A stretch of DNA of 59,836 nt from a virus: the IMG/VR virus record IMGVR_UViG_3300021376_000060, positions 1-59,836 of that record; one strand, given 5' to 3'. Below, piece by piece: positions 1-59,836 of the stretch. Under the pieces are notes generated by a model that saw nothing but the letters and a program-made list of their open reading frames with translations, did not search any database and was not told the DNA's origin. The first letter of the stretch is position 1. Each line of letters starts with the position of its first letter. The translations under genes and the position numbers were made by a program.

Positions 1-233
1 GTTCCTGGATTTTCAGTATAACGACCAGAAACTTTAGTAGGTCCTGGCAAACCAGCACCCCTAATATCACGCTCAAGTTGTCTTGAACGTGCTTTGTTTT
101 CTGATTTTGACTTATCACCTCTTTGAGCGGACATGATTGCCATGCCACCCTTTTCTGATTTTGAGCGAACTCTATTCAGAGAGGTTTCTTGAATAGAGCA
201 GCACTCTACCATAAATTCTTGGAATGTCTTCAT
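1..233 (-). CDS. Conserved phage protein, 3' part outside window
   Basis: The N-terminal 77 or so residues of a protein that runs off the left edge. It starts MKTFQEFMVECC, then becomes rich in Lys, Arg, Ser and Gln (SAQRGDKSKSENKARSRQLE), and continues into a Gly/Pro-rich stretch (GAGLPGPTKVSGRY). Its ATG overlaps the stop of the VWA-protein gene as ATGA, so the two are translationally coupled. The MKTFQEF start is common among small to medium proteins of T4-like cyanophages, but I do not know a function. No membrane segment is visible in the part present. Confidence 0.7.
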   Translation of the reverse strand, partial: MKTFQEFMVECCSIQETSLNRVRSKSEKGGMAIMSAQRGDKSKSENKARSRQLERDIRGAGLPGPTKVSGRYTENPG

Positions 234-2416
234 GCTACCAAAGAAATAAATTCCCCTAATACTTTTTTATTTAGTTTTTTAGTCTTAAGAGACTTTACAA
301 ATGCAGATTTGATTTGAGACTTAGTTGCATCTTCAGCAACTTCAAACTCAGTATCTTGAGAGAGTGCGCTTGCAGACATTCCAAAGTATGCATCATATCC
401 AGACTTAGTGATAGTAAAACTCTTCACCTTTTTCCAATCGTTTTGGATTTTTTCATAATCTTTCTCAAGTTGAGAATGATACATTTGAACAAACCGACTG
501 AAGTTACGACTTTCAAGGACACGAATACCAATAAAGTTCATAGAAGTAAACTTGTCTTTCAAATTCCTGAGAAGAACATCAGTAAACTCATGATACCCAT
601 GCCCAATTTGATAGGTTGTTCCCATTTTACGGTCACGAAGAAATGTACTCATAGGATTAATATATCCAGTTCCAAGGAATGTATTCTTTTCCCACTGGCG
701 TTTGACTTCTTTATGATAGACAAGTTGGTTTGCTTCGCCATCAGTCAGAACAATACACTGAACTTTCTGTAGTTTATTCTCTTTTTGAAACTTAGGAAGA
801 ATCTGGTGAAGAGTAATCAGTGCTTCATTCAGAGGAGTTCCCGACAAAGCAAGACGATTAGAATAAGTATATGGGGAACTATAAGTCCTACCAAAACAAT
901 AGGCAAGACACCAAATATTAAGCATCTGATGCTCAAGCACACTACCAGAAACTTTACTTGTGAGAATATTCATCATGGAGAAAGTTTCATCCACAACCAG
1001 AAGTCCATCTTTCTTTTGGTAGTGAGGAGTACGATCAGCAGAAAGATAACGATCATTCTCATAATCATACTCTCCACGACGCCACTCATTAGTGAAAGCA
1101 TAAACCTCAAAAGGAATCGAGACTTTCTTACAGAACCAAACAAGATTGAAGAGTTGTTTACAAGTATCAAGCATCACATCAGACATAGAACCACTCCAAT
1201 CCAGTACAAACACCAGACCGTGATTCTTACCATCAGGAATCACAGATACTTTCTTGAACAGGTCTTCATTATACTTATAGGTATGAAGACGAGTAGTATC
1301 AAGAACACCAGTGCGAGCAGTTGATGCACGAGCATACTGGTCTGCTGCCTTTCGACACTCAAACTCTTTTACAAGATAGTTGACTTCTTTCTGAGCAGAA
1401 GACTTGAACTTCTTAAACTCAATATCAACTTCTTTATAAAGATTTACAGGACGATATCCCTTTTCTTCTGCATGTTCGTTATGAATCTTTTGTTGGTGAT
1501 TAAAAGAATCATTAATATCTTTATGAACATCAGAGTTCTTACCAATAATAGTATCCAGATTTACTTGAGGAACTTCGATGTAAGTATTCTCATATCCATC
1601 ATTTCCAACAAGATCACGAATCTTATCTTCCAAAGATTCTGCAGTCCGAACTTCAGGTTCATCTTGGTTTGTATCAGATTTCACTGGAGTTTGATCACCC
1701 TGAGCCGTGCCACCATAAGAACCATCTGACTCATTTTCGGAAGACTTTTCACTCTCCCCATCTTGTTCGGAAGAGGAGTTATTAGTCTCCACAAAATCAC
1801 TAGCAGGAGACTGTGAATTTCCTTGAATTTCATGAGAATCAAAGTCAGCAACCTTTTGTTGTTGTTCTTGTTCTTTCTTACAATACTTGTAAAGTTCTTC
1901 TGCAGCAATCAGAGCATCCGCAAAACTTTCACATGCATCAATCAAATTGATGATTTCTTTTTCTTCTGGTTTGAAATCTAGAGTGATAAAGTTACCAACC
2001 TTAAAGTATAGATTTACACGATCAGCAAGATTAAAAGAAGAAATATCCTCATCATCAAGTTGGAAGAAATCTTCCTCATTCAGTTCTCTGTAACCGTTGA
2101 AGAAAGTCTTAGCAAGACCAGCATACTTGCGTTTCATCAGTTTCTCGATTCGAGCATCCTCAACTACATTCACAAACTGAGGAGGAACCTTTGCAGTCTC
2201 CGTCCAATCCTCATCGGGAGTGAAGAGAGCATGACCAACCTCATGACCCACCAGAAGATCATATACAAGGTTGCTTGCCTTTTCCCACAGAGGCAGAGTC
2301 AGAACACGAGTATGAACGTTGAAGCAAGCGGTGGGAACTTTCTTGTGCTCCACTACAAGGTCTTCAGTAGCCAGCAGTTTGGCAAGTTGGGACTTGATTT
2401 CGTGTTTGACTGCCAT
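230..2416 (-). CDS. HExxH metallopeptidase-like / VWA-domain protein (CobT-like architecture)
   Basis: A 728-residue protein when read from the ATG at 2416. The frame is open to a TTG at 2497, but MAVKHEIKSQLAKLL looks like the true N-terminus. A zinc-type HEVGH motif lies at residues 58-62, followed by a helical region. An acidic Ser/Glu/Asp/Gln-rich linker covers roughly residues 180-265. A VWA domain has an intact metal-site motif DWSGS at residues 406-410. The combination of metallopeptidase-like N-terminus, acidic linker and C-terminal VWA recalls CobT and DUF2201-type proteins, which work with MoxR-family AAA+ ATPases. Cyanophages often carry cobS, an ATPase of that type, but none is visible here. 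Function in the phage is unknown. The start overlaps the 3' end of the small basic gene upstream. Confidence 0.85.
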   Translation of the reverse strand: MAVKHEIKSQLAKLLATEDLVVEHKKVPTACFNVHTRVLTLPLWEKASNLVYDLLVGHEVGHALFTPDEDWTETAKVPPQFVNVVEDARIEKLMKRKYAGLAKTFFNGYRELNEEDFFQLDDEDISSFNLADRVNLYFKVGNFITLDFKPEEKEIINLIDACESFADALIAAEELYKYCKKEQEQQQKVADFDSHEIQGNSQSPASDFVETNNSSSEQDGESEKSSENESDGSYGGTAQGDQTPVKSDTNQDEPEVRTAESLEDKIRDLVGNDGYENTYIEVPQVNLDTIIGKNSDVHKDINDSFNHQQKIHNEHAEEKGYRPVNLYKEVDIEFKKFKSSAQKEVNYLVKEFECRKAADQYARASTARTGVLDTTRLHTYKYNEDLFKKVSVIPDGKNHGLVFVLDWSGSMSDVMLDTCKQLFNLVWFCKKVSIPFEVYAFTNEWRRGEYDYENDRYLSADRTPHYQKKDGLLVVDETFSMMNILTSKVSGSVLEHQMLNIWCLAYCFGRTYSSPYTYSNRLALSGTPLNEALITLHQILPKFQKENKLQKVQCIVLTDGEANQLVYHKEVKRQWEKNTFLGTGYINPMSTFLRDRKMGTTYQIGHGYHEFTDVLLRNLKDKFTSMNFIGIRVLESRNFSRFVQMYHSQLEKDYEKIQNDWKKVKSFTITKSGYDAYFGMSASALSQDTEFEVAEDATKSQIKSAFVKSLKTKKLNKKVLGEFISLVA

Positions 2417-2585
2417 CGGATTCGTTTCGTATGTACCTACAATACAACGAAACCTCTCGTTTCCGAGAGGTCTTGTGACACTTCTTGAACTGGGCAAGTC
2501 TTGCTTTGGCTTGTCTCAGTGCTTGAGGTTTTAAGTGTCGTTTCTGTTCTTTCTTAGAATGTTTCTGCCAGTTTGGTACTTGCAT
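2364..2585 (-). CDS. Small basic protein, unknown function
   Basis: 73 residues. The N-terminal 40 or so are strongly basic (MQVPNWQKHSKKEQKRHLKP, then QALRQAKARLAQFKK), predicted helical and possibly nucleic-acid binding. A GGAG ribosome site lies 7 bases before the ATG, and the gene begins 13 bases after the gp46 stop. The C-terminal part reads through a terminator-like hairpin and overlaps the start of the VWA gene by 53 bases. It looks less conserved than the N-terminus, so the tail may be a recent read-through extension. Confidence 0.6.
   Translation of the reverse strand: MQVPNWQKHSKKEQKRHLKPQALRQAKARLAQFKKCHKTSRKREVSLYCRYIRNESDGSQTRNQVPTCQTAGY
2453..2470 (-). terminator. Hairpin with GAAA loop before the VWA gene
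   Basis: Read on the minus strand this is CCTCTCG-GAAA-CGAGAGG, a perfect 7-bp stem with a GNRA tetraloop, followed by TTTCGTTGTATT. It lies inside the 3' part of the small basic ORF and 37 bases before the ATG at 2416. The T run is imperfect, so termination may be partial. A role in mRNA processing or stability is also possible. Confidence 0.55.
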
Positions 2586-2598
2586 GGTTTTGCTCCAA

Positions 2599-4311
2599 TC
2601 AGGAGATCATACGGCTAAATCCTTTGATTTTTTCAAACTTGAGGACACTTTCAAATCTGTCCTCCATACCAACTTTGTGAGAGATAATAAAGACATTTGC
2701 ATCTTTAATTACATAACGAATAATCTTTAAGAAATCTTCAGTTCCAAATCCATCAAGAGAAGAATCAAACACCTCATCAAGAATCAAAAGATTTGTATTT
2801 GTCGAGTTTTTAAACTTGGCAACTTCCCTCCAAGTGAATAAGAGTGCCAAGTCAATTCTTTGTTTTTCACCTTCACTGAAAGAAGAATAAGAAAAATCTT
2901 CATGAATAGGAGATTGAACAGTTTCGTTGAACTCTTCATCTAAAGTAAAGTTGATGTAGAAATCCAACATTTGCAGATACCGATTAACTTGTTGATTAAT
3001 CAGTGGCAGATACTTTTTGATGATTTTGGATTTTACACCACTATCTTTCAATAGAGAATAAGAAAAGTCATGATACTGAATCAAATCCTTCTTTTCAGAC
3101 AGATCATCATATACTGATTTTAGATCATCCTTAAATTGTTCTAACTTTTCATGTTCAGAATTTCGGTTTGCAAGGTTCTCGGTAATAGTTTGAATTTCAG
3201 ATTCAAGATTTTGGATTTGTCTCCGTAATCCATTAATCTTAATATTGTTTTGAGAAATGCCATTCGTTAATTTAGAGATCTCCTTTGTTAAAGAGTTGTA
3301 TTGACGCTCTCTTTCCTCTTCCTCTTTAATTGCCTCCTCCAGTTCTTTATAACCAGATTGCAACTCCTTTGCTTTATCTTGAGCGTCCTTAATTCTATTT
3401 AACCGAAACTCCTCTTCAATAGATTGAGTACAGGTGGGACAAACCGTATTTTCCGTAAAGAACTTATGCTCTTTGGTTATAGTAGATACTTTTTGAGAAA
3501 TCTTTCCTTTCAGATTTCCCAACTTACGAAGTTTTTCTGCATATCCAGTAATATCATCTTGTTCACGAATAAGTGCTCTGAGAGGATCTTCATTAGAAGT
3601 ATTCTCCTCCATATAATCACCAATTTCTTTATCTAAATTGGCAATCTTTTCTTTATTGGCATTTATATTGGCATTACCAAGATTTTCCAACTCTTCGATA
3701 AAGTTCTTTTGCATTTCTACTTTATCTTTCACCGACTCTTTTTTAAGTTCAAGAGTACGGATTTCTTCTTTCAGAGAACGAATCTTTTCTTTGATAATTA
3801 CATTCATCGAAGAGAAGATCTTAATATCAAGAAGATCCTCAATTACTTCTCTACGACTTGCAGCTGAGAGTTGCATGAAAGGAACAAAATTACTACTTCC
3901 AAGAATTACAATCTGAGTAAATGACTTATAGTTCATCTTAAGAATGGACTGTTCGAGATACTTCTGTTGATCAATAGAAGAAGAACTTTGGTCCAGAACA
4001 GATCCATTGCGATAGATCTCAAAGATATTTGGTTTGATTCCACGACGGATTATCCAATCGGTAGAACCAATTTTGAGTTCAATCTCAACAAGACAATCTT
4101 TCTCGTTTGTTGTATTGATGAGTTGAGGTTTATTGATTTTACGAAAAGCTTTACCAAATAACACGAAACACAGAGCATCAAGAATTGTACTCTTGCCTGC
4201 TCCATTATTCCCCACAATCAAAGTGGTTGAGTTTTTATTCAGTTCAACTTCAGTGAATTGATTTCCAGTAGAAAGAAAGTTCTTCCAACGGATTTTTTCA
4301 AACAATATCAT
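2599..4311 (-). CDS. gp46: Recombination endonuclease subunit gp46 (Rad50/SbcC-like)
   Basis: 570 residues, close to T4 gp46 at about 560. It is the SMC-type ATPase subunit of the gp46/47 nuclease, which resects DNA ends for recombination-dependent replication. The Walker A motif GNNGAGKST is at residues 34-42, followed by long coiled-coil arms with a zinc-hook CPTC at 291-294. The ABC signature FSEGEKQR is at 478-485 and Walker B LLILDEVFD at about 508-516. It overlaps the DUF3110-like gene by 14 bases and lies in one cluster with gp47 and gp55. Confidence 0.97.
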   Translation of the reverse strand: MILFEKIRWKNFLSTGNQFTEVELNKNSTTLIVGNNGAGKSTILDALCFVLFGKAFRKINKPQLINTTNEKDCLVEIELKIGSTDWIIRRGIKPNIFEIYRNGSVLDQSSSSIDQQKYLEQSILKMNYKSFTQIVILGSSNFVPFMQLSAASRREVIEDLLDIKIFSSMNVIIKEKIRSLKEEIRTLELKKESVKDKVEMQKNFIEELENLGNANINANKEKIANLDKEIGDYMEENTSNEDPLRALIREQDDITGYAEKLRKLGNLKGKISQKVSTITKEHKFFTENTVCPTCTQSIEEEFRLNRIKDAQDKAKELQSGYKELEEAIKEEEERERQYNSLTKEISKLTNGISQNNIKINGLRRQIQNLESEIQTITENLANRNSEHEKLEQFKDDLKSVYDDLSEKKDLIQYHDFSYSLLKDSGVKSKIIKKYLPLINQQVNRYLQMLDFYINFTLDEEFNETVQSPIHEDFSYSSFSEGEKQRIDLALLFTWREVAKFKNSTNTNLLILDEVFDSSLDGFGTEDFLKIIRYVIKDANVFIISHKVGMEDRFESVLKFEKIKGFSRMIS

Positions 4312-4567
4312 TTTCTTTGGGGGGAATCACGATGTCATTAGGTGTAATGATAACATATTCATGTCCATGCATTTCACAAACATTTACAAGTAAGTCATCA
4401 TCAATTTCCATTACATGCATTTCTGGATAATCATCTTCTTCTAACATCATGGCAAAACGAGCGGCATCATCTCCTTCTTCAAAAAGATAGAGAACTTGAT
4501 CTCCTTCTTCGTTGACTACTGAATAAGCACCCTCGTCTTCTCTGCCACTGATTGTTAGGATAAACAT
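4298..4567 (-). CDS. DUF3110-like small acidic protein
   Basis: 89 residues, strongly acidic. MFILTISGREDEG is followed by LYLFEEGDDAARFAMMLEED and a C-terminal region ending in PPKEND. The pattern (beta strand, then a 'F-E-x-x-D-D-A-x-R-[FY]-A' helix, then VMEIDDDLL) matches the DUF3110 family of cyanobacteria and their phages, whose function is not known. It sits between gp47 and gp46, one base from the gp47 stop and overlapping gp46 by 14 bases, so it is probably co-translated with the nuclease subunits. Confidence 0.85.
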   Translation of the reverse strand: MFILTISGREDEGAYSVVNEEGDQVLYLFEEGDDAARFAMMLEEDDYPEMHVMEIDDDLLVNVCEMHGHEYVIITPNDIVIPPKENDIV

Positions 4568-4568
4568 T

Positions 4569-5609
4569 CTACACTAATTCGCAAGCCTCTTGATATACTT
4601 CGGAAATAAGTTTCTGAACTATGGATTTATCCAGTCCAATCTCTGCTTCCTCTACATATCTATTCAAGATAGAAAGTGTATCTTCTGATTCAAATGCTTC
4701 AAACTCTTCATTCTCTTGAATTTGGAAATTCTCCACAACTTTGAGTTCATCAACATTAGAATTATACAGTTTATCAATAAACTTTTCAAACTTCTTGATA
4801 TCGGTTTTTTTGCGAACAATTACTCGAACAATTTTATTTTGATATTCACGAGTATCAAATGTTTGATAGTTGGTATCCTCATAGTAAATGCTATAAAACA
4901 TTCTGTAAGGATTATTGATTGGAGTATGCTCTAAAGTTTCAGTATCAAAGATATGAAATCCACGAGTATCATTTACATCATTCCAATACAGTTCATAAGG
5001 ATTTCCGAGATAAAATACTACCCCATCATCCGATCGAGTGTGATAGTGTCCCGAGTAGACCTTGGTGAACTTATCAAATAGTTTGCTCTCCAGACCATGC
5101 TCCATGACGATTTGTTTATTAACTCTAAATCCTTGGAGTTCAAGGTGCCCCATCGCGCACGGGCAAGTTGTCTTTTTAATAAGTTTGAGAGTGCTTTCCT
5201 CATTTTCTTGATTAATCCATGGAATAAAAAGTGTAGGAAGTTGTCCCAACATTACTTCGGTTGGTTCTGAATATACAGTTACATTATCATACTCACGTAA
5301 AAGCAAATCAACTGCGTTTACATTATTTGTATTTTTATAGTAAGCAGTGTGATTCCCTACAATTGTATGAACCTTCACTCCCATTTCATTAAGTCGATCG
5401 TAGTAATTATTTTTAGCCCACGATAAAGCAGAAAAATCAATTCCTTTACGACTATCAAAAGTATCACCCATATCTACAACGGTAGTAATCCCTTGCTCTT
5501 CGAGTGTAGGGAAAAATACATCGTTGTAGAACTTTAGGAAATAATCATGAAAGAGTTTAGAATTCTTCCTTGCTCCAAAGTGCTGGTCTGTAATAATTGC
5601 TACTTTCAT
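4569..5609 (-). CDS. gp47: Recombination endonuclease subunit gp47 (Mre11/SbcD-like)
   Basis: 346 residues (T4 gp47 is about 339). It is the metallophosphatase subunit that pairs with gp46. The phosphoesterase motifs are in order: DQHFG (D8, H10), GDTFD (48-52), GNH (85-87), GHLE (H155) and GHYH (187-190). The C-terminal half would hold the capping and gp46-binding region. The ATG directly abuts the gp55 stop with no bases between. Confidence 0.97.
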   Translation of the reverse strand: MKVAIITDQHFGARKNSKLFHDYFLKFYNDVFFPTLEEQGITTVVDMGDTFDSRKGIDFSALSWAKNNYYDRLNEMGVKVHTIVGNHTAYYKNTNNVNAVDLLLREYDNVTVYSEPTEVMLGQLPTLFIPWINQENEESTLKLIKKTTCPCAMGHLELQGFRVNKQIVMEHGLESKLFDKFTKVYSGHYHTRSDDGVVFYLGNPYELYWNDVNDTRGFHIFDTETLEHTPINNPYRMFYSIYYEDTNYQTFDTREYQNKIVRVIVRKKTDIKKFEKFIDKLYNSNVDELKVVENFQIQENEEFEAFESEDTLSILNRYVEEAEIGLDKSIVQKLISEVYQEACELV

Positions 5610-6146
5610 TCAATAACGAAGTTTGGAGTGAACTGCATCCTTAATAGAATTATAGTCGGAGTAGTCGGATCCGTCAACACTTCCACTATCGAACACCTGA
5701 TCAAATCCAGTTCTTTCCAAAATCTTGTTCTTGATTTCCAATTGCTTCTTCTCTTTCTGAATGCGTCTCAGAAATGCGTAGTGAATAATCTGAGTGAAAT
5801 AAGCAAATGGATTCTGAGATTTCTCTGGATTAAAATTATGAATGTACTGAACACAGTTTTCAATGCCATCAGAAATCATGTCCTCTTTGAACATGTAGTT
5901 GACAAAATTTGGTTTGAATGATAAATGATTTGCAATCTTTAAGAAACACTCACCAATATATCTGGGAATTTGTGGCTTTGTATCCCAAGACTTAGATCTG
6001 TCATCTTTGGTAGGTTCTCTACCATATTTTTGAATGAAAGAAATTTCAACATTTTCACGATATCTAATCAGTGATGCAAGAAACTCTTTGTTGTTAACGT
6101 AATGTTCTGACCTCTTTCTTTTGGTCATGACTGCTGTAGTTATCAT
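5610..6146 (-). CDS. gp55: Late-transcription sigma factor gp55
   Basis: 178 residues (T4 gp55 is about 185). It redirects host RNA polymerase to late promoters. The N-terminal block (SEHYVNNKEFLASLIRYRE) and the segment NPFAYFTQIIHYAFLRRIQK, a sigma region 2-like helix pair, are diagnostic. The ATG at 6146 has GAG 8 bases upstream. A second ATG at 6128 (MTKRKRSEHY) fits the T4 start better but has no ribosome site. It is preceded by a sigma-70-type promoter and followed directly by gp47. The late motifs it would recognise are seen upstream of many virion genes here. Confidence 0.95.
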   Translation of the reverse strand: MITTAVMTKRKRSEHYVNNKEFLASLIRYRENVEISFIQKYGREPTKDDRSKSWDTKPQIPRYIGECFLKIANHLSFKPNFVNYMFKEDMISDGIENCVQYIHNFNPEKSQNPFAYFTQIIHYAFLRRIQKEKKQLEIKNKILERTGFDQVFDSGSVDGSDYSDYNSIKDAVHSKLRY

Positions 6147-6170
6147 TAGTTTATCTCATAATATGTAGAC

Positions 6171-6199
6171 ATTCTACCACTTATTTAAATAGTTGACAA
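6171..6199 (-). promoter_or_regulatory. Sigma-70-type promoter for gp55-gp47-gp46
   Basis: On the minus strand, TTGTCA (6194-6199), a 17-base spacer, and TAGAAT (6171-6176). Each box matches 5 of 6 consensus bases at ideal spacing. It lies in the 102-bp gap before gp55, giving a leader of about 20 bases. This would let the late sigma factor be made early by host polymerase. Confidence 0.72.
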
Positions 6200-6248
6200 C
6201 TACCCAAATACTCTGTAGAATACCTTTGTCCGGTTTGAAGATGAGGCT

Positions 6249-6641
6249 CTAGCTATCTTTAAAGAGTTTCTCTAATATCTCTTTAGCATCATTCACATTG
6301 GCAAGATAACCCATCTTACGAGAGATCTTTGCTTGATTCTTTCTTGTTTTATCAGATTCTCTACAATATGTCTGGTACATAGAAATCATTTCAATATCTG
6401 AAGATTCGGTCATTGTAAGAACATCATCAATATTGATAATAAACATATCTTCTGTGGTTGTTTTTAACCAAGGTTCTATCTTATAACCCATTACACCAGT
6501 TCTTCCTTTTATTTCAGCAACAATAATTGGATTTGATAATAATAAAAGAGTTCTATCTTCTTCTTCAGTAGCAGCTACCTTAGCAAAGATTTCCTCTCCA
6601 GTTTTTAACTTGAGTGTACAGTAAAAATCATCTTCTATCAT
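6249..6641 (-). CDS. Conserved cyanophage protein next to uvsW, possibly Sm-like
   Basis: 130 residues. The first 80 are predicted beta-rich (YCTLKLKTGEEIFAKV, TLLLLSNPIIV, YKIEPWL, MFIINIDDVLTM), a pattern that could be a small Sm/Hfq-like barrel. The last 50 are helical and basic (YCRESDKTRKNQAKISRKMG). The Sm comparison is my inference from strand order and the early LKTGEEI motif, and I cannot confirm it. The start overlaps the uvsW stop by 4 bases, so the two are coupled. A role near recombination or RNA would be only a guess. Confidence 0.8.
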   Translation of the reverse strand: MIEDDFYCTLKLKTGEEIFAKVAATEEEDRTLLLLSNPIIVAEIKGRTGVMGYKIEPWLKTTTEDMFIINIDDVLTMTESSDIEMISMYQTYCRESDKTRKNQAKISRKMGYLANVNDAKEILEKLFKDS

Positions 6642-8116
6642 TTGCTCTTTAGTTGAATAGTGATTATCTCATAATTGAATTGCTCTTCATTATAAATTTT
6701 AATTCTTTCTATGAAGTGATTTAGAGTATAGTTCTTTCTTGATTGAATTGTACAATCATCAGAGATGTCGTAGAGGACTGCTTTAGTTTTATTTTTTCCC
6801 TTTCTAAGTACTCTTCCAATTGATTGTAGATTTCTAACTCTTGATTTACTGGGTGAAGAAAAGATAACGTTATGGAGGCTTTTAATGTTAATACCTGTAG
6901 AGAAAGTTCCATAAGAAGCAACAATAATTGCGTTGTTCTCTCTTTCAGTAATTTCTCTTACAAGTTCTCGTTCTTCAGCATCCACCCCACCATGAACAAA
7001 AAATACTTTACGATTTTCACTGTTATTTTTATTTATCATATCGTAGAGAATTGCTCCGTGTGTTTCCACTCGTGAAAAAAGAACAAGAGTATTTCCTTTG
7101 AGATCTAAAGAAAGATTAGTAATAAATTTATTTCTTTGCTCGTGAGAGATTAAATACTGTATCTCATCTTCATAAGTTTCAAACTTTTGTGGTGGGTGTT
7201 TGAGAACAAGACACTGAATATCTAACTGAGAAAGATGTCCTTGCCTCATCAGTTCTGCAGTTTTTGTTACTTTATATGATGGACCGAATAAACCTTCAAG
7301 AACCCATTTATGAGTTTGAGTTCCGTCAAGTGTTCCAGTAAATCCAAAACGATACTTAGCATGATGAAGTTTAGTCATGATCTGTACAAGAGATTTGCTC
7401 TTGAACAAATGTGCTTCATCTCCTATAATAACTCCATAATCTTCAAAGAAAGAACGATCTAATTTGTAAACAGATTGCCAGGTTGTAATCGTAACATCAT
7501 ATTCGTTTGTTTTTTCTCTACCCGAATAAATTTTGTGACAATATGACTCAGCATCCCAACCATAATCCTGGAAATCCTTGTACATCTGTTCTACAAGAGA
7601 TGTCGTTGGTACAATTAAAAGAATTTTTTGCCCTTTATCCACATAATATCTTACGATCGAATAAATCATCAGTGATTTGCCAGATGCAGTGGGGCTTATC
7701 AATAACTTTCTGTTATGCCTTAGAGCATCATATACTCCCTCTACTTGATACTCCCGTGGAGAATGAGCACAAATAGATTTCATATAATCTTTCACACCTT
7801 CATATGAGATCTCTTCATTGATCTCATATGGAAGTCCGTAGAATTTATTATCATCAAACTTATAAGTGTATCCGTATTGCTTACAGAAGGATACAATCTT
7901 ATCTAAGAGACCCACATAAATCTGCTTGGATCTCATATCATAAAGATGAATTTCTCCGTTCCAGTTTCTTCCACGATACTGTGGCATGAATTTTGCATTC
8001 GGAACCTCAAACTTAAAGTGATCTCTAAGTTCGTATTCTATATGAGGTTCCGTATTAATCTTTAAAAATACTTCGTTGGATTTAGATATAACAAGATTTG
8101 CTGTAGTATCAATCAC
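6638..8116 (-). CDS. uvsW: UvsW helicase
   Basis: 492 residues (T4 UvsW is about 503). It is a superfamily 2 helicase that unwinds branched DNA and R-loops, and in T4 it shuts off R-loop origins late in infection. The N-terminal domain has the FEVPNAKFMPQYRGRNWNG segment typical of UvsW. Helicase motifs are PREYQ (120-124), PTASGKS (142-148), DEAH (233-236), a GFTGTLDG motif III and QSIGRVLRKG (motif VI). The start is a GTG. The same frame has no ATG before an upstream stop, so GTG is the likely real start. Confidence 0.95.
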   Translation of the reverse strand: MIDTTANLVISKSNEVFLKINTEPHIEYELRDHFKFEVPNAKFMPQYRGRNWNGEIHLYDMRSKQIYVGLLDKIVSFCKQYGYTYKFDDNKFYGLPYEINEEISYEGVKDYMKSICAHSPREYQVEGVYDALRHNRKLLISPTASGKSLMIYSIVRYYVDKGQKILLIVPTTSLVEQMYKDFQDYGWDAESYCHKIYSGREKTNEYDVTITTWQSVYKLDRSFFEDYGVIIGDEAHLFKSKSLVQIMTKLHHAKYRFGFTGTLDGTQTHKWVLEGLFGPSYKVTKTAELMRQGHLSQLDIQCLVLKHPPQKFETYEDEIQYLISHEQRNKFITNLSLDLKGNTLVLFSRVETHGAILYDMINKNNSENRKVFFVHGGVDAEERELVREITERENNAIIVASYGTFSTGINIKSLHNVIFSSPSKSRVRNLQSIGRVLRKGKNKTKAVLYDISDDCTIQSRKNYTLNHFIERIKIYNEEQFNYEIITIQLKSK

Positions 8117-8138
8117 AAGAATCCATTCATCTTATGAT

Positions 8139-8146
8139 TATTTATT
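8139..8146 (-). promoter_or_regulatory. Late-type promoter motif before uvsW
   Basis: AATAAATA on the minus strand, 23 bases upstream of the uvsW GTG and touching the uvsY stop codon. It matches the T4 late motif TATAAATA in 7 of 8 positions. A late promoter for uvsW also exists in T4. Confidence 0.5.
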
Positions 8147-8583
8147 TACCCCAGTCCAGCGGTAAATCTAACAAACTCGATTGCGTTTTTAATCTGAAAA
8201 GTTCTGTTTTGAATCATCTTCAGAATACTTTCGATGTAATTTAACATTGTATCGTAGTAATCAATCTTCAGACAAACTTGAGAAAGTTTTTCATCAGAAT
8301 CTAAGTATTTTTGAAGAGTCTCTTTATCACGGATTTTCTTAGGGAATGGATTCTCCACATAAACATCAGGATCTGCTTTTCCAGTATAGTACTCATATCG
8401 ATCGTGTCTGATATTTTTTCTTTGTTGTTCGGCTTTCTTTTTTAGAAGAGTGATATTATTATAGATGTCAAAATATTTTGCATGTAAACTTGCAATATTC
8501 AGGGATTCTGTATGTAAGTTATCTGGATCAATCTTACAATCTTGTTCCCACATCTTTTGGATTGAATCCAAATCAAGTGTCAT
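8146..8583 (-). CDS. uvsY: UvsY recombination mediator
   Basis: 145 residues (T4 UvsY is about 137). It loads UvsX recombinase onto gp32-coated single-stranded DNA. The cyanophage UvsY pattern is clear: LDSIQKMWEQDCKIDPDNLH, ESLNIASLHAKYFDIYNN, the basic KKKAEQQRKN helix and YEYYTGKADPDVY, then a helical C-terminus for oligomerisation. It overlaps the tail-tube-like gene upstream by 11 bases and precedes uvsW, the same uvsY-uvsW order as T4. Confidence 0.93.
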   Translation of the reverse strand: MTLDLDSIQKMWEQDCKIDPDNLHTESLNIASLHAKYFDIYNNITLLKKKAEQQRKNIRHDRYEYYTGKADPDVYVENPFPKKIRDKETLQKYLDSDEKLSQVCLKIDYYDTMLNYIESILKMIQNRTFQIKNAIEFVRFTAGLG

Positions 8584-9148
8584 AGTGTAATGGGTTTCCG
8601 TTATTGTCTACTATATCATAGATAGTATACTTGAAACTGACCTCTGCCGTCAAATAATCAATATCACTATCTGTAGCATCAAAGGAAAGATCTGTCAATG
8701 TATAGGGGAAAATATTTCTAAACTTTACTTGGAAATTTGATGTATTGCTACTAGTAAGTACAAACAAAGTAGCATCGGAATACAAGTTCATTTGGTCTTT
8801 GAACTGTGCATCCATAGCTGGATTATCTTTTTGGAAGTTATATATTTCTTCTAAACTTTCTGGAAATCCAATTCCACGTATCCACTTTTGGATTTCCATA
8901 TAGTTCTCAAGATTCTCATCAACAAGAAATCTTAATCTCAAATCACTGAATTCAATTTTATCTCCAGGTAAAGGAATATCTTTTAGATAAGTTGGTTGAG
9001 TTGTAACACCAAAAGTTAATCCTGGAATGTTCATAGAGTTTCCGAAGAAAGAAACTTTACGAGCTCTGTTTACAACGAACTTGAAACCTACAGGAGATAG
9101 AAAATTCCTATTCTGTATTTGATTTCTAAACGCGTTAGATATCGTCAT
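8573..9148 (-). CDS. Tail-tube-fold structural protein (tail completion or initiator type)
   Basis: 191 residues. It resembles the gp19 tail-tube superfamily in overall plan: an N-terminal segment before a core of FVVNRARKVSFFGNSMNIPG, then GVTTQPTYLKDIPLPGDKIEF and an EIQKWIRGIGFPES helix. It is clearly not the main tube gene, which lies at 14655-15269. In related cyanophages the gene between gp23 and uvsY is annotated as a tail completion or structural protein. I cannot decide between gp3-like and a gp48/gp54-like initiator role. It lies directly after the gp23 terminator, with a weak late-like motif upstream. Confidence 0.78.
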   Translation of the reverse strand: MTISNAFRNQIQNRNFLSPVGFKFVVNRARKVSFFGNSMNIPGLTFGVTTQPTYLKDIPLPGDKIEFSDLRLRFLVDENLENYMEIQKWIRGIGFPESLEEIYNFQKDNPAMDAQFKDQMNLYSDATLFVLTSSNTSNFQVKFRNIFPYTLTDLSFDATDSDIDYLTAEVSFKYTIYDIVDNNGNPLHYDT

Positions 9149-9159
9149 TTTTTTCTAAT

Positions 9160-9167
9160 TATTTAGA
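9160..9167 (-). promoter_or_regulatory. Weak late-type promoter motif
   Basis: TCTAAATA on the minus strand, one mismatch from T4 TATAAATA, 12 bases before the ATG at 9148 and just past the gp23 terminator. It is the only promoter candidate that could restart transcription for the tail-tube-like gene and uvsY. The short distance to the ATG lowers confidence. Confidence 0.35.
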
Positions 9168-9168
9168 T

Positions 9169-9194
9169 AAAAAAAAGGGGTCCTTTCGGACCCC
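9169..9194 (-). terminator. Rho-independent terminator of the head operon
   Basis: On the minus strand, GGGGTCC-GAAA-GGACCCC followed by eight T residues. The 7-bp GC-rich stem and tetraloop make this the strongest terminator in the window. It begins 22 bases after the gp23 stop codon and closes the head gene unit. Confidence 0.93.
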
Positions 9195-9216
9195 TGAGAA
9201 ACCTGTGTGAAACGAA

Positions 9217-10638
9217 TTACATGAGGTTCTTGATTGCAACTCTTCTATAGTAGCGGTTGCTGTTGACACGAAGACGACCAAGACCTTGATCGGTTCCTTC
9301 CGCGAATGGGTTGGCAACAATACCATAACGGGTCTTGAAGCCAATCTTGGGCTGGAAGGTGTTCTCTCCAACGGCACGTACCATCTGGAGGGGAACATAA
9401 GGACAATAGAAGAGTCCAGCGTCATAAGCCGAAGAACCCTTATAACCAACAACGTAGTATTGGTTGCTGCCCTGTGCCAGACCACCATTATCAGCGGCCA
9501 GGTTTGCTGAATAAGGATCGATATAAACACGATACTTACCGTTGATAGTACCAGCAAAAGTGTTACCGGTGTCATCAACATTCAGGTTTGCGTTCAGAGC
9601 TGGGGTGTAATCAAGAACACCAGCCATGGTCAGAGCTGAAGCTACGTCAGCTGAACACATAATGATGTTACCCTTTCCACGACGAGTTCTCTGAGCGATT
9701 CTGTTAGCATCTCTTTCGATTTGGAACAGAAGACCCTTGAACTTCTCAACAGACCAACGACCGTTGGAGTCGATGTCAAGGTCAAATACACCTTGAGTAG
9801 AAACGTTCTCAACAGCACCTTGCTCAGCGATCTTATAGATCGTTCTGATGACTTCACGGTTGATCTCAGCAAGAATCTCGCTTGACAGAATGTTAGCGAG
9901 TTCAGCTTCAGCGTTCAGACCGTGAATTGCCTTCAGGTCTTGAGCCAGTTCGAGACTGTACTCAGCCTTCAGTGCTCTTGACTTGGCGGTAACAGTGACC
10001 TTCTCGATTGAGAATGCCATCTGGTTGAACTGATCACCAGTGCCAGCTCCCAGATTTTCTGCGTCACCAGTTACCATACCCTGACCGACATCATATGCGG
10101 TTGAGGTAGCGGTTCCGACAGGGTTCAGGATTGCTGGGTTGGTTCCTGACTGTGCAGTAGTACCGAGACCAGCAACAACATCAGAGAAACCTCCAGTGAG
10201 GTTGAATCCATCATCCTGACCAGAGAATGCGGTATCAACTTCGTTATAGAATGATTCAGTTCCGCTCTGATTGTTGTAGCGAGAACGCATTGCGAAGATG
10301 AGTCCAGTAGGACCACTCATTGGTTGAACACCAGCCAAGTCATAAGCGACCAGGTTTGGCATTGAACGTCTGATCAGTGAGATCAGAACAGGATCGAAAC
10401 CTGCGGTAGGACCAGCGGCTGATGATCCACCAGTGAAACCACCGGTTCCAGCAGAGTTAGTTGGGGACTCCATCAGGTTGAAGCCGCTGCTAAATGCAGA
10501 TTCTTCTCTTAAAAACTTTTCTTGGTTTTCCAGCAGGACTGCGGTTACCGCTCTACGATGGGAATCTTTGATTGGATCAAGACCCTCATAGTTGAGGAGA
10601 GGTGCCCACTTTTCCTGCAGATGCTCGGAATGGAACAT
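9217..10638 (-). CDS. gp23: Major capsid protein gp23
   Basis: 473 residues from the ATG at 10638 (T4 gp23 is 521). The frame is open to 10698, but AGGT 8 bases upstream and MFHSEHLQEKWAPLL as N-terminus favour this start. Diagnostic blocks are RRSMPNLVAYDLAGVQPMSGPTG and the C-terminal IVANPFAEG. A likely gp21 cleavage site is NLME|SPTN, after Glu57, which fits the LxE rule and the T4 site. gp22 lies upstream and the strong terminator downstream. I see no late motif in the 46-base gap after gp22, so it is probably transcribed from the gp22 promoter. Confidence 0.98.
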   Translation of the reverse strand: MFHSEHLQEKWAPLLNYEGLDPIKDSHRRAVTAVLLENQEKFLREESAFSSGFNLMESPTNSAGTGGFTGGSSAAGPTAGFDPVLISLIRRSMPNLVAYDLAGVQPMSGPTGLIFAMRSRYNNQSGTESFYNEVDTAFSGQDDGFNLTGGFSDVVAGLGTTAQSGTNPAILNPVGTATSTAYDVGQGMVTGDAENLGAGTGDQFNQMAFSIEKVTVTAKSRALKAEYSLELAQDLKAIHGLNAEAELANILSSEILAEINREVIRTIYKIAEQGAVENVSTQGVFDLDIDSNGRWSVEKFKGLLFQIERDANRIAQRTRRGKGNIIMCSADVASALTMAGVLDYTPALNANLNVDDTGNTFAGTINGKYRVYIDPYSANLAADNGGLAQGSNQYYVVGYKGSSAYDAGLFYCPYVPLQMVRAVGENTFQPKIGFKTRYGIVANPFAEGTDQGLGRLRVNSNRYYRRVAIKNLM

Positions 10639-10684
10639 TTGCGTGTACCTATTGTGATTGTTTACGTTTGATTTAATGTTAAAT

Positions 10685-11749
10685 TCAGTTCTTAGCAACA
10701 GCCTGAAGAGTCTTCAGGTATGCGGCCATTGTATCCGAAACAGATTCGGATGAATGGTCTACACCCTCAGAAAGGGTTTCAGTATGTGCTTTAGGAGCTT
10801 TATTTGCTGGGAAATATGATTCCTTCAGCATCTCCAGTTTTTCACGATATTCTTCTTCACTTTCAAACTCAACACTTTCGGCAAGTGAAGCGAGCTTCTC
10901 TTTCTGAGTAGCAGCTAAGCCCTCAGAAATCTGATCGAAGATACCATCAGCAACCGACTCTGCGAGTCTTTGGTTAAGTTGGATATTCTTCTCAATCTGC
11001 TCGTTGAGTTTTGTCTCCATGTCATCAAGTTTTTCTACCATGCTCTCAAGAACATCATATTTATCTTCAGGGATTGTTACATAATGTGCTTCAAAAAGAT
11101 CCTTCATTCCTTCAAGGAAGGATTCGGTCATTTCAGTCTTAAGACCTTGCTCGACTGCCAGTTCATTTTCGGTGAACCATTCGTCGGCAACGTACTCAAG
11201 GTAAGAATCAACTCTTTCCTTAAGTGCTTCTTTGATTTCTTCGACTTCTTCTACAAGTCTTTCTTCATATTGTGATTCAAGAGCTTCTTTGATTTCTCCA
11301 ACCTTAGAGATCAGAGCTGCTTCAAAGATAGTCTTTGCTTTTTCTTTAAACTCTTCAGAGAGTTCTTCACCACCGAGAAGTGCATTAACATCTTCTTCGA
11401 TGTCATACTCTTCAGTCTCTTCTTCTACAACTTCTTCTTCAGTCTCTTCAACTTCGGCAAGAACTTCTTCATCTTCAAGTTCTTCTTCTTCCTTAACCGC
11501 CTTCATAGCATCAGATGCTTTAGCTCCCTTATTGACAACATCCTTTACTTGTGAAAGGGTCTTGCCAGGGGTTTTCAGCTTTGCCGAATCATCATCGGAT
11601 CTATAATTTTCTGGGGTAGGACCACCCAGATCTTCATATGAACCAGCAATTGAAGTATCCATTGTTTCCGCTGCTTTTGCTCCAGCATTAACGGCGGTTT
11701 TGGATTGCTTAGTGCCTACTTCCATTTCTTGTAAATCTCCACGAGACAT
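10685..11749 (-). CDS. gp22: Prohead core scaffold gp22
   Basis: 354 residues (T4 gp22 is about 269). It forms the internal scaffold of the prohead and is degraded by gp21. It is very acidic: residues of about 85-120 are almost all Glu, Asp and Val, and the middle and C-terminal parts are predicted coiled coil (EIKEALESQYEERLVEEVEE, MVEKLDDMETKLNEQIEKN). There are no Cys residues. A GGAG site lies 7 bases before the ATG, and a perfect TATAAATA late promoter lies 38 bases upstream. The extra length over T4 is mostly the N-terminal 85 residues and the acidic block. Confidence 0.95.
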   Translation of the reverse strand: MSRGDLQEMEVGTKQSKTAVNAGAKAAETMDTSIAGSYEDLGGPTPENYRSDDDSAKLKTPGKTLSQVKDVVNKGAKASDAMKAVKEEEELEDEEVLAEVEETEEEVVEEETEEYDIEEDVNALLGGEELSEEFKEKAKTIFEAALISKVGEIKEALESQYEERLVEEVEEIKEALKERVDSYLEYVADEWFTENELAVEQGLKTEMTESFLEGMKDLFEAHYVTIPEDKYDVLESMVEKLDDMETKLNEQIEKNIQLNQRLAESVADGIFDQISEGLAATQKEKLASLAESVEFESEEEYREKLEMLKESYFPANKAPKAHTETLSEGVDHSSESVSDTMAAYLKTLQAVAKN

Positions 11750-11786
11750 TTGAACTCTCCGTTTAACCTTAGTTATAAACTATATT

Positions 11787-11794
11787 TATTTATA
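11787..11794 (-). promoter_or_regulatory. Consensus late promoter for gp22-gp23
   Basis: TATAAATA on the minus strand, identical to the T4 late consensus. It sits in the 47-bp gap between gp21 and gp22, 38 bases before the gp22 ATG. It is the only perfect T4-type match found in an intergenic gap of this window, and it drives the most abundant head proteins. Confidence 0.85.
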
Positions 11795-11796
11795 AA

Positions 11797-12447
11797 TTAA
11801 AGATTTGTGAGAAAATCGTTGAATAAGTTCAACTTATTCTCATCCAGTCTTTTTTGGTCTACAAGAGTATTAATAGTCTTGTAAGTCTTCTCCGCATATT
11901 TTTCACGGAGAATTCCACCATCCCATACCCACTCTTTACCTTCCATAATTCCAGAGACAAAAGCATCTGGAGCTGAAGGATCTGCTACGATATCTGCTGC
12001 AGTTGCTAACATAAAGTCTTCACCTACAACGTTGATTCCCTCTCTAGTCATACGAAGAGAACCGATACCACGAGAAGAAACGCCAAGTTTTACACCTTCA
12101 GAAATTAAAGATTCTGCAATCTTACCCATAGGAGTAGAAAGAATCTTTGCTTTTCCAATGAAGTTAGATCCACTCTCTCTCAGAGAAACAATTTTATGAG
12201 AAACTCTATCCAGGTTTACGGTAGGACCATCTGGATGTCCAAGTTCTCCAAGTGCTCTACCTTGAGCAACATGATTTTCATTATAACGAGACACTTCACG
12301 ACGAAGAGTTTCCATAGGGTACATACGACCATTACGGTTCTTGATGTTTCCCTGGAGAAAAACTCCTTCGATGAAAAGTGACTTTTTACCGTTCTTGTTT
12401 TCGACGATAAATTCGACCTGTTCGATTTCTTCTCTGATGAGTTTCAT
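11797..12447 (-). CDS. gp21: Prohead core protease gp21
   Basis: 216 residues (T4 gp21 is 212). This serine protease of the herpesvirus-assemblin type cleaves gp22, gp23 and other core proteins during head maturation. The expected catalytic elements are visible: GELGHPDG with His71, LGVSSRGIGS with the nucleophile at Ser124 or Ser125, and an acidic cluster DIVADPSAPDAFV at 152-164. It lies between the 88-residue protein and gp22, in the T4 order. Confidence 0.95.
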   Translation of the reverse strand: MKLIREEIEQVEFIVENKNGKKSLFIEGVFLQGNIKNRNGRMYPMETLRREVSRYNENHVAQGRALGELGHPDGPTVNLDRVSHKIVSLRESGSNFIGKAKILSTPMGKIAESLISEGVKLGVSSRGIGSLRMTREGINVVGEDFMLATAADIVADPSAPDAFVSGIMEGKEWVWDGGILREKYAEKTYKTINTLVDQKRLDENKLNLFNDFLTNL

Positions 12448-12451
12448 GGCT

Positions 12452-12718
12452 TTAGTTAGTGAATCCTACTTTTGATGCTTTGATAGATGATGAAGTCCAG
12501 ATAACATCAGTTGGAAGTTTCTCAAGAAATTCGACAGAGTTTGCTGGCATAGAAAAATAATTAGTTGTGGCTGCTCCAACAATAGTTGAAACTCCAACAG
12601 TAACAATACCAGCAGTGTTATTGTGAACTCTTACACAAGTAGCACTTCCGATACTTGTAGCAGCACCAGCAGAATCACCTGTGGAAACTTCAGTCTCAAT
12701 TATCTTAGTTCTTTGCAT
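12452..12718 (-). CDS. Small beta-rich virion protein
   Basis: 88 residues, Thr/Ser/Ala/Val-rich and free of charged clusters, predicted all beta: CVRVHNNTAGIVTVGVST, then NYFSMPANSVEFLEKLPTDVIW. The 'M-P-x-x-S-x-x-[FL]-[LI]-x-K' segment followed by a strand recurs in the 92-residue protein at 19495, suggesting a paralogous pair. It sits in the head cluster at the place of T4 gene 68 but does not look like gp68. A capsid or tail decoration role is a guess. Confidence 0.75.
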   Translation of the reverse strand: MQRTKIIETEVSTGDSAGAATSIGSATCVRVHNNTAGIVTVGVSTIVGAATTNYFSMPANSVEFLEKLPTDVIWTSSSIKASKVGFTN

Positions 12719-12743
12719 TTTTATGATAAAGTCTTATACTTTT

Positions 12744-12751
12744 TATTTATG
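12744..12751 (-). promoter_or_regulatory. Late-type promoter motif before the 88-residue gene
   Basis: CATAAATA on the minus strand, 26 bases before the ATG at 12718. It spans the stop codon of the gp67-like gene. Confidence 0.5.
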
Positions 12752-12920
12752 ATTCTTCGTAGTCTTCAGTATCCTCTTCATTTCCAAATAGAGCATTTGC
12801 TGCTACTGGTTTATAATCATCAACTCTTTCTGCAGCTTTTGAGAAAAGAATGTCTTTGATTTTGTCACTGATTTGAGAAGGACTGTCATCAGATACGATC
12901 ATATCCATTAATTCATCCAT
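12747..12920 (-). CDS. gp67: Prohead core protein gp67-like
   Basis: 57 residues, too short for most gene finders. It reads MDELMDMIVSDD, then a helix QISDKIKDILFSKAAERVDDY, and ends in a very acidic tail NEEDTEDYEES. T4 gp67 (80 residues) has the same plan, a short helical N-terminus with an acidic C-terminal tail, and lies in the same place between gp20 and gp21. gp67 is a prohead core component affecting head shape and is cleaved by gp21. A late motif lies 25 bases upstream. Confidence 0.8.
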   Translation of the reverse strand: MDELMDMIVSDDSPSQISDKIKDILFSKAAERVDDYKPVAANALFGNEEDTEDYEES

Positions 12921-12944
12921 ACTTGTAAAATTAAATGTCTTTCT

Positions 12945-12952
12945 TATTTATT
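12945..12952 (-). promoter_or_regulatory. Late-type promoter motif before gp67
   Basis: AATAAATA on the minus strand, 25 bases before the gp67 ATG, overlapping the gp20 stop codon. Confidence 0.5.
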
Positions 12953-14621
12953 AAATTTCTCCACCCTCTGGGACTTCTACTGATTTTTCTTGATCTCTTA
13001 TATCAGGTTCCATAACTGGTTGACCTAAATCCATAGCAGCTGCTCCACCTGCAGCTGCCATTGGTTGTCCAGTTTGTGGATCGATAGACATCATAGCAGG
13101 ATCAGGAATTGTTCCGTCTTCAATTTCCTTTGAAATTAATTCATTTTGTTCAATGATTTCTTGATCTGTTTGACGCAGAATCTTACGTCTTACATAATCA
13201 ACTGAGAAGTACTTACCAACATAAGGTTCTGCAGTTCCAACAAGAGCAAGTCTTTCATTCAACAACTCTGCATCTTTTAGTTCTGCAAAGTGATTATCAT
13301 AAAGGAAATCATATTGAATATGTTCATTCATAATCTCCCAATCTTCAGGAGTGATAATATTTTTGAGAATCAATTGAGTCCTCAACATATCACTGAACAT
13401 ATTTGAGAATCTCTTTCTCAAACGTCCAACAAACTTACTAAACTTAAGTTCATCTCTTAAAATTTCAGATGAACGACCAAGATTAAATCCACCTTCTCCG
13501 CCAATTCTGGTTGGAGGAACATTTAGTGACTTATAAAGCTTTTCTTGGAAATACTTAATATCTGTAATCTCTCCAAGATTTTGACCACCAGGAAGAGTAG
13601 AAATTTCAGTACCTCTACCACCTTCACGGCGAGGAAGCCAGAAATCTTCTAACATACTCATGTACTTTTTATCATCACGAATCTCTCCAGTAGATGCATC
13701 ATAAACAAGTTTGTTACGATAACGCATCATAACATCACGAAGATATTGTTCTGCTTTGATCTTAGGAAGATTACCTACATCGATGTAAAAAATTCTTCTT
13801 TCAGGTGCACGAGATAAACGATAGATAACAAGACTATCCTCAATCATTCTTAATTGATTGAGTGACTTAATTGCTTTGTGTAAGTATGAAAGAGTTGATC
13901 CCTTATTTCTATCTACAAGACCTGATGTGCAATATGTAATAGAATCTCTTGACATTTTGATTCCATTACTTGTACCAACTGCAGCTGGATTTGCTGTTGG
14001 ATATGCAGTTTTGGGACTATAAACAAAATACTCTTCTAGTTCTGGGAACTCATAATCCATAGGATTATCAGATCTTATTTTGGCAAAAGTATTTCCGTCG
14101 TCTTTTTTCTTCTTATTTTGTCTTACATAACGCATCTTAAGTGCGTCAATATACCGGAGTTCTTGAATACCTTCTTGTGGATTTTTTAAATCGATTACTT
14201 TATGATAGTAAAGACGACCATCAATGTACCAATTTCTATAGATTTCGTGAGACTTTTTATCAAAATCTAACAGTTCTAAAATATACTTAAACTCATCCCT
14301 GATTTTTTTCTTAATACCGTCACTTGCGTTCAGATTATCTAAATCAATCTGAACAGGACTATCATTCGTATCTGATACAATTGCTTCGTTTACAATATCT
14401 TCAATAGCACTATCACATTCTGGATGAAGTGCCATCTCACGATATCGTTTAATTAAATCAAACTCAGTTCTATAAACTCCCTCAATATCAACATAAGAAC
14501 CAAAAAAACCACTACTCAAGTAGTGGTCAGTCCCATCCTCATTATTGGGAGGAACAGGACTGACTGTACTCGGAGATAGTGGTTCAGTATCCTCAATAGA
14601 GAATCCAAATAATTTTGCCAT
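12951..14621 (-). CDS. gp20: Portal vertex protein gp20
   Basis: 556 residues (T4 gp20 is about 524). It forms the dodecameric portal through which gp17 pumps DNA and to which the neck attaches. Conserved portal segments include AIEDIVNEAIVSDTNDSPVQIDLD, RLYYHKVIDLKNPQEGIQEL, LPGGQNLGEITDIKYFQEKLY and FNLGRSSEILRDELKFSKF. The C-terminal 50 residues are Ala/Pro/Gln-rich with a final acidic stretch. A hairpin followed by seven T residues lies inside codons 32-40. A late motif is 28 bases upstream. Confidence 0.97.
   Translation of the reverse strand: MAKLFGFSIEDTEPLSPSTVSPVPPNNEDGTDHYLSSGFFGSYVDIEGVYRTEFDLIKRYREMALHPECDSAIEDIVNEAIVSDTNDSPVQIDLDNLNASDGIKKKIRDEFKYILELLDFDKKSHEIYRNWYIDGRLYYHKVIDLKNPQEGIQELRYIDALKMRYVRQNKKKKDDGNTFAKIRSDNPMDYEFPELEEYFVYSPKTAYPTANPAAVGTSNGIKMSRDSITYCTSGLVDRNKGSTLSYLHKAIKSLNQLRMIEDSLVIYRLSRAPERRIFYIDVGNLPKIKAEQYLRDVMMRYRNKLVYDASTGEIRDDKKYMSMLEDFWLPRREGGRGTEISTLPGGQNLGEITDIKYFQEKLYKSLNVPPTRIGGEGGFNLGRSSEILRDELKFSKFVGRLRKRFSNMFSDMLRTQLILKNIITPEDWEIMNEHIQYDFLYDNHFAELKDAELLNERLALVGTAEPYVGKYFSVDYVRRKILRQTDQEIIEQNELISKEIEDGTIPDPAMMSIDPQTGQPMAAAGGAAAMDLGQPVMEPDIRDQEKSVEVPEGGEI
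14502..14527 (-). terminator. Terminator-like hairpin inside the 5' end of gp20
   Basis: On the minus strand ACCACTACT-TG-AGTAGTGGT, a 9-bp inverted repeat (effectively an 8-bp stem and 4-base loop), followed directly by TTTTTTT. It lies about 95 bases into gp20, encoding HYLSSGFFG. It has the shape of an intrinsic terminator but moderate GC content. It could reduce read-through from the gp18/gp19 unit or be a coding coincidence. Confidence 0.4.
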
Positions 14622-14648
14622 TATTAAAGTTCTTGTCTACTTATGATC

Positions 14649-14656
14649 TATTTATT
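14649..14656 (-). promoter_or_regulatory. Late-type promoter motif before gp20
   Basis: AATAAATA on the minus strand, 28 bases before the gp20 ATG, overlapping the gp19 stop codon. Confidence 0.5.
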
Positions 14657-15269
14657 ATGCTCCAGTTCCAGCTGCCTCTGGGAACCAGTACTGAACTTGG
14701 AACTCAACAGTAAACTCTTCAATAGTGTTTCCTTGGTCATAAGAAAGTCCAATCTCAGAAATACCAGTTGGGAAAATATCGATAAAACGATATTGTGCCA
14801 AAATATTGGCATTTTCTCCAGTGGTGTTATTTCCCTGAGTGTTTGATGCACTTCTGCCAAGTTGATAAACAATAGCATTTCCCATGTAATCATTAGGGTT
14901 GGTTAAACCAGAATGATCTCCATACTGAGCTACGTTTTGAACCCAAGCTTCAAACGCTCTTCTGTGTGAGAAGTTTTCATCATTAATTACCGATACTGTC
15001 CAAACGTCGATTGATCTATCACCAGCAACTTTCAATTCTCTTCCTCTAAAAGGAACGGGAATTGGAGTAACAGTTGAAGCTGGAAGTGCAGCAGTCTTAC
15101 AAAGGAAACGGAAATTTTCTTTGTCAAACTGACCGGTTCCATCACCTTGAACTGAAAGATTGACACCAGCTGGGAAAGTAACGTCAACCTCAAAAAGATT
15201 AGGACGAGCACCTCCACCAATAAGTTTTGATTTAAATTGTGAAATGCCTCTTGTTGGGATTTGTGCCAT
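14655..15269 (-). CDS. gp19: Tail tube protein gp19
   Basis: 204 residues (T4 gp19 is 163). It is the subunit of the inner tail tube. It is clearly related to T4 gp19: GGGARPNLFEVDVTFP, FLCKTAALPASTVTPIPVPF, GRELKVAGDRSIDVWTVSVI and a C-terminal EFTVEFQVQYWFPE. A very strong ribosome site (AAAGGAGG) lies about 10 bases before the ATG, fitting a protein needed in many copies. It sits between gp18 and gp20, as in T4. Confidence 0.97.
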   Translation of the reverse strand: MAQIPTRGISQFKSKLIGGGARPNLFEVDVTFPAGVNLSVQGDGTGQFDKENFRFLCKTAALPASTVTPIPVPFRGRELKVAGDRSIDVWTVSVINDENFSHRRAFEAWVQNVAQYGDHSGLTNPNDYMGNAIVYQLGRSASNTQGNNTTGENANILAQYRFIDIFPTGISEIGLSYDQGNTIEEFTVEFQVQYWFPEAAGTGA

Positions 15270-15289
15270 TTTTAGGTTCCTCCTTTAGT

Positions 15290-15297
15290 AATTTATA
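15290..15297 (-). promoter_or_regulatory. Near-consensus late motif before gp19
   Basis: TATAAATT on the minus strand, one mismatch from T4 TATAAATA, 21 bases before the gp19 ATG and just upstream of its strong ribosome site. Confidence 0.4.
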
Positions 15298-15305
15298 ATC
15301 TAAAA

Positions 15306-17528
15306 TCAAACTCTACCAGCAACTTCTTCGAAACTTACACCAGTTCTGGTGGCAACGAAGGTAAGTGTAACGTAGTTAATAGACTTAGCTGGCTTCAGGA
15401 AGATGTCAGCTCTGAACTCATTGTTATCAATTACGTCAGGAGTGTTATTTGTTTCATCACAAATAACCAAGAATCCAAAAAGTCCTCTCTTTGCCTGAAC
15501 ATCACGGAGATATGGTTCAACAATATTGACAAAGTTTGCTCTAGTGATTTGATCATTCAGTTCGAAGAGTTGTGCTTCTGCTGACTTCTGAAGTGCTTGC
15601 TCTACTGTCAGGAACAAACGACGAACGTTAATTCTGTCGAATGCTGATGCATATCCAAGAGCTGTTTTGTCACCAAAGAGAAGAATACCAATTCCAGGTT
15701 GATTAACAATAGAGTTAATTCTTACTGGATAAAGTTGGTCTCTCTGTGCTTTATTTGGATTGTATGCAAGTTTGATCGCGTTGTTCAAAATTCCTCTTTG
15801 TTGTCCTGCTGGTGAGAACCAAGGATAAGCAAAGATCGAAGTTCTTACACACAGACCTGCAACATCAGCGTTACATGGGATGTAACGGAACTTGTTATTA
15901 AATCTGTCGTAGGTGTACTTATAACCACTATCAAAGATTGCATAGGACGAAGAAGAAAGTGGAGCAAAGAACTGAATAATGTTATTAGTTTGAGTATCGG
16001 TATTGGTGATAGGACCACCATCTCCTTGAATCAGATCTGCTCTGTGTGGAGAGATGACTGCGATACAATCTTTTCTATTATTTGCGATAGAAATCAATTG
16101 ATTTGCCTTTGCCTGGGACTCAAACTTATTGCCCATTCCAGGACCCATGATCAGGTAATCAACAGCAATTTCGTCTTTGTTGGAGAAGAGATTGTATGAA
16201 GTAAACAGATTGCCAAGAGATGCGGTCATTCCGTTTGATGCTGAATAATTAACACCTCCACCAAGAGTATAGGTAATATTGCCAAGTGAACTAAATGTTA
16301 CACCTTGAGCAAGTTGGTTCCACTGACCTGCACTTTCAGTGATCTTAGTAAATCCTGAAGAGAATCCTTCAGCAATTGGAGATGTTCCATTATATGTGTC
16401 ATTGCCTGTTGATGGATTATCTCCAACATAAACATAAGACGAGAAGAGTGCAAGATAATCTTTCCAGAAGATTCTTTGTGGTGCGTTGACTGCAGAAATT
16501 GCATCAGTTGATTTGGACAGATTCAAGTGCTTCTCTAAAAGGTTTCCTTGAATTCCAGTTACTGAACCAGTATCATCAACAACAACTACGTGCAGAGCAT
16601 CATTTTTACCCTGTCTATCAAGAACATATCCATTGCTGATTGGCTTGGGTGCAATCGAACTCCAGAAGATTGTTGTATTTGTAAGATTCAGAGTTTGTGA
16701 ACCATACCAATCTGATATTGTAGTTACTGCAGAAACAGTTCCATTACCTGTTGCAATACCTGAGTTATTGTAGAAGATAATTGAATCTGATGCTTGGAAA
16801 GCTGCGTTTGCGTTTCCTTGAGCATATGAGATAGGATACTCAGTTCCGTTATCTGTGGTTGCTGTAGAAACTCTCGACAGAACCTTAATATCAATCGTGC
16901 TGCTACCAGTTGTAGAAGCTGTAGAAACACCAGTGATAATACCCTTGATGTATCCATTAAATCCTGTGGTTGAACCAACACCAGGAATAACAGCGTTTAC
17001 AAGAGGAGTTGTTACACCGTATCCGATAACTGCACCAGCATCACCTGGATTAGTAGTTGTAATTCCAAGAGTTTGGTCTGCTTTGTCGTCAATTACACAG
17101 ATCTTGAGGTTGTTTGCCCAAGAACCTGGATTCTTTGCGACAAACACATAATCTGCAATGTCATCAGCATAGTTTGCTTGATAATCATCAAAATTTTTAA
17201 TTTTGAGTGAGGTTGTAAATGCAAAACCTACACCAGCATTTGCGTTGTTGAGGGAAGAACCATCTGTTCTTACAACCTTAAGAACACCACCATAAGAAAG
17301 GAATGATGATGCACTCATCCAATACTCGTATTGGCCATCCGTAGAGAGTGGTTTTCCAAATACGTTGATGAGTTCTTGTTCTGTGGTAATGTCAATTGGA
17401 TCGTCAACTGGACCAATTGAGAAAGGACCCGCAATTGCTCCAATATTATCTAAAACATTATCAGCTCTCCCTACAGTTAAATCAACCTCTCTGACGAGTA
17501 CGCCTGGAGATAATTGAGGAGTCGCCAT
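15306..17528 (-). CDS. gp18: Tail sheath protein gp18
   Basis: 740 residues (T4 gp18 is 659). It forms the contractile sheath. N-terminal SPGVLVREVDLTVG and the C-terminal half (GILNNAIKLAYNPNKAQRDQLYP, GILLFGDKTALGYASAFDRINVRRLFLTVE) are diagnostic of T4-type sheath. The extra length lies in the variable surface domains between about residues 180 and 440. An AGGAG site lies 7 bases before the ATG, and a late motif 34 bases upstream. Confidence 0.97.
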   Translation of the reverse strand: MATPQLSPGVLVREVDLTVGRADNVLDNIGAIAGPFSIGPVDDPIDITTEQELINVFGKPLSTDGQYEYWMSASSFLSYGGVLKVVRTDGSSLNNANAGVGFAFTTSLKIKNFDDYQANYADDIADYVFVAKNPGSWANNLKICVIDDKADQTLGITTTNPGDAGAVIGYGVTTPLVNAVIPGVGSTTGFNGYIKGIITGVSTASTTGSSTIDIKVLSRVSTATTDNGTEYPISYAQGNANAAFQASDSIIFYNNSGIATGNGTVSAVTTISDWYGSQTLNLTNTTIFWSSIAPKPISNGYVLDRQGKNDALHVVVVDDTGSVTGIQGNLLEKHLNLSKSTDAISAVNAPQRIFWKDYLALFSSYVYVGDNPSTGNDTYNGTSPIAEGFSSGFTKITESAGQWNQLAQGVTFSSLGNITYTLGGGVNYSASNGMTASLGNLFTSYNLFSNKDEIAVDYLIMGPGMGNKFESQAKANQLISIANNRKDCIAVISPHRADLIQGDGGPITNTDTQTNNIIQFFAPLSSSSYAIFDSGYKYTYDRFNNKFRYIPCNADVAGLCVRTSIFAYPWFSPAGQQRGILNNAIKLAYNPNKAQRDQLYPVRINSIVNQPGIGILLFGDKTALGYASAFDRINVRRLFLTVEQALQKSAEAQLFELNDQITRANFVNIVEPYLRDVQAKRGLFGFLVICDETNNTPDVIDNNEFRADIFLKPAKSINYVTLTFVATRTGVSFEEVAGRV

Positions 17529-17561
17529 GTTTTTCTCCTGATACTTCAGTTTGTCTGAAAA

Positions 17562-17569
17562 TATTTATG
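17562..17569 (-). promoter_or_regulatory. Late-type promoter motif before gp18
   Basis: CATAAATA on the minus strand, 34 bases before the gp18 ATG, in the 80-bp gap after the zinc-ribbon ORF. Confidence 0.6.
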
Positions 17570-17608
17570 AAAATGAACTTTTTGAATGGGGAAATAGTGT
17601 ATGAACAA

Positions 17609-17839
17609 CTACCAATCAGGATATGACCAATCTACAAAAGGATTTTTTCTTTTTCTCTCAGATATTATTCTTTTTATAGTACAATCTTTACACTCATAAG
17701 AATATGAAGATGGAACTTGGCCTCTATCTTTTCTTGTTCTATAGAATCCCTCAATGAGATTTTTTACTTCTCCACAAGATCTGCACTTTCTATCATTAAG
17801 AAGTAAATGTCCAAGTTTAATTTGACCGTCCAAGTCCAT
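17609..17839 (-). CDS. Small zinc-ribbon protein between gp17 and gp18
   Basis: 76 residues from the ATG at 17839, which overlaps the gp17 stop as TGATG. A GTG at 17857 is also in frame. Two CxxC knuckles (C19/C22 and C50/C53) flank a Lys/Arg-rich loop ending in SSYSYECKDC, then a basic helix TIKRIISERKRK. This looks like the zinc-binding front part of many phage HNH and endonuclease VII-like proteins, but no catalytic HNH residues follow. It may be a DNA-binding remnant of a homing endonuclease or an independent packaging-linked protein. Confidence 0.75.
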   Translation of the reverse strand: MDLDGQIKLGHLLLNDRKCRSCGEVKNLIEGFYRTRKDRGQVPSSYSYECKDCTIKRIISERKRKNPFVDWSYPDW

Positions 17840-19485
17840 CAGGATAGATACTCCCACATATATGCTCTGTCACCATATTCATCAGTAAACCACCTATCTC
17901 CATCAGAATCTACAAAACTACCACTATCTGTCCCATCAACAATAAATCCAAAAGGTGCCATATCTTGCTCAATCTGATTCTTTTGTTCTTCATAGATTCT
18001 CTTACGAACATCCTGATCAGTAAGTTCTTTAAAGTAATCTTGAGCAACTAACCAAGCATAAATCACCAGACACATAGCCAGGTCATCATTGCAACCTTCT
18101 TCTGCCTCAAATGAATTATGTTTTTGAATAAAGGTTGTAAGTTCTGCAATAATTTCATAATCATTAAGAAGAAGTTTGTTTTCCTCAATCATCGTCTTGA
18201 GGTTTAAACATCCAACCTTCTTAACAGTCTTGGACATTTTAACTCCAAGTTGAGTTTTCTTTCCAGAGAACCCTTGTCCAACAATTTGTCCAGCTCTACC
18301 ACGCATCGAACACATAAGAAGATTATTGTACTCTAAGTCATAGTGAACAATACTTGCAACCTGATCTCCAACATCATTTACTTCACATAAGATGTAAGAA
18401 TCATTATAATTCTTTGCAACATCCACAATAATACTTGGGAACAACATCGGTTTAATTTCATTGTTCCGATACTTTGCAACTACTTTGTGTGGGAAAGTTG
18501 TAATGTCTATAACTGTAAAGGCAGAGTAATCGTTTCCAACTCCACGAGCAACGTCAACAGTGATTACATAATCATGATTCTCTTTTACATCCTCATAAAC
18601 ATCCAAACCAGCACTTCGTTTGAGTGGATGATCGTAAACTAAACTCTTCAGTTTGCTAGGAGCAATCAGAGTATCAACAGACCCTAAAAACTCGCATTCA
18701 AACTCAACCTTAAACTGTTGTTCGGATGTGTTTGCTATTGTTTGAGCCTTCCACACCTCATCTCTGCCAGGAACTTCACTCCAGTGAACGTCAGTTGGGA
18801 TATATTCGTTCTTCTTCTTTTCCGCATCGTGCCACATACGGTAGAAGTGATTCATACCGTGTGGTGTAGAAACGATAATTACTTTCGTGCTCTTACCAGA
18901 AGTAATAGTAGGATAAACAGATGCAAAGAAGGAATCTGCGATATGGTTTGGAACGAACGCAAATTCGTCAAGGAACAAGATATTGAATGACATGCCTCGG
19001 ACAGCACTTGCAGACGTAGAAGCCGCCAAAATCTTTGATCCATTCTCTAATTCTAAAGAACCCTTATTCCATGATATAATACCTTGTTGCATCCACTTGG
19101 GAAGGTTCTCATATGCAGTTTGTAACCTATCCAGGAGTTCCCTTGCAGTTGCTGCTTTGTTTGCAAGGATACCTATGTTCACATTATCATTAAAGACGGC
19201 ATAATGGAGCAGAAAGGACACTACAGTGGTTGATTTACCCGTCTGTCGTGGCATCTTACAGATATTAAATCTGTGATTGTGAAAATTATTGACTAACTTC
19301 TCCTGAAAGGGATACATCTGAAAAGGTTGTAGTCCCTTATCCAGTGTCACAATCTTCACATAGTTCTTTGCAAAGTAAACCGGATCTTCTTTACACTGTA
19401 CAAACTCAAGAATCTGATCTTGAGTAAACTCGATTGGTGTATTAGCCTTCTTAAGAAGTGGATTGCCAAGATATACATCACTCAT
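17839..19485 (-). CDS. gp17: Terminase large subunit gp17
   Basis: 548 residues (T4 gp17 is 610). It is the packaging motor and headful nuclease. The ATPase domain has Walker A PRQTGKS (79-85) and Walker B LFLDE (170-174), and a coupling motif IIVSTPHG at 203-210. The RNase H-like nuclease domain has VITVDVARGVGNDYS (Asp311), ILCEVNDVGD and the C-terminal CNDDLAM acid. It is shorter than T4 mainly at the N-terminus. The 92-residue gene lies 9 bases upstream and the zinc-ribbon ORF overlaps its stop. Confidence 0.98.
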   Translation of the reverse strand: MSDVYLGNPLLKKANTPIEFTQDQILEFVQCKEDPVYFAKNYVKIVTLDKGLQPFQMYPFQEKLVNNFHNHRFNICKMPRQTGKSTTVVSFLLHYAVFNDNVNIGILANKAATARELLDRLQTAYENLPKWMQQGIISWNKGSLELENGSKILAASTSASAVRGMSFNILFLDEFAFVPNHIADSFFASVYPTITSGKSTKVIIVSTPHGMNHFYRMWHDAEKKKNEYIPTDVHWSEVPGRDEVWKAQTIANTSEQQFKVEFECEFLGSVDTLIAPSKLKSLVYDHPLKRSAGLDVYEDVKENHDYVITVDVARGVGNDYSAFTVIDITTFPHKVVAKYRNNEIKPMLFPSIIVDVAKNYNDSYILCEVNDVGDQVASIVHYDLEYNNLLMCSMRGRAGQIVGQGFSGKKTQLGVKMSKTVKKVGCLNLKTMIEENKLLLNDYEIIAELTTFIQKHNSFEAEEGCNDDLAMCLVIYAWLVAQDYFKELTDQDVRKRIYEEQKNQIEQDMAPFGFIVDGTDSGSFVDSDGDRWFTDEYGDRAYMWEYLS

Positions 19486-19494
19486 AAAATGTTT

Positions 19495-19773
19495 TTATCC
19501 TTGATACACTACAGAAGTTGCGTAAATATCATTTCCACTATTAACAGATATAATATTAGTTCTTTCTTTTTTGATTAATAGAAATGATTCGGACGGCATA
19601 TAAACTGTTCCAACAGTGACTCCATCACCAGTTTTTTCAATTATATAGTGATTTCCAGATCCAGTATGTTGAATTAAAACATACTGTGATCCAAGTCCAT
19701 TAATATCTGAAACTGTCGTTCCTATTCCTGATAATTGTTGAGAGTTTCCTAAAATTTTAATAGATCCAGTCAT
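19495..19773 (-). CDS. Small beta-rich virion-like protein
   Basis: 92 residues from the ATG at 19773, which overlaps the preceding stop as TAATG. It has alternating strands with Gly turns (QYVLIQHTGSGNHYIIEKTG), then YMPSESFLLIKKERTN, NIISVNSGNDIYATSVVY. The 'MP-x-x-S-x-x-LIKK' strand and the final strand parallel the 88-residue protein at 12452, and more weakly the 111-residue protein at 21664. The placement among late genes and the composition suggest a small virion protein. Function is unknown. Confidence 0.75.
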   Translation of the reverse strand: MTGSIKILGNSQQLSGIGTTVSDINGLGSQYVLIQHTGSGNHYIIEKTGDGVTVGTVYMPSESFLLIKKERTNIISVNSGNDIYATSVVYQG

Positions 19774-21296
19774 TAGCAGTTCCAAGCTCTAAGGGACTTA
19801 TTGATTCTGCTATTGGGATCGTTAGCAGTTTTTGAGGAAGTTAATTTCTTCTTCATTCCGGACATCCGGGCACAGAATGATGCCCTGCGGGGATTTCCAA
19901 CCTTCTTACTTGGCGACTTAAGATCAGATCCTGGATTTTCTCTTTCGTAAGATTCGCGTCCTTTTTCATTAAGTCCACCCTCTTTATTCTGACCCTCTTT
20001 ACGAGTCCAAGCAGCTCCTTCAGTATGAACAATTGGTTCGCCTGGTTGATACTCTGATACATGGTATGATTGAACTCTAGATCCAGGATAAACCTTTTCA
20101 ATCTGATCCTGAACATCACTTCTACTTGGAAGAGATACTTGTGGGAAGAACATCTTCAGTGAATAGATCTTACCCTTCCAAGTCAACATTACGTGCATTA
20201 AGTTTCCTGTTTTTGCTGGGACTCTTACTGCTTCATCAAGTTCAACTTCCTCACTTACCGACTTCCAACCACCACCAGCTTTCTTGTATTCTTTTGCTGC
20301 CCAACCATTAGCATAAGCTGAAGGATAAACATCAAACTTTGCTTTTGCTCTGGACTTCATTTTAGACCAGAGAGATGGATTGGTAGGAACATTCTTTTCT
20401 TCAAGATTCTGAAGTTCTTCTTCTCCAGCAATCTGTTCGAGAATCTTTCCAACAATTCCAGTGTGTTCTGGAACGCAGTTAGGAACTTTTTTTCCACCTT
20501 TCTTCTTCATACCAACTTGTTTATATCCAGTCCAGCAAGGATCTTTCTCTTCATTTGCTGGATGAAGTTGTGCGATATCGTATTTCATTTGATTCGTAAT
20601 GATTGATGATGGTAATGAATATAATGCCCAATACTTCGGTCCATATTTACACTCCATTTGAGTTTCATTCTTTTGGCACTTTGGACAAAATCTCTTTTGA
20701 TTTGCTGAGAACATGGGACCATTCCAATCAGGAAGAGCTGATTCGTGAGTTTCTTCTTTGATCTTATTGGATACCATCTTTGGTTTTCCTCCTTTGCCTG
20801 GACGATCTGCTACTGGATCTGATTTTCTTTTTCTTCTTACAGCAGCAGCAATCTCATCCTTGGACATTTTTGCTGCCTTTTCTTTTGAAAGACATTTTGG
20901 TTTACCCTCTCCGGGTTCACGAGCACATTTACCAATTCTTTCTCCTTTAGTATTATAACGATCCCATCCACCACCACCTACACCACCTTCTCCACCAGTT
21001 CCAAACCACTTACGAAGATCTTCATAAGCCATACCTCTTCTAGTATGCTTAATTTCACCTTTTTGTTTTGCGATCAAAGTTTTAGATACCTTTCCAAAGT
21101 CCTTGATTGGATTTTCATCAGGAACTGGTTTTTTGGGATTATCATAAATGTCCACATCCCCATCAGCATCACGATCAACATACTGAACTGATGCGTGATG
21201 AACTAACTGTTTTAAATCCAAGTTGGGATCAAGTTGGTGTTGCTTTTTCCCAAGATGTGGAGTCTTATGGGTAAATTTGGTAAACTGAGATTTCAT
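19773..21296 (-). CDS. Mosaic protein with DUF5872/DUF6321-type segments
   Basis: 507 residues, very basic, built of short segments that I recognise from separate cyanophage proteins. Residues 41-52 form an EF-hand-like DRDADGDVDIYD loop. Residues 90-175 (YEDLRKWFGTG, GGWDRYNTKGERIGKC, KCLSKEKAAKMSKDEI) match DUF5872. A CPKC knuckle lies at 204-207, and CWTGYKQVGMKKKGGKKVPN at 254-273. Another repeated phage segment is LWSKMKSRAKAKFDVYPSAY (309-328). The C-terminus (428-507: AWTRKEGQNKEGGLNEKG to RASFCARMSGMKKKLTS) matches DUF6321. It is probably a late structural or DNA-associated protein; the role is unknown. A late motif lies 25 bases upstream. Confidence 0.8.
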   Translation of the reverse strand: MKSQFTKFTHKTPHLGKKQHQLDPNLDLKQLVHHASVQYVDRDADGDVDIYDNPKKPVPDENPIKDFGKVSKTLIAKQKGEIKHTRRGMAYEDLRKWFGTGGEGGVGGGGWDRYNTKGERIGKCAREPGEGKPKCLSKEKAAKMSKDEIAAAVRRKRKSDPVADRPGKGGKPKMVSNKIKEETHESALPDWNGPMFSANQKRFCPKCQKNETQMECKYGPKYWALYSLPSSIITNQMKYDIAQLHPANEEKDPCWTGYKQVGMKKKGGKKVPNCVPEHTGIVGKILEQIAGEEELQNLEEKNVPTNPSLWSKMKSRAKAKFDVYPSAYANGWAAKEYKKAGGGWKSVSEEVELDEAVRVPAKTGNLMHVMLTWKGKIYSLKMFFPQVSLPSRSDVQDQIEKVYPGSRVQSYHVSEYQPGEPIVHTEGAAWTRKEGQNKEGGLNEKGRESYERENPGSDLKSPSKKVGNPRRASFCARMSGMKKKLTSSKTANDPNSRINKSLRAWNC

Positions 21297-21320
21297 TAAA
21301 AGATATCAAGGATCTTTTTA

Positions 21321-21328
21321 TATTTATG
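21321..21328 (-). promoter_or_regulatory. Late-type promoter motif before the 507-residue gene
   Basis: CATAAATA on the minus strand, 25 bases before the ATG at 21296, near the stop of the 115-residue gene. Confidence 0.5.
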
Positions 21329-21671
21329 AATCAATAGTTGTTCGGATAATTTTAAAGTTCACTGGAGTTGCCGCCGAAAATGGAGTTGCTAAAAGTCTTA
21401 CATAATTTCCAGAGATGTCACTATCAAATGTTGAAAGAACTCCTCCACTCTTTACAATTGCAAACTCAGTATTGTAAGTAGTGCTACCATCATGAACAAC
21501 TAAAAATTCAGTTGTTTGATAAGACGATCCTTGGTCTATTTGAATCTGATATTTTGCTGATCTGAAAGAACTCTTCAGAAAACTATCCAAAGCAAATTGA
21601 CTTGAAGTTGTTGTTGTAACTCCAGATACATTGATATTGGAAAAGTTTTTTTGACTAATGAGTTTAGGCAT
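21324..21671 (-). CDS. Small virion-type beta protein with HDGS module
   Basis: 115 residues. After an N-terminal linker it reads FRSAKYQIQIDQGSSYQTTE, then FLVVHDGSTTYNTEFAIV and a Gly-rich strand, ending PVNFKIIRTTI. The same order (S-x-K-Y-x-[VI]-x-I, then [VL]-H-[DN]-G-[ST], then a glycine turn) occurs three times in tandem in the 4028-residue baseplate protein. This gene therefore appears to be a free-standing copy of that module. It overlaps the upstream gene by 8 bases. A fibre-tip or decoration role is inferred only from this kinship. Confidence 0.8.
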   Translation of the reverse strand: MPKLISQKNFSNINVSGVTTTTSSQFALDSFLKSSFRSAKYQIQIDQGSSYQTTEFLVVHDGSTTYNTEFAIVKSGGVLSTFDSDISGNYVRLLATPFSAATPVNFKIIRTTIDS

Positions 21672-21999
21672 TTGCAGTTTCCAGAATACTTAAGATCAAT
21701 TTGAATGTAGAGTTTGCACTTGCGGAAATAACCACAGAATCACTGGTTTCTAAAACCAACTTACCATCCATTGGCACAAATGCATCATTTGGAGGAACTG
21801 CTACTGCTTTTGCAATTTCTGTAGATGTTGTGCTTCTTTTATGAGAAACAGTCACCGTTTCTGTGGCTGATCCAATATTTGTTACATGGGCATATAACAC
21901 AATAGAAGTATATCCAGTGGGTGCAGTATATACAGTCTGAATACCTGTAGTTACTTCTAGTGTTACTGTTTTGAAATTATTGAGTGATAATTGTGCCAT
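21664..21999 (-). CDS. Small beta-rich virion-like protein
   Basis: 111 residues, predicted beta sandwich: TVYTAPTGYTSIVLYAHVTN, ETVTVSHKRS, IAKAVAVPPNDAFVPMDGKL, VLETSDSVVISASANSTFKL. The 'vPPndaf-vp-dGKLVLe-sD-l' block is a pattern I associate with small phage virion proteins. The start is one base from the stop of the 1042-residue fibre gene, and the end overlaps the 115-residue gene, so all three are probably translated together. Function is unknown. Confidence 0.8.
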   Translation of the reverse strand: MAQLSLNNFKTVTLEVTTGIQTVYTAPTGYTSIVLYAHVTNIGSATETVTVSHKRSTTSTEIAKAVAVPPNDAFVPMDGKLVLETSDSVVISASANSTFKLILSILETANA

Positions 22000-22000
22000 A

Positions 22001-25000
22001 CTAACTTAATGCTAAGATGAACGGTGTCATTTGATTAAATAAACTTCTTGTAAATGCTCTACCACTAATTGTTCCATTATTTTGGTTAATGATAATGCCA
22101 TCACCAATCCTAAAATTACCTGCTTGATCTGTGCTTGTAAAGACTACTCTTCCACCATTTCTAGATACAACTTCATTTTCCTGAACTGCTACACCACCCC
22201 GTAAAGGAACAGCAGTAGCAATGTCATTACCAGATCCGACATATTCGAATGTATGAGAACTTGCTGTAATTGTGCTTACTTGATAAAAATAAGCAGTGCT
22301 TCCAACACCAATAGTGTTGTTCAGGTTTTCATCTATTGTGATAGTCGTTATTCCAGATACTACTGGAGTTGAACTATTTATTGTATAGTAAACAGGAGAA
22401 ATATTTGCCGAAGCCGTTGCAGTAATTCCAGTATCTGGTGCTGAAATAGTCACAGAAGGTGCTGATGTATATTGAGATCCACTAGAAATAATTGTAATCG
22501 TAGAAACTCTGTCACCATTCAGAGTGGCAAATGCAGTTGCTGTTGATCCATTAGGACCCGATGGCGTTGCTAATGTGACTGATGGTGTTGAAGTATATCC
22601 ACTACCACCATTCGTTACCGTAATACTTTCTACAGTATAATATAAAGTATCAAAATAAAGAACTTGACCTTCATATGGCCTCGTAGTTGTATTAATTGCA
22701 ACGGTAACTCTATCTGTTCCTGCAGATGCACTGGTTGTTACTATTCCTGTAAACTGAAGATCACTAACTCCATCAGCAACTAATCCGTGGGTTCCAAAAT
22801 CTGTATTGCTATTTGTAAGAGAACATTGTCCTCCTTTATATGCAGTAATTCCTTCATTACAGCAAATGGTAAAGACGCTAACTAACTGAGCATAACCGTT
22901 ATTAGTTACTGCAATACCAACTCCACCTTGATTGTATTGAGTGTAACTATCAACAACCATTGATTTCAATCCCTCGGCAAGATTTCCATCGATTCTCATA
23001 CCTGTTCCAGTTGTTGTATTACTGGTGCAGTTTTGAACGTAAGGACTTTCCCAACTACCACCACCAACATTGATAGCACCTGATGATGGGAAAGCAACTG
23101 CGGCACTTGGCGTAACATGTCCAACAAAAGTCATGTTGGCAAGATAAGTTCCTTTGTTGACATGAAAAATATCTTGAGTTGAATTATTTGGAATTACTGT
23201 TACTGTTTTTAAATTATCCCCAACAATAGATACAAAAGCAGGAACTGTTATGGGATTATTTTCGTTATAGGTTCCGGAAAGAACTTTAATAGTAGTTCCT
23301 GTTTGAGCAATTGCTACTGCACCAGCAATTGTTAATTTTGCATTATCTATAGATGTTCCATTTTTACTATCATCACCGTCTTTAGCAACATAAATGACAT
23401 TTGGTGCTGAGTTAATACCAGTGGCACCAGTGTTAATTGTTACATTATCTCCAATAGTAATTGAAGATCCTGTAATGAAAACATCACCAGCACGAATTAT
23501 ATTATTATTACCATCAATTGTTACCGATGCCTTACCTACCGTAAGAATACCAGTAACACGAGCATTACCATCAACATAGAGTGCGGTACTACCGAGTCCA
23601 ACATAAACTGTTCCAACACCACTTAATGTATTAAATGTTGCAACCCCCGCAACCGAAAGATTTTGTTGAACAATTACATCACTTCTTGCAGTAATAATAC
23701 CAACAGAATCAACATTAGTTACATCTTCATAAGTTACAGTTCCAGCTACGGAAACATTACCGGTGAAGAGTGCATCACCTTCTACGTAGAGTTTATAGTT
23801 GGATCTTGCAGTGGTTCCAACACCAACATTCTTTGTGGTATGGATACCTACAGAGTCAACCTGCCAAGTCCCTCCAGCACCAACACTACCACCTATGCTT
23901 TCACTCGCAATGCCAACCCATTGAGATCCATTATAAATTAAAAGTTTCCCATTTCCAGTAGTCTGATCAAAAGAAACATCATCAAGATCCTTAATGAATC
24001 CGGCACCACCACCTCCCATTGTCGAAAGTTGTGTTTGAATTCTATTAATGAAAATTCTATAATGATTTGCAAGATCATCTAATGTTGCAAATTTTTGATC
24101 AAGTGGAGTTAATGGATCTGGTGCAGATCCAATAGATTCTTTCTCTTCTGGTGGTTCTCTTAATATACTTTCTTGTAAATCTTTCTGTTCAGATTTAATT
24201 GTCCTTACAAGATCATAAAGATCTTTGATATCATTTCTTACATGATTAATATCTTCATCATAATACTTAACCTCAGGGAGACTTGAAATTTCCTTCTTTA
24301 AATTTTCAAAATAATCTAAGAGAACCTTATCTGTCTTTATACTGTTCTCGTTAAATTCTTTAAGTTTTTCTTCTAAATTATTCTTGAGAAAATTATACTC
24401 ATTTGTAATTTGTTTTTTTAACTTACGATCATCATCTTTAAACTCTTTATGATATTCCCAAATTTTAAGAGATGATTCTCTAAGTTCTTTCCAAATTCTA
24501 TCTTTTACTTCTTGATATTTTTCATCTATTTCCTTGATTTCGGTTTCAAGTTGAACTTTGGTTTCAAAATGTTTTGTTTCGTTTTCCTCTACAACTTCTC
24601 TTAAGTTGATTTCTACTCTTTCACGAAGAGTTTCGATCGTGTCATTGACCTTAATGAAATCATCATCAATAACACTAAATGTTTTTCCGATCCAAGAGAA
24701 GTCTGGAACTTCATTTACCTCATTTACCCACTTTGGAAAAACAGGAATCTCAGATCTAACTTCTTGAATATCTTTTTGTAATTTTTCAATATCAGAATCA
24801 TAATATTTGACTTCTGGAATAGCAGATGCGATTAACTGAATCGACTCGCAAATATCTTCAAGTTCCTTGTCATAATATTTTATTTCTGGAATATTGGGAA
24901 TACTTTCCCTGACATCATTAATCAGTCGAAGAACTTCATTGAGTTCAAAACTCTTTTCTTCTGGTACGAACTCTTCGTTTAATTCTTGTATTTCGTTTTC

Positions 25001-25129
25001 TTCTTTCTCAATAAAATTTTCAACAGAAGGTAATTCCTGCTCTACCTCTTCTGTTAAAAAATCTTCTACGGAGGGCAAATTGTCATTATTGACAAACTGC
25101 TCAATCGAAGGTAACTCATCCTTTGACAT
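22001..25129 (-). CDS. Large fibre-like structural protein with coiled coil and beta-helix
   Basis: 1042 residues. The N-terminus has three copies of LPS[IV]E[QDN]F (residues 6, 18 and 33). A long charged coiled coil follows (about 60-340), containing three PE[IV]KYYD motifs at 81, 105 and 285. Then come Gly/Thr/Val-rich fibre repeats of the 'GVGTT..KLYVEGDA.FTGNVSVAG' type, and a pectate-lyase-like beta-helix (about 560-740: VIYVAKDGDDSKNGTS, AGAVAIAQTGTTIKVLSGTY). GSGYTSTPSV modules follow at about 835-900. The C-terminus ends RDGxxI-type (NFRIGDGIIINQNNGTISGR). It lies between gp16 and gp17, so a neck- or head-associated fibre is plausible, though this is inference. Confidence 0.85.
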   Translation of the reverse strand: MSKDELPSIEQFVNNDNLPSVEDFLTEEVEQELPSVENFIEKEENEIQELNEEFVPEEKSFELNEVLRLINDVRESIPNIPEIKYYDKELEDICESIQLIASAIPEVKYYDSDIEKLQKDIQEVRSEIPVFPKWVNEVNEVPDFSWIGKTFSVIDDDFIKVNDTIETLRERVEINLREVVEENETKHFETKVQLETEIKEIDEKYQEVKDRIWKELRESSLKIWEYHKEFKDDDRKLKKQITNEYNFLKNNLEEKLKEFNENSIKTDKVLLDYFENLKKEISSLPEVKYYDEDINHVRNDIKDLYDLVRTIKSEQKDLQESILREPPEEKESIGSAPDPLTPLDQKFATLDDLANHYRIFINRIQTQLSTMGGGGAGFIKDLDDVSFDQTTGNGKLLIYNGSQWVGIASESIGGSVGAGGTWQVDSVGIHTTKNVGVGTTARSNYKLYVEGDALFTGNVSVAGTVTYEDVTNVDSVGIITARSDVIVQQNLSVAGVATFNTLSGVGTVYVGLGSTALYVDGNARVTGILTVGKASVTIDGNNNIIRAGDVFITGSSITIGDNVTINTGATGINSAPNVIYVAKDGDDSKNGTSIDNAKLTIAGAVAIAQTGTTIKVLSGTYNENNPITVPAFVSIVGDNLKTVTVIPNNSTQDIFHVNKGTYLANMTFVGHVTPSAAVAFPSSGAINVGGGSWESPYVQNCTSNTTTGTGMRIDGNLAEGLKSMVVDSYTQYNQGGVGIAVTNNGYAQLVSVFTICCNEGITAYKGGQCSLTNSNTDFGTHGLVADGVSDLQFTGIVTTSASAGTDRVTVAINTTTRPYEGQVLYFDTLYYTVESITVTNGGSGYTSTPSVTLATPSGPNGSTATAFATLNGDRVSTITIISSGSQYTSAPSVTISAPDTGITATASANISPVYYTINSSTPVVSGITTITIDENLNNTIGVGSTAYFYQVSTITASSHTFEYVGSGNDIATAVPLRGGVAVQENEVVSRNGGRVVFTSTDQAGNFRIGDGIIINQNNGTISGRAFTRSLFNQMTPFILALS

Positions 25130-25172
25130 CTTATTAGCAACAATAGTACTTTGGGATTTCTCTCCCTTGGTA

Positions 25173-25604
25173 CTATTTATTATCTTCGGTAAGTCCGTTC
25201 TTTAACAGTTTAGATAACTCTGCCGTAGAACCAACAAAAAGTGCATTCGTGACATTTGTGGGCCCTTTGACTTTTTGTTCGTCAATATCTTTTAACTTCT
25301 TTTGAAGGTCAATAAGTTTATCTGTAGCATCAGCAACATTTTTGATAAGTTGTCCAGCAACTTCATAAGCTCTTGGCATTTCACTTTCTTGAGCAAGTTC
25401 TAAAATACCATTAAGTGCTTCTTGACCTTTTTCAATAATAGAATACAAGTTTCCTCTAGTATATTCGTAATCTTTCTTCAGGTCATTTGAAACAGAGGCT
25501 ATAGATTCTACTTTTTCTTCAATAGATTCTACTTCACGAGAAACTATATCTCCAGCAACATTAAAGGCATCATTCAAATCATCGAATTTTTTTGTCATTT
25601 TCAT
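25173..25604 (-). CDS. gp16: Terminase small subunit gp16
   Basis: 143 residues (T4 gp16 is 164). It recognises phage DNA and stimulates gp17. It aligns with T4 gp16 over the central helices: DYEYTRGNLYSIIEKGQEAL, ILELAQESEMPRAYEVAGQL and LIDLQKKLKDIDEQ match the T4 pattern 'DYGVVRRN..., SPRHMEVFATL, ILKLHKDMKDI'. The C-terminal NALFVGSTAELSKLL also matches 'ATVFMGSPTELMDEI'. It starts 10 bases after gp15. A second in-frame ATG two codons in (MTKKFDD) is possible. Confidence 0.92.
   Translation of the reverse strand: MKMTKKFDDLNDAFNVAGDIVSREVESIEEKVESIASVSNDLKKDYEYTRGNLYSIIEKGQEALNGILELAQESEMPRAYEVAGQLIKNVADATDKLIDLQKKLKDIDEQKVKGPTNVTNALFVGSTAELSKLLKNGLTEDNK
25174..25181 (-). promoter_or_regulatory. 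Late-type promoter motif before the 1042-residue fibre gene
   Basis: AATAAATA on the minus strand, 45 bases before the ATG at 25129, overlapping the gp16 stop codon (TAATAAATAG). Confidence 0.5.
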
Positions 25605-25614
25605 ACTCTAACTC

Positions 25615-26610
25615 TTAAAAAGATCCATCAAATCCAAAGTTGTCTCCAATTTTTATTAGTGGAGTATCTGCTGATGTAATCACATTAACATTAGATCCCC
25701 CAACATGATCTGCTGCAGTAGTTTTATCATAAGATCTTTCAACAGCAAGTTTGTTTCCTGACTTATTCGTAACCTTGAAGTTTTCTTCATCGATTACTAG
25801 AATATTAAAGATTGAAATAGATGATGCATTGGCAACTTCTATAGTTGATACTGTCTTATTGATATCACCAACAAGAGTTGTAACTATATTGTTTGTATAG
25901 CTTTTTGTGGCTACAGGATCAACACGATATGTAAGATCTCTCGTGGTGCTTCTCGAATCTCCAGCAACGAATCCAACAGATGTCTTTTTGATGATATCTT
26001 TGGAGACATCGGAAACTGGACCGAACAGGTATGTTTTAGCTACGAACCTTAAAGTGTAAATTAGAGCTCTTCTTTGTGAATAATCCCCCTCATATTCATC
26101 TCTCATTTCAATCCCTTCAAAAATAATTGGAACATCTCTTTTTTCTCCAATTGTATCAACTAAATCTACAGATAAAGTGTAAGCTGGTTGAAAATAAGGA
26201 AGAATTTGTTCAATAATTTGAAGCATATCATCATTCAACTTAGTGTAAATGTTAAGTTCAAATGACATATTGTATGGAACAGGCATATATGTTTTTCTGG
26301 GTTGAGTTTTATCAGAGCTCAATCCAGAAAGAAATGCTTGTGTTGTTGTTACTTTCCTAGATGTATCATAAGTCAAACCGAGAAACTCAAATGACATTCT
26401 TGGCAATGACATTTGAACTGGTTTATTTAAATCTGGGACTTGTTCTAATCTTGCTAGAAACTTTTGTGTTGGACTATAAGCAAGAGGAACTTTCATCATA
26501 CTCACGGTGTTGTTCGAATCATTCGTGTGTTTGATGTTTATATTATTGAATAATGTTCCGAACGAAACAATCGTTCTTCTCAGTATCTCGTGATAAAAAT
26601 ATTCAAACAT
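25615..26610 (-). CDS. gp15: Tail terminator / sheath stabiliser gp15
   Basis: 331 residues (T4 gp15 is 272). It caps the tail tube and sheath and joins tail to neck. N-terminal MFEYFYHEILRRTIVSFGTLFNNI matches T4 'MFGYFYNSSFRRYATLMGDLFSNI', and IEQILPYFQPAY matches 'VEQILPYFQPHF'. The C-terminal 90 residues are an added module (TTLVGDINKTVSTIEVANAS, FNILVIDEENFKVTNKSGNK) like those in the 2518- and 4028-residue proteins. A late motif lies 23 bases upstream. Confidence 0.95.
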   Translation of the reverse strand: MFEYFYHEILRRTIVSFGTLFNNINIKHTNDSNNTVSMMKVPLAYSPTQKFLARLEQVPDLNKPVQMSLPRMSFEFLGLTYDTSRKVTTTQAFLSGLSSDKTQPRKTYMPVPYNMSFELNIYTKLNDDMLQIIEQILPYFQPAYTLSVDLVDTIGEKRDVPIIFEGIEMRDEYEGDYSQRRALIYTLRFVAKTYLFGPVSDVSKDIIKKTSVGFVAGDSRSTTRDLTYRVDPVATKSYTNNIVTTLVGDINKTVSTIEVANASSISIFNILVIDEENFKVTNKSGNKLAVERSYDKTTAADHVGGSNVNVITSADTPLIKIGDNFGFDGSF

Positions 26611-26632
26611 TTGTCAGGAAAGTATGATATAT

Positions 26633-26640
26633 TATTTATG
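26633..26640 (-). promoter_or_regulatory. Late-type promoter motif before gp15
   Basis: CATAAATA on the minus strand, 23 bases before the gp15 ATG, overlapping the gp14 stop region. Confidence 0.5.
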
Positions 26641-28030
26641 GGTTTCCGAATGGATTAGTTTCTGAGAAATCAAGTATTAAATCAGCTTTTAGTTCGATAT
26701 TATCATTATCAGCAAAAGGATCTACAAGATTGTCAGTATTAATTAATCTTACCCCATAAGAAGCTCCTGATTTGGATCCAACAAGTATATCACCATTAAC
26801 AAAAGTTCCACTAATATTTGAAACTTCTAATTGACTGGTGACAGAATTCCATTTTTTAACAAGAGCTGTTGTACCACTGATACTACCAGTTACAGTTTCA
26901 TTGTATTTATAACTTCCAGCACCAGATGAATATGGCGATGAAATCGTAACTGTTGGAATTGATGTGTATCCAAGTCCAGCATTAGTGATGTAGATAGCAG
27001 TTACTATTCCAGATGTACTGATATAAGCTCTACCAGTAGCGGTAACTCCAGCTCCAGGTGAACTAAATGTAACCGTTGGTTGAGTTGAATATCCACCTCC
27101 ACCACTAGTAATAGAAACTGGTCCGATTACACCATTACCGATTGTTGTGGTTGCGGCAAATCCAACACCACCTCCTCCAACAACAACCACAGAAGGAGCT
27201 ACAGTGTATCCACATCCAGGATTAATTAATTCAATACCTTGTACCTTGTAATTTTCGGTAACACCATTACAATCTACAAGATCCCCAATCAAAGTTGCAA
27301 TTCCAACAGCTGTGACTCCACCAGCTGGTGCTGATGAAATAGCAACTCTTGGTCTGGATTTATATCCATTACCTCTGTTTGAAATGGTTATGAACCTTAC
27401 TCCGCCAGTTGTACAAATACCACTAACAACTGCTGTAGCTGTTATTCCCAATCCTACCATTGTAAGAGTTTGAATATAACCTTCTTTAGACACATTATCG
27501 TCTATATAATCCACACCAGTATCAACAATTTCATCTTCATATCTAAAGAGTTCGCATCTTAACTCATAAACATAAGTTTTTTGAAGTTGATAAAAAGGTT
27601 TTTCATGTTCAACAAATTTAATCTCAAACAATCTATCTCCAAGAGGAAACCAAATTAAATCTCCTTCTTTTGGTCTCGTAGATAATTTTATATCTGGTAA
27701 ATTCTTTATTAAAGGAGAAATATAAGATTCAAATCTTTCTTTTGATATGATTAAATTTAAATCATTTAATGGTTGTACACCAAACTTTGAAAGAATAGTT
27801 CCCTGACCCTCATATCCATCATAAGTATCCACATAAGCTTCTATTGGATATGCATTATCAAACTTTGATTCTATGACTTCCTTTATTACTTTTCTTTCAG
27901 TCACATACTTTCTAGGCAAATAATAAACTTCAACTCCATACATTCGGAGTTGTTCATTGACTAAACTTTGAATTAATGATTGTTCTGAATTAGAACCTTG
28001 AAGGAAGAATGGATTTAACATATCATCCAA
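26636..28030 (-). CDS. gp14: Neck protein gp14 with inserted Gly-rich modules
   Basis: 464 residues, against 256 for T4 gp14. It forms the neck with gp13. The first 190 residues are the conserved part (MDDMLNPFFLQGSNSEQSLI, YGVEVYYLPRKYV, DLIWFPLGDRLFEIKFVEH, YQLQKTYVYELRCELF), and the last 30 (DNIELKADLILDFSETNPFG) resume T4-like sequence. Between them (about 190-432) is an insertion with four GxGY(T/K/S)xxPxV modules at about 219, 271, 310 and 351, then a 'NGDILVGSKSGASYGV' segment. The insertion probably projects from the neck. The start overlaps the gp13 end by 8 bases. Confidence 0.93.
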   Translation of the reverse strand: MDDMLNPFFLQGSNSEQSLIQSLVNEQLRMYGVEVYYLPRKYVTERKVIKEVIESKFDNAYPIEAYVDTYDGYEGQGTILSKFGVQPLNDLNLIISKERFESYISPLIKNLPDIKLSTRPKEGDLIWFPLGDRLFEIKFVEHEKPFYQLQKTYVYELRCELFRYEDEIVDTGVDYIDDNVSKEGYIQTLTMVGLGITATAVVSGICTTGGVRFITISNRGNGYKSRPRVAISSAPAGGVTAVGIATLIGDLVDCNGVTENYKVQGIELINPGCGYTVAPSVVVVGGGGVGFAATTTIGNGVIGPVSITSGGGGYSTQPTVTFSSPGAGVTATGRAYISTSGIVTAIYITNAGLGYTSIPTVTISSPYSSGAGSYKYNETVTGSISGTTALVKKWNSVTSQLEVSNISGTFVNGDILVGSKSGASYGVRLINTDNLVDPFADNDNIELKADLILDFSETNPFGNP

Positions 28031-28862
28031 TCATATCTAAAGGTGGAAGCTCATAAGTGTTGGACATTCTTTCCATGATATCATCAAGTTCTTTTTGAGC
28101 ATCATCGTAAATTTGTCTTCCATTAAGTTCTACACCACCTGGAAGTTTTACACCTTGGAATTTAATTAAATTTTGTCCCCACTGTTTTTTAATCAATGCA
28201 GTCAGATACATCTTCAGGAAAGAGTCATTCCAAACTCTAGAGTAATCACTTGGGTCTAATGTTCGGTAACAATCAATAATTAGATATGTTCCTGCAGTAA
28301 CAGATCCCCAATCTATATCCAAATATAAACGATCTTGTCTTTTATTAAATCTAATCTGTTTTTGTGTTGTAAGTAAAAACTCAATATCTTCAAGATAAGT
28401 TTTTACCATTGCATAAGTGAGGAGTTCAGTAGATCCCCAATAGTAAATATCATTAAGGAACAACTGATATTTCATACTAAACATATTATTTGTGATGGTA
28501 TTAGTTCCATCAAAGTGAAATATTTTATTTACACCGATAACGGAAGGTGGAATTTGTAAATAATTTCCACCTTCATAAAAATTGAATTGAGTAGTCAAAC
28601 CAACATTATTATCAACAGTTATGGTACTAATACCAACTCCACCAGTTGGTCTTGCTCTACCTCTATTAATATCATCAGCGGTAATCTTATACTTCAGGAA
28701 TGTTGGATAAACTCCATCAAAATGTCTTTCTTGAAAAAATTGAATAGCATCATCTACCAAATCTTCGATTTGTTCATCAGCAACGTTAATTTCCAAAACT
28801 GGAGCTCCCAGTTTTCTCTTACAATAATTAATTAATTCTTGCCTAGATGATGGTTGTGCCAT
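28023..28862 (-). CDS. gp13: Neck protein gp13
   Basis: 279 residues (T4 gp13 is about 309). It forms the neck together with gp14 and closes the filled head. Conserved features are SSRQELINYCKRKLGAPVLE, QIEDLVDDAIQFFQERHFDG, MKYQLFLNDIYYWGSTELLT and VWNDSFLKMYLTALIKKQWG. GAGGGG lies 12 bases before the ATG, and a late motif 22 bases upstream. It overlaps gp14 by 8 bases. Confidence 0.94.
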   Translation of the reverse strand: MAQPSSRQELINYCKRKLGAPVLEINVADEQIEDLVDDAIQFFQERHFDGVYPTFLKYKITADDINRGRARPTGGVGISTITVDNNVGLTTQFNFYEGGNYLQIPPSVIGVNKIFHFDGTNTITNNMFSMKYQLFLNDIYYWGSTELLTYAMVKTYLEDIEFLLTTQKQIRFNKRQDRLYLDIDWGSVTAGTYLIIDCYRTLDPSDYSRVWNDSFLKMYLTALIKKQWGQNLIKFQGVKLPGGVELNGRQIYDDAQKELDDIMERMSNTYELPPLDMIG

Positions 28863-28883
28863 TTATCCAATTACCCCTCAAGG

Positions 28884-28891
28884 TATTTATG
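28884..28891 (-). promoter_or_regulatory. Late-type promoter motif before gp13
   Basis: CATAAATA on the minus strand, 22 bases before the gp13 ATG, overlapping the stop region of the 128-residue gene. Confidence 0.55.
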
Positions 28892-29273
28892 GTGCTGATG
28901 ATATTCCAGGAATTACTAAAACGTTTCCACTTGCAATCCTGTAAATTGTAGATCCTGAACTTACGAGAATGTCATAGACATATCTTCCTTCAGTTAATGA
29001 TCTTGTTGCAGTTGAACCTAGAGAAATATCAAACTTTCCTCCAATGGCACTTGTGAATCCTACCGCAAAAGTCGCTGCAGCATAAGAAGAAGATCCAATA
29101 GAAACACTCTTAGCCATCTGTGAGGATCCAGTCCAACCATTAAAATTGAAAGCAGATCCTGATGTAGTTTTTACAGTAAAACTATCCTTGAAAGTTGATC
29201 CAGTGTTGATGACAAGATTTGCGCCATATGCAACACCTGCTGTTGGATCAAAAGTGATTGTGTGAGAAGCCAT
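28887..29273 (-). CDS. Beta-sandwich virion protein upstream of gp13
   Basis: 128 residues, Ser/Gly/Thr-rich and predicted all beta. The order is an N-terminal strand (TITFDPTAGVAYGANLVINTG), TFKDSFTVKTTSG, FNFNGWTGSSQMAKS, then GGKFDISLGS and RYVYDILVSSGSTIYRIASG with a last strand NVLVIPGI. This '[FT]-x-x-x-F-x-[VL]-k-...-[LF]-x-G-[WY]-x-x-x-x-q-[IM]-r/a-k ... G-x-Y-x-Y-D-[IV]' order resembles N-terminal domains of baseplate upper proteins (BppU-like). The start overlaps the 54-residue gene as TAATG. Confidence 0.82.
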   Translation of the reverse strand: MASHTITFDPTAGVAYGANLVINTGSTFKDSFTVKTTSGSAFNFNGWTGSSQMAKSVSIGSSSYAAATFAVGFTSAIGGKFDISLGSTATRSLTEGRYVYDILVSSGSTIYRIASGNVLVIPGISSAP

Positions 29274-29437
29274 TAGAACTTAGATACAACTTCTTGTTGT
29301 TTTAGATATAATTTAATGTAGGATTTTGCGTAGTTCTTGAGAACTTCAATATCATCTACACTATCTATATCCCTAGAAAGTTTCTCATATTCAAACATTT
29401 TATTTACATCTTCTAGTTGTATTTTGTCAGGATTCAT
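29273..29437 (-). CDS. Small helical protein, unknown
   Basis: 54 residues: MNPDKIQLEDVNKMFEYEKL, then SRDIDSVDDIEVLKNYAKSY and IKLYLKQQEVVSKF. It is highly charged and predicted helical. It overlaps the 74-residue gene upstream by 11 bases, and its stop overlaps the next start as TAATG, so it sits in a tightly coupled late cassette. Probably an assembly factor or structural accessory protein; the function is unknown. Confidence 0.8.
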   Translation of the reverse strand: MNPDKIQLEDVNKMFEYEKLSRDIDSVDDIEVLKNYAKSYIKLYLKQQEVVSKF

Positions 29438-29651
29438 TTGCCAATTTCCTTAATAGGGTTTTAATCTCATTCAAATCACTTTTTACATCAGTAAGTTCAT
29501 TTTCTATATTTTTAATTCTCTTGGACTCTTGTTCTTTGATTTTTTTGGAATTAATATAGTTGTTATATGCTTGCATGTCAGTATTAACTATTGCATTTGT
29601 GGATACATCACGAAATAAATTAATTTCATCTTTTACTTTCACTCTCTTCAT
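29427..29651 (-). CDS. Small coiled-coil protein, unknown
   Basis: 74 residues from the ATG at 29651, one base after the stop of the 2518-residue gene. The frame also opens at an upstream TTG. N-terminal basic block MKRVKVKDEINLFRDVSTNA, then AYNNYINSKKIKEQESKRIK and a leucine-spaced coiled coil IENELTDVKSDLNEIKTLLR. Being directly downstream of a giant fibre-like gene, it may be a trimerisation or assembly helper, but this is only inference. Confidence 0.8.
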   Translation of the reverse strand: MKRVKVKDEINLFRDVSTNAIVNTDMQAYNNYINSKKIKEQESKRIKNIENELTDVKSDLNEIKTLLRKLANES

Positions 29652-29652
29652 A

Positions 29653-32600
29653 TTAAGCAACTGCAATAACTCTTAAATCTCTCAATCTTGGTGGATATGA
29701 TTGATTAGTAGAAGTACCAATAAGTTTAATGCTAAAGTATCTGAATGATTCTAAATTATCAACAGTAAATTCATAATCTTTAAATGCAATTTCATTACTA
29801 TCAAATCCAAGAGTATCATTCTTAGTAACAAAAGTATCTGATGTTCCGTCATTATTTGCAGGATCAATTACTTGACCTGACTCTATTCTATTGGAATATC
29901 CTGGGAATGGATAGTAAATAGGATCTTCACTTGGATTAGTCGTAATAGAATATAAAGCTCTAAGATCTGCGTATGGATTAATATATGCAGATACAATCAC
30001 TCGTATAGATGTTGCTGGAATTTCTAACTGAATATTCTTTGTTGCATAAATGAAAGATGATGGATCATCTTTTAGAGTAGAAACTCTAGAATCTGTAGCA
30101 TAATCTGTTATTACATTATTAACTCTGTTTGATACTAAAATCATTCCAACACGTTCAAGATCAATAACTGGGGATAATCTAAAATCACTTGTTCTGAGAT
30201 TAAGTCTCATCTCCATAGATTTATTATCAAAGTTGTCGGTTAATTTTGTTGTTTCATTTATGCGAGATGCTACTATTCTTGGTGTAGAGAAGTAATTATC
30301 ATCATCGAGAGATAGTGGAGTAAACTCTTGATTTTCGAAAGAAATTTCAGATCCTGAAATACTAGTTCCACTTGTTGTTCTAATTTCAGCATTTAATTGA
30401 GTTTCTGGATGAACAACAGTTTGAACTATTGGTCTTGCAACTTCAAAAGCAATATTTTGAGTTGCATTAATGTTTGATCCTCCAATTGATTTTGTTGAAT
30501 TTAAATATAGTTTTGGAATACTGGTCCCAATTGTTCTATCGATTCCATTTGTGCTCATACCAACCTTTACATGGTAATAATCTAATCCAATTGGATTGCT
30601 CACTGTAGCATCTTGAAGTTGGTGAGTGGTATTAATTCTTCTTAAGGAAACTCCTCCCAACTCATACTTGTAGACAAAGGAGTTGATAGGATGAGTAAGA
30701 ACTATCGTAGAATCCACACCTCTTGTAATACCTGTTAAACTATTACCAACAACTCCAGTGTATGAAATAATCTCACTATCAATTAAAACATAACCAGGGT
30801 TAGTTGTTCCGACCCCAACATTCTCAAATGTCGAGAATGCAGTACTAAATCCAGAAGAAATTGATATAGAATCAGTAGAACTTTGTGGATACTCTAATGA
30901 AAGTTTTGCTGGTTCTACGTCCGATACCACATTAGAAATAACTACGGTATTTGTCAAAGAGTGCATTCCATGATTGCGATGATTCACCTTAATATGTAAA
31001 CCATCAGACTCTACTATTGGTGTAGATGATACAAACACTCCTCCACCATTAACTGCAGTTATTCCTGCTCCAGTAAAACTGGAATAATTTAAAGTATTTC
31101 CAAGACCAACGACAAAATCTCCTTGAACATTATCTAATATTAATTCGTTAGTTCCTGCTATACCAACAAGAGAAAGTCTTAAATTTCTTCCAAGAGAATT
31201 AATACCAATAGATGAAACTGTAAGAACATCTCCAACAGAATAACCAGTACCACCAACAGAAACTGTTGCAGCTATTGCAACACCATTTTGAATAGTAATG
31301 TTTGCCTTAGCATCCCTACCATTACCAGTTACTGAATTCAGAGAAACATCATTATAAGTTAAAGAACCGCTAGATGGCGTATATCCAATACCTGCATTAA
31401 TAATTTGAAGAGTTCCAGTTGCAGATCCCGCAGCACCAACATAAGTTCCTGTAGCATTAGAACCAAATTGTGATATTTGATTGCCTATAATTAAGTTTGA
31501 ATCAGTTAACGTTGTTCCTAAACCAACTCTAATTTTTCTAGACGCTATTTGAATAGAATCTTTAGGAAGAACTGCAATTTGTTTGTTATTCTGATTTAGT
31601 TCTGGGTTGAAGAAAGTTACTGATCCTTGCTCAGTAAACGCTGCAGAATAAAGGTTAAATTTCAAATCTTCATATTGGCTAGGAGTCCACGTTGATGCAT
31701 TTTGTGATTTAAACAAAGATCCCAACAAAGTTTGAGATGAAACAAATCTTTGAGCAGACTCTGGGCCACTTGCAGTGGTTATATCAACTTCACCTAGTCT
31801 AGAAATCCAAACATTATATTCGTTTGAATTTGAAATTATTACAATAGCATGTTCTTTGTTTCCTGGCAAATAAACAGGAGCTTGGAAATAAATTTTCGTT
31901 GGAATTGAAGCATCTTCGGAAATATTAATATCCTCAGGATAAACTATAACTTTACTGAAAGGGTAAATTTCTGATGTCGGTGTTCCCAAAGAAACAGATC
32001 TTAACTGTATTTCTATAGGAAGAACTTCATCTTTGGATTGGAAATAAAGATCGATACTAGTAACATATCTTCCTATACTATCGGAATCATTTCCTATTTT
32101 GAATGTTTGTGCCAAAGGATCTGCATATCCAAGTACCCATGGAGCAATCCAATCAAAAGTAACTGGAGGATTTGATGCCGCAGGAGAAACCCAATTATTT
32201 GGCCATCCTGGAGGTGGTGCTTGTGGCGGCGGAGCAGGAGGTGGTGGTGGTGTTCTATCAATAGTTTGAGTTGTTGTTTGTGTTATAGGTCTTGATGCTG
32301 AGATTGTAGCATTTTGAATTTCAGTATTTCTTATCGAAAGTATAGTTTCTTGGTTTTGAGTAATTAATCCGTCAGCAAAGAAATTAGTTTCAGCTAAAGA
32401 AACCAATTCTCCAGGTATTGGTGAATTTGAACTATCACTAGTCAATCTTAGTGTTTTTGTACCTGTAGTGAAACTAATGTTGGTCGTAACATTTGGATCG
32501 GGAACAAAGAATGATCCAATAACGACACCAGTAACATCGGTAATTAATCTTATATTTCTAACTACTGCTCGTGCTGCACTAGATTTTCCATTTAGAATCA

Positions 32601-35600
32601 TTCCTACAGAAATACTTCCACCAAAATTCCCTTCAGATAAATCAGATAAAGAACCTGTATCCACATTCAAAATAGTCGATGATGCAGAATAAGTAGATGG
32701 AATTATTTGAGTTTGATTGTATGGATTAAACTCAAAAATGTCACTTGGGTTTGTGATGGGACCATATCTATGATTAGGAGAAGCACATCTTGCAGTGAAT
32801 AGATCTATTGGTCTTGAAATATCTCCAGGACCCAGTAATCCTGTTATTTCTTCACCAGCACTAAAAGTTCCCTCCAACATTTCTATTTCAATAAGTTTAG
32901 GAGTGATATATTGATTTACATCTTCTCCATCAAAGAATGCATAGACTCTAGAAAATGGTCTCAGTCTCTTAGCATTAAATTCAATATTTCTAGATCTCAT
33001 AAAAGGAGATACGTCAACACTAACAACTCTATTTCCAATAGATACCTCATTATTGTAGTTTAGAGCTCTTGAGGATGTTCCTGTACGTGTAGCAGTTCCT
33101 GTCTGTGTTGTTGTAATAGTTTCAACAAAACCTCTAGTCGTACTTGATACTGATCGACCAGTCCAATTATTTTGCCAAGCACCCCAAGAAACTGGGTTCC
33201 ATCCTGCCTGAGGATCAAAATTAGATTCATCTAATTGAACATTAATAGTTGTTGTTTGGCCCTCAATACCTTCCACTGTTAAAGGTTGTAATCTTACAGG
33301 ATCTACCCAAATATCAGAAGAAGGATTTAATTCAATAGATCCATTATAAGATGTAACCAAGTATGGGGTAACATTTTCAATTCTAGTTGCAAAAGGTTGA
33401 ATTATTTCTGGGAATTCTACATAGTCTAATGTTATAATACCTTTACCAACATTTCCAGTGCCTATCCCACTTCTTCTAATATTTTCGCCAATAATATTAC
33501 TGTTTGGAGCTTCGGAATCAATAAATGCGAGGTTAGATGTTCTACTCCCAAGAAGAAGATCAATTTCAGTAGTGTATGGAGAAGGTCTTAATTCGCAATT
33601 AATTGTATCAATACTGTTTTTTACAAAACCAGTCTTATTTTGGAAAGACGTTGTGGTAAAATTATCTACAAAAATACCAGATTTAAATCTGTCCAAACCA
33701 GTTGCATCTTTTATTTGTAGATTTTTGGCATTATTTTCAAGTAATGATAGTGAAGTATAAAATTCTAAATTTTTGATTCTTGTTTCGAGACCAGAAATGT
33801 CTTGCATTCTATATCTCTTGTGGTCAATCAAAGAAATCGATGCATTTCTTAAATCGCAAAGGTATGGTGGTAAAGTAATTCTTGCAACTTCTATTCCTTC
33901 AGAAATTTCATCTGGTAATTGTGGATTTTCTGAAGGAGTTCCTTGTTTTACCAAAATAACAGGAACTCTAAAATTACTATCAGATGAATTTGATGTATTA
34001 GTTTGCGATGATAAGTATATTCTGTCTATTCTTCCAAGATAGAATGAATAATTACAAACTATATTTTCATCAGATGCTAAAACATTTAAAGACGAATTCT
34101 GATCATTATCAAAAGATCTTCCATAAAACTCAAAAGGAGATCTAGTTGCTGAGTTTGGATCAAATTGATCAACTATAGGTCTAGTATCAATTATATCTGA
34201 TGTTCTATATGAATCTATGGATTGTAAATCACAATAATCAAACTGATTGTAAGAATCTGCAATTGTAATATCTCCAGAATCAGACGTTGGAATATATGCA
34301 GATTCAAAATATATTTTTAACTTTTTGCTAGGTGCCGATACATTTTGTTTTTTGATCAATCTCGAATAATCTAAAATAGTGCTTCTTTGTCCATTATCTA
34401 CAGTGTAATTATTTTTAATATCATTAGAACCGGCAGTAATCGTATTAATTATTGCAGTGACTCCAGATTCTTTAAATGTTACACTTTCGCCTTCATTAAA
34501 GGAAAGACCATTTACACTAACATAATTGACGGAAAGTGATGTTGGTTTTTCTAAACAAACTGCAACATTTCCACTTTGAGATCCAACTATTTCTTCTCCT
34601 ATAATTATTTCGGATGTAGTTGCTGATGTTGATGAAATATTTTGTAAGATGGCGTTTGGTGGTGTAGGATCCTGTATACCTGATGATTCAAATACTGCAA
34701 ATATTTTTGTCACTTCAGAAACATTTAAGCACAATTCATCATCTTGTACTCTAGTTCCGTAAGGATAATTTCCAAACACCAATCCATCATTACTGGTTGT
34801 ATTTCCTACACCAGTATTGGTGCCAGAATAACTATAAATCGACTTATTGATAATAGTTGAGTTAACTCTATTTTTATTCTTTACTCTTGCTTTGATATTT
34901 ATTTTTTGTAGGGTTGCAATTAACCTTGCAGTTCCATTAGACTGAAGACCGTTAATTGTAAGTTCTCTTCCTCCAGAAGTAAATACAAATTGATCAGAAC
35001 TTAATGGCTCAGTGCTACCATCATTTCTAATGAGAACATATCTTTCTTCATCAAATGGTAAAAATACTTCGTTAGATAAGATTTCTGTTGGAGATACTGT
35101 CAGTGAATTTGAAGAAATGGTAACATCAAACTGCTTTCTAATAACAAGTTGAGAGTCTAAAAGATCTACCGAAGAAATATACTTTTTTCCCAATGGAGTA
35201 TATAAAGTATTATCACTGGAATTTAAAAATCTTGATTTTAAAATATTAAAATCTGATGGGTTGATACTTGTGGTTGGTAATGCACCTTCACAAATTCCTG
35301 TTACTGTTGTAACTCCTGAAATAGTAATACTTTTCTCTGATACAGAAATAATTTTAGCAAAAACAGACGTTGTTAATCCAACATTAGAGAAGGAAACCAA
35401 ATTTCCAGCAGTTGCAACCCCAACAAAAGTAAAATCTGAAGAAGTTACTGTGGAAATTCCAGATGAAACAGGTGTAATATTAACAAGACCAACATTTACT
35501 GATGAATACTGTCTTGTGTCTGCGGTAAATGTTGATGCAGATCCGACAATTCCATACAAAGATTTTACATCTCCAGTTCCATAAGATGTAATTGCAGTTG

Positions 35601-37209
35601 CAACTCTATTATTTTCTATTCCATCAAATACAAATTTTTCACCTTTTGCAAAAGTTCCTTTTGTATTATATGCAGTAATGATTCCTGAGTTATTAACATC
35701 GTATCTCAAAAATCCTTTTGCACCACTTGCTTTTCCTTTAATAAAAGTTGGAGTGGTAAGTGTGATTGGTTCATTCAGAGAAATTTCGGTATAAGTTTGA
35801 ATATCATATAGTGAAATTTCCCACTGATTTGTGTTTGGAAGAATTGAGTCGTAAGAACCAGACTCTAAAGCAAAGTCATATACTCTAGCAACTCCAATTT
35901 CTTTCCCTGTTGATGAAAATTGACTAGAACCAACTCTAGAATCTCTTAAACTAACAACATAAGTAGAAATTCCAACAGATGGAGAACCATACACTCTATT
36001 GAGAGAGTATGTTGCACCGGTAGAATATATAATGCTTTGATTATTGAGAGTTTTTGTGGTTCTTGGCTTCTCAAAGTCAGCTATTGTTGAAGATAATAGT
36101 TCTACTTCATATCCCTTAACGTATGCTTTTCCTGGAGAAATCTTATATGACCCAAGATCATCGGAAGGAACACTTCCTTGAGGTGTTAATTGATTTTCTT
36201 CAAAAATTCCATTATTACCTTTCTTATTATTAAGAGAGTTTTTAATTTCTACTTTTAATGGTTTTATATAATAATCTCCAGATTCATCATATGTTCTTCT
36301 GGCAAATTCATCAGATAATTCACTATATTGAGTATTTGTATTTTGTCTTGATATTCTTCCGTCTTGAACCCTTATCAGTTCTACAAAATTATCTGCGCTA
36401 TTATCTGTTAATAATATTTTATCCAAAATTGCTGTAATTTTAAGTCTATCCGCCCCAGGTGCAGCATAATTTGAAAATCCTTTAGCATTATCTACTAAAG
36501 ATTCGTCAATATCAGAGTTTACAATTTCTTCATAAATTCTAAGACCCACTTTATAAGTGGGCCAACTATAATTATAATCAAGTATTAATGTTTGAGAAGC
36601 TACACTAACAAATGTTCCCCTTAAGAAATACACTCCCTCAGACAGAATCACCATAGATCCTGAAATAGAAGATTCTGTGTTTATTGTAGTCGCAAATGCT
36701 TGATTTGCTTGTATTGGAGTTATTTCTGTAAATCCTGGAGATACAGTTTCCTCAACTATCAAATTTTCAGCATCACTAAAAGAACTATTGCCAGTTTCAC
36801 TAGTATTCAAATAATTTAAATATAAAATAGTATTTGTATTATTATTATTCGAATCGGTTTGTTTTAGTATATAAATTACCTTTGCCTTAACTCCAGAATC
36901 TTGGCCTATTACAACTTTATTGAGAAGATTATCAATATACCCATCTACATTCACATTATTAAATGTATTTTCTAAAACAACCGCAGGAACTTGCCTGAGA
37001 TAATTAACTCCTCCAGGAATTACAACAGATCCTTCTCGGAAAATATGATTACCAAACTGTTCAATTTGATTTTGAAGAGTTGATTGTAGTCCCGTTAATT
37101 CACGAGCCTGAACAGGATATCCTGGTTTAAATAAAACCTTGTAATAATTTTTTGCTGGATCAAAATCGTCAAAGTATGGAGAGACGTTGAGGTTAGTTTC
37201 CTGTGGCAT
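29653..37209 (-). CDS. Giant DUF4815 tail/baseplate fibre protein
   Basis: 2518 residues. The N-terminus (LNVSPYFDDFDPAKNYYKVL, then FKPGYPVQARELTGLQSTLQ and NQIEQFGNHIFREGSVVIPG) is the DUF4815 domain of phage tail fibre-like proteins. Long beta-rich regions follow. A proline-rich hinge (PPPPPAPPPQAPPPG, about residue 1655) precedes a conserved domain beginning YADPLAQTFKIG and containing KVIVYPEDINISEDASI and EHAIVIISNSNEYNVWISRL. A GIGYTP/GTGYS module and a 'LIDSEIISYTG...GITRG' module lie near residues 1940-2170. It sits between gp8 and gp13, where T4 has its gp9-12 and fibritin genes, so a baseplate-fibre role is likely. Confidence 0.9.
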   Translation of the reverse strand: MPQETNLNVSPYFDDFDPAKNYYKVLFKPGYPVQARELTGLQSTLQNQIEQFGNHIFREGSVVIPGGVNYLRQVPAVVLENTFNNVNVDGYIDNLLNKVVIGQDSGVKAKVIYILKQTDSNNNNTNTILYLNYLNTSETGNSSFSDAENLIVEETVSPGFTEITPIQANQAFATTINTESSISGSMVILSEGVYFLRGTFVSVASQTLILDYNYSWPTYKVGLRIYEEIVNSDIDESLVDNAKGFSNYAAPGADRLKITAILDKILLTDNSADNFVELIRVQDGRISRQNTNTQYSELSDEFARRTYDESGDYYIKPLKVEIKNSLNNKKGNNGIFEENQLTPQGSVPSDDLGSYKISPGKAYVKGYEVELLSSTIADFEKPRTTKTLNNQSIIYSTGATYSLNRVYGSPSVGISTYVVSLRDSRVGSSQFSSTGKEIGVARVYDFALESGSYDSILPNTNQWEISLYDIQTYTEISLNEPITLTTPTFIKGKASGAKGFLRYDVNNSGIITAYNTKGTFAKGEKFVFDGIENNRVATAITSYGTGDVKSLYGIVGSASTFTADTRQYSSVNVGLVNITPVSSGISTVTSSDFTFVGVATAGNLVSFSNVGLTTSVFAKIISVSEKSITISGVTTVTGICEGALPTTSINPSDFNILKSRFLNSSDNTLYTPLGKKYISSVDLLDSQLVIRKQFDVTISSNSLTVSPTEILSNEVFLPFDEERYVLIRNDGSTEPLSSDQFVFTSGGRELTINGLQSNGTARLIATLQKINIKARVKNKNRVNSTIINKSIYSYSGTNTGVGNTTSNDGLVFGNYPYGTRVQDDELCLNVSEVTKIFAVFESSGIQDPTPPNAILQNISSTSATTSEIIIGEEIVGSQSGNVAVCLEKPTSLSVNYVSVNGLSFNEGESVTFKESGVTAIINTITAGSNDIKNNYTVDNGQRSTILDYSRLIKKQNVSAPSKKLKIYFESAYIPTSDSGDITIADSYNQFDYCDLQSIDSYRTSDIIDTRPIVDQFDPNSATRSPFEFYGRSFDNDQNSSLNVLASDENIVCNYSFYLGRIDRIYLSSQTNTSNSSDSNFRVPVILVKQGTPSENPQLPDEISEGIEVARITLPPYLCDLRNASISLIDHKRYRMQDISGLETRIKNLEFYTSLSLLENNAKNLQIKDATGLDRFKSGIFVDNFTTTSFQNKTGFVKNSIDTINCELRPSPYTTEIDLLLGSRTSNLAFIDSEAPNSNIIGENIRRSGIGTGNVGKGIITLDYVEFPEIIQPFATRIENVTPYLVTSYNGSIELNPSSDIWVDPVRLQPLTVEGIEGQTTTINVQLDESNFDPQAGWNPVSWGAWQNNWTGRSVSSTTRGFVETITTTQTGTATRTGTSSRALNYNNEVSIGNRVVSVDVSPFMRSRNIEFNAKRLRPFSRVYAFFDGEDVNQYITPKLIEIEMLEGTFSAGEEITGLLGPGDISRPIDLFTARCASPNHRYGPITNPSDIFEFNPYNQTQIIPSTYSASSTILNVDTGSLSDLSEGNFGGSISVGMILNGKSSAARAVVRNIRLITDVTGVVIGSFFVPDPNVTTNISFTTGTKTLRLTSDSSNSPIPGELVSLAETNFFADGLITQNQETILSIRNTEIQNATISASRPITQTTTQTIDRTPPPPPAPPPQAPPPGWPNNWVSPAASNPPVTFDWIAPWVLGYADPLAQTFKIGNDSDSIGRYVTSIDLYFQSKDEVLPIEIQLRSVSLGTPTSEIYPFSKVIVYPEDINISEDASIPTKIYFQAPVYLPGNKEHAIVIISNSNEYNVWISRLGEVDITTASGPESAQRFVSSQTLLGSLFKSQNASTWTPSQYEDLKFNLYSAAFTEQGSVTFFNPELNQNNKQIAVLPKDSIQIASRKIRVGLGTTLTDSNLIIGNQISQFGSNATGTYVGAAGSATGTLQIINAGIGYTPSSGSLTYNDVSLNSVTGNGRDAKANITIQNGVAIAATVSVGGTGYSVGDVLTVSSIGINSLGRNLRLSLVGIAGTNELILDNVQGDFVVGLGNTLNYSSFTGAGITAVNGGGVFVSSTPIVESDGLHIKVNHRNHGMHSLTNTVVISNVVSDVEPAKLSLEYPQSSTDSISISSGFSTAFSTFENVGVGTTNPGYVLIDSEIISYTGVVGNSLTGITRGVDSTIVLTHPINSFVYKYELGGVSLRRINTTHQLQDATVSNPIGLDYYHVKVGMSTNGIDRTIGTSIPKLYLNSTKSIGGSNINATQNIAFEVARPIVQTVVHPETQLNAEIRTTSGTSISGSEISFENQEFTPLSLDDDNYFSTPRIVASRINETTKLTDNFDNKSMEMRLNLRTSDFRLSPVIDLERVGMILVSNRVNNVITDYATDSRVSTLKDDPSSFIYATKNIQLEIPATSIRVIVSAYINPYADLRALYSITTNPSEDPIYYPFPGYSNRIESGQVIDPANNDGTSDTFVTKNDTLGFDSNEIAFKDYEFTVDNLESFRYFSIKLIGTSTNQSYPPRLRDLRVIAVA

Positions 37210-37215
37210 AATTCT

Positions 37216-38769
37216 TTAGAATTGCAAAATGACTTTGATATCTTCTTTTTGATTTGTTGATCTAGTTATCGAAGGTCTGTTATCAACATAAATGATATTT
37301 CCAGAGTATTTCTTAACTTCTGGATTAGATACACCCGACGAGAATGATTGACCCAAATAGTATGTTCTATTATTTATTACGGTAGATATACCTGTGAAGT
37401 TTGTATCAATAGTAAGAGAATTGGCTGTTCCGACAATCGTAGTTGTTCCACCAGTTCCTACTGTAGATGTAAATCTATTCAGATTAAATCCATAAGTTGG
37501 TGTTGTATTTGCAGTTCCATCTGTATTGAAACCTGCAAGTGATCTATCTTGCCAGTATTTCAAGACACCAGTATTTTGATCATAAGAAATTACTCTTCCA
37601 ACTGCAGTAGATCCGACCCCGACAGTTTGGATAATTCTACTATCTGCGGGGAAAGAAGCACTACTATATCCAATACCAGTTAACTTTATTGCACCTACTG
37701 CACTTGCTTTATCTAAAGTCAGAACTGAAGTCGAGTCATATGCTTCTGGATTTTCCACAAGACCCACTCTAGCAATCTGATTTCCTGTAATAAAATCGGG
37801 GTTTTCTAAATCATTTTCAATTCTAGAATAAACAATCACATTATATGCACCCAGTTCTCTATAAATGTCTGCTCCATGACCTCCTTGGGGTGGGATGATG
37901 ACATTAAAGACTGGAGATGTGGATCCGGTAGGTACATTACCTGCAGCAATATCTACAGTACCATAAGTATATCCTGATCCACCTTTAGAAATTACAACTG
38001 ACTCTACCTTTGAATCGTTGTTAACGGTAATAGTACACTCGGCTCCACTGCCATCACCTTTAATAGGAACTCTGGTATAAGTTCTATTAGCAGTTCCAAG
38101 ACCTACTCCACGATTTGTGATGGTGACAATTTTTAATTGACCACTCGTTGATGCGTTGTTTCTAACAGAAGCATTCTCAGTGCTTGTCTCCCAGCTCTTA
38201 GGAACAGGAATAAAGTTAATAGAATCAAATTTGATAATATCACTTGGTTTGATGGTGTAGAGATACTTCCAAAGATATCCATCACCACTTGTTCCTGCAG
38301 ATCTTGGTTCTAAATCTACAAATGTTGGTTCATCAAGTGAGGGTCTTCCTTCTGGATTTTCTGGAGAAGTGCCATTCTGCAAACAAATATAAACTCTATA
38401 ATCACTGTTTACAATATAATAGTTTGCTGAGTATAAACTTGTTGATCCAGAAGGCTTAGAAGTATTGGTTCTACTAATATCATGACGATACATATCATAA
38501 GTTGTTCCTGACTGCCAGGTGACTTTACGGACAACTTGCTTTACATCATCTTCTCCAATCTTCTTGAGAGCAATCATCGTATCCCAATAATCATTCTCCT
38601 GATCAAAGTTATCCTTTGGTGCTGGAGGAGTTACATCCCAAGTAGATGAATAATCAGTCGCATTAGGAAGACCTACAAAAGCATAATAAGAATTTGAAGA
38701 AGAGATTGCTGCAGAAACAAAACTCTTAGCATTCAGTATTCTTAATTGATCAGTTATAATTGCGGACAT
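37216..38769 (-). CDS. gp8: Baseplate wedge protein gp8
   Basis: 517 residues (T4 gp8 is 334). It forms part of the baseplate wedge with gp6, gp7 and gp25. T4-like ends are clear: N-terminal ILNAKSFVSAAISSSNSYYA, GDGYLWKYLYTIKPSDIIKF, and C-terminal IIYVDNRPSITRSTNQKEDI matching T4 'IYMENRPPIIMAMDQTEEI'. The extra 180 residues lie in the middle and include a GGSGYTYGTVDI module. A late motif lies 18 bases upstream. Confidence 0.95.
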   Translation of the reverse strand: MSAIITDQLRILNAKSFVSAAISSSNSYYAFVGLPNATDYSSTWDVTPPAPKDNFDQENDYWDTMIALKKIGEDDVKQVVRKVTWQSGTTYDMYRHDISRTNTSKPSGSTSLYSANYYIVNSDYRVYICLQNGTSPENPEGRPSLDEPTFVDLEPRSAGTSGDGYLWKYLYTIKPSDIIKFDSINFIPVPKSWETSTENASVRNNASTSGQLKIVTITNRGVGLGTANRTYTRVPIKGDGSGAECTITVNNDSKVESVVISKGGSGYTYGTVDIAAGNVPTGSTSPVFNVIIPPQGGHGADIYRELGAYNVIVYSRIENDLENPDFITGNQIARVGLVENPEAYDSTSVLTLDKASAVGAIKLTGIGYSSASFPADSRIIQTVGVGSTAVGRVISYDQNTGVLKYWQDRSLAGFNTDGTANTTPTYGFNLNRFTSTVGTGGTTTIVGTANSLTIDTNFTGISTVINNRTYYLGQSFSSGVSNPEVKKYSGNIIYVDNRPSITRSTNQKEDIKVILQF

Positions 38770-38786
38770 TTTATGAGTTTTTTATC

Positions 38787-38794
38787 TATTTATG
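38787..38794 (-). promoter_or_regulatory. Late-type promoter motif before gp8
   Basis: CATAAATA on the minus strand, 18 bases before the gp8 ATG, in the 41-bp gap after the 732-residue gene. Confidence 0.55.
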
Positions 38795-38810
38795 ATTAGA
38801 TTAGATTGAT

Positions 38811-41009
38811 TTACGTAACGATATTAAGGGTTCCAACCATACCTGAGTGGTGGGTGCATTGATAAACTAAAGTATTTGGAGCATCAAAAGGAACTGTAAA
38901 TATTTGCGTTCCAGTTTGAGATCCACTCAAGAATGAAGTAGTATAACCAGATCCTCCACTGCTTGTGCGAATCGCAAATGGATGAGATCCACCTGTAGAA
39001 TTTTCAAAAATATAAGTAAATCCTCTATGTAAGTAAAGAGTTGGATTATCGGTGCTATTCAATACTCCAGGGCCAGCGAGTCTATATGCAGAAGATCCAC
39101 TTGCAGTAATATAATATTTGATAGCAAATCCAACATCTGATCCATCACCAGTTGTAGTAGTGGATCTGAAAGATGTCGCAGTAACAATACCAGAAACACT
39201 TAATTGATTTGTAAATAATGTTGGTCCAGTAACTGTAGTGATACCAGCAAAAGTAGAAACACCAGTAACATTCAGATTATTAAGTTCAGTATGTTCAATT
39301 ACATCTAAAGTTTCAAGAGAAGTATTTCCTATTACTGTAAGAGCACTTGTTGGATTTGTGGTTCCAATACCAAGATTTCCAGAACTATTAAATCTTGCAT
39401 ACTCTAGAGTTTCTGTTTTATCTGTAAAAATGATATCTTCAGAACCAATAGTAATATTTGAACCTGTTGCGGTTCCATTAAAATCTGTGACAATTTTTAA
39501 GTCACCATTTGAAGTAAAGATTCTTGCAATCCCTCCAATACCAGAAGTTCCTCCAAAATTATCGTAAATGAATCCTAGATGATCCTCACCACTTCCATCA
39601 ATATTTTGACCTAAAGTAAAAGTAGCAGGACCACTTAAACCAGGAGCAGAAGATGCAATAGAAATAGTAGGAAGAGTAAATGTTTGTGGGAACGGAGAGT
39701 TTAATAAAATTGTATCAGAATTAAGTATAAATGTTCCAACATCAGTTTGGAAAAATCCCCCCGGAGTATTGATTGCAATATTAGGAGCATCAACATTTAA
39801 AAGAGGTGTAGAAATATCTACAATTGATGTACCAATTCCAACTGAGGTAAATGTATTACCGTCATTACAATCAAAATTTACTGTTCCTAAAACATCTAGT
39901 TGTGATATTGGATTTGTGGTTCCGATACCCACCAAACCAGCAGAAGTTGTGGTGATTACAGTTCCACCAGTTCCAACATTGAGTGTGCCCAAGGTTGTTA
40001 CACCAGAAAAGTTTAAATTATTAGAAATTCCTATCGTTATTGCTTTTGATAACGTGGTTCCAATACCAACAGAAGATACTGCTTTAGTAGTTATTGCAAT
40101 TCCAGGACCAGCAACAAATTCAATTGGTTCTTCACCATCTGCCTTTAATGTATCTTGACCATAAACATACCAAGGATTAAAAGTGCTTCCAAGATCAATA
40201 AATGCAACTCCACCAGTTTCATCTTCAACATTAAAACCAGCAGCATTATTAAATCTTAATTCAGTGACATTAGAAACAGATAAATTAGTTGCACCAAATC
40301 TACCTGCAACTTCTTTAACTGTTAGTGAAGATCCTCCACCACTAGATGCTGTTACAGTTACAATACCAGCAGAGATAGCAGATACTGTTAAGTTATCTCC
40401 AAAGTCTATGGTCCCTGCGGTTCCAACAGTTGTTCCACTGTCTTTAACTACAATACCAGATCCAGAACCAACAACACCAATAAGCGCAGAACCATCAAGA
40501 GCAGGCAATACTCCTGTAAGTTGTCCTGCAGGAATACCTGTGAGACCTATACCAGATCCAGAGAATGAAGATGCTGTGACTATACCAGTAAAAGTTCCGT
40601 CACCAGTTACCGTAAGTTTTGATGTTGGATTTGTGGTTCCGATGCCGACATTAGAAAGTGTGTGAATACCAGCAGCAGTGGTTACAAATTGAGATGAAGT
40701 TCCCCCCGAAGCAGTGACAGTAACAACACCAGCAGAAATTGCAGATACTGATAGGTTTGCACCAAAATCAATGGTTCCTGCAGTTCCTACTGTAGATCCA
40801 GAATCTTTAATTACTATTCTAGATGAATTTGCATAAGTAGCAATACCAGCAGTTACTGCATATCCTATTGCATTTGTAATATTAGTTCCATCTCCGATGG
40901 CCGTATAAATTTCACTAAAGTTGGCATTAATTTTAATAGCACCTATTAATAGTGCATCACCATCTCCTGCATCTGGGGAAGAACCAGTATTTATTCCTTG
41001 TCTTGCCAT
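38811..41009 (-). CDS. Fibre-like protein with C-terminal cupredoxin domain
   Basis: 732 residues. The N-terminus (GINTGSSPDAGDGDALLIGA, IKINANFSEIYTAIGDGTNI) is a common attachment domain of cyanophage fibre proteins. The middle is made of 'VGIGTTNPTSKLTVTGDGTF' and 'IVVKDSGTTVGTAGTIDFGD' repeats. The last 110 residues (about 622-732) look like a cupredoxin: His676 in GSHPFAI, then Cys718, His721 and Met724 in YQCTHHSGMVGTL. The C-x2-H-x2-M spacing is that of amicyanin-type copper sites, so all four type-1 ligands seem present. It lies between the gp7-like gene and gp8. Copper binding and a redox or adhesion role are inferred. Confidence 0.88.
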   Translation of the reverse strand: MARQGINTGSSPDAGDGDALLIGAIKINANFSEIYTAIGDGTNITNAIGYAVTAGIATYANSSRIVIKDSGSTVGTAGTIDFGANLSVSAISAGVVTVTASGGTSSQFVTTAAGIHTLSNVGIGTTNPTSKLTVTGDGTFTGIVTASSFSGSGIGLTGIPAGQLTGVLPALDGSALIGVVGSGSGIVVKDSGTTVGTAGTIDFGDNLTVSAISAGIVTVTASSGGGSSLTVKEVAGRFGATNLSVSNVTELRFNNAAGFNVEDETGGVAFIDLGSTFNPWYVYGQDTLKADGEEPIEFVAGPGIAITTKAVSSVGIGTTLSKAITIGISNNLNFSGVTTLGTLNVGTGGTVITTTSAGLVGIGTTNPISQLDVLGTVNFDCNDGNTFTSVGIGTSIVDISTPLLNVDAPNIAINTPGGFFQTDVGTFILNSDTILLNSPFPQTFTLPTISIASSAPGLSGPATFTLGQNIDGSGEDHLGFIYDNFGGTSGIGGIARIFTSNGDLKIVTDFNGTATGSNITIGSEDIIFTDKTETLEYARFNSSGNLGIGTTNPTSALTVIGNTSLETLDVIEHTELNNLNVTGVSTFAGITTVTGPTLFTNQLSVSGIVTATSFRSTTTTGDGSDVGFAIKYYITASGSSAYRLAGPGVLNSTDNPTLYLHRGFTYIFENSTGGSHPFAIRTSSGGSGYTTSFLSGSQTGTQIFTVPFDAPNTLVYQCTHHSGMVGTLNIVT

Positions 41010-41030
41010 CGATAGTTATACCTTTATGAA

Positions 41031-41038
41031 TATTTATT
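41031..41038 (-). promoter_or_regulatory. Late-type promoter motif before the 732-residue fibre gene
   Basis: AATAAATA on the minus strand, 22 bases before the ATG at 41009, overlapping the stop of the 4028-residue gene. Confidence 0.5.
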
Positions 41039-44000
41039 AGTTGACATAGTTTTTATACTTAAGTGGGTTGAAACGAATTACACTTGCAGAAGTATTAATT
41101 CCACTAAAACCATAAGATTTAAATTCTTTCGGTTCATTTCTGGAAAGATCATAAATTCTTCCCCAACTAAATTCTCCAATATAGTTGGAAGTAGTAATAG
41201 ATCCTCCAGAATAAGTAGTAATTCCGAGATAATCCCAGGTATAATACGTGGAATCAAAGAATATTGTTGATGATCCCATTCCAATAGTGCTTATTCCAGT
41301 TGTAGGTTCTACTACTGCAAATACTCTCTTGATAACTGTTGTTCCAACTCCAACAACATTTTTGTAATGAGTTTCGATAGTATCTACTTGATAAATTCCA
41401 TCGACATATTGAGTAGAAAGTCCAATAATTGATCCATTAGTTCTATATGTGAAGAAGTTTGTAGATGATGCTCCAACATTTGAATTTTGAACAACAAAGA
41501 AGTCACCAACTTGGATCTGACTTACTGTAATTGCAGTTCCTACAACATCAGTATCTCTCAAGAACGAATCTTGTGGTATATAAAGATCAAATATGTTTTT
41601 ATCGGAACCAGAAATTGTGGATATACCATATCCAACAATAGTGCCAAAATCACCAATATAAGATACTGAATCGATTGTTTCTTTTGTAACTGCTGGTGGT
41701 TCTATTAATACTACTGGTGGATTTGATGTAGTATATCCAGTTCCGGGAGAAGAAACTACAATATTAGATACAGTGCCTGCAGAAGAAACAACAGATAATA
41801 CTGAAGCTCTTTGTGTTGATCCAAGACCAACGGGATTTTCGATTACTATTTCTGGTGGATTAGTTGAAGTGTAACCTATACCACCATTAGAAATAATAAT
41901 TGATGATATTGTTCCTGCGGCAGAAACCACAGCAGTAGCGGATGCGGCAACTAAATCGTTTTGAGAAATGATTGTAATTTTATTTTGTGGAATCTCGGAA
42001 GTTCCATCATGCAAGTACTCATCATAACTATCAAAGAAAGTTTTTACACTCTCTACCCAAATTTGTGTAGATGAGATGCTTACATTTTCAATTAAGTTTG
42101 ATGTAGGAGTAATCAATGGTTCATAAAGAATTCTATCTTTACCAACTTCCTGCCCATTAATAATCTTATCCTCAGTTTGTCTGCACCATACAACAGGTCT
42201 TGCAAAGGTCTCATCTTGACTCAATCCAGGACCTGGATATACATTAGTTTCAACAACATCAGTTGATACAACATCAGTAACTAATCTACTATCTTCCTTG
42301 AATCTTGCAATATCACTATCAATCCTTAAAGTATCACCTTCTTTAACAGTTTCGAGAATATCAACATTAAGAGTATCAACATCACCGGTTCCTCTGTAGA
42401 AGAGAATTTTAGACGTATCTCCTACTTTCGGTGCTTCTTTAAATGTAATGATGCTTCCACCATTGAAGATATATGAAACATCAGGAACTTGTAAAATATC
42501 ATTGATAAAAATCAACAGATTTGCCTTTACTTCAATATTAGACCCTCTTCTAGATCTGATAGTAGTTTGTTCTCCATTAATTTTAATTGGGAAAGTGGTT
42601 TTTTCACCATCAAATAAGGAATCTATTGGATCAATAACCTGAAGATCCCCAATTGTCCATCCAGTAAATTCATCAGTAAAGGTTTGATCTACAGTAATTT
42701 GAAACTCTTGGAGGGAAACCGATGTGTTAGTAGGAATTCCAGTAGTTCCACCAGTAGCAACAGTAAGAACTTGCCCCTGACCATAACCATATCCAGTGTT
42801 TCTAATTTCAAAGGAAATTACACTCGAACCTTGACCAACTACTATATCTGCAACAGCAGCAGTTCCAAGTCCACTTGAGGAAGAACTGTAGATAAGAGGA
42901 ATATTTGAATATGAAAGCGGATCATCAAAAATAACGATAGGTGGATTTGTTGAAGTATATCCAGTTCCTGGATTTGTAATTGCGACTCCAGTAATATGAC
43001 CATTAACAACTGTTGCAATACCAATGTATGTAATGTTTGGAATTCCAGTGCTAGAAGTTGCAATACCAACATTAACAGTTTGAATTCCAGATCTATATCC
43101 AGATCCACTGTTTCCAATACTGATGAGAGAAATTGTTCCTGCTATGGAAACTGTTGCTGTTCCGCCAGCAGAAACCAAAGGTTGATATCCAAGACCAGAA
43201 GTAGATCCAACAGAAACAATCACTCCACCAAGAGGAACATTACTTGTATTAACATCATAAGAGGTGGAAGATATTGTTCCAGTAAATGTTATAGATGTAA
43301 TTCCGGTATTTTCGGAAAGATCATAATCACCTACAATTTGAACAGATCCAACTCTTGCTGGACCTTGGAAAATATCATTAATCAAAATGATCGCATTACT
43401 CGTAGAGAATCCTGAGATATTGGATCTATTTGATTTCAATGTAAATGTATTATTTGTTCCATTAAATCCTGATGATATATCATCAAAGATGTAATTATGA
43501 GAATATGATTCAGAATCTCCATTTACAATTCCGGATCTAATAAATGATCTACCACTAAATGTAGAATGAGTTTCTATTCCAACAAAATCTCTACTATCTG
43601 GAGGGTTAGTAGTCGATCCAATAGGAGTTGGTCCATATGGAGCAGTTACAAAGTTAATTGTGTTTCCTATGATATTAAAATCACCATTAACTTTTGTGAT
43701 TGTGGAATTGATTGCATGAGTTGCAATACCAGTTCCCATCCATGCTCTTTGAACCAAGACGATATTAGTCGATCCAAATCCAACAGAATTGACCCTCATA
43801 ATTTCATCATCAACTTTAACTAAATCACCACCAAAGAAAGATGTAATTCCAGAGAAAGTCAATCTATCATCTACAATAGAAACTTCTTTTGATGCCGTTG
43901 TTGTTACTGAGGTTGCGACTATTGGAGATTGAATAAGATTATCGATTCCGATTAAAACTCTTGCATTTTGATTTGTGGAAACAAATCTATGAGAAGTTCC

Positions 44001-47000
44001 AATACCAACAGTGGTTATATCTAAGATATTTGGTGGATTGCGAAGAGCATCGGATGCGGATGCAGCCACTCTAACTTTAAGATCACTTTCTTTTACAATA
44101 TAAAGAGACGATGGTAACTTATCAGTTGATCCAACTCCACTGATTGTGGTTGTTGCAATACCAATTGCTTGTGTAGTTCCTGCTCCTGCAAAGGAGTATA
44201 TAACTTTTTCACCAGTTATAAAGAAATGTTCTGGTATTGTGATTGTATTATTAGTTACACTTACTATATCAGAATTACTTCCATCAAAATATCTTTCAAA
44301 GATTGGTTTTTGTTTGTGAGTCAGTCCAAATGCTCTCTTGACATCAGTTTCTGATCCAGTATAGAATCCATATCCAGTTCTTATAAACGCATTAGTAAAA
44401 TCTATCGTTCTATTTGCAATAGTTAGATCGACCAGACCTATAGGATTCTGATATACTCTTACTTCTACATCAGTATCTGCATTTGCGGTAAATGTAAGAT
44501 CAACATCACCAGATGGTTTTACGGTTGCTCCAATCGATCCAATAGAAGAATTGGTTTGAATGATACCAAACTCAACAAAATATGCTTCAGTATCATCATC
44601 AACCAAAACAACTTCAGAAACTTGATACTGATTGTTGGTCAAATCTTCAACACTGACAACATAGTAGGAACCTTCATATGTTGAACTATAACTTGCTATT
44701 GTTGTTATTCCTGGTGTTGGTGTTGATGAAATTGCAACATGACTAGATTCAATTCTAGTATCATTAAGTATTTCAGTTCCAATTCCCACAGAAATTGTGC
44801 TTGATATTGATACTCTTACCGAGTTTATGTCAAATTGAACTGGTGTGGATGTGTAAGGAATAAGATCGATATTAATATTAGATCCGGAATAATATGCATG
44901 ATATGTTCCCAACCCTAAAGAAGAATATGAGTCATCATTAACTGTATTTAATTGACCATATTCTTGCAAGATAATATCAGTTCCATTATGTAAAATTGTA
45001 AGTTCATCAAATTCATGATATGATGAATTAGTAGCTCCGATTTGAACTAAAACCTTAGAAGATCTGTAAGTAGATGCAATACCAACAATAGTAGTTGCAG
45101 ATGATGTTCCTGATGGTATACTAGTAGTTGCTGATCCAACAAAAACAGTATCTCCCAAGTCCGTAGAACCTATTGAAACAATAGAATCTCTTATATCAAA
45201 AGAAACAGTACTTACATCATAATCATTAATCGTCGATCTTGTTGGATAGAAAAGAAGATTTCCGTCTAGACCAGTAATACTAAAATCAAATGATCCCATA
45301 TCGTAATAACTATCAACTCCACCATATTGATTAATGTATGCAGTTGATCCATCATGAACTAAAGAAACTAAAGATACTTGTCTTTGGGAAGTAAATCTTC
45401 TATCCTTTATAAAGGTCAGATATTTAACAGACCTAGAATCTAATCTAAATGTATCAACAATACTAAATTGTGTTGATCTTGGATTGCTATTAAATTCATC
45501 ACTAATATCATCAATTAAAAGAACTCTATTTCCAATAGACTCGATATAATCTTGAAGAACACGAGATCCAAATATTATTTCATCGGATCTTACACTTCCA
45601 TCAACTATAAAATTATTTTCTGTAACTAAATCGAAATCGTAAACACAATTAAGATCTATTGAACGAGAAAGATCAGCAATTCCAGAAACATCGCCCAAAT
45701 TCTGTTCTGTATTAATTCCAGATATGGTAGGAGATGACTCTACTACCAAATCACTAAATCTCTTGAATCCTGCGGTGTGATTGAGATTAGCTACGGCATC
45801 ATCCCAAACTTCAACGGAAACTGGAGATTTAATTGCATAAGAGAAATACTGATAATAGTCATTATCATGAACTCTTTGGAATTGATTATCCAAGAATCCT
45901 GTCTCGGTTTGCCATCCCTTTACAACTGTTGAAGCAGACCCCACTATGTAGTTCGCGGTAGATGTAGTTACGTTTCCAATTATTCCACTTGATGTTGAAG
46001 TTCTGCCCGTAATAACATCACCAGAATTGAAAGTATCATTAGTGGAAACTTTTAGAATTTCATTTATATCATTCCAATCAACTACGACACCAAAAGAACC
46101 ATTAGAAGATACAGTTTCTCCTTTATTAAAGATATTCTTTTCGAGTACAATATTGAATATTGGGAACTGTTTTTGAAGAACAATTCTTCCAGAAGAATTT
46201 ACAGAATCAAAAGTTCCTGGTACTTCTCCATTAGAAAGATAGTTTGAGATATTGTATGAAACAGTAGCCCCAACACCTCCAATATTTGGATCAGTATTTA
46301 CTATAGTAAACAGAGTGTAGTTATAGTTTGATGAATTATATCCTTTTCCTGTAGAACCAACACCAACACTAGTGTTCTCAATAAGAACCTTATCTCCAAT
46401 ATTGAATGGGAAATCTGATGCGTTACTAAAACTAGAACCTAAGGTAACGACAACATCATTAGAAGAAGAAATAAATCTAATCGAACTAATTCCAACTCCA
46501 TTAGTGTTATTGACTGGAATAATAGTTGGAGTTACATTATTAATAGATTTGGTATTCTTTAAAATAGTTACCGTCTTAGAATCCAAGTTATATCTAAGAT
46601 CTACATCAGATACGACTTTATTTGTAAGTCCATCCAAAACAATAAGATCTGGTGCAATAGAATATCCTCTACCAGCAGATGCTATTCCGATAGATTTGAA
46701 TGATGCTTGTGGTGTTACCTTTATAACATTAGGAAGTTTTGCCGTAGGTCTTACCGAGTAATCGTTAGAATACCCAAATCCAATATCATCAATAGTTGTC
46801 TTAAGAACTTTTCCAATACTATTAGTAGATACTTCTAAAACTTCTCCTGAACCAAGTTCTGATGAAACATTTTCAATCTCAGGAATAGATTTTAAATTAA
46901 GTCCACCATAATTTGTGGAAATAGATTCAATCTCACCATAGGCATTTGGAGAATTGGTTACATATGTTGTTGAAGAATTTGTCGTATCATATGAAGATTT

Positions 47001-50000
47001 TTCGGGAGTATTTGATAGTATGTAAGTGAAAGATGTTGAAGTAATTCCCGATACTGTATGAGTCCCGTTGTAAACACTCTGTACAACATTAACTGCGCTG
47101 CCATCCACTACTTCATTATCTACTATAATTTCTTCCTTAACAATTGGAATAATACTCAGATTTGTTGGAGTAAGTTTATAGTATAATTTTCTTGGTGTCG
47201 AATCATTTACTCTCAAAGCAACAGTAGCATTTGTATCAATACCAACTCTTCCAGTTCTTACAACTTCTACATTATTCGAATCGGTAAATTCAAATGGGAA
47301 GTTGAAATTGGGATCAGTGTAAAAATCAAAGTCAAATGCGGAATAAAGGATTCCGCTGTTAGTAAATGAAAGTGTGGGACTTGATACGTCGAATAATAAA
47401 GTATTTTTGGTTGTTAGATTAATAGATGGATTTACTGGTGAAATTGATCCATCCGATGCCGATGTTATGTTTATTTCGTTTCTTTCTACTCTGGAGGAAT
47501 AATAGTAACTGTTTGAAAGTTTGATAGTATTCTTATCAACTACGATTACATAATAAATTTCTTCGTTGGAAAGTCCTCCAGATGGTGATGATGAAGTATA
47601 GATTACCTTTTGGCTTGTGTATAATCCATGATTTGGTATCGTTATTGTATTTCTTGCAGTATCAACTGCAGAAGATAAGAAATCTAATTTATTGATAATT
47701 AATCTTCTGTTATAATCATTATAAGAAACTGAAATTTGAGTAGAAATTCCAGAAACAACATTTAAGGTAACAGAATCGCCTAATGCAAGTCCGTGAGTTG
47801 ATGCGGTGGAAACGGTTGCTTGATTCTTTGAAATATTACCAGTTAAAATATTTTCATAATTTGTGGTAAAACTGTGAATTTCTCCACTACCAGCACCAGT
47901 AAAATATAGAAGATCTGAAGCCGTTGATATTCCTGCATAATAACCAGTTGTACCAAGTCCAACTCGATAGGAACTGATACCAATTAAATCAGAAGTCAAT
48001 CTGGTTGCATAAACAACAGAATTATCTGATAATTGATACGATGAAACTCCATCCGTTGAAATGGATATTTGAGTTCCTCCATTTGAAGAGTAAATTAACT
48101 CATCTCCAGATATCAATTGATGATTTGGAAGATAAATTGATCTTGTAGGAATAGAAATCTGAGTAGCACCAACTCCAGGATTTGAGAATGTGAGTGTAGT
48201 TGCAACTCCAGGACCAGAAGTGGTTCCTATTCCCAAAGATTCCGATGGATTGAAATAAAATTCAGTATTTAATTTATAGTCATAGTTATTTTCAATATCC
48301 AAATTGATGAATAATTTTCTAGTAACCTCAGTAATTGCAATACCTACGGAATATGTGCTAATTCCTGATATTTCTCCAATATTTCTAAGAACTCGTACTC
48401 TTGATGACTCCGAATCTACATTTAATATCTTTACTCTTTCATCAAGAACTTGATAAATGTCATTTTCTTTTATAAAGATCTCTGAAAGATTTCCAATTAC
48501 ATTAAAGTAGGTTACTAAACCAGTATATCCAGTAGATCCAATTCCAGTGGATACGATTAAACTGTTTATACTATTTGAAATAGTATCTACCCGAGGATTC
48601 TCAAAATCAGATGTAAATGTTACAGTATCTCTATTATTGAAATAGTGAGGTGTAGTTGAAAATGCAACATATCCATTTGAAGATGGATAAAATTCTAAGT
48701 TCGTTAACTCTGATGAAGCTACACTAACAGAACTTACTGATTTTCCTTTAATTAACGAAACACTAGCTACTGGTTTTTTTGATGAAAGATCTACCTCTTT
48801 AAAAATAATCTTATCGCCAACTTGGTAATTGATTCCTCCAGTCAGAATACCAACCGAATTTATGGTGCCACTTGATACTGACTTTACATGAGAGACTTGC
48901 TCTCTAACTTTGTTTGGATCATATAAGAATCGATAACCACTATTAGAATTTGTAATATTATATGGTGTAGTATTACGAATCCAATTAGTTTCATTAATAT
49001 TAATGTCTTCTTGGTTGGAAGATTTTAAGAAATTGAATGTTTCTGGTTTTGATTTGTAGGTGTTTCCGATAAAGTATGGGAATACTGGTGATTTATAATT
49101 TCTAAAAACTCCTACCGAATCTATCTGGCCAGAACTAATAGTAGTGAAATATGCATAAACACCATTAGGATACTCTGGAGTTATGCAGAATCTTCCATTA
49201 TTTTCATCGAGATCTCCATCACCAATAAACTCATAATCCTCAACAAAAAATCCAGCAGGGTACAGTGTAGTACTTGGTCTGTTTGGTTGAAGATTTAATT
49301 TGTAACCAGAGACCATAGATCTAATAGATCCTCCAGTAATTGATGAATATCCATATGGACCATAAATTGGATTTCCATCATAAGCCCATCCGATAATAGG
49401 AGAGTGTGCACTTGATGTTACTTCCTTACCATTAATTACTTGTAAATCTGGTTGATAAAAAATCTGACCGTTTCTATATCTTGTTCCAAGAACTGAAGAT
49501 CTTAATTTTCTTGGAGAATAAAGATGGAAATACTGAAGACCGAACCCAGAGAAACTATCTCCCAATACACCATCATCATCGATGATTTGATTGGTTTGTA
49601 AAAATCTTTCAAACAAGTTAACATTCCAAGATTTGATACTGCACTCAAATTTTGCCGATAACCCTGCAGCCGTTACTTCAATAATAGTATCAGAATCCAA
49701 ATATCCCAATCCACCAAAAACTATAGTTACGGATGTTATAGTTCCATTTGAAATTATTGGAGTCAATAATGCACCAGATCCACTTCCACTAACAGTTATG
49801 TTTGGTGGTGAGTTGTAATTTGTTCCTGGATCATTAATAATAACATCAACAATAGAACCATTATTAATTACGGGAGTTAGTTGAGCACCACTTCCATTTA
49901 AAAGTAAAAATTCTGGTTGTCTATTGTAATTTAAAATATCATCAGATCCAAAATTATTTCCACCACTTTGGACATGGACAGATTCAATACTTCCTCTAAA

Positions 50001-53000
50001 AACTGGTTGAAGAGTTGCATTAAAATCTTGGCCTGTTAACGTCGAAACACCTATTGCCCCAGATACAGTTACCGTTATTGGTTCATAATTAAAAATATGA
50101 ATACCACTTCCAACACTTATAAGATCTACATAATTTTTGGTGATATAATTTAAGTTGATTGGTTGTGTTGTGGAGGTTCCAACCAAAGATAATTTAAAAC
50201 TATCATCATCAATTTTAGTTACATAGTATGTTGAAGTTGATAATAATCCTACTACAGGGCTTTCGGTAAAATCGTAAGTTAAAACTTCTCCATTCTGATA
50301 TCCATGATTTTGGATATTAATAATGTTAGAAGCAGTGTTGATTCCTGATACTGTAGAGGTTCTCTTTTTGTTTTCGTAATTAGAACCTGGATTTATTACT
50401 GTAATTGATCCAATTTTTCTTTTCTTATTGGAAGATTTAAATCTTTGAATTCCACTTCCATTATTTACAAGAGAAACCGTATTTACTCCAAGAATGCTAT
50501 CAGAGTACGTAGAATGAAGTTTGATGCTGTTAGAGTCGATTACAGATACGAAATACGAAGAATTTGTGGATAATCCACCAACAACAGTTTGTCCCTGAGG
50601 ATCATATACAACCTGTTCATAATCTCTAAACTTATGATCTTCAATAAATGAGATTTCTCCTGTAGTTGCATTTATTGCGCCAGAAGTTGATCTTGCGTTG
50701 AAGGACACATAGTGATCAAAAGATACTAAATTAGACTTTGCTTCTGCTAAAGAACCATTACCACCAGAAATTCTGATTCTTGGTTCTTCTATATAATCAA
50801 ATCCACCATCTATAACGTCTATTCTTTCTAAACTTCCCTTTACATTACAGTAAGCAGTCGCACCAGAACCTACAGCATCCGAAACCTGAAGGACGGGGGG
50901 ATTAATTACATCATAATCAGAACCAGTTGATGTTACTGAGATCTCTTCAATTGGTCCATAAAAAACATTATTTTCAGATTTGTAATTTAGTACTTCGACA
51001 CCATTTACAAGAACACCAATTGCTCCAGGCAAAGTTTGGAATTCTTTTTCATCATCCACCGGATCAGATATTTTTCTAATTAACTTCTGTGGTTCAAGTT
51101 GTTTTGTTTCTAAGGAATCTGAAACAAAAGAAGAAAATTCTAACTTATTATTAGAGACAGTTCCAGATACAGATACAACTTTGTTTGCATAGAGATTTGC
51201 TCTACTTTTTGCTAACTGTATTGTTGAACTATCAACTTTTCTTACAAAATAAAATCCATCATCTATTCCAAGGTTGTTGCCTGCACCATTAGACCTATAA
51301 TAAACACCATCTCCCGTGTAGAATGGATGATTTGTAATCGTTAAATTAGTTCCACTAAAACTTCCAGAAAAAGTTACTGATCTGTCGTTTACTGTTATCT
51401 TTTGATCAAGATAAGTTGGTAATGATGGAGATGCGATATATAAAGATCTCTCCTTATCCGAATAAACATTCTGTACATTTGTTGTGTACTTATTGAGAGT
51501 AGGGTAATTGCTAGAATCAAATCTAGACAAAACTTTACTTACATCATAAACTTGAGATGGACTTAAAGAACCTTGACCTGAAACTGCAATTGACTTTTGA
51601 TTTCTGTAAGAGATCACAACACCAAAAACTTCTGTTCCGGGTCTTCCAAATGAAGGAAGTATAGAAACTCTATCTCCGATTACAAAGGAGTGGTCATCGT
51701 AAAAATTAATGGCATATGAATTATTCGACGAATCGAGTAATTCGACTGATTTTGTTGTATATGTTGTTGATACGTTAAAAAACCAGTTGTTGAATTTATA
51801 ATCTTCTAAACTATCACCAAGTGTTTTTATTTTAATCGGATCACCTGCAGAAAAAGAGCTATTCTGATTCTGAAGTACAATATCAGATAATACACCGGTT
51901 ACTCTAAACGTTACAACTCCTTGAGAATCATCATACCCATAGGCATATACATTTGATTTGATTTCAGTTCCACTTGGAATTTCTTGAGTAATTCCTGTAC
52001 AATTTAAAAACTGGGTAAGAGTTTTATCTGTGTATGTTATCGTAATCTGAGATCCATTTTCCAGATCTACAATTAACTCTCCAGATTGTGGAAATCCAAC
52101 TGTAGAATCTACATCGAGTGAAGTAAAATTAGGAGTAAATCCACCAACACTGGAATCTGTATCTCTAATATCAGTGATCAATAAAGTTTTTGGATGAATC
52201 GAAAATTCGCCAAAAACTGTTCCATCAACATCAATATCTCTATCATATCCAATATCTAAACTAAGAACATAATAATCTTTTTCTGCTCTTTGAATTCTTT
52301 CTACCTGAGTTACAGTTCCTCTTGCTCTGGGTAGAAAAGAATTTTCATCCTGATAAACAGTTCTGTTAACTAATTGATTTATATCTCCATTTATAGATTC
52401 GACAACCAAATCCTTAGTCACTCTATATTGAGCATCAGATGGTTGAATCAAATAATCTTGTGGTCTTATAACTGTAACATCTTTGCCATACAAAGCCCTG
52501 AATAAAATTTCAAAAGAACCTTCAGTTCCTTTTGATGAATAGAAATCTACTGCCTGCTTAATAAAGAGACCATCATTTAAACCAGTAAAAAGTGTTCTGT
52601 CTTCAAACCCTGGAGTTACTTGAGTCTTTAATTTTGTAAAGAATTTTTGAAGGAAAAGAATACTGAGGTTTTTTACAGTCGCCGACGAACTATGTTCCTG
52701 TACGGCAGAATCAGTAAAAACAAGTTCGTCGGGATTTAATGAATTATCTAAAGATGTTGTCCCACTAAAACCCCTAATACATCCAGTAAAAGAGGTTGCA
52801 GTTTTTCCGGTATATGTTATGATCTCTGAATCAATTAAAAGAAGACCGTAAGAATCTGGAAATCCAGCAGTAGAGGCTACGTTAATGATAGTATCAAAAA
52901 AAGATACGTTAGATGTGAGAGTAGTAGAATCGATTAAATTCGATAACGTATCTACTTTTACATACTGATCTAAGTTAGATGCTAAATCATATACTGATCC

Positions 53001-53123
53001 TTGACTTTCCAGTGAAAGATAGTATTGTTTCAAAAATTCAGAAACTAAAGGAAATTCATCCCTTACAAACTCTGGAAGTTGATTGTCTACAACTGAACTG
53101 ATTTTGATTCTTGTTTCTGCCAT
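41037..53123 (-). CDS. gp7: Giant gp7-like baseplate protein with YHYH domain
   Basis: 4028 residues, one fifth of the window (T4 gp7 is 1032). Residues 1-300 contain the gp7 core: QLPEFVRDEFPLVSEFLKQY, and FYSSKGTEGSFEILFRALYG matching T4 'FYSTKGIEASYKFLFKVLYN'. Everything after it is a beta-rich extension. Around residues 1228-1360 lies a YHYH domain (GWAYDGNPIYGPYGYSS, FCITPEYPNGVYAYF, FPYFIGNTYKSKPE). Three tandem HDGS-type modules lie at about residues 2555-2890, and GxGYTSTNPP modules recur near 740, 1070, 1110, 3340, 3400, 3745 and 3790. It follows gp6 as in T4 and probably forms a wedge arm with a long surface extension. Confidence 0.92.
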   Translation of the reverse strand: MAETRIKISSVVDNQLPEFVRDEFPLVSEFLKQYYLSLESQGSVYDLASNLDQYVKVDTLSNLIDSTTLTSNVSFFDTIINVASTAGFPDSYGLLLIDSEIITYTGKTATSFTGCIRGFSGTTSLDNSLNPDELVFTDSAVQEHSSSATVKNLSILFLQKFFTKLKTQVTPGFEDRTLFTGLNDGLFIKQAVDFYSSKGTEGSFEILFRALYGKDVTVIRPQDYLIQPSDAQYRVTKDLVVESINGDINQLVNRTVYQDENSFLPRARGTVTQVERIQRAEKDYYVLSLDIGYDRDIDVDGTVFGEFSIHPKTLLITDIRDTDSSVGGFTPNFTSLDVDSTVGFPQSGELIVDLENGSQITITYTDKTLTQFLNCTGITQEIPSGTEIKSNVYAYGYDDSQGVVTFRVTGVLSDIVLQNQNSSFSAGDPIKIKTLGDSLEDYKFNNWFFNVSTTYTTKSVELLDSSNNSYAINFYDDHSFVIGDRVSILPSFGRPGTEVFGVVISYRNQKSIAVSGQGSLSPSQVYDVSKVLSRFDSSNYPTLNKYTTNVQNVYSDKERSLYIASPSLPTYLDQKITVNDRSVTFSGSFSGTNLTITNHPFYTGDGVYYRSNGAGNNLGIDDGFYFVRKVDSSTIQLAKSRANLYANKVVSVSGTVSNNKLEFSSFVSDSLETKQLEPQKLIRKISDPVDDEKEFQTLPGAIGVLVNGVEVLNYKSENNVFYGPIEEISVTSTGSDYDVINPPVLQVSDAVGSGATAYCNVKGSLERIDVIDGGFDYIEEPRIRISGGNGSLAEAKSNLVSFDHYVSFNARSTSGAINATTGEISFIEDHKFRDYEQVVYDPQGQTVVGGLSTNSSYFVSVIDSNSIKLHSTYSDSILGVNTVSLVNNGSGIQRFKSSNKKRKIGSITVINPGSNYENKKRTSTVSGINTASNIINIQNHGYQNGEVLTYDFTESPVVGLLSTSTYYVTKIDDDSFKLSLVGTSTTQPINLNYITKNYVDLISVGSGIHIFNYEPITVTVSGAIGVSTLTGQDFNATLQPVFRGSIESVHVQSGGNNFGSDDILNYNRQPEFLLLNGSGAQLTPVINNGSIVDVIINDPGTNYNSPPNITVSGSGSGALLTPIISNGTITSVTIVFGGLGYLDSDTIIEVTAAGLSAKFECSIKSWNVNLFERFLQTNQIIDDDGVLGDSFSGFGLQYFHLYSPRKLRSSVLGTRYRNGQIFYQPDLQVINGKEVTSSAHSPIIGWAYDGNPIYGPYGYSSITGGSIRSMVSGYKLNLQPNRPSTTLYPAGFFVEDYEFIGDGDLDENNGRFCITPEYPNGVYAYFTTISSGQIDSVGVFRNYKSPVFPYFIGNTYKSKPETFNFLKSSNQEDININETNWIRNTTPYNITNSNSGYRFLYDPNKVREQVSHVKSVSSGTINSVGILTGGINYQVGDKIIFKEVDLSSKKPVASVSLIKGKSVSSVSVASSELTNLEFYPSSNGYVAFSTTPHYFNNRDTVTFTSDFENPRVDTISNSINSLIVSTGIGSTGYTGLVTYFNVIGNLSEIFIKENDIYQVLDERVKILNVDSESSRVRVLRNIGEISGISTYSVGIAITEVTRKLFINLDIENNYDYKLNTEFYFNPSESLGIGTTSGPGVATTLTFSNPGVGATQISIPTRSIYLPNHQLISGDELIYSSNGGTQISISTDGVSSYQLSDNSVVYATRLTSDLIGISSYRVGLGTTGYYAGISTASDLLYFTGAGSGEIHSFTTNYENILTGNISKNQATVSTASTHGLALGDSVTLNVVSGISTQISVSYNDYNRRLIINKLDFLSSAVDTARNTITIPNHGLYTSQKVIYTSSSPSGGLSNEEIYYVIVVDKNTIKLSNSYYYSSRVERNEINITSASDGSISPVNPSINLTTKNTLLFDVSSPTLSFTNSGILYSAFDFDFYTDPNFNFPFEFTDSNNVEVVRTGRVGIDTNATVALRVNDSTPRKLYYKLTPTNLSIIPIVKEEIIVDNEVVDGSAVNVVQSVYNGTHTVSGITSTSFTYILSNTPEKSSYDTTNSSTTYVTNSPNAYGEIESISTNYGGLNLKSIPEIENVSSELGSGEVLEVSTNSIGKVLKTTIDDIGFGYSNDYSVRPTAKLPNVIKVTPQASFKSIGIASAGRGYSIAPDLIVLDGLTNKVVSDVDLRYNLDSKTVTILKNTKSINNVTPTIIPVNNTNGVGISSIRFISSSNDVVVTLGSSFSNASDFPFNIGDKVLIENTSVGVGSTGKGYNSSNYNYTLFTIVNTDPNIGGVGATVSYNISNYLSNGEVPGTFDSVNSSGRIVLQKQFPIFNIVLEKNIFNKGETVSSNGSFGVVVDWNDINEILKVSTNDTFNSGDVITGRTSTSSGIIGNVTTSTANYIVGSASTVVKGWQTETGFLDNQFQRVHDNDYYQYFSYAIKSPVSVEVWDDAVANLNHTAGFKRFSDLVVESSPTISGINTEQNLGDVSGIADLSRSIDLNCVYDFDLVTENNFIVDGSVRSDEIIFGSRVLQDYIESIGNRVLLIDDISDEFNSNPRSTQFSIVDTFRLDSRSVKYLTFIKDRRFTSQRQVSLVSLVHDGSTAYINQYGGVDSYYDMGSFDFSITGLDGNLLFYPTRSTINDYDVSTVSFDIRDSIVSIGSTDLGDTVFVGSATTSIPSGTSSATTIVGIASTYRSSKVLVQIGATNSSYHEFDELTILHNGTDIILQEYGQLNTVNDDSYSSLGLGTYHAYYSGSNINIDLIPYTSTPVQFDINSVRVSISSTISVGIGTEILNDTRIESSHVAISSTPTPGITTIASYSSTYEGSYYVVSVEDLTNNQYQVSEVVLVDDDTEAYFVEFGIIQTNSSIGSIGATVKPSGDVDLTFTANADTDVEVRVYQNPIGLVDLTIANRTIDFTNAFIRTGYGFYTGSETDVKRAFGLTHKQKPIFERYFDGSNSDIVSVTNNTITIPEHFFITGEKVIYSFAGAGTTQAIGIATTTISGVGSTDKLPSSLYIVKESDLKVRVAASASDALRNPPNILDITTVGIGTSHRFVSTNQNARVLIGIDNLIQSPIVATSVTTTASKEVSIVDDRLTFSGITSFFGGDLVKVDDEIMRVNSVGFGSTNIVLVQRAWMGTGIATHAINSTITKVNGDFNIIGNTINFVTAPYGPTPIGSTTNPPDSRDFVGIETHSTFSGRSFIRSGIVNGDSESYSHNYIFDDISSGFNGTNNTFTLKSNRSNISGFSTSNAIILINDIFQGPARVGSVQIVGDYDLSENTGITSITFTGTISSTSYDVNTSNVPLGGVIVSVGSTSGLGYQPLVSAGGTATVSIAGTISLISIGNSGSGYRSGIQTVNVGIATSSTGIPNITYIGIATVVNGHITGVAITNPGTGYTSTNPPIVIFDDPLSYSNIPLIYSSSSSGLGTAAVADIVVGQGSSVISFEIRNTGYGYGQGQVLTVATGGTTGIPTNTSVSLQEFQITVDQTFTDEFTGWTIGDLQVIDPIDSLFDGEKTTFPIKINGEQTTIRSRRGSNIEVKANLLIFINDILQVPDVSYIFNGGSIITFKEAPKVGDTSKILFYRGTGDVDTLNVDILETVKEGDTLRIDSDIARFKEDSRLVTDVVSTDVVETNVYPGPGLSQDETFARPVVWCRQTEDKIINGQEVGKDRILYEPLITPTSNLIENVSISSTQIWVESVKTFFDSYDEYLHDGTSEIPQNKITIISQNDLVAASATAVVSAAGTISSIIISNGGIGYTSTNPPEIVIENPVGLGSTQRASVLSVVSSAGTVSNIVVSSPGTGYTTSNPPVVLIEPPAVTKETIDSVSYIGDFGTIVGYGISTISGSDKNIFDLYIPQDSFLRDTDVVGTAITVSQIQVGDFFVVQNSNVGASSTNFFTYRTNGSIIGLSTQYVDGIYQVDTIETHYKNVVGVGTTVIKRVFAVVEPTTGISTIGMGSSTIFFDSTYYTWDYLGITTYSGGSITTSNYIGEFSWGRIYDLSRNEPKEFKSYGFSGINTSASVIRFNPLKYKNYVN

Positions 53124-53127
53124 TTTG

Positions 53128-55038
53128 TTATATTCTTACGAGGTCTCCGTTGGAATAACTTGAAGTTACCGTATATGTTGATCCAGAGATATCAGAACCC
53201 GAAGATATTTGATCTGATACCATATTTAACACACTAGAGGATGGGTCTAATTGAAGATATAAATCTTGCAATCCAATTACATCATTAGATCTTGGTGATA
53301 CTGAAATTTCAATTATAGATTCTCCTCCAACATTTTTTGATGTGGAAGTAATGTTGACGGGATTTAATATAATTTCTCCTCTTTCATAATCAATCCTACC
53401 AACATTATTTCTTACAACTGTAGGAGTATTTGAAGATGTTATGGTAAAGAAGAATATAGATCCAGTTCTACCATCAGAATTTGGAATATCTGACATATAC
53501 ACTGTCCCATTTACTGAACTTACAGTAAATCCTGAGGATTTAATATTATATCCACTCATCTTTCCAATATGAAAAGCATTTCCATAGCATATTTCATAAT
53601 CAGCAAATTGATTGAGTGTCGGTTTCATATCTCTTCTCATAACAATTTTTGTTATGTTTGAAGTGATAGCACTATTACTATCGTCAATCAATTTCAGAAA
53701 CTTACTATACTTAAATCTTGCACCATACTTATTCAGTTCTGATGAATTTGCATAAAGGTTTATATTGTTTGATACTATAGTCTGCAAATAGTCTGCACTA
53801 GGAGCTTCGTTTGAGTTATAATAAACTGCGGAATTGAATTCGACATAAAGATACTTAAGATCTAAAATTTCTGGAACTATTCCAGCAACACTATATTTTC
53901 TTAAACTGTTACGAATATTTTCTTTTACTTGACTGGAAACAAATGTTCCATTTATTGGTTTAATGGAAATGTAAACCTTTCCAAATCTTGGAGGATTTAA
54001 ATCTTCACCACCAAAAACAGAAACGGATTCTGTCTCTGGATATATTGTTGGGATTATAGTTTCATAGTCTGTTGCCGTTACAGCTCTATTTTGAGAGGCA
54101 TATATTCTCGGAGCATATTTCTTGATAGAATCTACAGATTCTATATCTTGTCCACCTCTAGACTGTGTGTTAGTAGTTAATAAGGAAATTCCAGTTGTAA
54201 CTACTCTGTTATTATTATCAATAATTCTTCCATTAAAGGTAAAGGATGAAACACCATTTGCACCTTCACCTGTAGTTGTTACATAAGAAACTTCGATATA
54301 ATTTTGATTATCAAGTTTAACTCCAAATACACCATCACCAAAAATGAGTTCGTATCTTTGATCTTCAATCTCTTGAATAAAAAATACTTTGGAAGTAGAA
54401 TCTACATCAAGTAAACTAGAGGATAATGTAAACTTACGAGTTACTGTGCTTGATTGAGTGTTTCTAACGAGAACCGAGATTGATTGAGTATCAATGTCGG
54501 AGTTATCTAAAATAAACTTTTGATTGGGGTTATTTGAATCAACTGTAAAAGTTTTTACTAAGAAAGTTCCCTCATAAACAGAAATATTTTCAAAAAGTGC
54601 TATTCCATTTATAACTGGACGAGTGATGTCCTCAGGAATAGTAAAGGTATAACTCTGATTACCGAAAGAACTTGATGATGTACAAACTGTTCCTTTTTTA
54701 AGGGTAAGAGTTAAAGGTCTTGTTGTAAATCCTGTTGTATCCACAAAGAAAGAAATGTTTGCTCTTGCCGAGGTTTTTGACCTTGGAACATATCCAATAT
54801 TTCTAGCAAGAGAAACAACATTTTCTCTTAACGTAGCACTATCAATAAACACCTCATTGCTAATCATATTAGCATTGTATGATGTAATATAAGTGTTATA
54901 TGCTAAGACATCTATAATTGTCGATAAAGTTGATCCTTCGAAATCATAGTCAGTAAAATTTGAATTCGATTTAAGGTAATCCTTAATCGAAGTCTTAATT
55001 TGATCGAAGTCTAAGTTGGTGAAATTTACTAGTGCCAT
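53128..55038 (-). CDS. gp6: Baseplate wedge protein gp6
   Basis: 636 residues (T4 gp6 is 660). It forms the ring of the baseplate that couples sheath contraction to baseplate opening. The N-terminus (IKTSIKDYLKSNSNFTDYDF, EGSTLSTIIDVLAYNTYITS, SARNIGYVPRS-like LARNIGYVPRSKTSA) is the J-like wedge domain. VTATDYETIIPTIYPETESV and GKVYISIKP in the middle are also typical. The start overlaps the gp25 stop as TAATG, and the gp7-like gene begins 4 bases after its stop. Confidence 0.96.
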   Translation of the reverse strand: MALVNFTNLDFDQIKTSIKDYLKSNSNFTDYDFEGSTLSTIIDVLAYNTYITSYNANMISNEVFIDSATLRENVVSLARNIGYVPRSKTSARANISFFVDTTGFTTRPLTLTLKKGTVCTSSSSFGNQSYTFTIPEDITRPVINGIALFENISVYEGTFLVKTFTVDSNNPNQKFILDNSDIDTQSISVLVRNTQSSTVTRKFTLSSSLLDVDSTSKVFFIQEIEDQRYELIFGDGVFGVKLDNQNYIEVSYVTTTGEGANGVSSFTFNGRIIDNNNRVVTTGISLLTTNTQSRGGQDIESVDSIKKYAPRIYASQNRAVTATDYETIIPTIYPETESVSVFGGEDLNPPRFGKVYISIKPINGTFVSSQVKENIRNSLRKYSVAGIVPEILDLKYLYVEFNSAVYYNSNEAPSADYLQTIVSNNINLYANSSELNKYGARFKYSKFLKLIDDSNSAITSNITKIVMRRDMKPTLNQFADYEICYGNAFHIGKMSGYNIKSSGFTVSSVNGTVYMSDIPNSDGRTGSIFFFTITSSNTPTVVRNNVGRIDYERGEIILNPVNITSTSKNVGGESIIEISVSPRSNDVIGLQDLYLQLDPSSSVLNMVSDQISSGSDISGSTYTVTSSYSNGDLVRI

Positions 55039-55439
55039 TATCGTGTTGGCTGTAATGCAAATGATAATTGTTGAGGTAATACATCAATTCCAACAATGTA
55101 ATAATTAATAGTTACATTGAACTCGTTATTATCATAATTTGGAGATACATCGACTGAGATCAAATCAACTCTTGGTTCGTAATTATTGATTGTATTAGTG
55201 ATTTCATCCTTAATAACAGATGCAGAAATCTCATCCATAGTCTCAAACAATGTCTGAGACACTCTAGATCCAAGATTCTCGTTAAAAAATCTCTCTCCAG
55301 GTAATGTAAAAACAAGATTTCTGACTGAACGAGCAATCGCAGTCTCATTATTAATGGAAATTAGGTCATTATTCAGGGGATTAACCTGAAATGACATACT
55401 AATATCTTTGAAACCTCTACTTAGCCGTTCTACAGGCAT
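55038..55439 (-). CDS. gp25: Baseplate wedge protein gp25
   Basis: 133 residues (T4 gp25 is 132). The gp25 family joins the wedge to the first sheath ring. Conserved features are GFKDISMSFQVNPLNNDLIS, NETAIARSVRNLVFTLPGER with the EF/ER-type turn, FFNENLGSRVSQTLFE, and a last strand FNVTINYYIVG. It is the first gene of the baseplate block, with a late motif 22 bases upstream. Confidence 0.97.
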   Translation of the reverse strand: MPVERLSRGFKDISMSFQVNPLNNDLISINNETAIARSVRNLVFTLPGERFFNENLGSRVSQTLFETMDEISASVIKDEITNTINNYEPRVDLISVDVSPNYDNNEFNVTINYYIVGIDVLPQQLSFALQPTR

Positions 55440-55460
55440 GAAAATATTATAAATCTATCT

Positions 55461-55468
55461 TATTTATT
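55461..55468 (-). promoter_or_regulatory. Late-type promoter motif before gp25
   Basis: AATAAATA on the minus strand, 22 bases before the gp25 ATG, overlapping the stop of the 54-residue gene. It would start the late unit gp25-gp6-gp7. Confidence 0.55.
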
Positions 55469-55628
55469 CGTGTTTTTTGAATTCATAAAGAGGTTCAGTG
55501 CCATACTCCCAATCATCATAGTCTTCATCGTTACGAATTCTCTCATGAATTTCATTTTGGTGAAAAAAATCATGTTTTTTTGGTGTCAGATCGTCATTAT
55601 TGATCTCGCGAAGCATTTTTTGGTCCAT
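55464..55628 (-). CDS. Small charged protein, unknown
   Basis: 54 residues: MDQKMLREINNDDLTPKKHD, then FFHQNEIHERIRNDEDYDDW and EYGTEPLYEFKKHE. It is rich in Asp, Glu, His and Lys with no membrane segment. An AGGAG site lies 8 bases before the ATG. It overlaps the end of the 236-residue gene by 32 bases in another frame. Function is unknown. Confidence 0.72.
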   Translation of the reverse strand: MDQKMLREINNDDLTPKKHDFFHQNEIHERIRNDEDYDDWEYGTEPLYEFKKHE

Positions 55629-56304
55629 TTTGCTCTCCTGATTCGTTAAAATCAGAACTTTTTACGGGGTTGCTATCCCGAATTTTTGTGATTTCGTACA
55701 TAAAATCATCAGATGTCTCAATTTTTCGACGATTTTCAACTGAATACTCAGTTAAATCAATCTCATACCCTGGATTTTTAGTAATTCTGTTCTTAGTCCA
55801 GGCATCATCATACCATAATATCTTGTTATTAGGATATGCATAAAAATTTCCGTTGTCCATCTTAAAAAAGTGAGCACATTTATGCTCTGGAGTCTCACTA
55901 AAATTGGTATTCAGAGTAGATTTTGACTCCCATGACCAATCAAGAGTGAATAAGTAAGTTCCTTCATTCTTTTCTCCACGATAATTGATCAATTCAGCAC
56001 GTAAGTTAGCCAATCTTGAACGAACTTGAACATCAATATAAGGAGAAAAGCAATCCCACCACATACACTCCTCTAATTTAGATGCAGGTGCATCAGGTTT
56101 CCAACAAAATGCATGAATAGGTCTACGAGTCCAGTTCACCCCATTCTCTAGAAACGCTTCAAAGAGGGGTACGTGCTTCTCTAAGGACGCTACAGAATGT
56201 ACATCACATAAAGTTACCTCACCGTGTCCTTTTTTGTGATTATAAAGAAACTCATTACGAATGTAACAAGTAATTGTTGGAAGATTGTGATTTAGATATG
56301 ACAT
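55597..56304 (-). CDS. Conserved cyanophage protein, unknown
   Basis: 236 residuals-length ORF from the ATG at 56304; a TTG at 56316 is also in frame, but the ATG gives MSYLNHNLPTITCYIRNEF. It is Trp-, Cys- and His-rich (LENGVNWTRRPIHAFCWKPD, ECMWWDCFSPYIDVQVRSRL, TLDWSWESKS, HKCAHFFKMDNGNFYAYPNN) with a charged low-complexity tail. I believe it is conserved among marine cyanomyoviruses but know no function. It begins 10 bases after a strong terminator and I find no clear promoter, so its expression may depend on read-through. Confidence 0.8.
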   Translation of the reverse strand: MSYLNHNLPTITCYIRNEFLYNHKKGHGEVTLCDVHSVASLEKHVPLFEAFLENGVNWTRRPIHAFCWKPDAPASKLEECMWWDCFSPYIDVQVRSRLANLRAELINYRGEKNEGTYLFTLDWSWESKSTLNTNFSETPEHKCAHFFKMDNGNFYAYPNNKILWYDDAWTKNRITKNPGYEIDLTEYSVENRRKIETSDDFMYEITKIRDSNPVKSSDFNESGEQNGPKNASRDQ

Positions 56305-56313
56305 AAATTGATA

Positions 56314-56340
56314 CAAAAAAAGCAGGAATTTCTTCCTGCT
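56314..56340 (-). terminator. Rho-independent terminator with GAAA loop
   Basis: On the minus strand AGCAGGAA-GAAA-TTCCTGCT followed by seven T residues. The 8-bp perfect stem begins 13 bases after the stop of the 47-residue basic gene. It ends the glycosyltransferase unit. Confidence 0.9.
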
Positions 56341-56352
56341 CTATCTATACTA

Positions 56353-56496
56353 TTAACCTTTACCTTGACCACGATACCTTTTCTTTCGACCATTTCGAGA
56401 TGTGGCAGAGAGAAGAGTCCGTGCAGAACGTCCCTGACGTGTCTTCTTTGGTTCTCCTGATTCAAATACAGTTTTATTTGATCCACCTTTAGCCAT
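56353..56496 (-). CDS. Small basic protein, unknown
   Basis: 47 residues: MAKGGSNKTVFESGEPKKTR, QGRSARTLLSATSRNGRKKR, YRGQGKG. It is extremely basic, with the C-terminal third almost all Arg, Lys and Gly, and probably binds nucleic acid. The GGAGG site is ideal, 7 bases before the ATG, which itself overlaps the upstream stop as TAATG. A longer ORF in another frame over the same bases (56292-56486) is a shadow. The terminator follows directly. Confidence 0.85.
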   Translation of the reverse strand: MAKGGSNKTVFESGEPKKTRQGRSARTLLSATSRNGRKKRYRGQGKG

Positions 56497-56642
56497 TAGA
56501 TTTCCTCCAGTTCGAGTTGTTCAATATCAAAGTCCTCCTCAGTGTAATACTTAGAGGATAGTTCATCAAGAACCTCAGTACATTCTTCGTAACTGAGGTC
56601 CTGATATATTTTACGTCCTTTATATAAGATATTAAAAGCCAT
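56496..56642 (-). CDS. Small acidic protein, unknown
   Basis: 48 residues: MAFNILYKGRKIYQDLSYEE, CTEVLDELSSKYYTEEDFDI, EQLELEEI. It is acidic, with a short strand then helices. The start overlaps the glycosyltransferase stop and the stop overlaps the next start, both as TAATG, so the three genes are translated together. It is paired with a very basic neighbour of equal size. Function is unknown. Confidence 0.82.
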   Translation of the reverse strand: MAFNILYKGRKIYQDLSYEECTEVLDELSSKYYTEEDFDIEQLELEEI

Positions 56643-57409
56643 TAGATCACACGAGTCTTCTCATGTCCTACACGAATACGAGGATCGCACCAGATATCAA
56701 ATCCAGCTTCTTTTGCGTCAAGACAGAATGAAACATCCTCACCACACATATCTTGAACTGCTCCAGACTCAAAGACTTGCATCTTAGGAGCAAACCAGGG
56801 ATATTCAAGATTCTCAAATACACCCTTCTTAATCAGGACCCAACCAAAACCAGTGTAGTCAACAGTAAAAGGCTTACGACGCTTCGAGATACCTTCTACG
56901 TTCTCATGATTCATGACACCACCATTCTTACGGAAGTCATCTTCTTCCAACCAGTGAGCGACAGAAGTAGTGTGACCATCTTCTGTAGCGTACCAACCAG
57001 CAACAATTTCCTTCTCTTCACCTTCTTCTGAAAGTGCAAGATCACACAGTTGCCAGAACTTTTCGGTATTGAAGACAATATCACTATCAATCCAGAGTTG
57101 ATAATCATAAGTCAACTTACCATCCCAAGGAACTTGCTTCGGTCCACGAAGTACATTTGCTCCAAGAACTTTACAACGAGCAAAGTTAACCATCGATGAG
57201 TAATCTTGAGAAATTTGAATACTCATATTGTTTTGTACAAGATCAAAACAAAGTTGAACAAATGCCTTTAGAAAAGTAAATGAGCAACCACGACCAGGAA
57301 GACAAAAGACAATCGATTTGCCTTTCATTCGTTCCTTAATCGCATCATAGTCCCATTCCGCTTCTTTGGGCTTTGGTGCATTAGCTTTCAAAGTAAATCC
57401 TTTTGCCAT
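56642..57409 (-). CDS. Glycosyltransferase (GT-A fold, family 2-like)
   Basis: 255 residues. SIVFCLPGRGCSFTFLKAF forms the first strand and nucleotide loop, SSMVNFARCKVLG the next helix, and a DxD-type metal motif WIDSDIVF is at residues 107-113 (D108-S-D110). Later blocks are EIVAGWYATEDGHTTSVAHW, VDYTGFGWVLIKKGVFENL and GEDVSFCLDAKEAGFDIWCD, the last like the acceptor-side ED motif. No membrane segment is visible. Phage enzymes of this kind may glycosylate DNA, virion proteins or host surface sugars; the substrate cannot be told. A sigma-70 promoter lies just upstream. Confidence 0.85.
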   Translation of the reverse strand: MAKGFTLKANAPKPKEAEWDYDAIKERMKGKSIVFCLPGRGCSFTFLKAFVQLCFDLVQNNMSIQISQDYSSMVNFARCKVLGANVLRGPKQVPWDGKLTYDYQLWIDSDIVFNTEKFWQLCDLALSEEGEEKEIVAGWYATEDGHTTSVAHWLEEDDFRKNGGVMNHENVEGISKRRKPFTVDYTGFGWVLIKKGVFENLEYPWFAPKMQVFESGAVQDMCGEDVSFCLDAKEAGFDIWCDPRIRVGHEKTRVI

Positions 57410-57432
57410 AATTGAAATTAACCTTCAGATCA

Positions 57433-57461
57433 ATTTTATCGTCATATTTAGGGTTTGTCAA
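57433..57461 (-). promoter_or_regulatory. Sigma-70 promoter for the glycosyltransferase unit
   Basis: On the minus strand, TTGACA (57456-57461), a 17-base spacer, and TAAAAT (57433-57438): 6 of 6 and 5 of 6 matches. The -35 box overlaps the stop codon of the 63-residue gene. It would drive the glycosyltransferase and the 48- and 47-residue genes up to the terminator at 56314-56340. Confidence 0.8.
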
Positions 57462-57649
57462 TAAGACCCCTCAAAGGAGACATTCCGGTTCACCATAATC
57501 TCCTCATAAGATAAATCAGTAACTTCATAATTAGTATGCATAATACCTACCATGTTTCTCAGAGTTCTCCAAGTAATCTCAAACTCATCTTCTTTGACAG
57601 AATGAAATAAACAACGGTCCTTTGCATAAATGTGATAAATCTTTTCCAT
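57458..57649 (-). CDS. Small conserved cyanophage protein, unknown
   Basis: 63 residues: MEKIYHIYAKDRCLFHSVKE, then EFEITWRTLRNMVGIMHTNY and EVTDLSYEEIMVNRNVSFEG. It begins with a beta strand pair and then helices, and the pattern 'iYhiYaKdkcL-h-v-EeeF...W' recalls small phage proteins. GGAG lies 9 bases before the ATG, and the start overlaps the cupin stop as TAATG. Function is unknown. Confidence 0.82.
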   Translation of the reverse strand: MEKIYHIYAKDRCLFHSVKEDEFEITWRTLRNMVGIMHTNYEVTDLSYEEIMVNRNVSFEGSY

Positions 57650-57987
57650 TACTTTACTCTCCCATAATGATCCTCTAAACGTACAATATCATCCTCCTCA
57701 CAAATACCAAGCTGTGTCTCAATCACTGTAATACCATTCTTACCAGCCTTGAGACGATGTACATCCCCCTTACTAATAAAAACACTATCACCTACTTCTA
57801 CATGTCTTACAATATCTTCGTGTGTTAATTCTCCATCACCCTCAACAACTATCCAATACTCTTCCCTATGGAAATGATATTGGAGTGATATTGATTGATT
57901 TGGTGAGATAACAATCTTCTTTACCTTATAATCAATCTCTTCCAATAAGTTTTCGAATAACCCCCATGGGCGAACCTCTGTAGTCAT
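57649..57987 (-). CDS. Cupin, ManC C-terminal type (mannose-6-phosphate isomerase fold)
   Basis: 112 residues, a single cupin domain equal to the isomerase part of the bifunctional ManC/AlgA enzyme. Visible motifs are RPWGLFENLLEEIDYKVKKI, SISLQYHFHREEYWIVVEG with metal ligands H38, H40 and E43, and DVHRLKAG with H77, then the family's C-terminal EEDDIVRLEDHYGR. The nucleotidyltransferase half of ManC is absent. It may act in GDP-mannose-type sugar metabolism, perhaps with the glycosyltransferase two genes on, but this link is inferred. The leader carries a repeated AGATAAAAAATTCCGG element. Confidence 0.88.
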   Translation of the reverse strand: MTTEVRPWGLFENLLEEIDYKVKKIVISPNQSISLQYHFHREEYWIVVEGDGELTHEDIVRHVEVGDSVFISKGDVHRLKAGKNGITVIETQLGICEEDDIVRLEDHYGRVK

Positions 57988-57997
57988 AAAAATATTT

Positions 57998-58013
57998 CCG
58001 GAATTTTTTATCT
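57998..58013 (-). repeat. Leader repeat, copy before the cupin gene
   Basis: On the minus strand AGATAAAAAATTCCGG, 11 bases before the cupin ATG. A second copy with one extra A lies before the 47-residue membrane gene at 58156-58172. Such a match is unlikely by chance over 160 bp and suggests a shared leader or duplication. Confidence 0.7.
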
Positions 58014-58151
58014 CACAGCATTATATATCAACACAAATAAAAAACCGACAGTGCCTCCGAAGATCGTAAAGCACTGTCGTGGATATCGTATTAACCATCC
58101 TGCAAAGACTACCTTCCAGAAGTTCCAATAAGGGGTTTTATGTCTTCTCAT
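58008..58151 (-). CDS. Small membrane protein
   Basis: 47 residues: MRRHKTPYWNFWKVVFAGWL, IRYPRQCFTIFGGTVGFLFV, LIYNAVR. A basic, aromatic N-terminal half is followed by one likely membrane helix (about 28-46), suggesting an inner-membrane protein with a short cytoplasmic or amphipathic N-terminus. GGTG lies shortly before the ATG. An internal 9-bp hairpin followed by T residues looks like a terminator, but the reading frame runs through it. Candidate roles such as superinfection exclusion are guesses. Confidence 0.75.
   Translation of the reverse strand: MRRHKTPYWNFWKVVFAGWLIRYPRQCFTIFGGTVGFLFVLIYNAVR
58036..58079 (-). terminator. Terminator-like hairpin inside the small membrane protein gene
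   Basis: On the minus strand CGACAGTGC, a 16-base loop containing CTTCGG, then GCACTGTCG and GTTTTTTATTT. The stem is 9 bp and the tail T-rich. It is coding (FLFV is the T run), yet it also has the form of an intrinsic terminator. It could attenuate transcription into the cupin gene. Confidence 0.45.
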
Positions 58152-58155
58152 ATCA

Positions 58156-58172
58156 CCGGAATTTTTTTATCT
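58156..58172 (-). repeat. Leader repeat, copy before the membrane protein gene
   Basis: On the minus strand AGATAAAAAAATTCCGG, 5 bases before the ATG at 58151. It differs from the copy before the cupin gene by one A. Possibly a translation leader or protein-binding element. Confidence 0.7.
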
Positions 58173-58291
58173 ATGAAGTTTATAGAGCTCTCGTGGGAAT
58201 ATACTTTTGTAGGTTAGGGACTTATGGGTTTTTATAAACGGGGTTACGCCGCGACAACGTTAACATAAAACCCCCAAAACACTGGCAAAAC

Positions 58292-58334
58292 TATAAAGAA
58301 CTGTCAGTCCCTTAAGTATAAAGAACTGACAGTC
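58292..58334. repeat. Paired 18-base repeats with internal dyad
   Basis: TATAAAGAACTGTCAGTC (58292-58309) and TATAAAGAACTGACAGTC (58317-58334) differ at one base and are 25 bases apart. Because ACTGTCAGT and ACTGACAGT are complementary, the pair can also form a 9-bp hairpin. On the minus strand it begins 19 bases after a stop codon, so it may act as a weak terminator or a protein-binding pair. Related words (GAACTGACAG, TCAGTCCTTAAGT) occur at 58999 and 58913. Confidence 0.65.
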
Positions 58335-58352
58335 TTATGTGAATCTAACTGA

Positions 58353-58496
58353 TCAGAACTCGATCACATCAAGAGTCGGAGTGTTGACCTGTTGATTGTC
58401 ACTTACCGTACCATCAGTAAGTGCTTCGAGAATCTCGAGAATCTCAGAGCCAGTGTTACCTTTCTTGAGAAGAGAGATCATCACTTGAGTAGACAT
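58353..58496 (-). CDS. Small phage protein, unknown
   Basis: 47 residues: MSTQVMISLLKKGNTGSEIL, EILEALTDGTVSDNQQVNTP, TLDVIEF. An N-terminal amphipathic helix is followed by a polar tail. The N-terminal pattern resembles small proteins I recall from other marine cyanophages. No good ribosome site is visible before the ATG. A TATAAA box lies at 58537-58542 without a clear -35 box. Function is unknown. Confidence 0.75.
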   Translation of the reverse strand: MSTQVMISLLKKGNTGSEILEILEALTDGTVSDNQQVNTPTLDVIEF

Positions 58497-58571
58497 AATG
58501 TAAGAAGAAAAGTGTTGTGAACTGTGTGGTGCCTAGTTTATACTCTTGCGACAGGAGTGAGGTATAAGACC

Positions 58572-58820
58572 TCAGAGATCTTCGATCAGTTCGTTGAGTT
58601 CAATCCAGTTCAACTTGTCACTGGTAAATGATACTCCGTCCGGGGTCTTAGTGATAAAGTTCTCAGTGGAATCTACGAAGTCCTGATAATCATCACAAAG
58701 ACGAGCGATGTCATAGAAACCCTCATCATTGCTGATCCAGAGTGCAACATTCCAGGTCTCATAATTCGTCCAACCGTTGTAGGTGGTGTCCTGAATGTTG
58801 GTCTGGTAAGTAACAGTCAT
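58572..58820 (-). CDS. DUF7249-like protein
   Basis: 82 residues: after a short N-terminus comes YNGWTNYETWNVALWISNDE, then FYDIARLCDDYQDFVDSTEN and a C-terminal helix ending LIEDL. The 'YNGWxNYETWNVxLWIxND' block is characteristic of a small family found in phages and some bacteria (DUF7249); the role is not known. It is acidic and lies in the early-type region. A possible -10 box TATAGT is at 58867-58872, with a poor -35. Confidence 0.85.
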   Translation of the reverse strand: MTVTYQTNIQDTTYNGWTNYETWNVALWISNDEGFYDIARLCDDYQDFVDSTENFITKTPDGVSFTSDKLNWIELNELIEDL

Positions 58821-58984
58821 TTGTGTGTGTTTGAGAAGTCTTTCGGGTCTGGTGTGTGACCCTTACACTATAGGGACACTTTAGAGGTTACTAACTTTAA
58901 TTCCTTTGATTATCAGTCCTTAAGTGACTGACACCTAAGAACTGTGAGAGACACCTTACAGGGGATTGTAGAGGGGTCTCAGTG
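58821..58984. other. Non-coding gap of 164 bp
   Basis: No ORF. It holds a TATAGT box (58867-58872, minus strand) as a weak promoter candidate for the DUF7249-like gene, and several TCAGTC/GACTGA words similar to the paired repeats at 58292-58334. Confidence 0.5.
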
Positions 58985-59158
58985 TCACCAACGATCAGGA
59001 ACTGACAGGTCTTCAACATAAGCGGAAACACGTTCTGCGGGTTCCAATTTGAATACTTTCTCCCAGTCTATCTGATGAGGATCGAAATCACTAAAGACCT
59101 CAAGATCCAGAGTGACCCTATAACGAACTTTCTGTGCTTGGTTGAATGCAACTGTCAT
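58985..59158 (-). CDS. Small early protein, unknown
   Basis: 57 residues: MTVAFNQAQKVRYRVTLDLE, VFSDFDPHQIDWEKVFKLEP, AERVSAYVEDLSVPDRW. Two beta strands are followed by helices, acidic overall. GGAG lies 7 bases before the ATG, and a perfectly spaced sigma-70 promoter is just upstream. It looks like a first gene of an early transcript. Function is unknown. Confidence 0.85.
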   Translation of the reverse strand: MTVAFNQAQKVRYRVTLDLEVFSDFDPHQIDWEKVFKLEPAERVSAYVEDLSVPDRW

Positions 59159-59185
59159 AAGTTCTCTCCGTTGGTGATGTTCTTA

Positions 59186-59214
59186 AGTGTAAGATCTCAG
59201 AGGGGAAATGTCAA
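59186..59214 (-). promoter_or_regulatory. Sigma-70 early promoter
   Basis: On the minus strand, TTGACA (59209-59214), a 17-base spacer, and TACACT (59186-59191). The -35 matches 6 of 6 and the -10 matches 4 of 6. The leader to the ATG at 59158 is about 20 bases. It would drive the small early genes to the left. Confidence 0.75.
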
Positions 59215-59288
59215 TGGGGTGTGTGTATTTATTTGAAGTCCTTATGGTTTTGTGTGGGTGTGTGTGGGTTTTGTGATCTTTGGGGGTC

Positions 59289-59317
59289 TTGACATTCTTC
59301 GGGTCTTCGTGTATGCT
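59289..59317 (+). promoter_or_regulatory. Rightward sigma-70-like promoter
   Basis: On the plus strand, TTGACA (59289-59294), a 17-base spacer, and TATGCT (59312-59317): 6 of 6 and 4 of 6 matches. It points against every gene in the window, into the tandem repeats and the AT-rich tract, with no plus-strand ORF downstream. It may make a non-coding or primer RNA. Confidence 0.55.
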
Positions 59318-59327
59318 TGGAGCCTTA

Positions 59328-59414
59328 GATCACAAGACCTGAGAGGGTTTAAATGATCATAAGTTACAAGACCTGAACACATTTATAAGGTCATAAGTTA
59401 CAAGGTCTGAGAGG
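59328..59414. repeat. Three 34-bp tandem repeats (iteron-like)
   Basis: The core word [AG][CT]CTGA occurs at 59337, 59371 and 59405, exactly 34 bases apart. The second and third copies share CATAAGTTACAAG before it, and the first has a shortened ATCACAAG. Copies 1 and 3 share GAGAGG after it. GGTCT words continue less exactly at 59302 and 59433. Confidence 0.8.
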
Positions 59415-59469
59415 ATTAAAAGAGGTATATAAGGGTCTTAATTGATAAGAATTCGTATCAGTATCACAT

Positions 59470-59488
59470 GATAATAAGAATCATTATC
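59470..59488. promoter_or_regulatory. Fur-box-like dyad
   Basis: GATAATAAGAATCATTATC matches the classical 19-base Fur consensus (GATAATGATAATCATTATC) at 17 positions. With one flanking base each side it forms a 7-bp inverted repeat, TGATAAT/ATTATCA. A looser related dyad (GATAAGAATTCGTATC) lies 21 bases to the left. Binding by a host Fur-type repressor is speculative, since the surrounding DNA is very AT-rich. Confidence 0.45.
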
Positions 59489-59515
59489 AATAATAAAAAA
59501 CACTTAAGTATATTT

Positions 59516-59560
59516 AAAAACACATTTTTAATTGATTTTTAACGTTTTTTATGTGTTTTT
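59516..59560. repeat. Long AT-rich inverted repeat
   Basis: AAAAACACAT (59516-59525) and ATGTGTTTTT (59551-59560) form a perfect 10-bp inverted repeat around a 25-base loop, just past the stop codon of the partial gene at the right edge. It may be a weak terminator for that gene or part of an unwinding region. Confidence 0.5.
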
Positions 59561-59577
59561 AGGTATAATTTAACGAT

Positions 59578-59836
59578 TTACCATTGATTCGTCTTGATCA
59601 GATACATCTTGATCTCGTTGTAACAAAAGGACTTAAGTTTCGGATCATCAGTTGTTTCAAGTGCTTGATACATTCGATTGATGTATTCACTTTGTGTAGT
59701 CACCTTGATGTTCTCTTTGGTAGTCATTCCGAGATCAGAGAGTGATGAACCTGCTTTAACTTTAGTCTTTCCGAAGTTACCAGTGATGTTACCTTTAGTC
59801 CTGAGTGATGGTTTGATCTTGGATAGATTAGAGTAC
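59578..59836 (-). CDS. Conserved protein, 5' part outside window
   Basis: The C-terminal 85 or so residues of a protein that begins beyond the right edge. Visible sequence includes YSNLSKIKPSLRTKGNITGN, FGKTKVKAGSSLSDLGMTTK and a helical end YINRMYQALETTDDPKLKSF with CYNEIKMYLIKTNQW. It is basic in the first part, perhaps with DNA-binding character. An internal ATG (MTTKENIKV) could be a start, but the upstream codons look like real protein. Function is unknown. Confidence 0.65.
   Translation of the reverse strand, partial: YSNLSKIKPSLRTKGNITGNFGKTKVKAGSSLSDLGMTTKENIKVTTQSEYINRMYQALETTDDPKLKSFCYNEIKMYLIKTNQW

Follow-up and report, generated by a model that had tools for sequence, protein, structure and literature searches.

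Phage CobS and CobT are best explained, with a probability of roughly two in three, as an AAA+/VWA remodelling machine that has kept a zinc-peptidase-type site and whose client is not a cobalt-corrinoid enzyme. We arrived at this reading from a CobT-like gene, one of the core genes of marine cyanophages, at the start of a viral window of 59,836 nt (the whole stretch of DNA analysed), whose source phage is a T4-like cyanophage according to the neighbouring genes, namely gp46-/gp47-type (SbcC/SbcD) genes, a late sigma factor, a helicase, and tail tube, scaffold, portal and sheath genes.

The gene occupies 233..2416 on the minus strand, with an ATG at 2416 and the stop codon at 230–232, and encodes 728 residues which match PHROGs profile phrog_459, labelled 'peptidase', over its full length (E 7.3e-267, profile positions 2–736 of 736). 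A TTG start extending this reading frame to 2497 is mechanically possible. A Pfam search with the protein returned nothing above the cut-off, with VWA_2 as the only sub-threshold match (E 0.076), and neither CobT (PF06213) nor CobT_C (PF11775) was matched directly; the protein is therefore filed as CobT-like and not as cobaltochelatase CobT. All features described here lie on the minus strand. A zincin-like N-terminal domain (residues 5–195, 1832..2404), in which the predicted model places a helix, three strands, the HExxH helix, an ExxR helix and more helices in this order, is followed by an acidic, disordered and poorly conserved linker (residues 196–256, 1649..1831) with 15 D/E and 2 K/R in 61 residues and a mean conservation of 0.26, the lowest in the protein. 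Further downstream, a pre-VWA segment (residues 345–397, 1226..1384) containing TGVLDTTRLHTYKYNEDLFKK leads into the VWA domain (residues 398–646, 479..1225), and a C-terminal tail (residues 687–728, 233..358) completes the protein. The order of HEVGH, acidic linker and VWA domain with an intact metal site, from which the initial annotation had drawn the likeness to CobT, could be confirmed, and all five MIDAS positions are present, in DWSGS (residues 406–410, 1187..1201), at T527 (836–838) and at D559 (740–742). The start of the next reading frame (MKTFQEFM..., 1..233) overlaps the CobT stop and runs off the contig, and cobS is expected just beyond the contig end, past this frame, as in relatives.

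In the N-terminal domain, HEVGH (residues 58–62, 2231..2245) is followed by NVVEDARIE (residues 83–91, 2144..2170), whose E86 we propose as third ligand of the zinc. An HExxH motif by itself is weak evidence, since 795 of 20,000 shuffled versions of the protein carry one. All 61 diverse relatives checked at full length carry both HExxH and EDxRx[E/D] unbroken, and H58, E59, H62 and E86 are invariant in an alignment of 51 sequences, with identities to the window protein down to 27%. The zincin hallmark of HExxH and a downstream acidic third ligand is thus conserved in the family, with E86 as the putative ligand. A script scan recovered HExxH in 135 of 145 viral loci; six members without it are either N-terminally truncated or broken (L101, L102, L104, L112, L116 and L152), and four loci gave no reading frame for the script (L114, L115, L127 and L128). 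Searches by sequence profile matched the domain to no solved zincin and gave weak, sub-threshold matches to Pfam zinc-peptidase families, and in a structure search with the whole model the VWA domain dominated the matches. The data suggest that the 'peptidase' label of PHROG 459 is not a plain error.

Kinship with CobT, which the initial annotation had proposed, held through a bridge, an enterobacterial phage-plasmid CobT family that matches Pfam CobT (8.8e-27) and CobT_C (3.3e-82) and keeps HEVAH. In profile comparisons, the N-terminal domain aligned with this family at a probability of 98.0 (E 1.8e-13), placing HEVGH on HEVAH and NVVEDARIE on NALEDVFIE, and the phage-plasmid family aligned in turn with bacterial CobT over the full length (probability 99.9). 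The link is strong for the N-terminal domain and moderate for the VWA domain (probability 79, E 1.6e-5 to the bridge); direct comparison with bacterial CobT was not significant, neither for the window protein (probability 3.9) nor for its VWA domain against that of bacterial CobT. A VWA domain unrelated to CobT-type proteins had been named beforehand as a second contrary outcome, and it is the bridge alone that speaks against it. Judged by these profiles, the kinship is real but distant. Structural comparison of a bacterial CobT model with a cyanophage 'Peptidase' fragment (H8ZNC8) gave E 0.092 and a probability of 0.30; the VWA part of the bacterial model is of low quality (mean pLDDT 65.7), and in the VIA list of that model NorD and midasin were only slightly set apart from other VWA domains. 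Solved CobT structures were found by sequence (9uka and others), and the literature search made returned no paper describing them.

Cobaltochelatase CobT (PF06213 and PF11775) shares with the window protein the order of N-terminal domain, acidic linker, pre-VWA motif and VWA domain, as well as an adjoining AAA+ partner. The main difference, which the initial annotation did not mention, lies in the HExxH motif of the phage family, which was found in none of 60 chromosomal alphaproteobacterial CobTs, where a CHDxxxH-like sequence stands instead; these 60 are the sequences that passed an ExAR[VI]E-type pattern filter among 80 loci, 20 of which were not extracted. From 20 further alphaproteobacterial loci, 19 picked because they scored weakly with Pfam and the last an ordinary one, ten sequences were extracted, with HExxH missing in nine and present in L281.

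The VWA domain fits those of AAA+ partners best, as judged from the predicted model. Its MIDAS residues D406, S408, S410, T527 and D559 are invariant in the 51 aligned relatives, and the nine best VIA matches are all to midasin/Rea1 MIDAS domains (Z 17.5, 16.6, 15.8 and 14.1) or NorD VWA domains (Z 15.9, 15.6, 15.4, 15.3 and 14.0), with one further NorD state at 12.4 and other VWA domains from 13.1 downward. NorD is described as binding NorQ via a finger (residues 403–448) and its C-terminus. The window protein has two conserved segments of low model confidence at the ends matching these contacts, the pre-VWA segment (conservation 0.75, pLDDT mostly low) and the C-terminal tail (conservation 0.64, pLDDT about 57–66). 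By analogy, we propose the former as a finger entering the AAA+ pore and the latter as a second AAA+ contact. NorQ/NorD and midasin (Rea1/MDN1) therefore offer the closest VWA structures and share with the phage pair the MIDAS and the logic of an AAA+ ring plus VWA, while their clients differ and, as far as the available descriptions go, NorD has no zincin domain such as the putative one of phage CobT.

That the protein is the partner of CobS, as the initial annotation had supposed, is supported by near-strict co-occurrence in relatives. CobS lies beside CobT in 181 of 205 CobT loci and CobT beside CobS in 74 of 80 CobS loci, and an AAA_5 gene adjoins the VWA gene in 76 of 80 near contigs, a site before which the window stops; exceptions to the pairing are mostly contig ends. 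Across 50,697 phage records the counts by name group agree between the two genes, with 365 Synechococcus, 61 Cyanophage and 24 Prochlorococcus records for either. A pattern of phages keeping one gene without the other, named beforehand as contrary evidence, did not occur. A search of the window record itself returned no AAA_5 gene; as this record is a fragment ending directly after the CobT gene, the absence is uninformative about the phage. For two distant CobS-like AAA genes no neighbour recognisable as CobT was found, and both were rejected as members: the gene adjacent to the AAA gene of Kayvirus (Staphylococcus) encodes 281 aa and that adjacent to the AAA gene of an IncC-type island, which we take to be of that plasmid type, 302 aa, and by pattern neither has HExxH or a MIDAS. 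In viral-contig scans, a single one with an Ochrobactrum phage CobT query gave no relative and an S-ShM2 query gave six only. The pairing of phage CobT and CobS is already reported in PMC8651126.

The same source (Liu et al. 2021, PMC8651126) proposes that phage CobST helps host CobN as a cobaltochelatase and raises cobalamin during infection, a role that we regard as quite improbable. It is favoured by the homology to CobT through the bridge and by a positive association of CobT with CobN in Alphaproteobacteria (odds ratio 22), as would be expected of a chelatase wherever CobN is present. S. elongatus furthermore carries a protein of PF02514 (CobN), a family that also takes in the magnesium chelatase ChlH. 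However, a CobN match is absent from 71 of 150 CobT-bearing alphaproteobacterial genomes, a sample without completeness values in which some absences may be assembly gaps and in which the weak fragment of G105 (1.0e-15) was counted as present, and CobT without CobN also occurs in two Bartonella genomes. CobN is almost never phage-borne (2 of 50,697 records, neither a cyanophage), and related pairs of the bridge type occur in phages of E. coli, one of them on K-12 MG1655, while the E. coli control has no PF02514 protein. Since the E. coli K-12 host of a bridge-type phage and the 71 genomes lack a CobN match, the findings on the whole sit badly with a chelatase role. Two relatives, Bellamy and S-SRM01, moreover carry an NrdA/NrdB-type ribonucleotide reductase, which is class Ia and not B12-dependent, and the phage N-terminal domain differs from bacterial CobT at the HExxH site. 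Of the earlier suggestion, a role other than cobalt chelation is thus favoured for the family at large by the E. coli-infecting bridge phages, the scarcity of CobN in phages and the 71 genomes; host protein complexes as the target stay conjectural.

Gene neighbourhoods bear on what such a non-chelatase machine might act on. We examined nine pairs outside the group of T4-like cyanophages, HTVC008M and OC, namely those of E. coli pHH12, SSU5, RHEph10, ZY21, an Acinetobacter plasmid, ICP2-like JSF27, CRP-810, GMA3 and XG4. Six of the nine have dnaE, a ligase, a primase, a helicase or polA nearby; CRP-810 shows nothing beyond a repair endonuclease V, GMA3 has no replication neighbour, and the XG4 stretch is without annotation. 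With replication neighbours recurring in unrelated phages, a target in the replication or recombination of the phage is at least as well indicated as a host complex, although early timing alone could also produce it. A pair consisting of a virion-assembly chaperone and a maturation peptidase for structural proteins of the phage, as proposed by Iyer et al. 2021 (PMC7824862) for 'group 2.2' jumbo phages, would share the architecture of MoxR AAA+ plus metallopeptidase-VWA, and head and tail genes lie some kilobases from the window gene. We nevertheless hold this to be improbable, given the replication genes near six of the nine pairs, the absence of the pair from head or tail clusters in all eight annotated stretches, and an S-SM1 virion proteome paper which, in its available part, does not name a protein of the window type. 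It is also conceivable, if rather unlikely, that in the phage protein as well the N-terminal domain survives as an inactive zincin scaffold, in which HExxH serves folding or the metal-dependent binding of a client, and that the machine does no more than remodel. Helices and strands follow one another almost identically in the predicted N-terminal domains of the phage family and bacterial CobT, and the pair is kept despite loss of the motif in bacterial CobT and in two phage or plasmid members, ZY21 and the Acinetobacter plasmid protein, so that catalysis is dispensable for the pair in some members. Against this stands the intact glutamate and both histidines in all 61 diverse phage sequences, a degree of conservation rarely demanded by structure alone.

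For the remodelling machine with a retained zinc-peptidase-type site, we infer from computed motifs, conservation, the homology bridge, gene pairing and the VWA fold class that the two proteins form a complex, that zinc is bound and protein cleaved, what finger and tail do and which client is acted on. The window protein would be the VWA partner of phage CobS, a MoxR-type AAA+ ATPase expected to form a ring onto which the pre-VWA finger and the C-terminal tail may dock the VWA domain. A client protein would be held by the MIDAS metal site, the linker or the N-terminal domain and pulled or twisted by ATP-driven motion. In the phage branch, unlike in cobaltochelatase CobT, the N-terminal domain retains the putative zinc-peptidase-type site, so that the phage protein probably also cuts the client or binds it tightly. 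The likeliest client would be a phage or host replication or recombination protein, or a virion precursor, and not a cobalt-corrinoid enzyme.

The window gene is a member of the phage CobT (PHROG 459)/CobS (PHROG 249) pair of T4-like cyanophages treated in PMC8651126, whose available text takes the pair as cobaltochelatase subunits and leaves the HExxH site unmentioned, while the present data favour a non-chelatase role. The MoxR AAA+ and metallopeptidase-VWA pair described in PMC7824862 has the same domain architecture and partner class; in the text available, that statement concerns group 2.2, whereas cyanophages and phage vB_OspM_OC are placed in group 2.1, CobT is unmentioned, and the likeness of the group 2.2 example ASV44728 to the window protein is one of described architecture alone. 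The open-licence literature searched yielded no report linking CobT to a zincin or metallopeptidase, and the unification of these systems, the reading of CobT as a degenerate zincin and a testable docking model appear to be new.

As the available texts have it, cobS is a defining core gene of marine T4-like cyanophages (PMC3037559), and phage papers treat it as a B12 auxiliary metabolic gene. More speculatively, CobS/CobT could at its root be a peptidase, found in mobile elements and alphaproteobacteria, that remodels proteins at the expense of ATP and is unrelated to B12, with CobN-dependent chelation a later job of a branch whose zinc site decayed; the phage form would then be the ancestral, zinc-bearing one and have a protein of replication or recombination as its target, and the B12 label of cobS would be a misannotation, a scenario that we consider possible but doubtful. 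Should the pair prove to be a remodelling peptidase, the ecological reading of cobS as a B12 auxiliary gene would be wrong, and one conserved machine would have gone unrecognised in phages of cyanobacteria, Pelagibacter, E. coli, Vibrio, Rhizobium and others. This reading also offers an origin for the N-terminal domain of CobT and raises a sharp question over alphaproteobacteria that retain CobST without CobN.

In this 59.8 kb fragment of a T4-like cyanophage, the gene assigned to PHROG 459, 'peptidase', sits at the left end of the window (233–2416, minus strand, 728 aa). The architecture described in the initial annotation was accurate, with HEVGH at residues 58–62, then an acidic linker of low conservation and a VWA domain whose MIDAS is intact. 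The gene is present in 463 of 50,697 phage records, nearly all of them cyanophages, the others being Pelagibacter (3), Ochrobactrum (1), Stenotrophomonas (1) and Pseudoalteromonas (1) phages. A single HExxH is cheap by chance, since at least one occurred in 795 of 20,000 shuffles of the protein, but its conservation is not: all 61 diverse viral relatives keep HExxH together with an EDxRx[E/D] further downstream, and H58, E59, H62, N83, E86, D87 and R89, likewise all five MIDAS residues, are invariant in a 51-sequence alignment of viral relatives with identities down to 27%. In the Pseudoalteromonas phage XG4 (L091, 3851–6108), the VWA domain is encoded ahead of the HEVSH domain, the reverse of the usual order, on two distinct ORFs that overlap, which suggests that the two halves are separable. 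Elsewhere in the window, a small ORF (1–233, minus strand, start MKTFQEFM) extends over the CobT stop codon and is truncated by the contig end, its place being taken by another small gene in Bellamy, and two very long ORFs were observed at 41037–53123 and 29653–37209 (−), of 4028 and 2518 aa.

The position of CobS, the MoxR-type AAA+ ATPase proposed as partner, falls beyond the contig end, and pairing was judged from relatives. CobS lies one gene downstream of CobT in the nearest named relatives Bellamy and S-SRM01, and also follows CobT in Pelagibacter phage HTVC008M and Ochrobactrum phage OC. Among near contigs it follows in 76 of 80, the remaining 4 stopping within 330 nt. For 205 loci fetched by CobT, CobS was found in the same stretch in 181; 14 of the other 24 have at most about 540 nt beyond the gene, while the 10 with 1.3–3 kb of downstream room were checked as whole records, where CobS was located elsewhere in 8 and not found in 2, fragments of 10.4 kb and 4.7 kb. 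One 136 kb record (L124/G200) keeps both genes about 28 kb apart. In the reverse test, CobT accompanied CobS in 74 of 80 loci fetched by CobS; 5 of the 6 exceptions begin within 430 nt, and in L418 the upstream stretch extends over 1.8 kb. Counted by name group, as group totals and not record by record, both genes are equally frequent in the phage collection (365, 61 and 24). The pairing is firm, and the suggested partnership is borne out by these counts. It is already published: Liu et al. 2021 count cobST as part of the cyanophage core and consider the 'peptidase' label mistaken (PMC8651126). AAA genes of a Salmonella island (L086) and a Kayvirus (L089) are distant CobS relatives (~25–28%), and their neighbours showed neither HExxH nor MIDAS.

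The window protein gave no direct CobT match in Pfam, and direct profile comparison of the cyanophage protein with alphaproteobacterial CobT was not significant (probability 3.9). A bridge is provided by a protein of SSU5-type phage-plasmids in E. coli, Klebsiella and Salmonella, which matches Pfam CobT (8.8e-27) and CobT_C (3.3e-82) and aligns with bacterial CobT over the full length (probability 99.9). This latter match comes largely from the VWA half, since the bacterial N-domain cut out alone falls to a probability of 21 (E 0.001). Against the cyanophage N-domain the bridge aligns with a probability of 98.0 (E 1.8e-13), placing its HEVAH opposite HEVGH, while the VWA with the pre-VWA segment matches more weakly (probability 79, E 1.6e-5). 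Additionally, the predicted N-domains of cyanophage protein and bacterial CobT show an almost identical order of helices and strands, and in a viral model library A0A8S5PAI4, a phage 'cobalamin biosynthesis protein', aligns along most of both models (E 4.6e-14 and 1.9e-16). Based on the bridge alignments, the N-domain order and this common match, we consider the kinship to CobT real but remote.

The putative zinc site separates the branches. HExxH was found in 0 of 60 extracted alphaproteobacterial CobT proteins, in contrast to the 61 viral relatives; the phage helix GHEVGHALF corresponds to ACHDxxxHxxxxP in bacterial CobT, and NVVEDARIE to AVEQARVE. The simplest reading would be that the CobT N-domain has a zincin-like fold and that its site was retained in most phage branches but decayed in the branch of the chelatase. 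HExxH was lost separately in Pseudomonas phage ZY21 and an Acinetobacter plasmid. One alphaproteobacterial genome (L281, G146:C30) carries, in addition to a normal CobT, another copy that contains HEAAH and NILEDWRIE and adjoins its own AAA gene; this copy resembles the phage-plasmid type and possibly belongs to a prophage or plasmid.

The AlphaFold2 model of the window protein (mean pLDDT 78.6) matches the VWAs of MoxR-clade AAA+ motor partners better than other VWAs: the nine best matches are midasin/Rea1 (Z 17.5 to 14.1) and NorD (15.9 to 14.0), with generic VWAs at 13.1 or below and one further NorD state among them at 12.4. In the NorQD structure, NorD holds the NorQ ring via a finger (residues 403–448) and its extreme C-terminus, and ATP drives VWA twisting (PMC13036017). 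At corresponding places the window protein has two segments, residues 345–397, the best conserved long stretch (0.75 vs 0.49 for the VWA) with mostly low confidence, and the tail 687–728 (0.64), of low confidence as well. Being conserved yet of low confidence when modelled alone is the expected look of a partner-binding element, and by analogy to NorD both segments may dock onto the AAA+ ring.

That CobST acts as a cobalt chelatase has to be weighed against the distribution of the third subunit, CobN (PF02514). In favour of such a role, CobT and CobN are positively associated among 192 alphaproteobacterial genomes sampled across the class (odds ratio 22). CobT occurs in 150 of these and CobN in 81, with 79 carrying both, 71 CobT only, 2 CobN only and 40 neither. 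The Caulobacter control genome has a CobT match and no PF02514 match, and Bartonella vinsonii and Candidatus Bartonella washoeensis (L220/L226; G002/G003) carry adjacent cobS-cobT without a CobN match. The control genome of E. coli gave no CobN match, yet this species is a host of bridge-type phages, including one that infects K-12 MG1655. Only 2 of the 50,697 phage records contain CobN, neither of them a cyanophage. Since CobN is missing from the E. coli control, from the CobT-only genomes and from nearly all phage records, chelation is unlikely as the general function, and the initial proposal that the pair is no cobalt chelatase is probably right. Cyanophage hosts make corrinoids, so in the cyanophages themselves the pair may still act as a chelatase. 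As far as our literature searches reached, the bridge uniting the cyanophage peptidase with CobT, the proposed zinc-site loss in the chelatase branch, the putative docking model and the many genomes with CobT and without CobN are new.

Since hosts are as unlike as Prochlorococcus and E. coli, the client would be phage-encoded or universal. The main alternative to the client favoured below is virion assembly, a role which Iyer et al. 2021 propose for a similar pair in group 2.2 jumbo phages, where the sister architecture is already known (PMC7824862). In unrelated elements the pair has replication genes as neighbours. A dnaE gene is present there in SSU5, RHEph10, ZY21 and the elements from E. 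coli and Acinetobacter, accompanied by ligase in the first three, by a sigma factor in RHEph10 and by primase in ZY21; an ICP2-like phage has helicase and polA at this place, and in cyanophages gp47/gp46 are followed by the clamp genes gp45/gp44; no clear replication gene was found in the stretch read of CRP-810 and GMA3. A putative client in replication or recombination would be our first choice.
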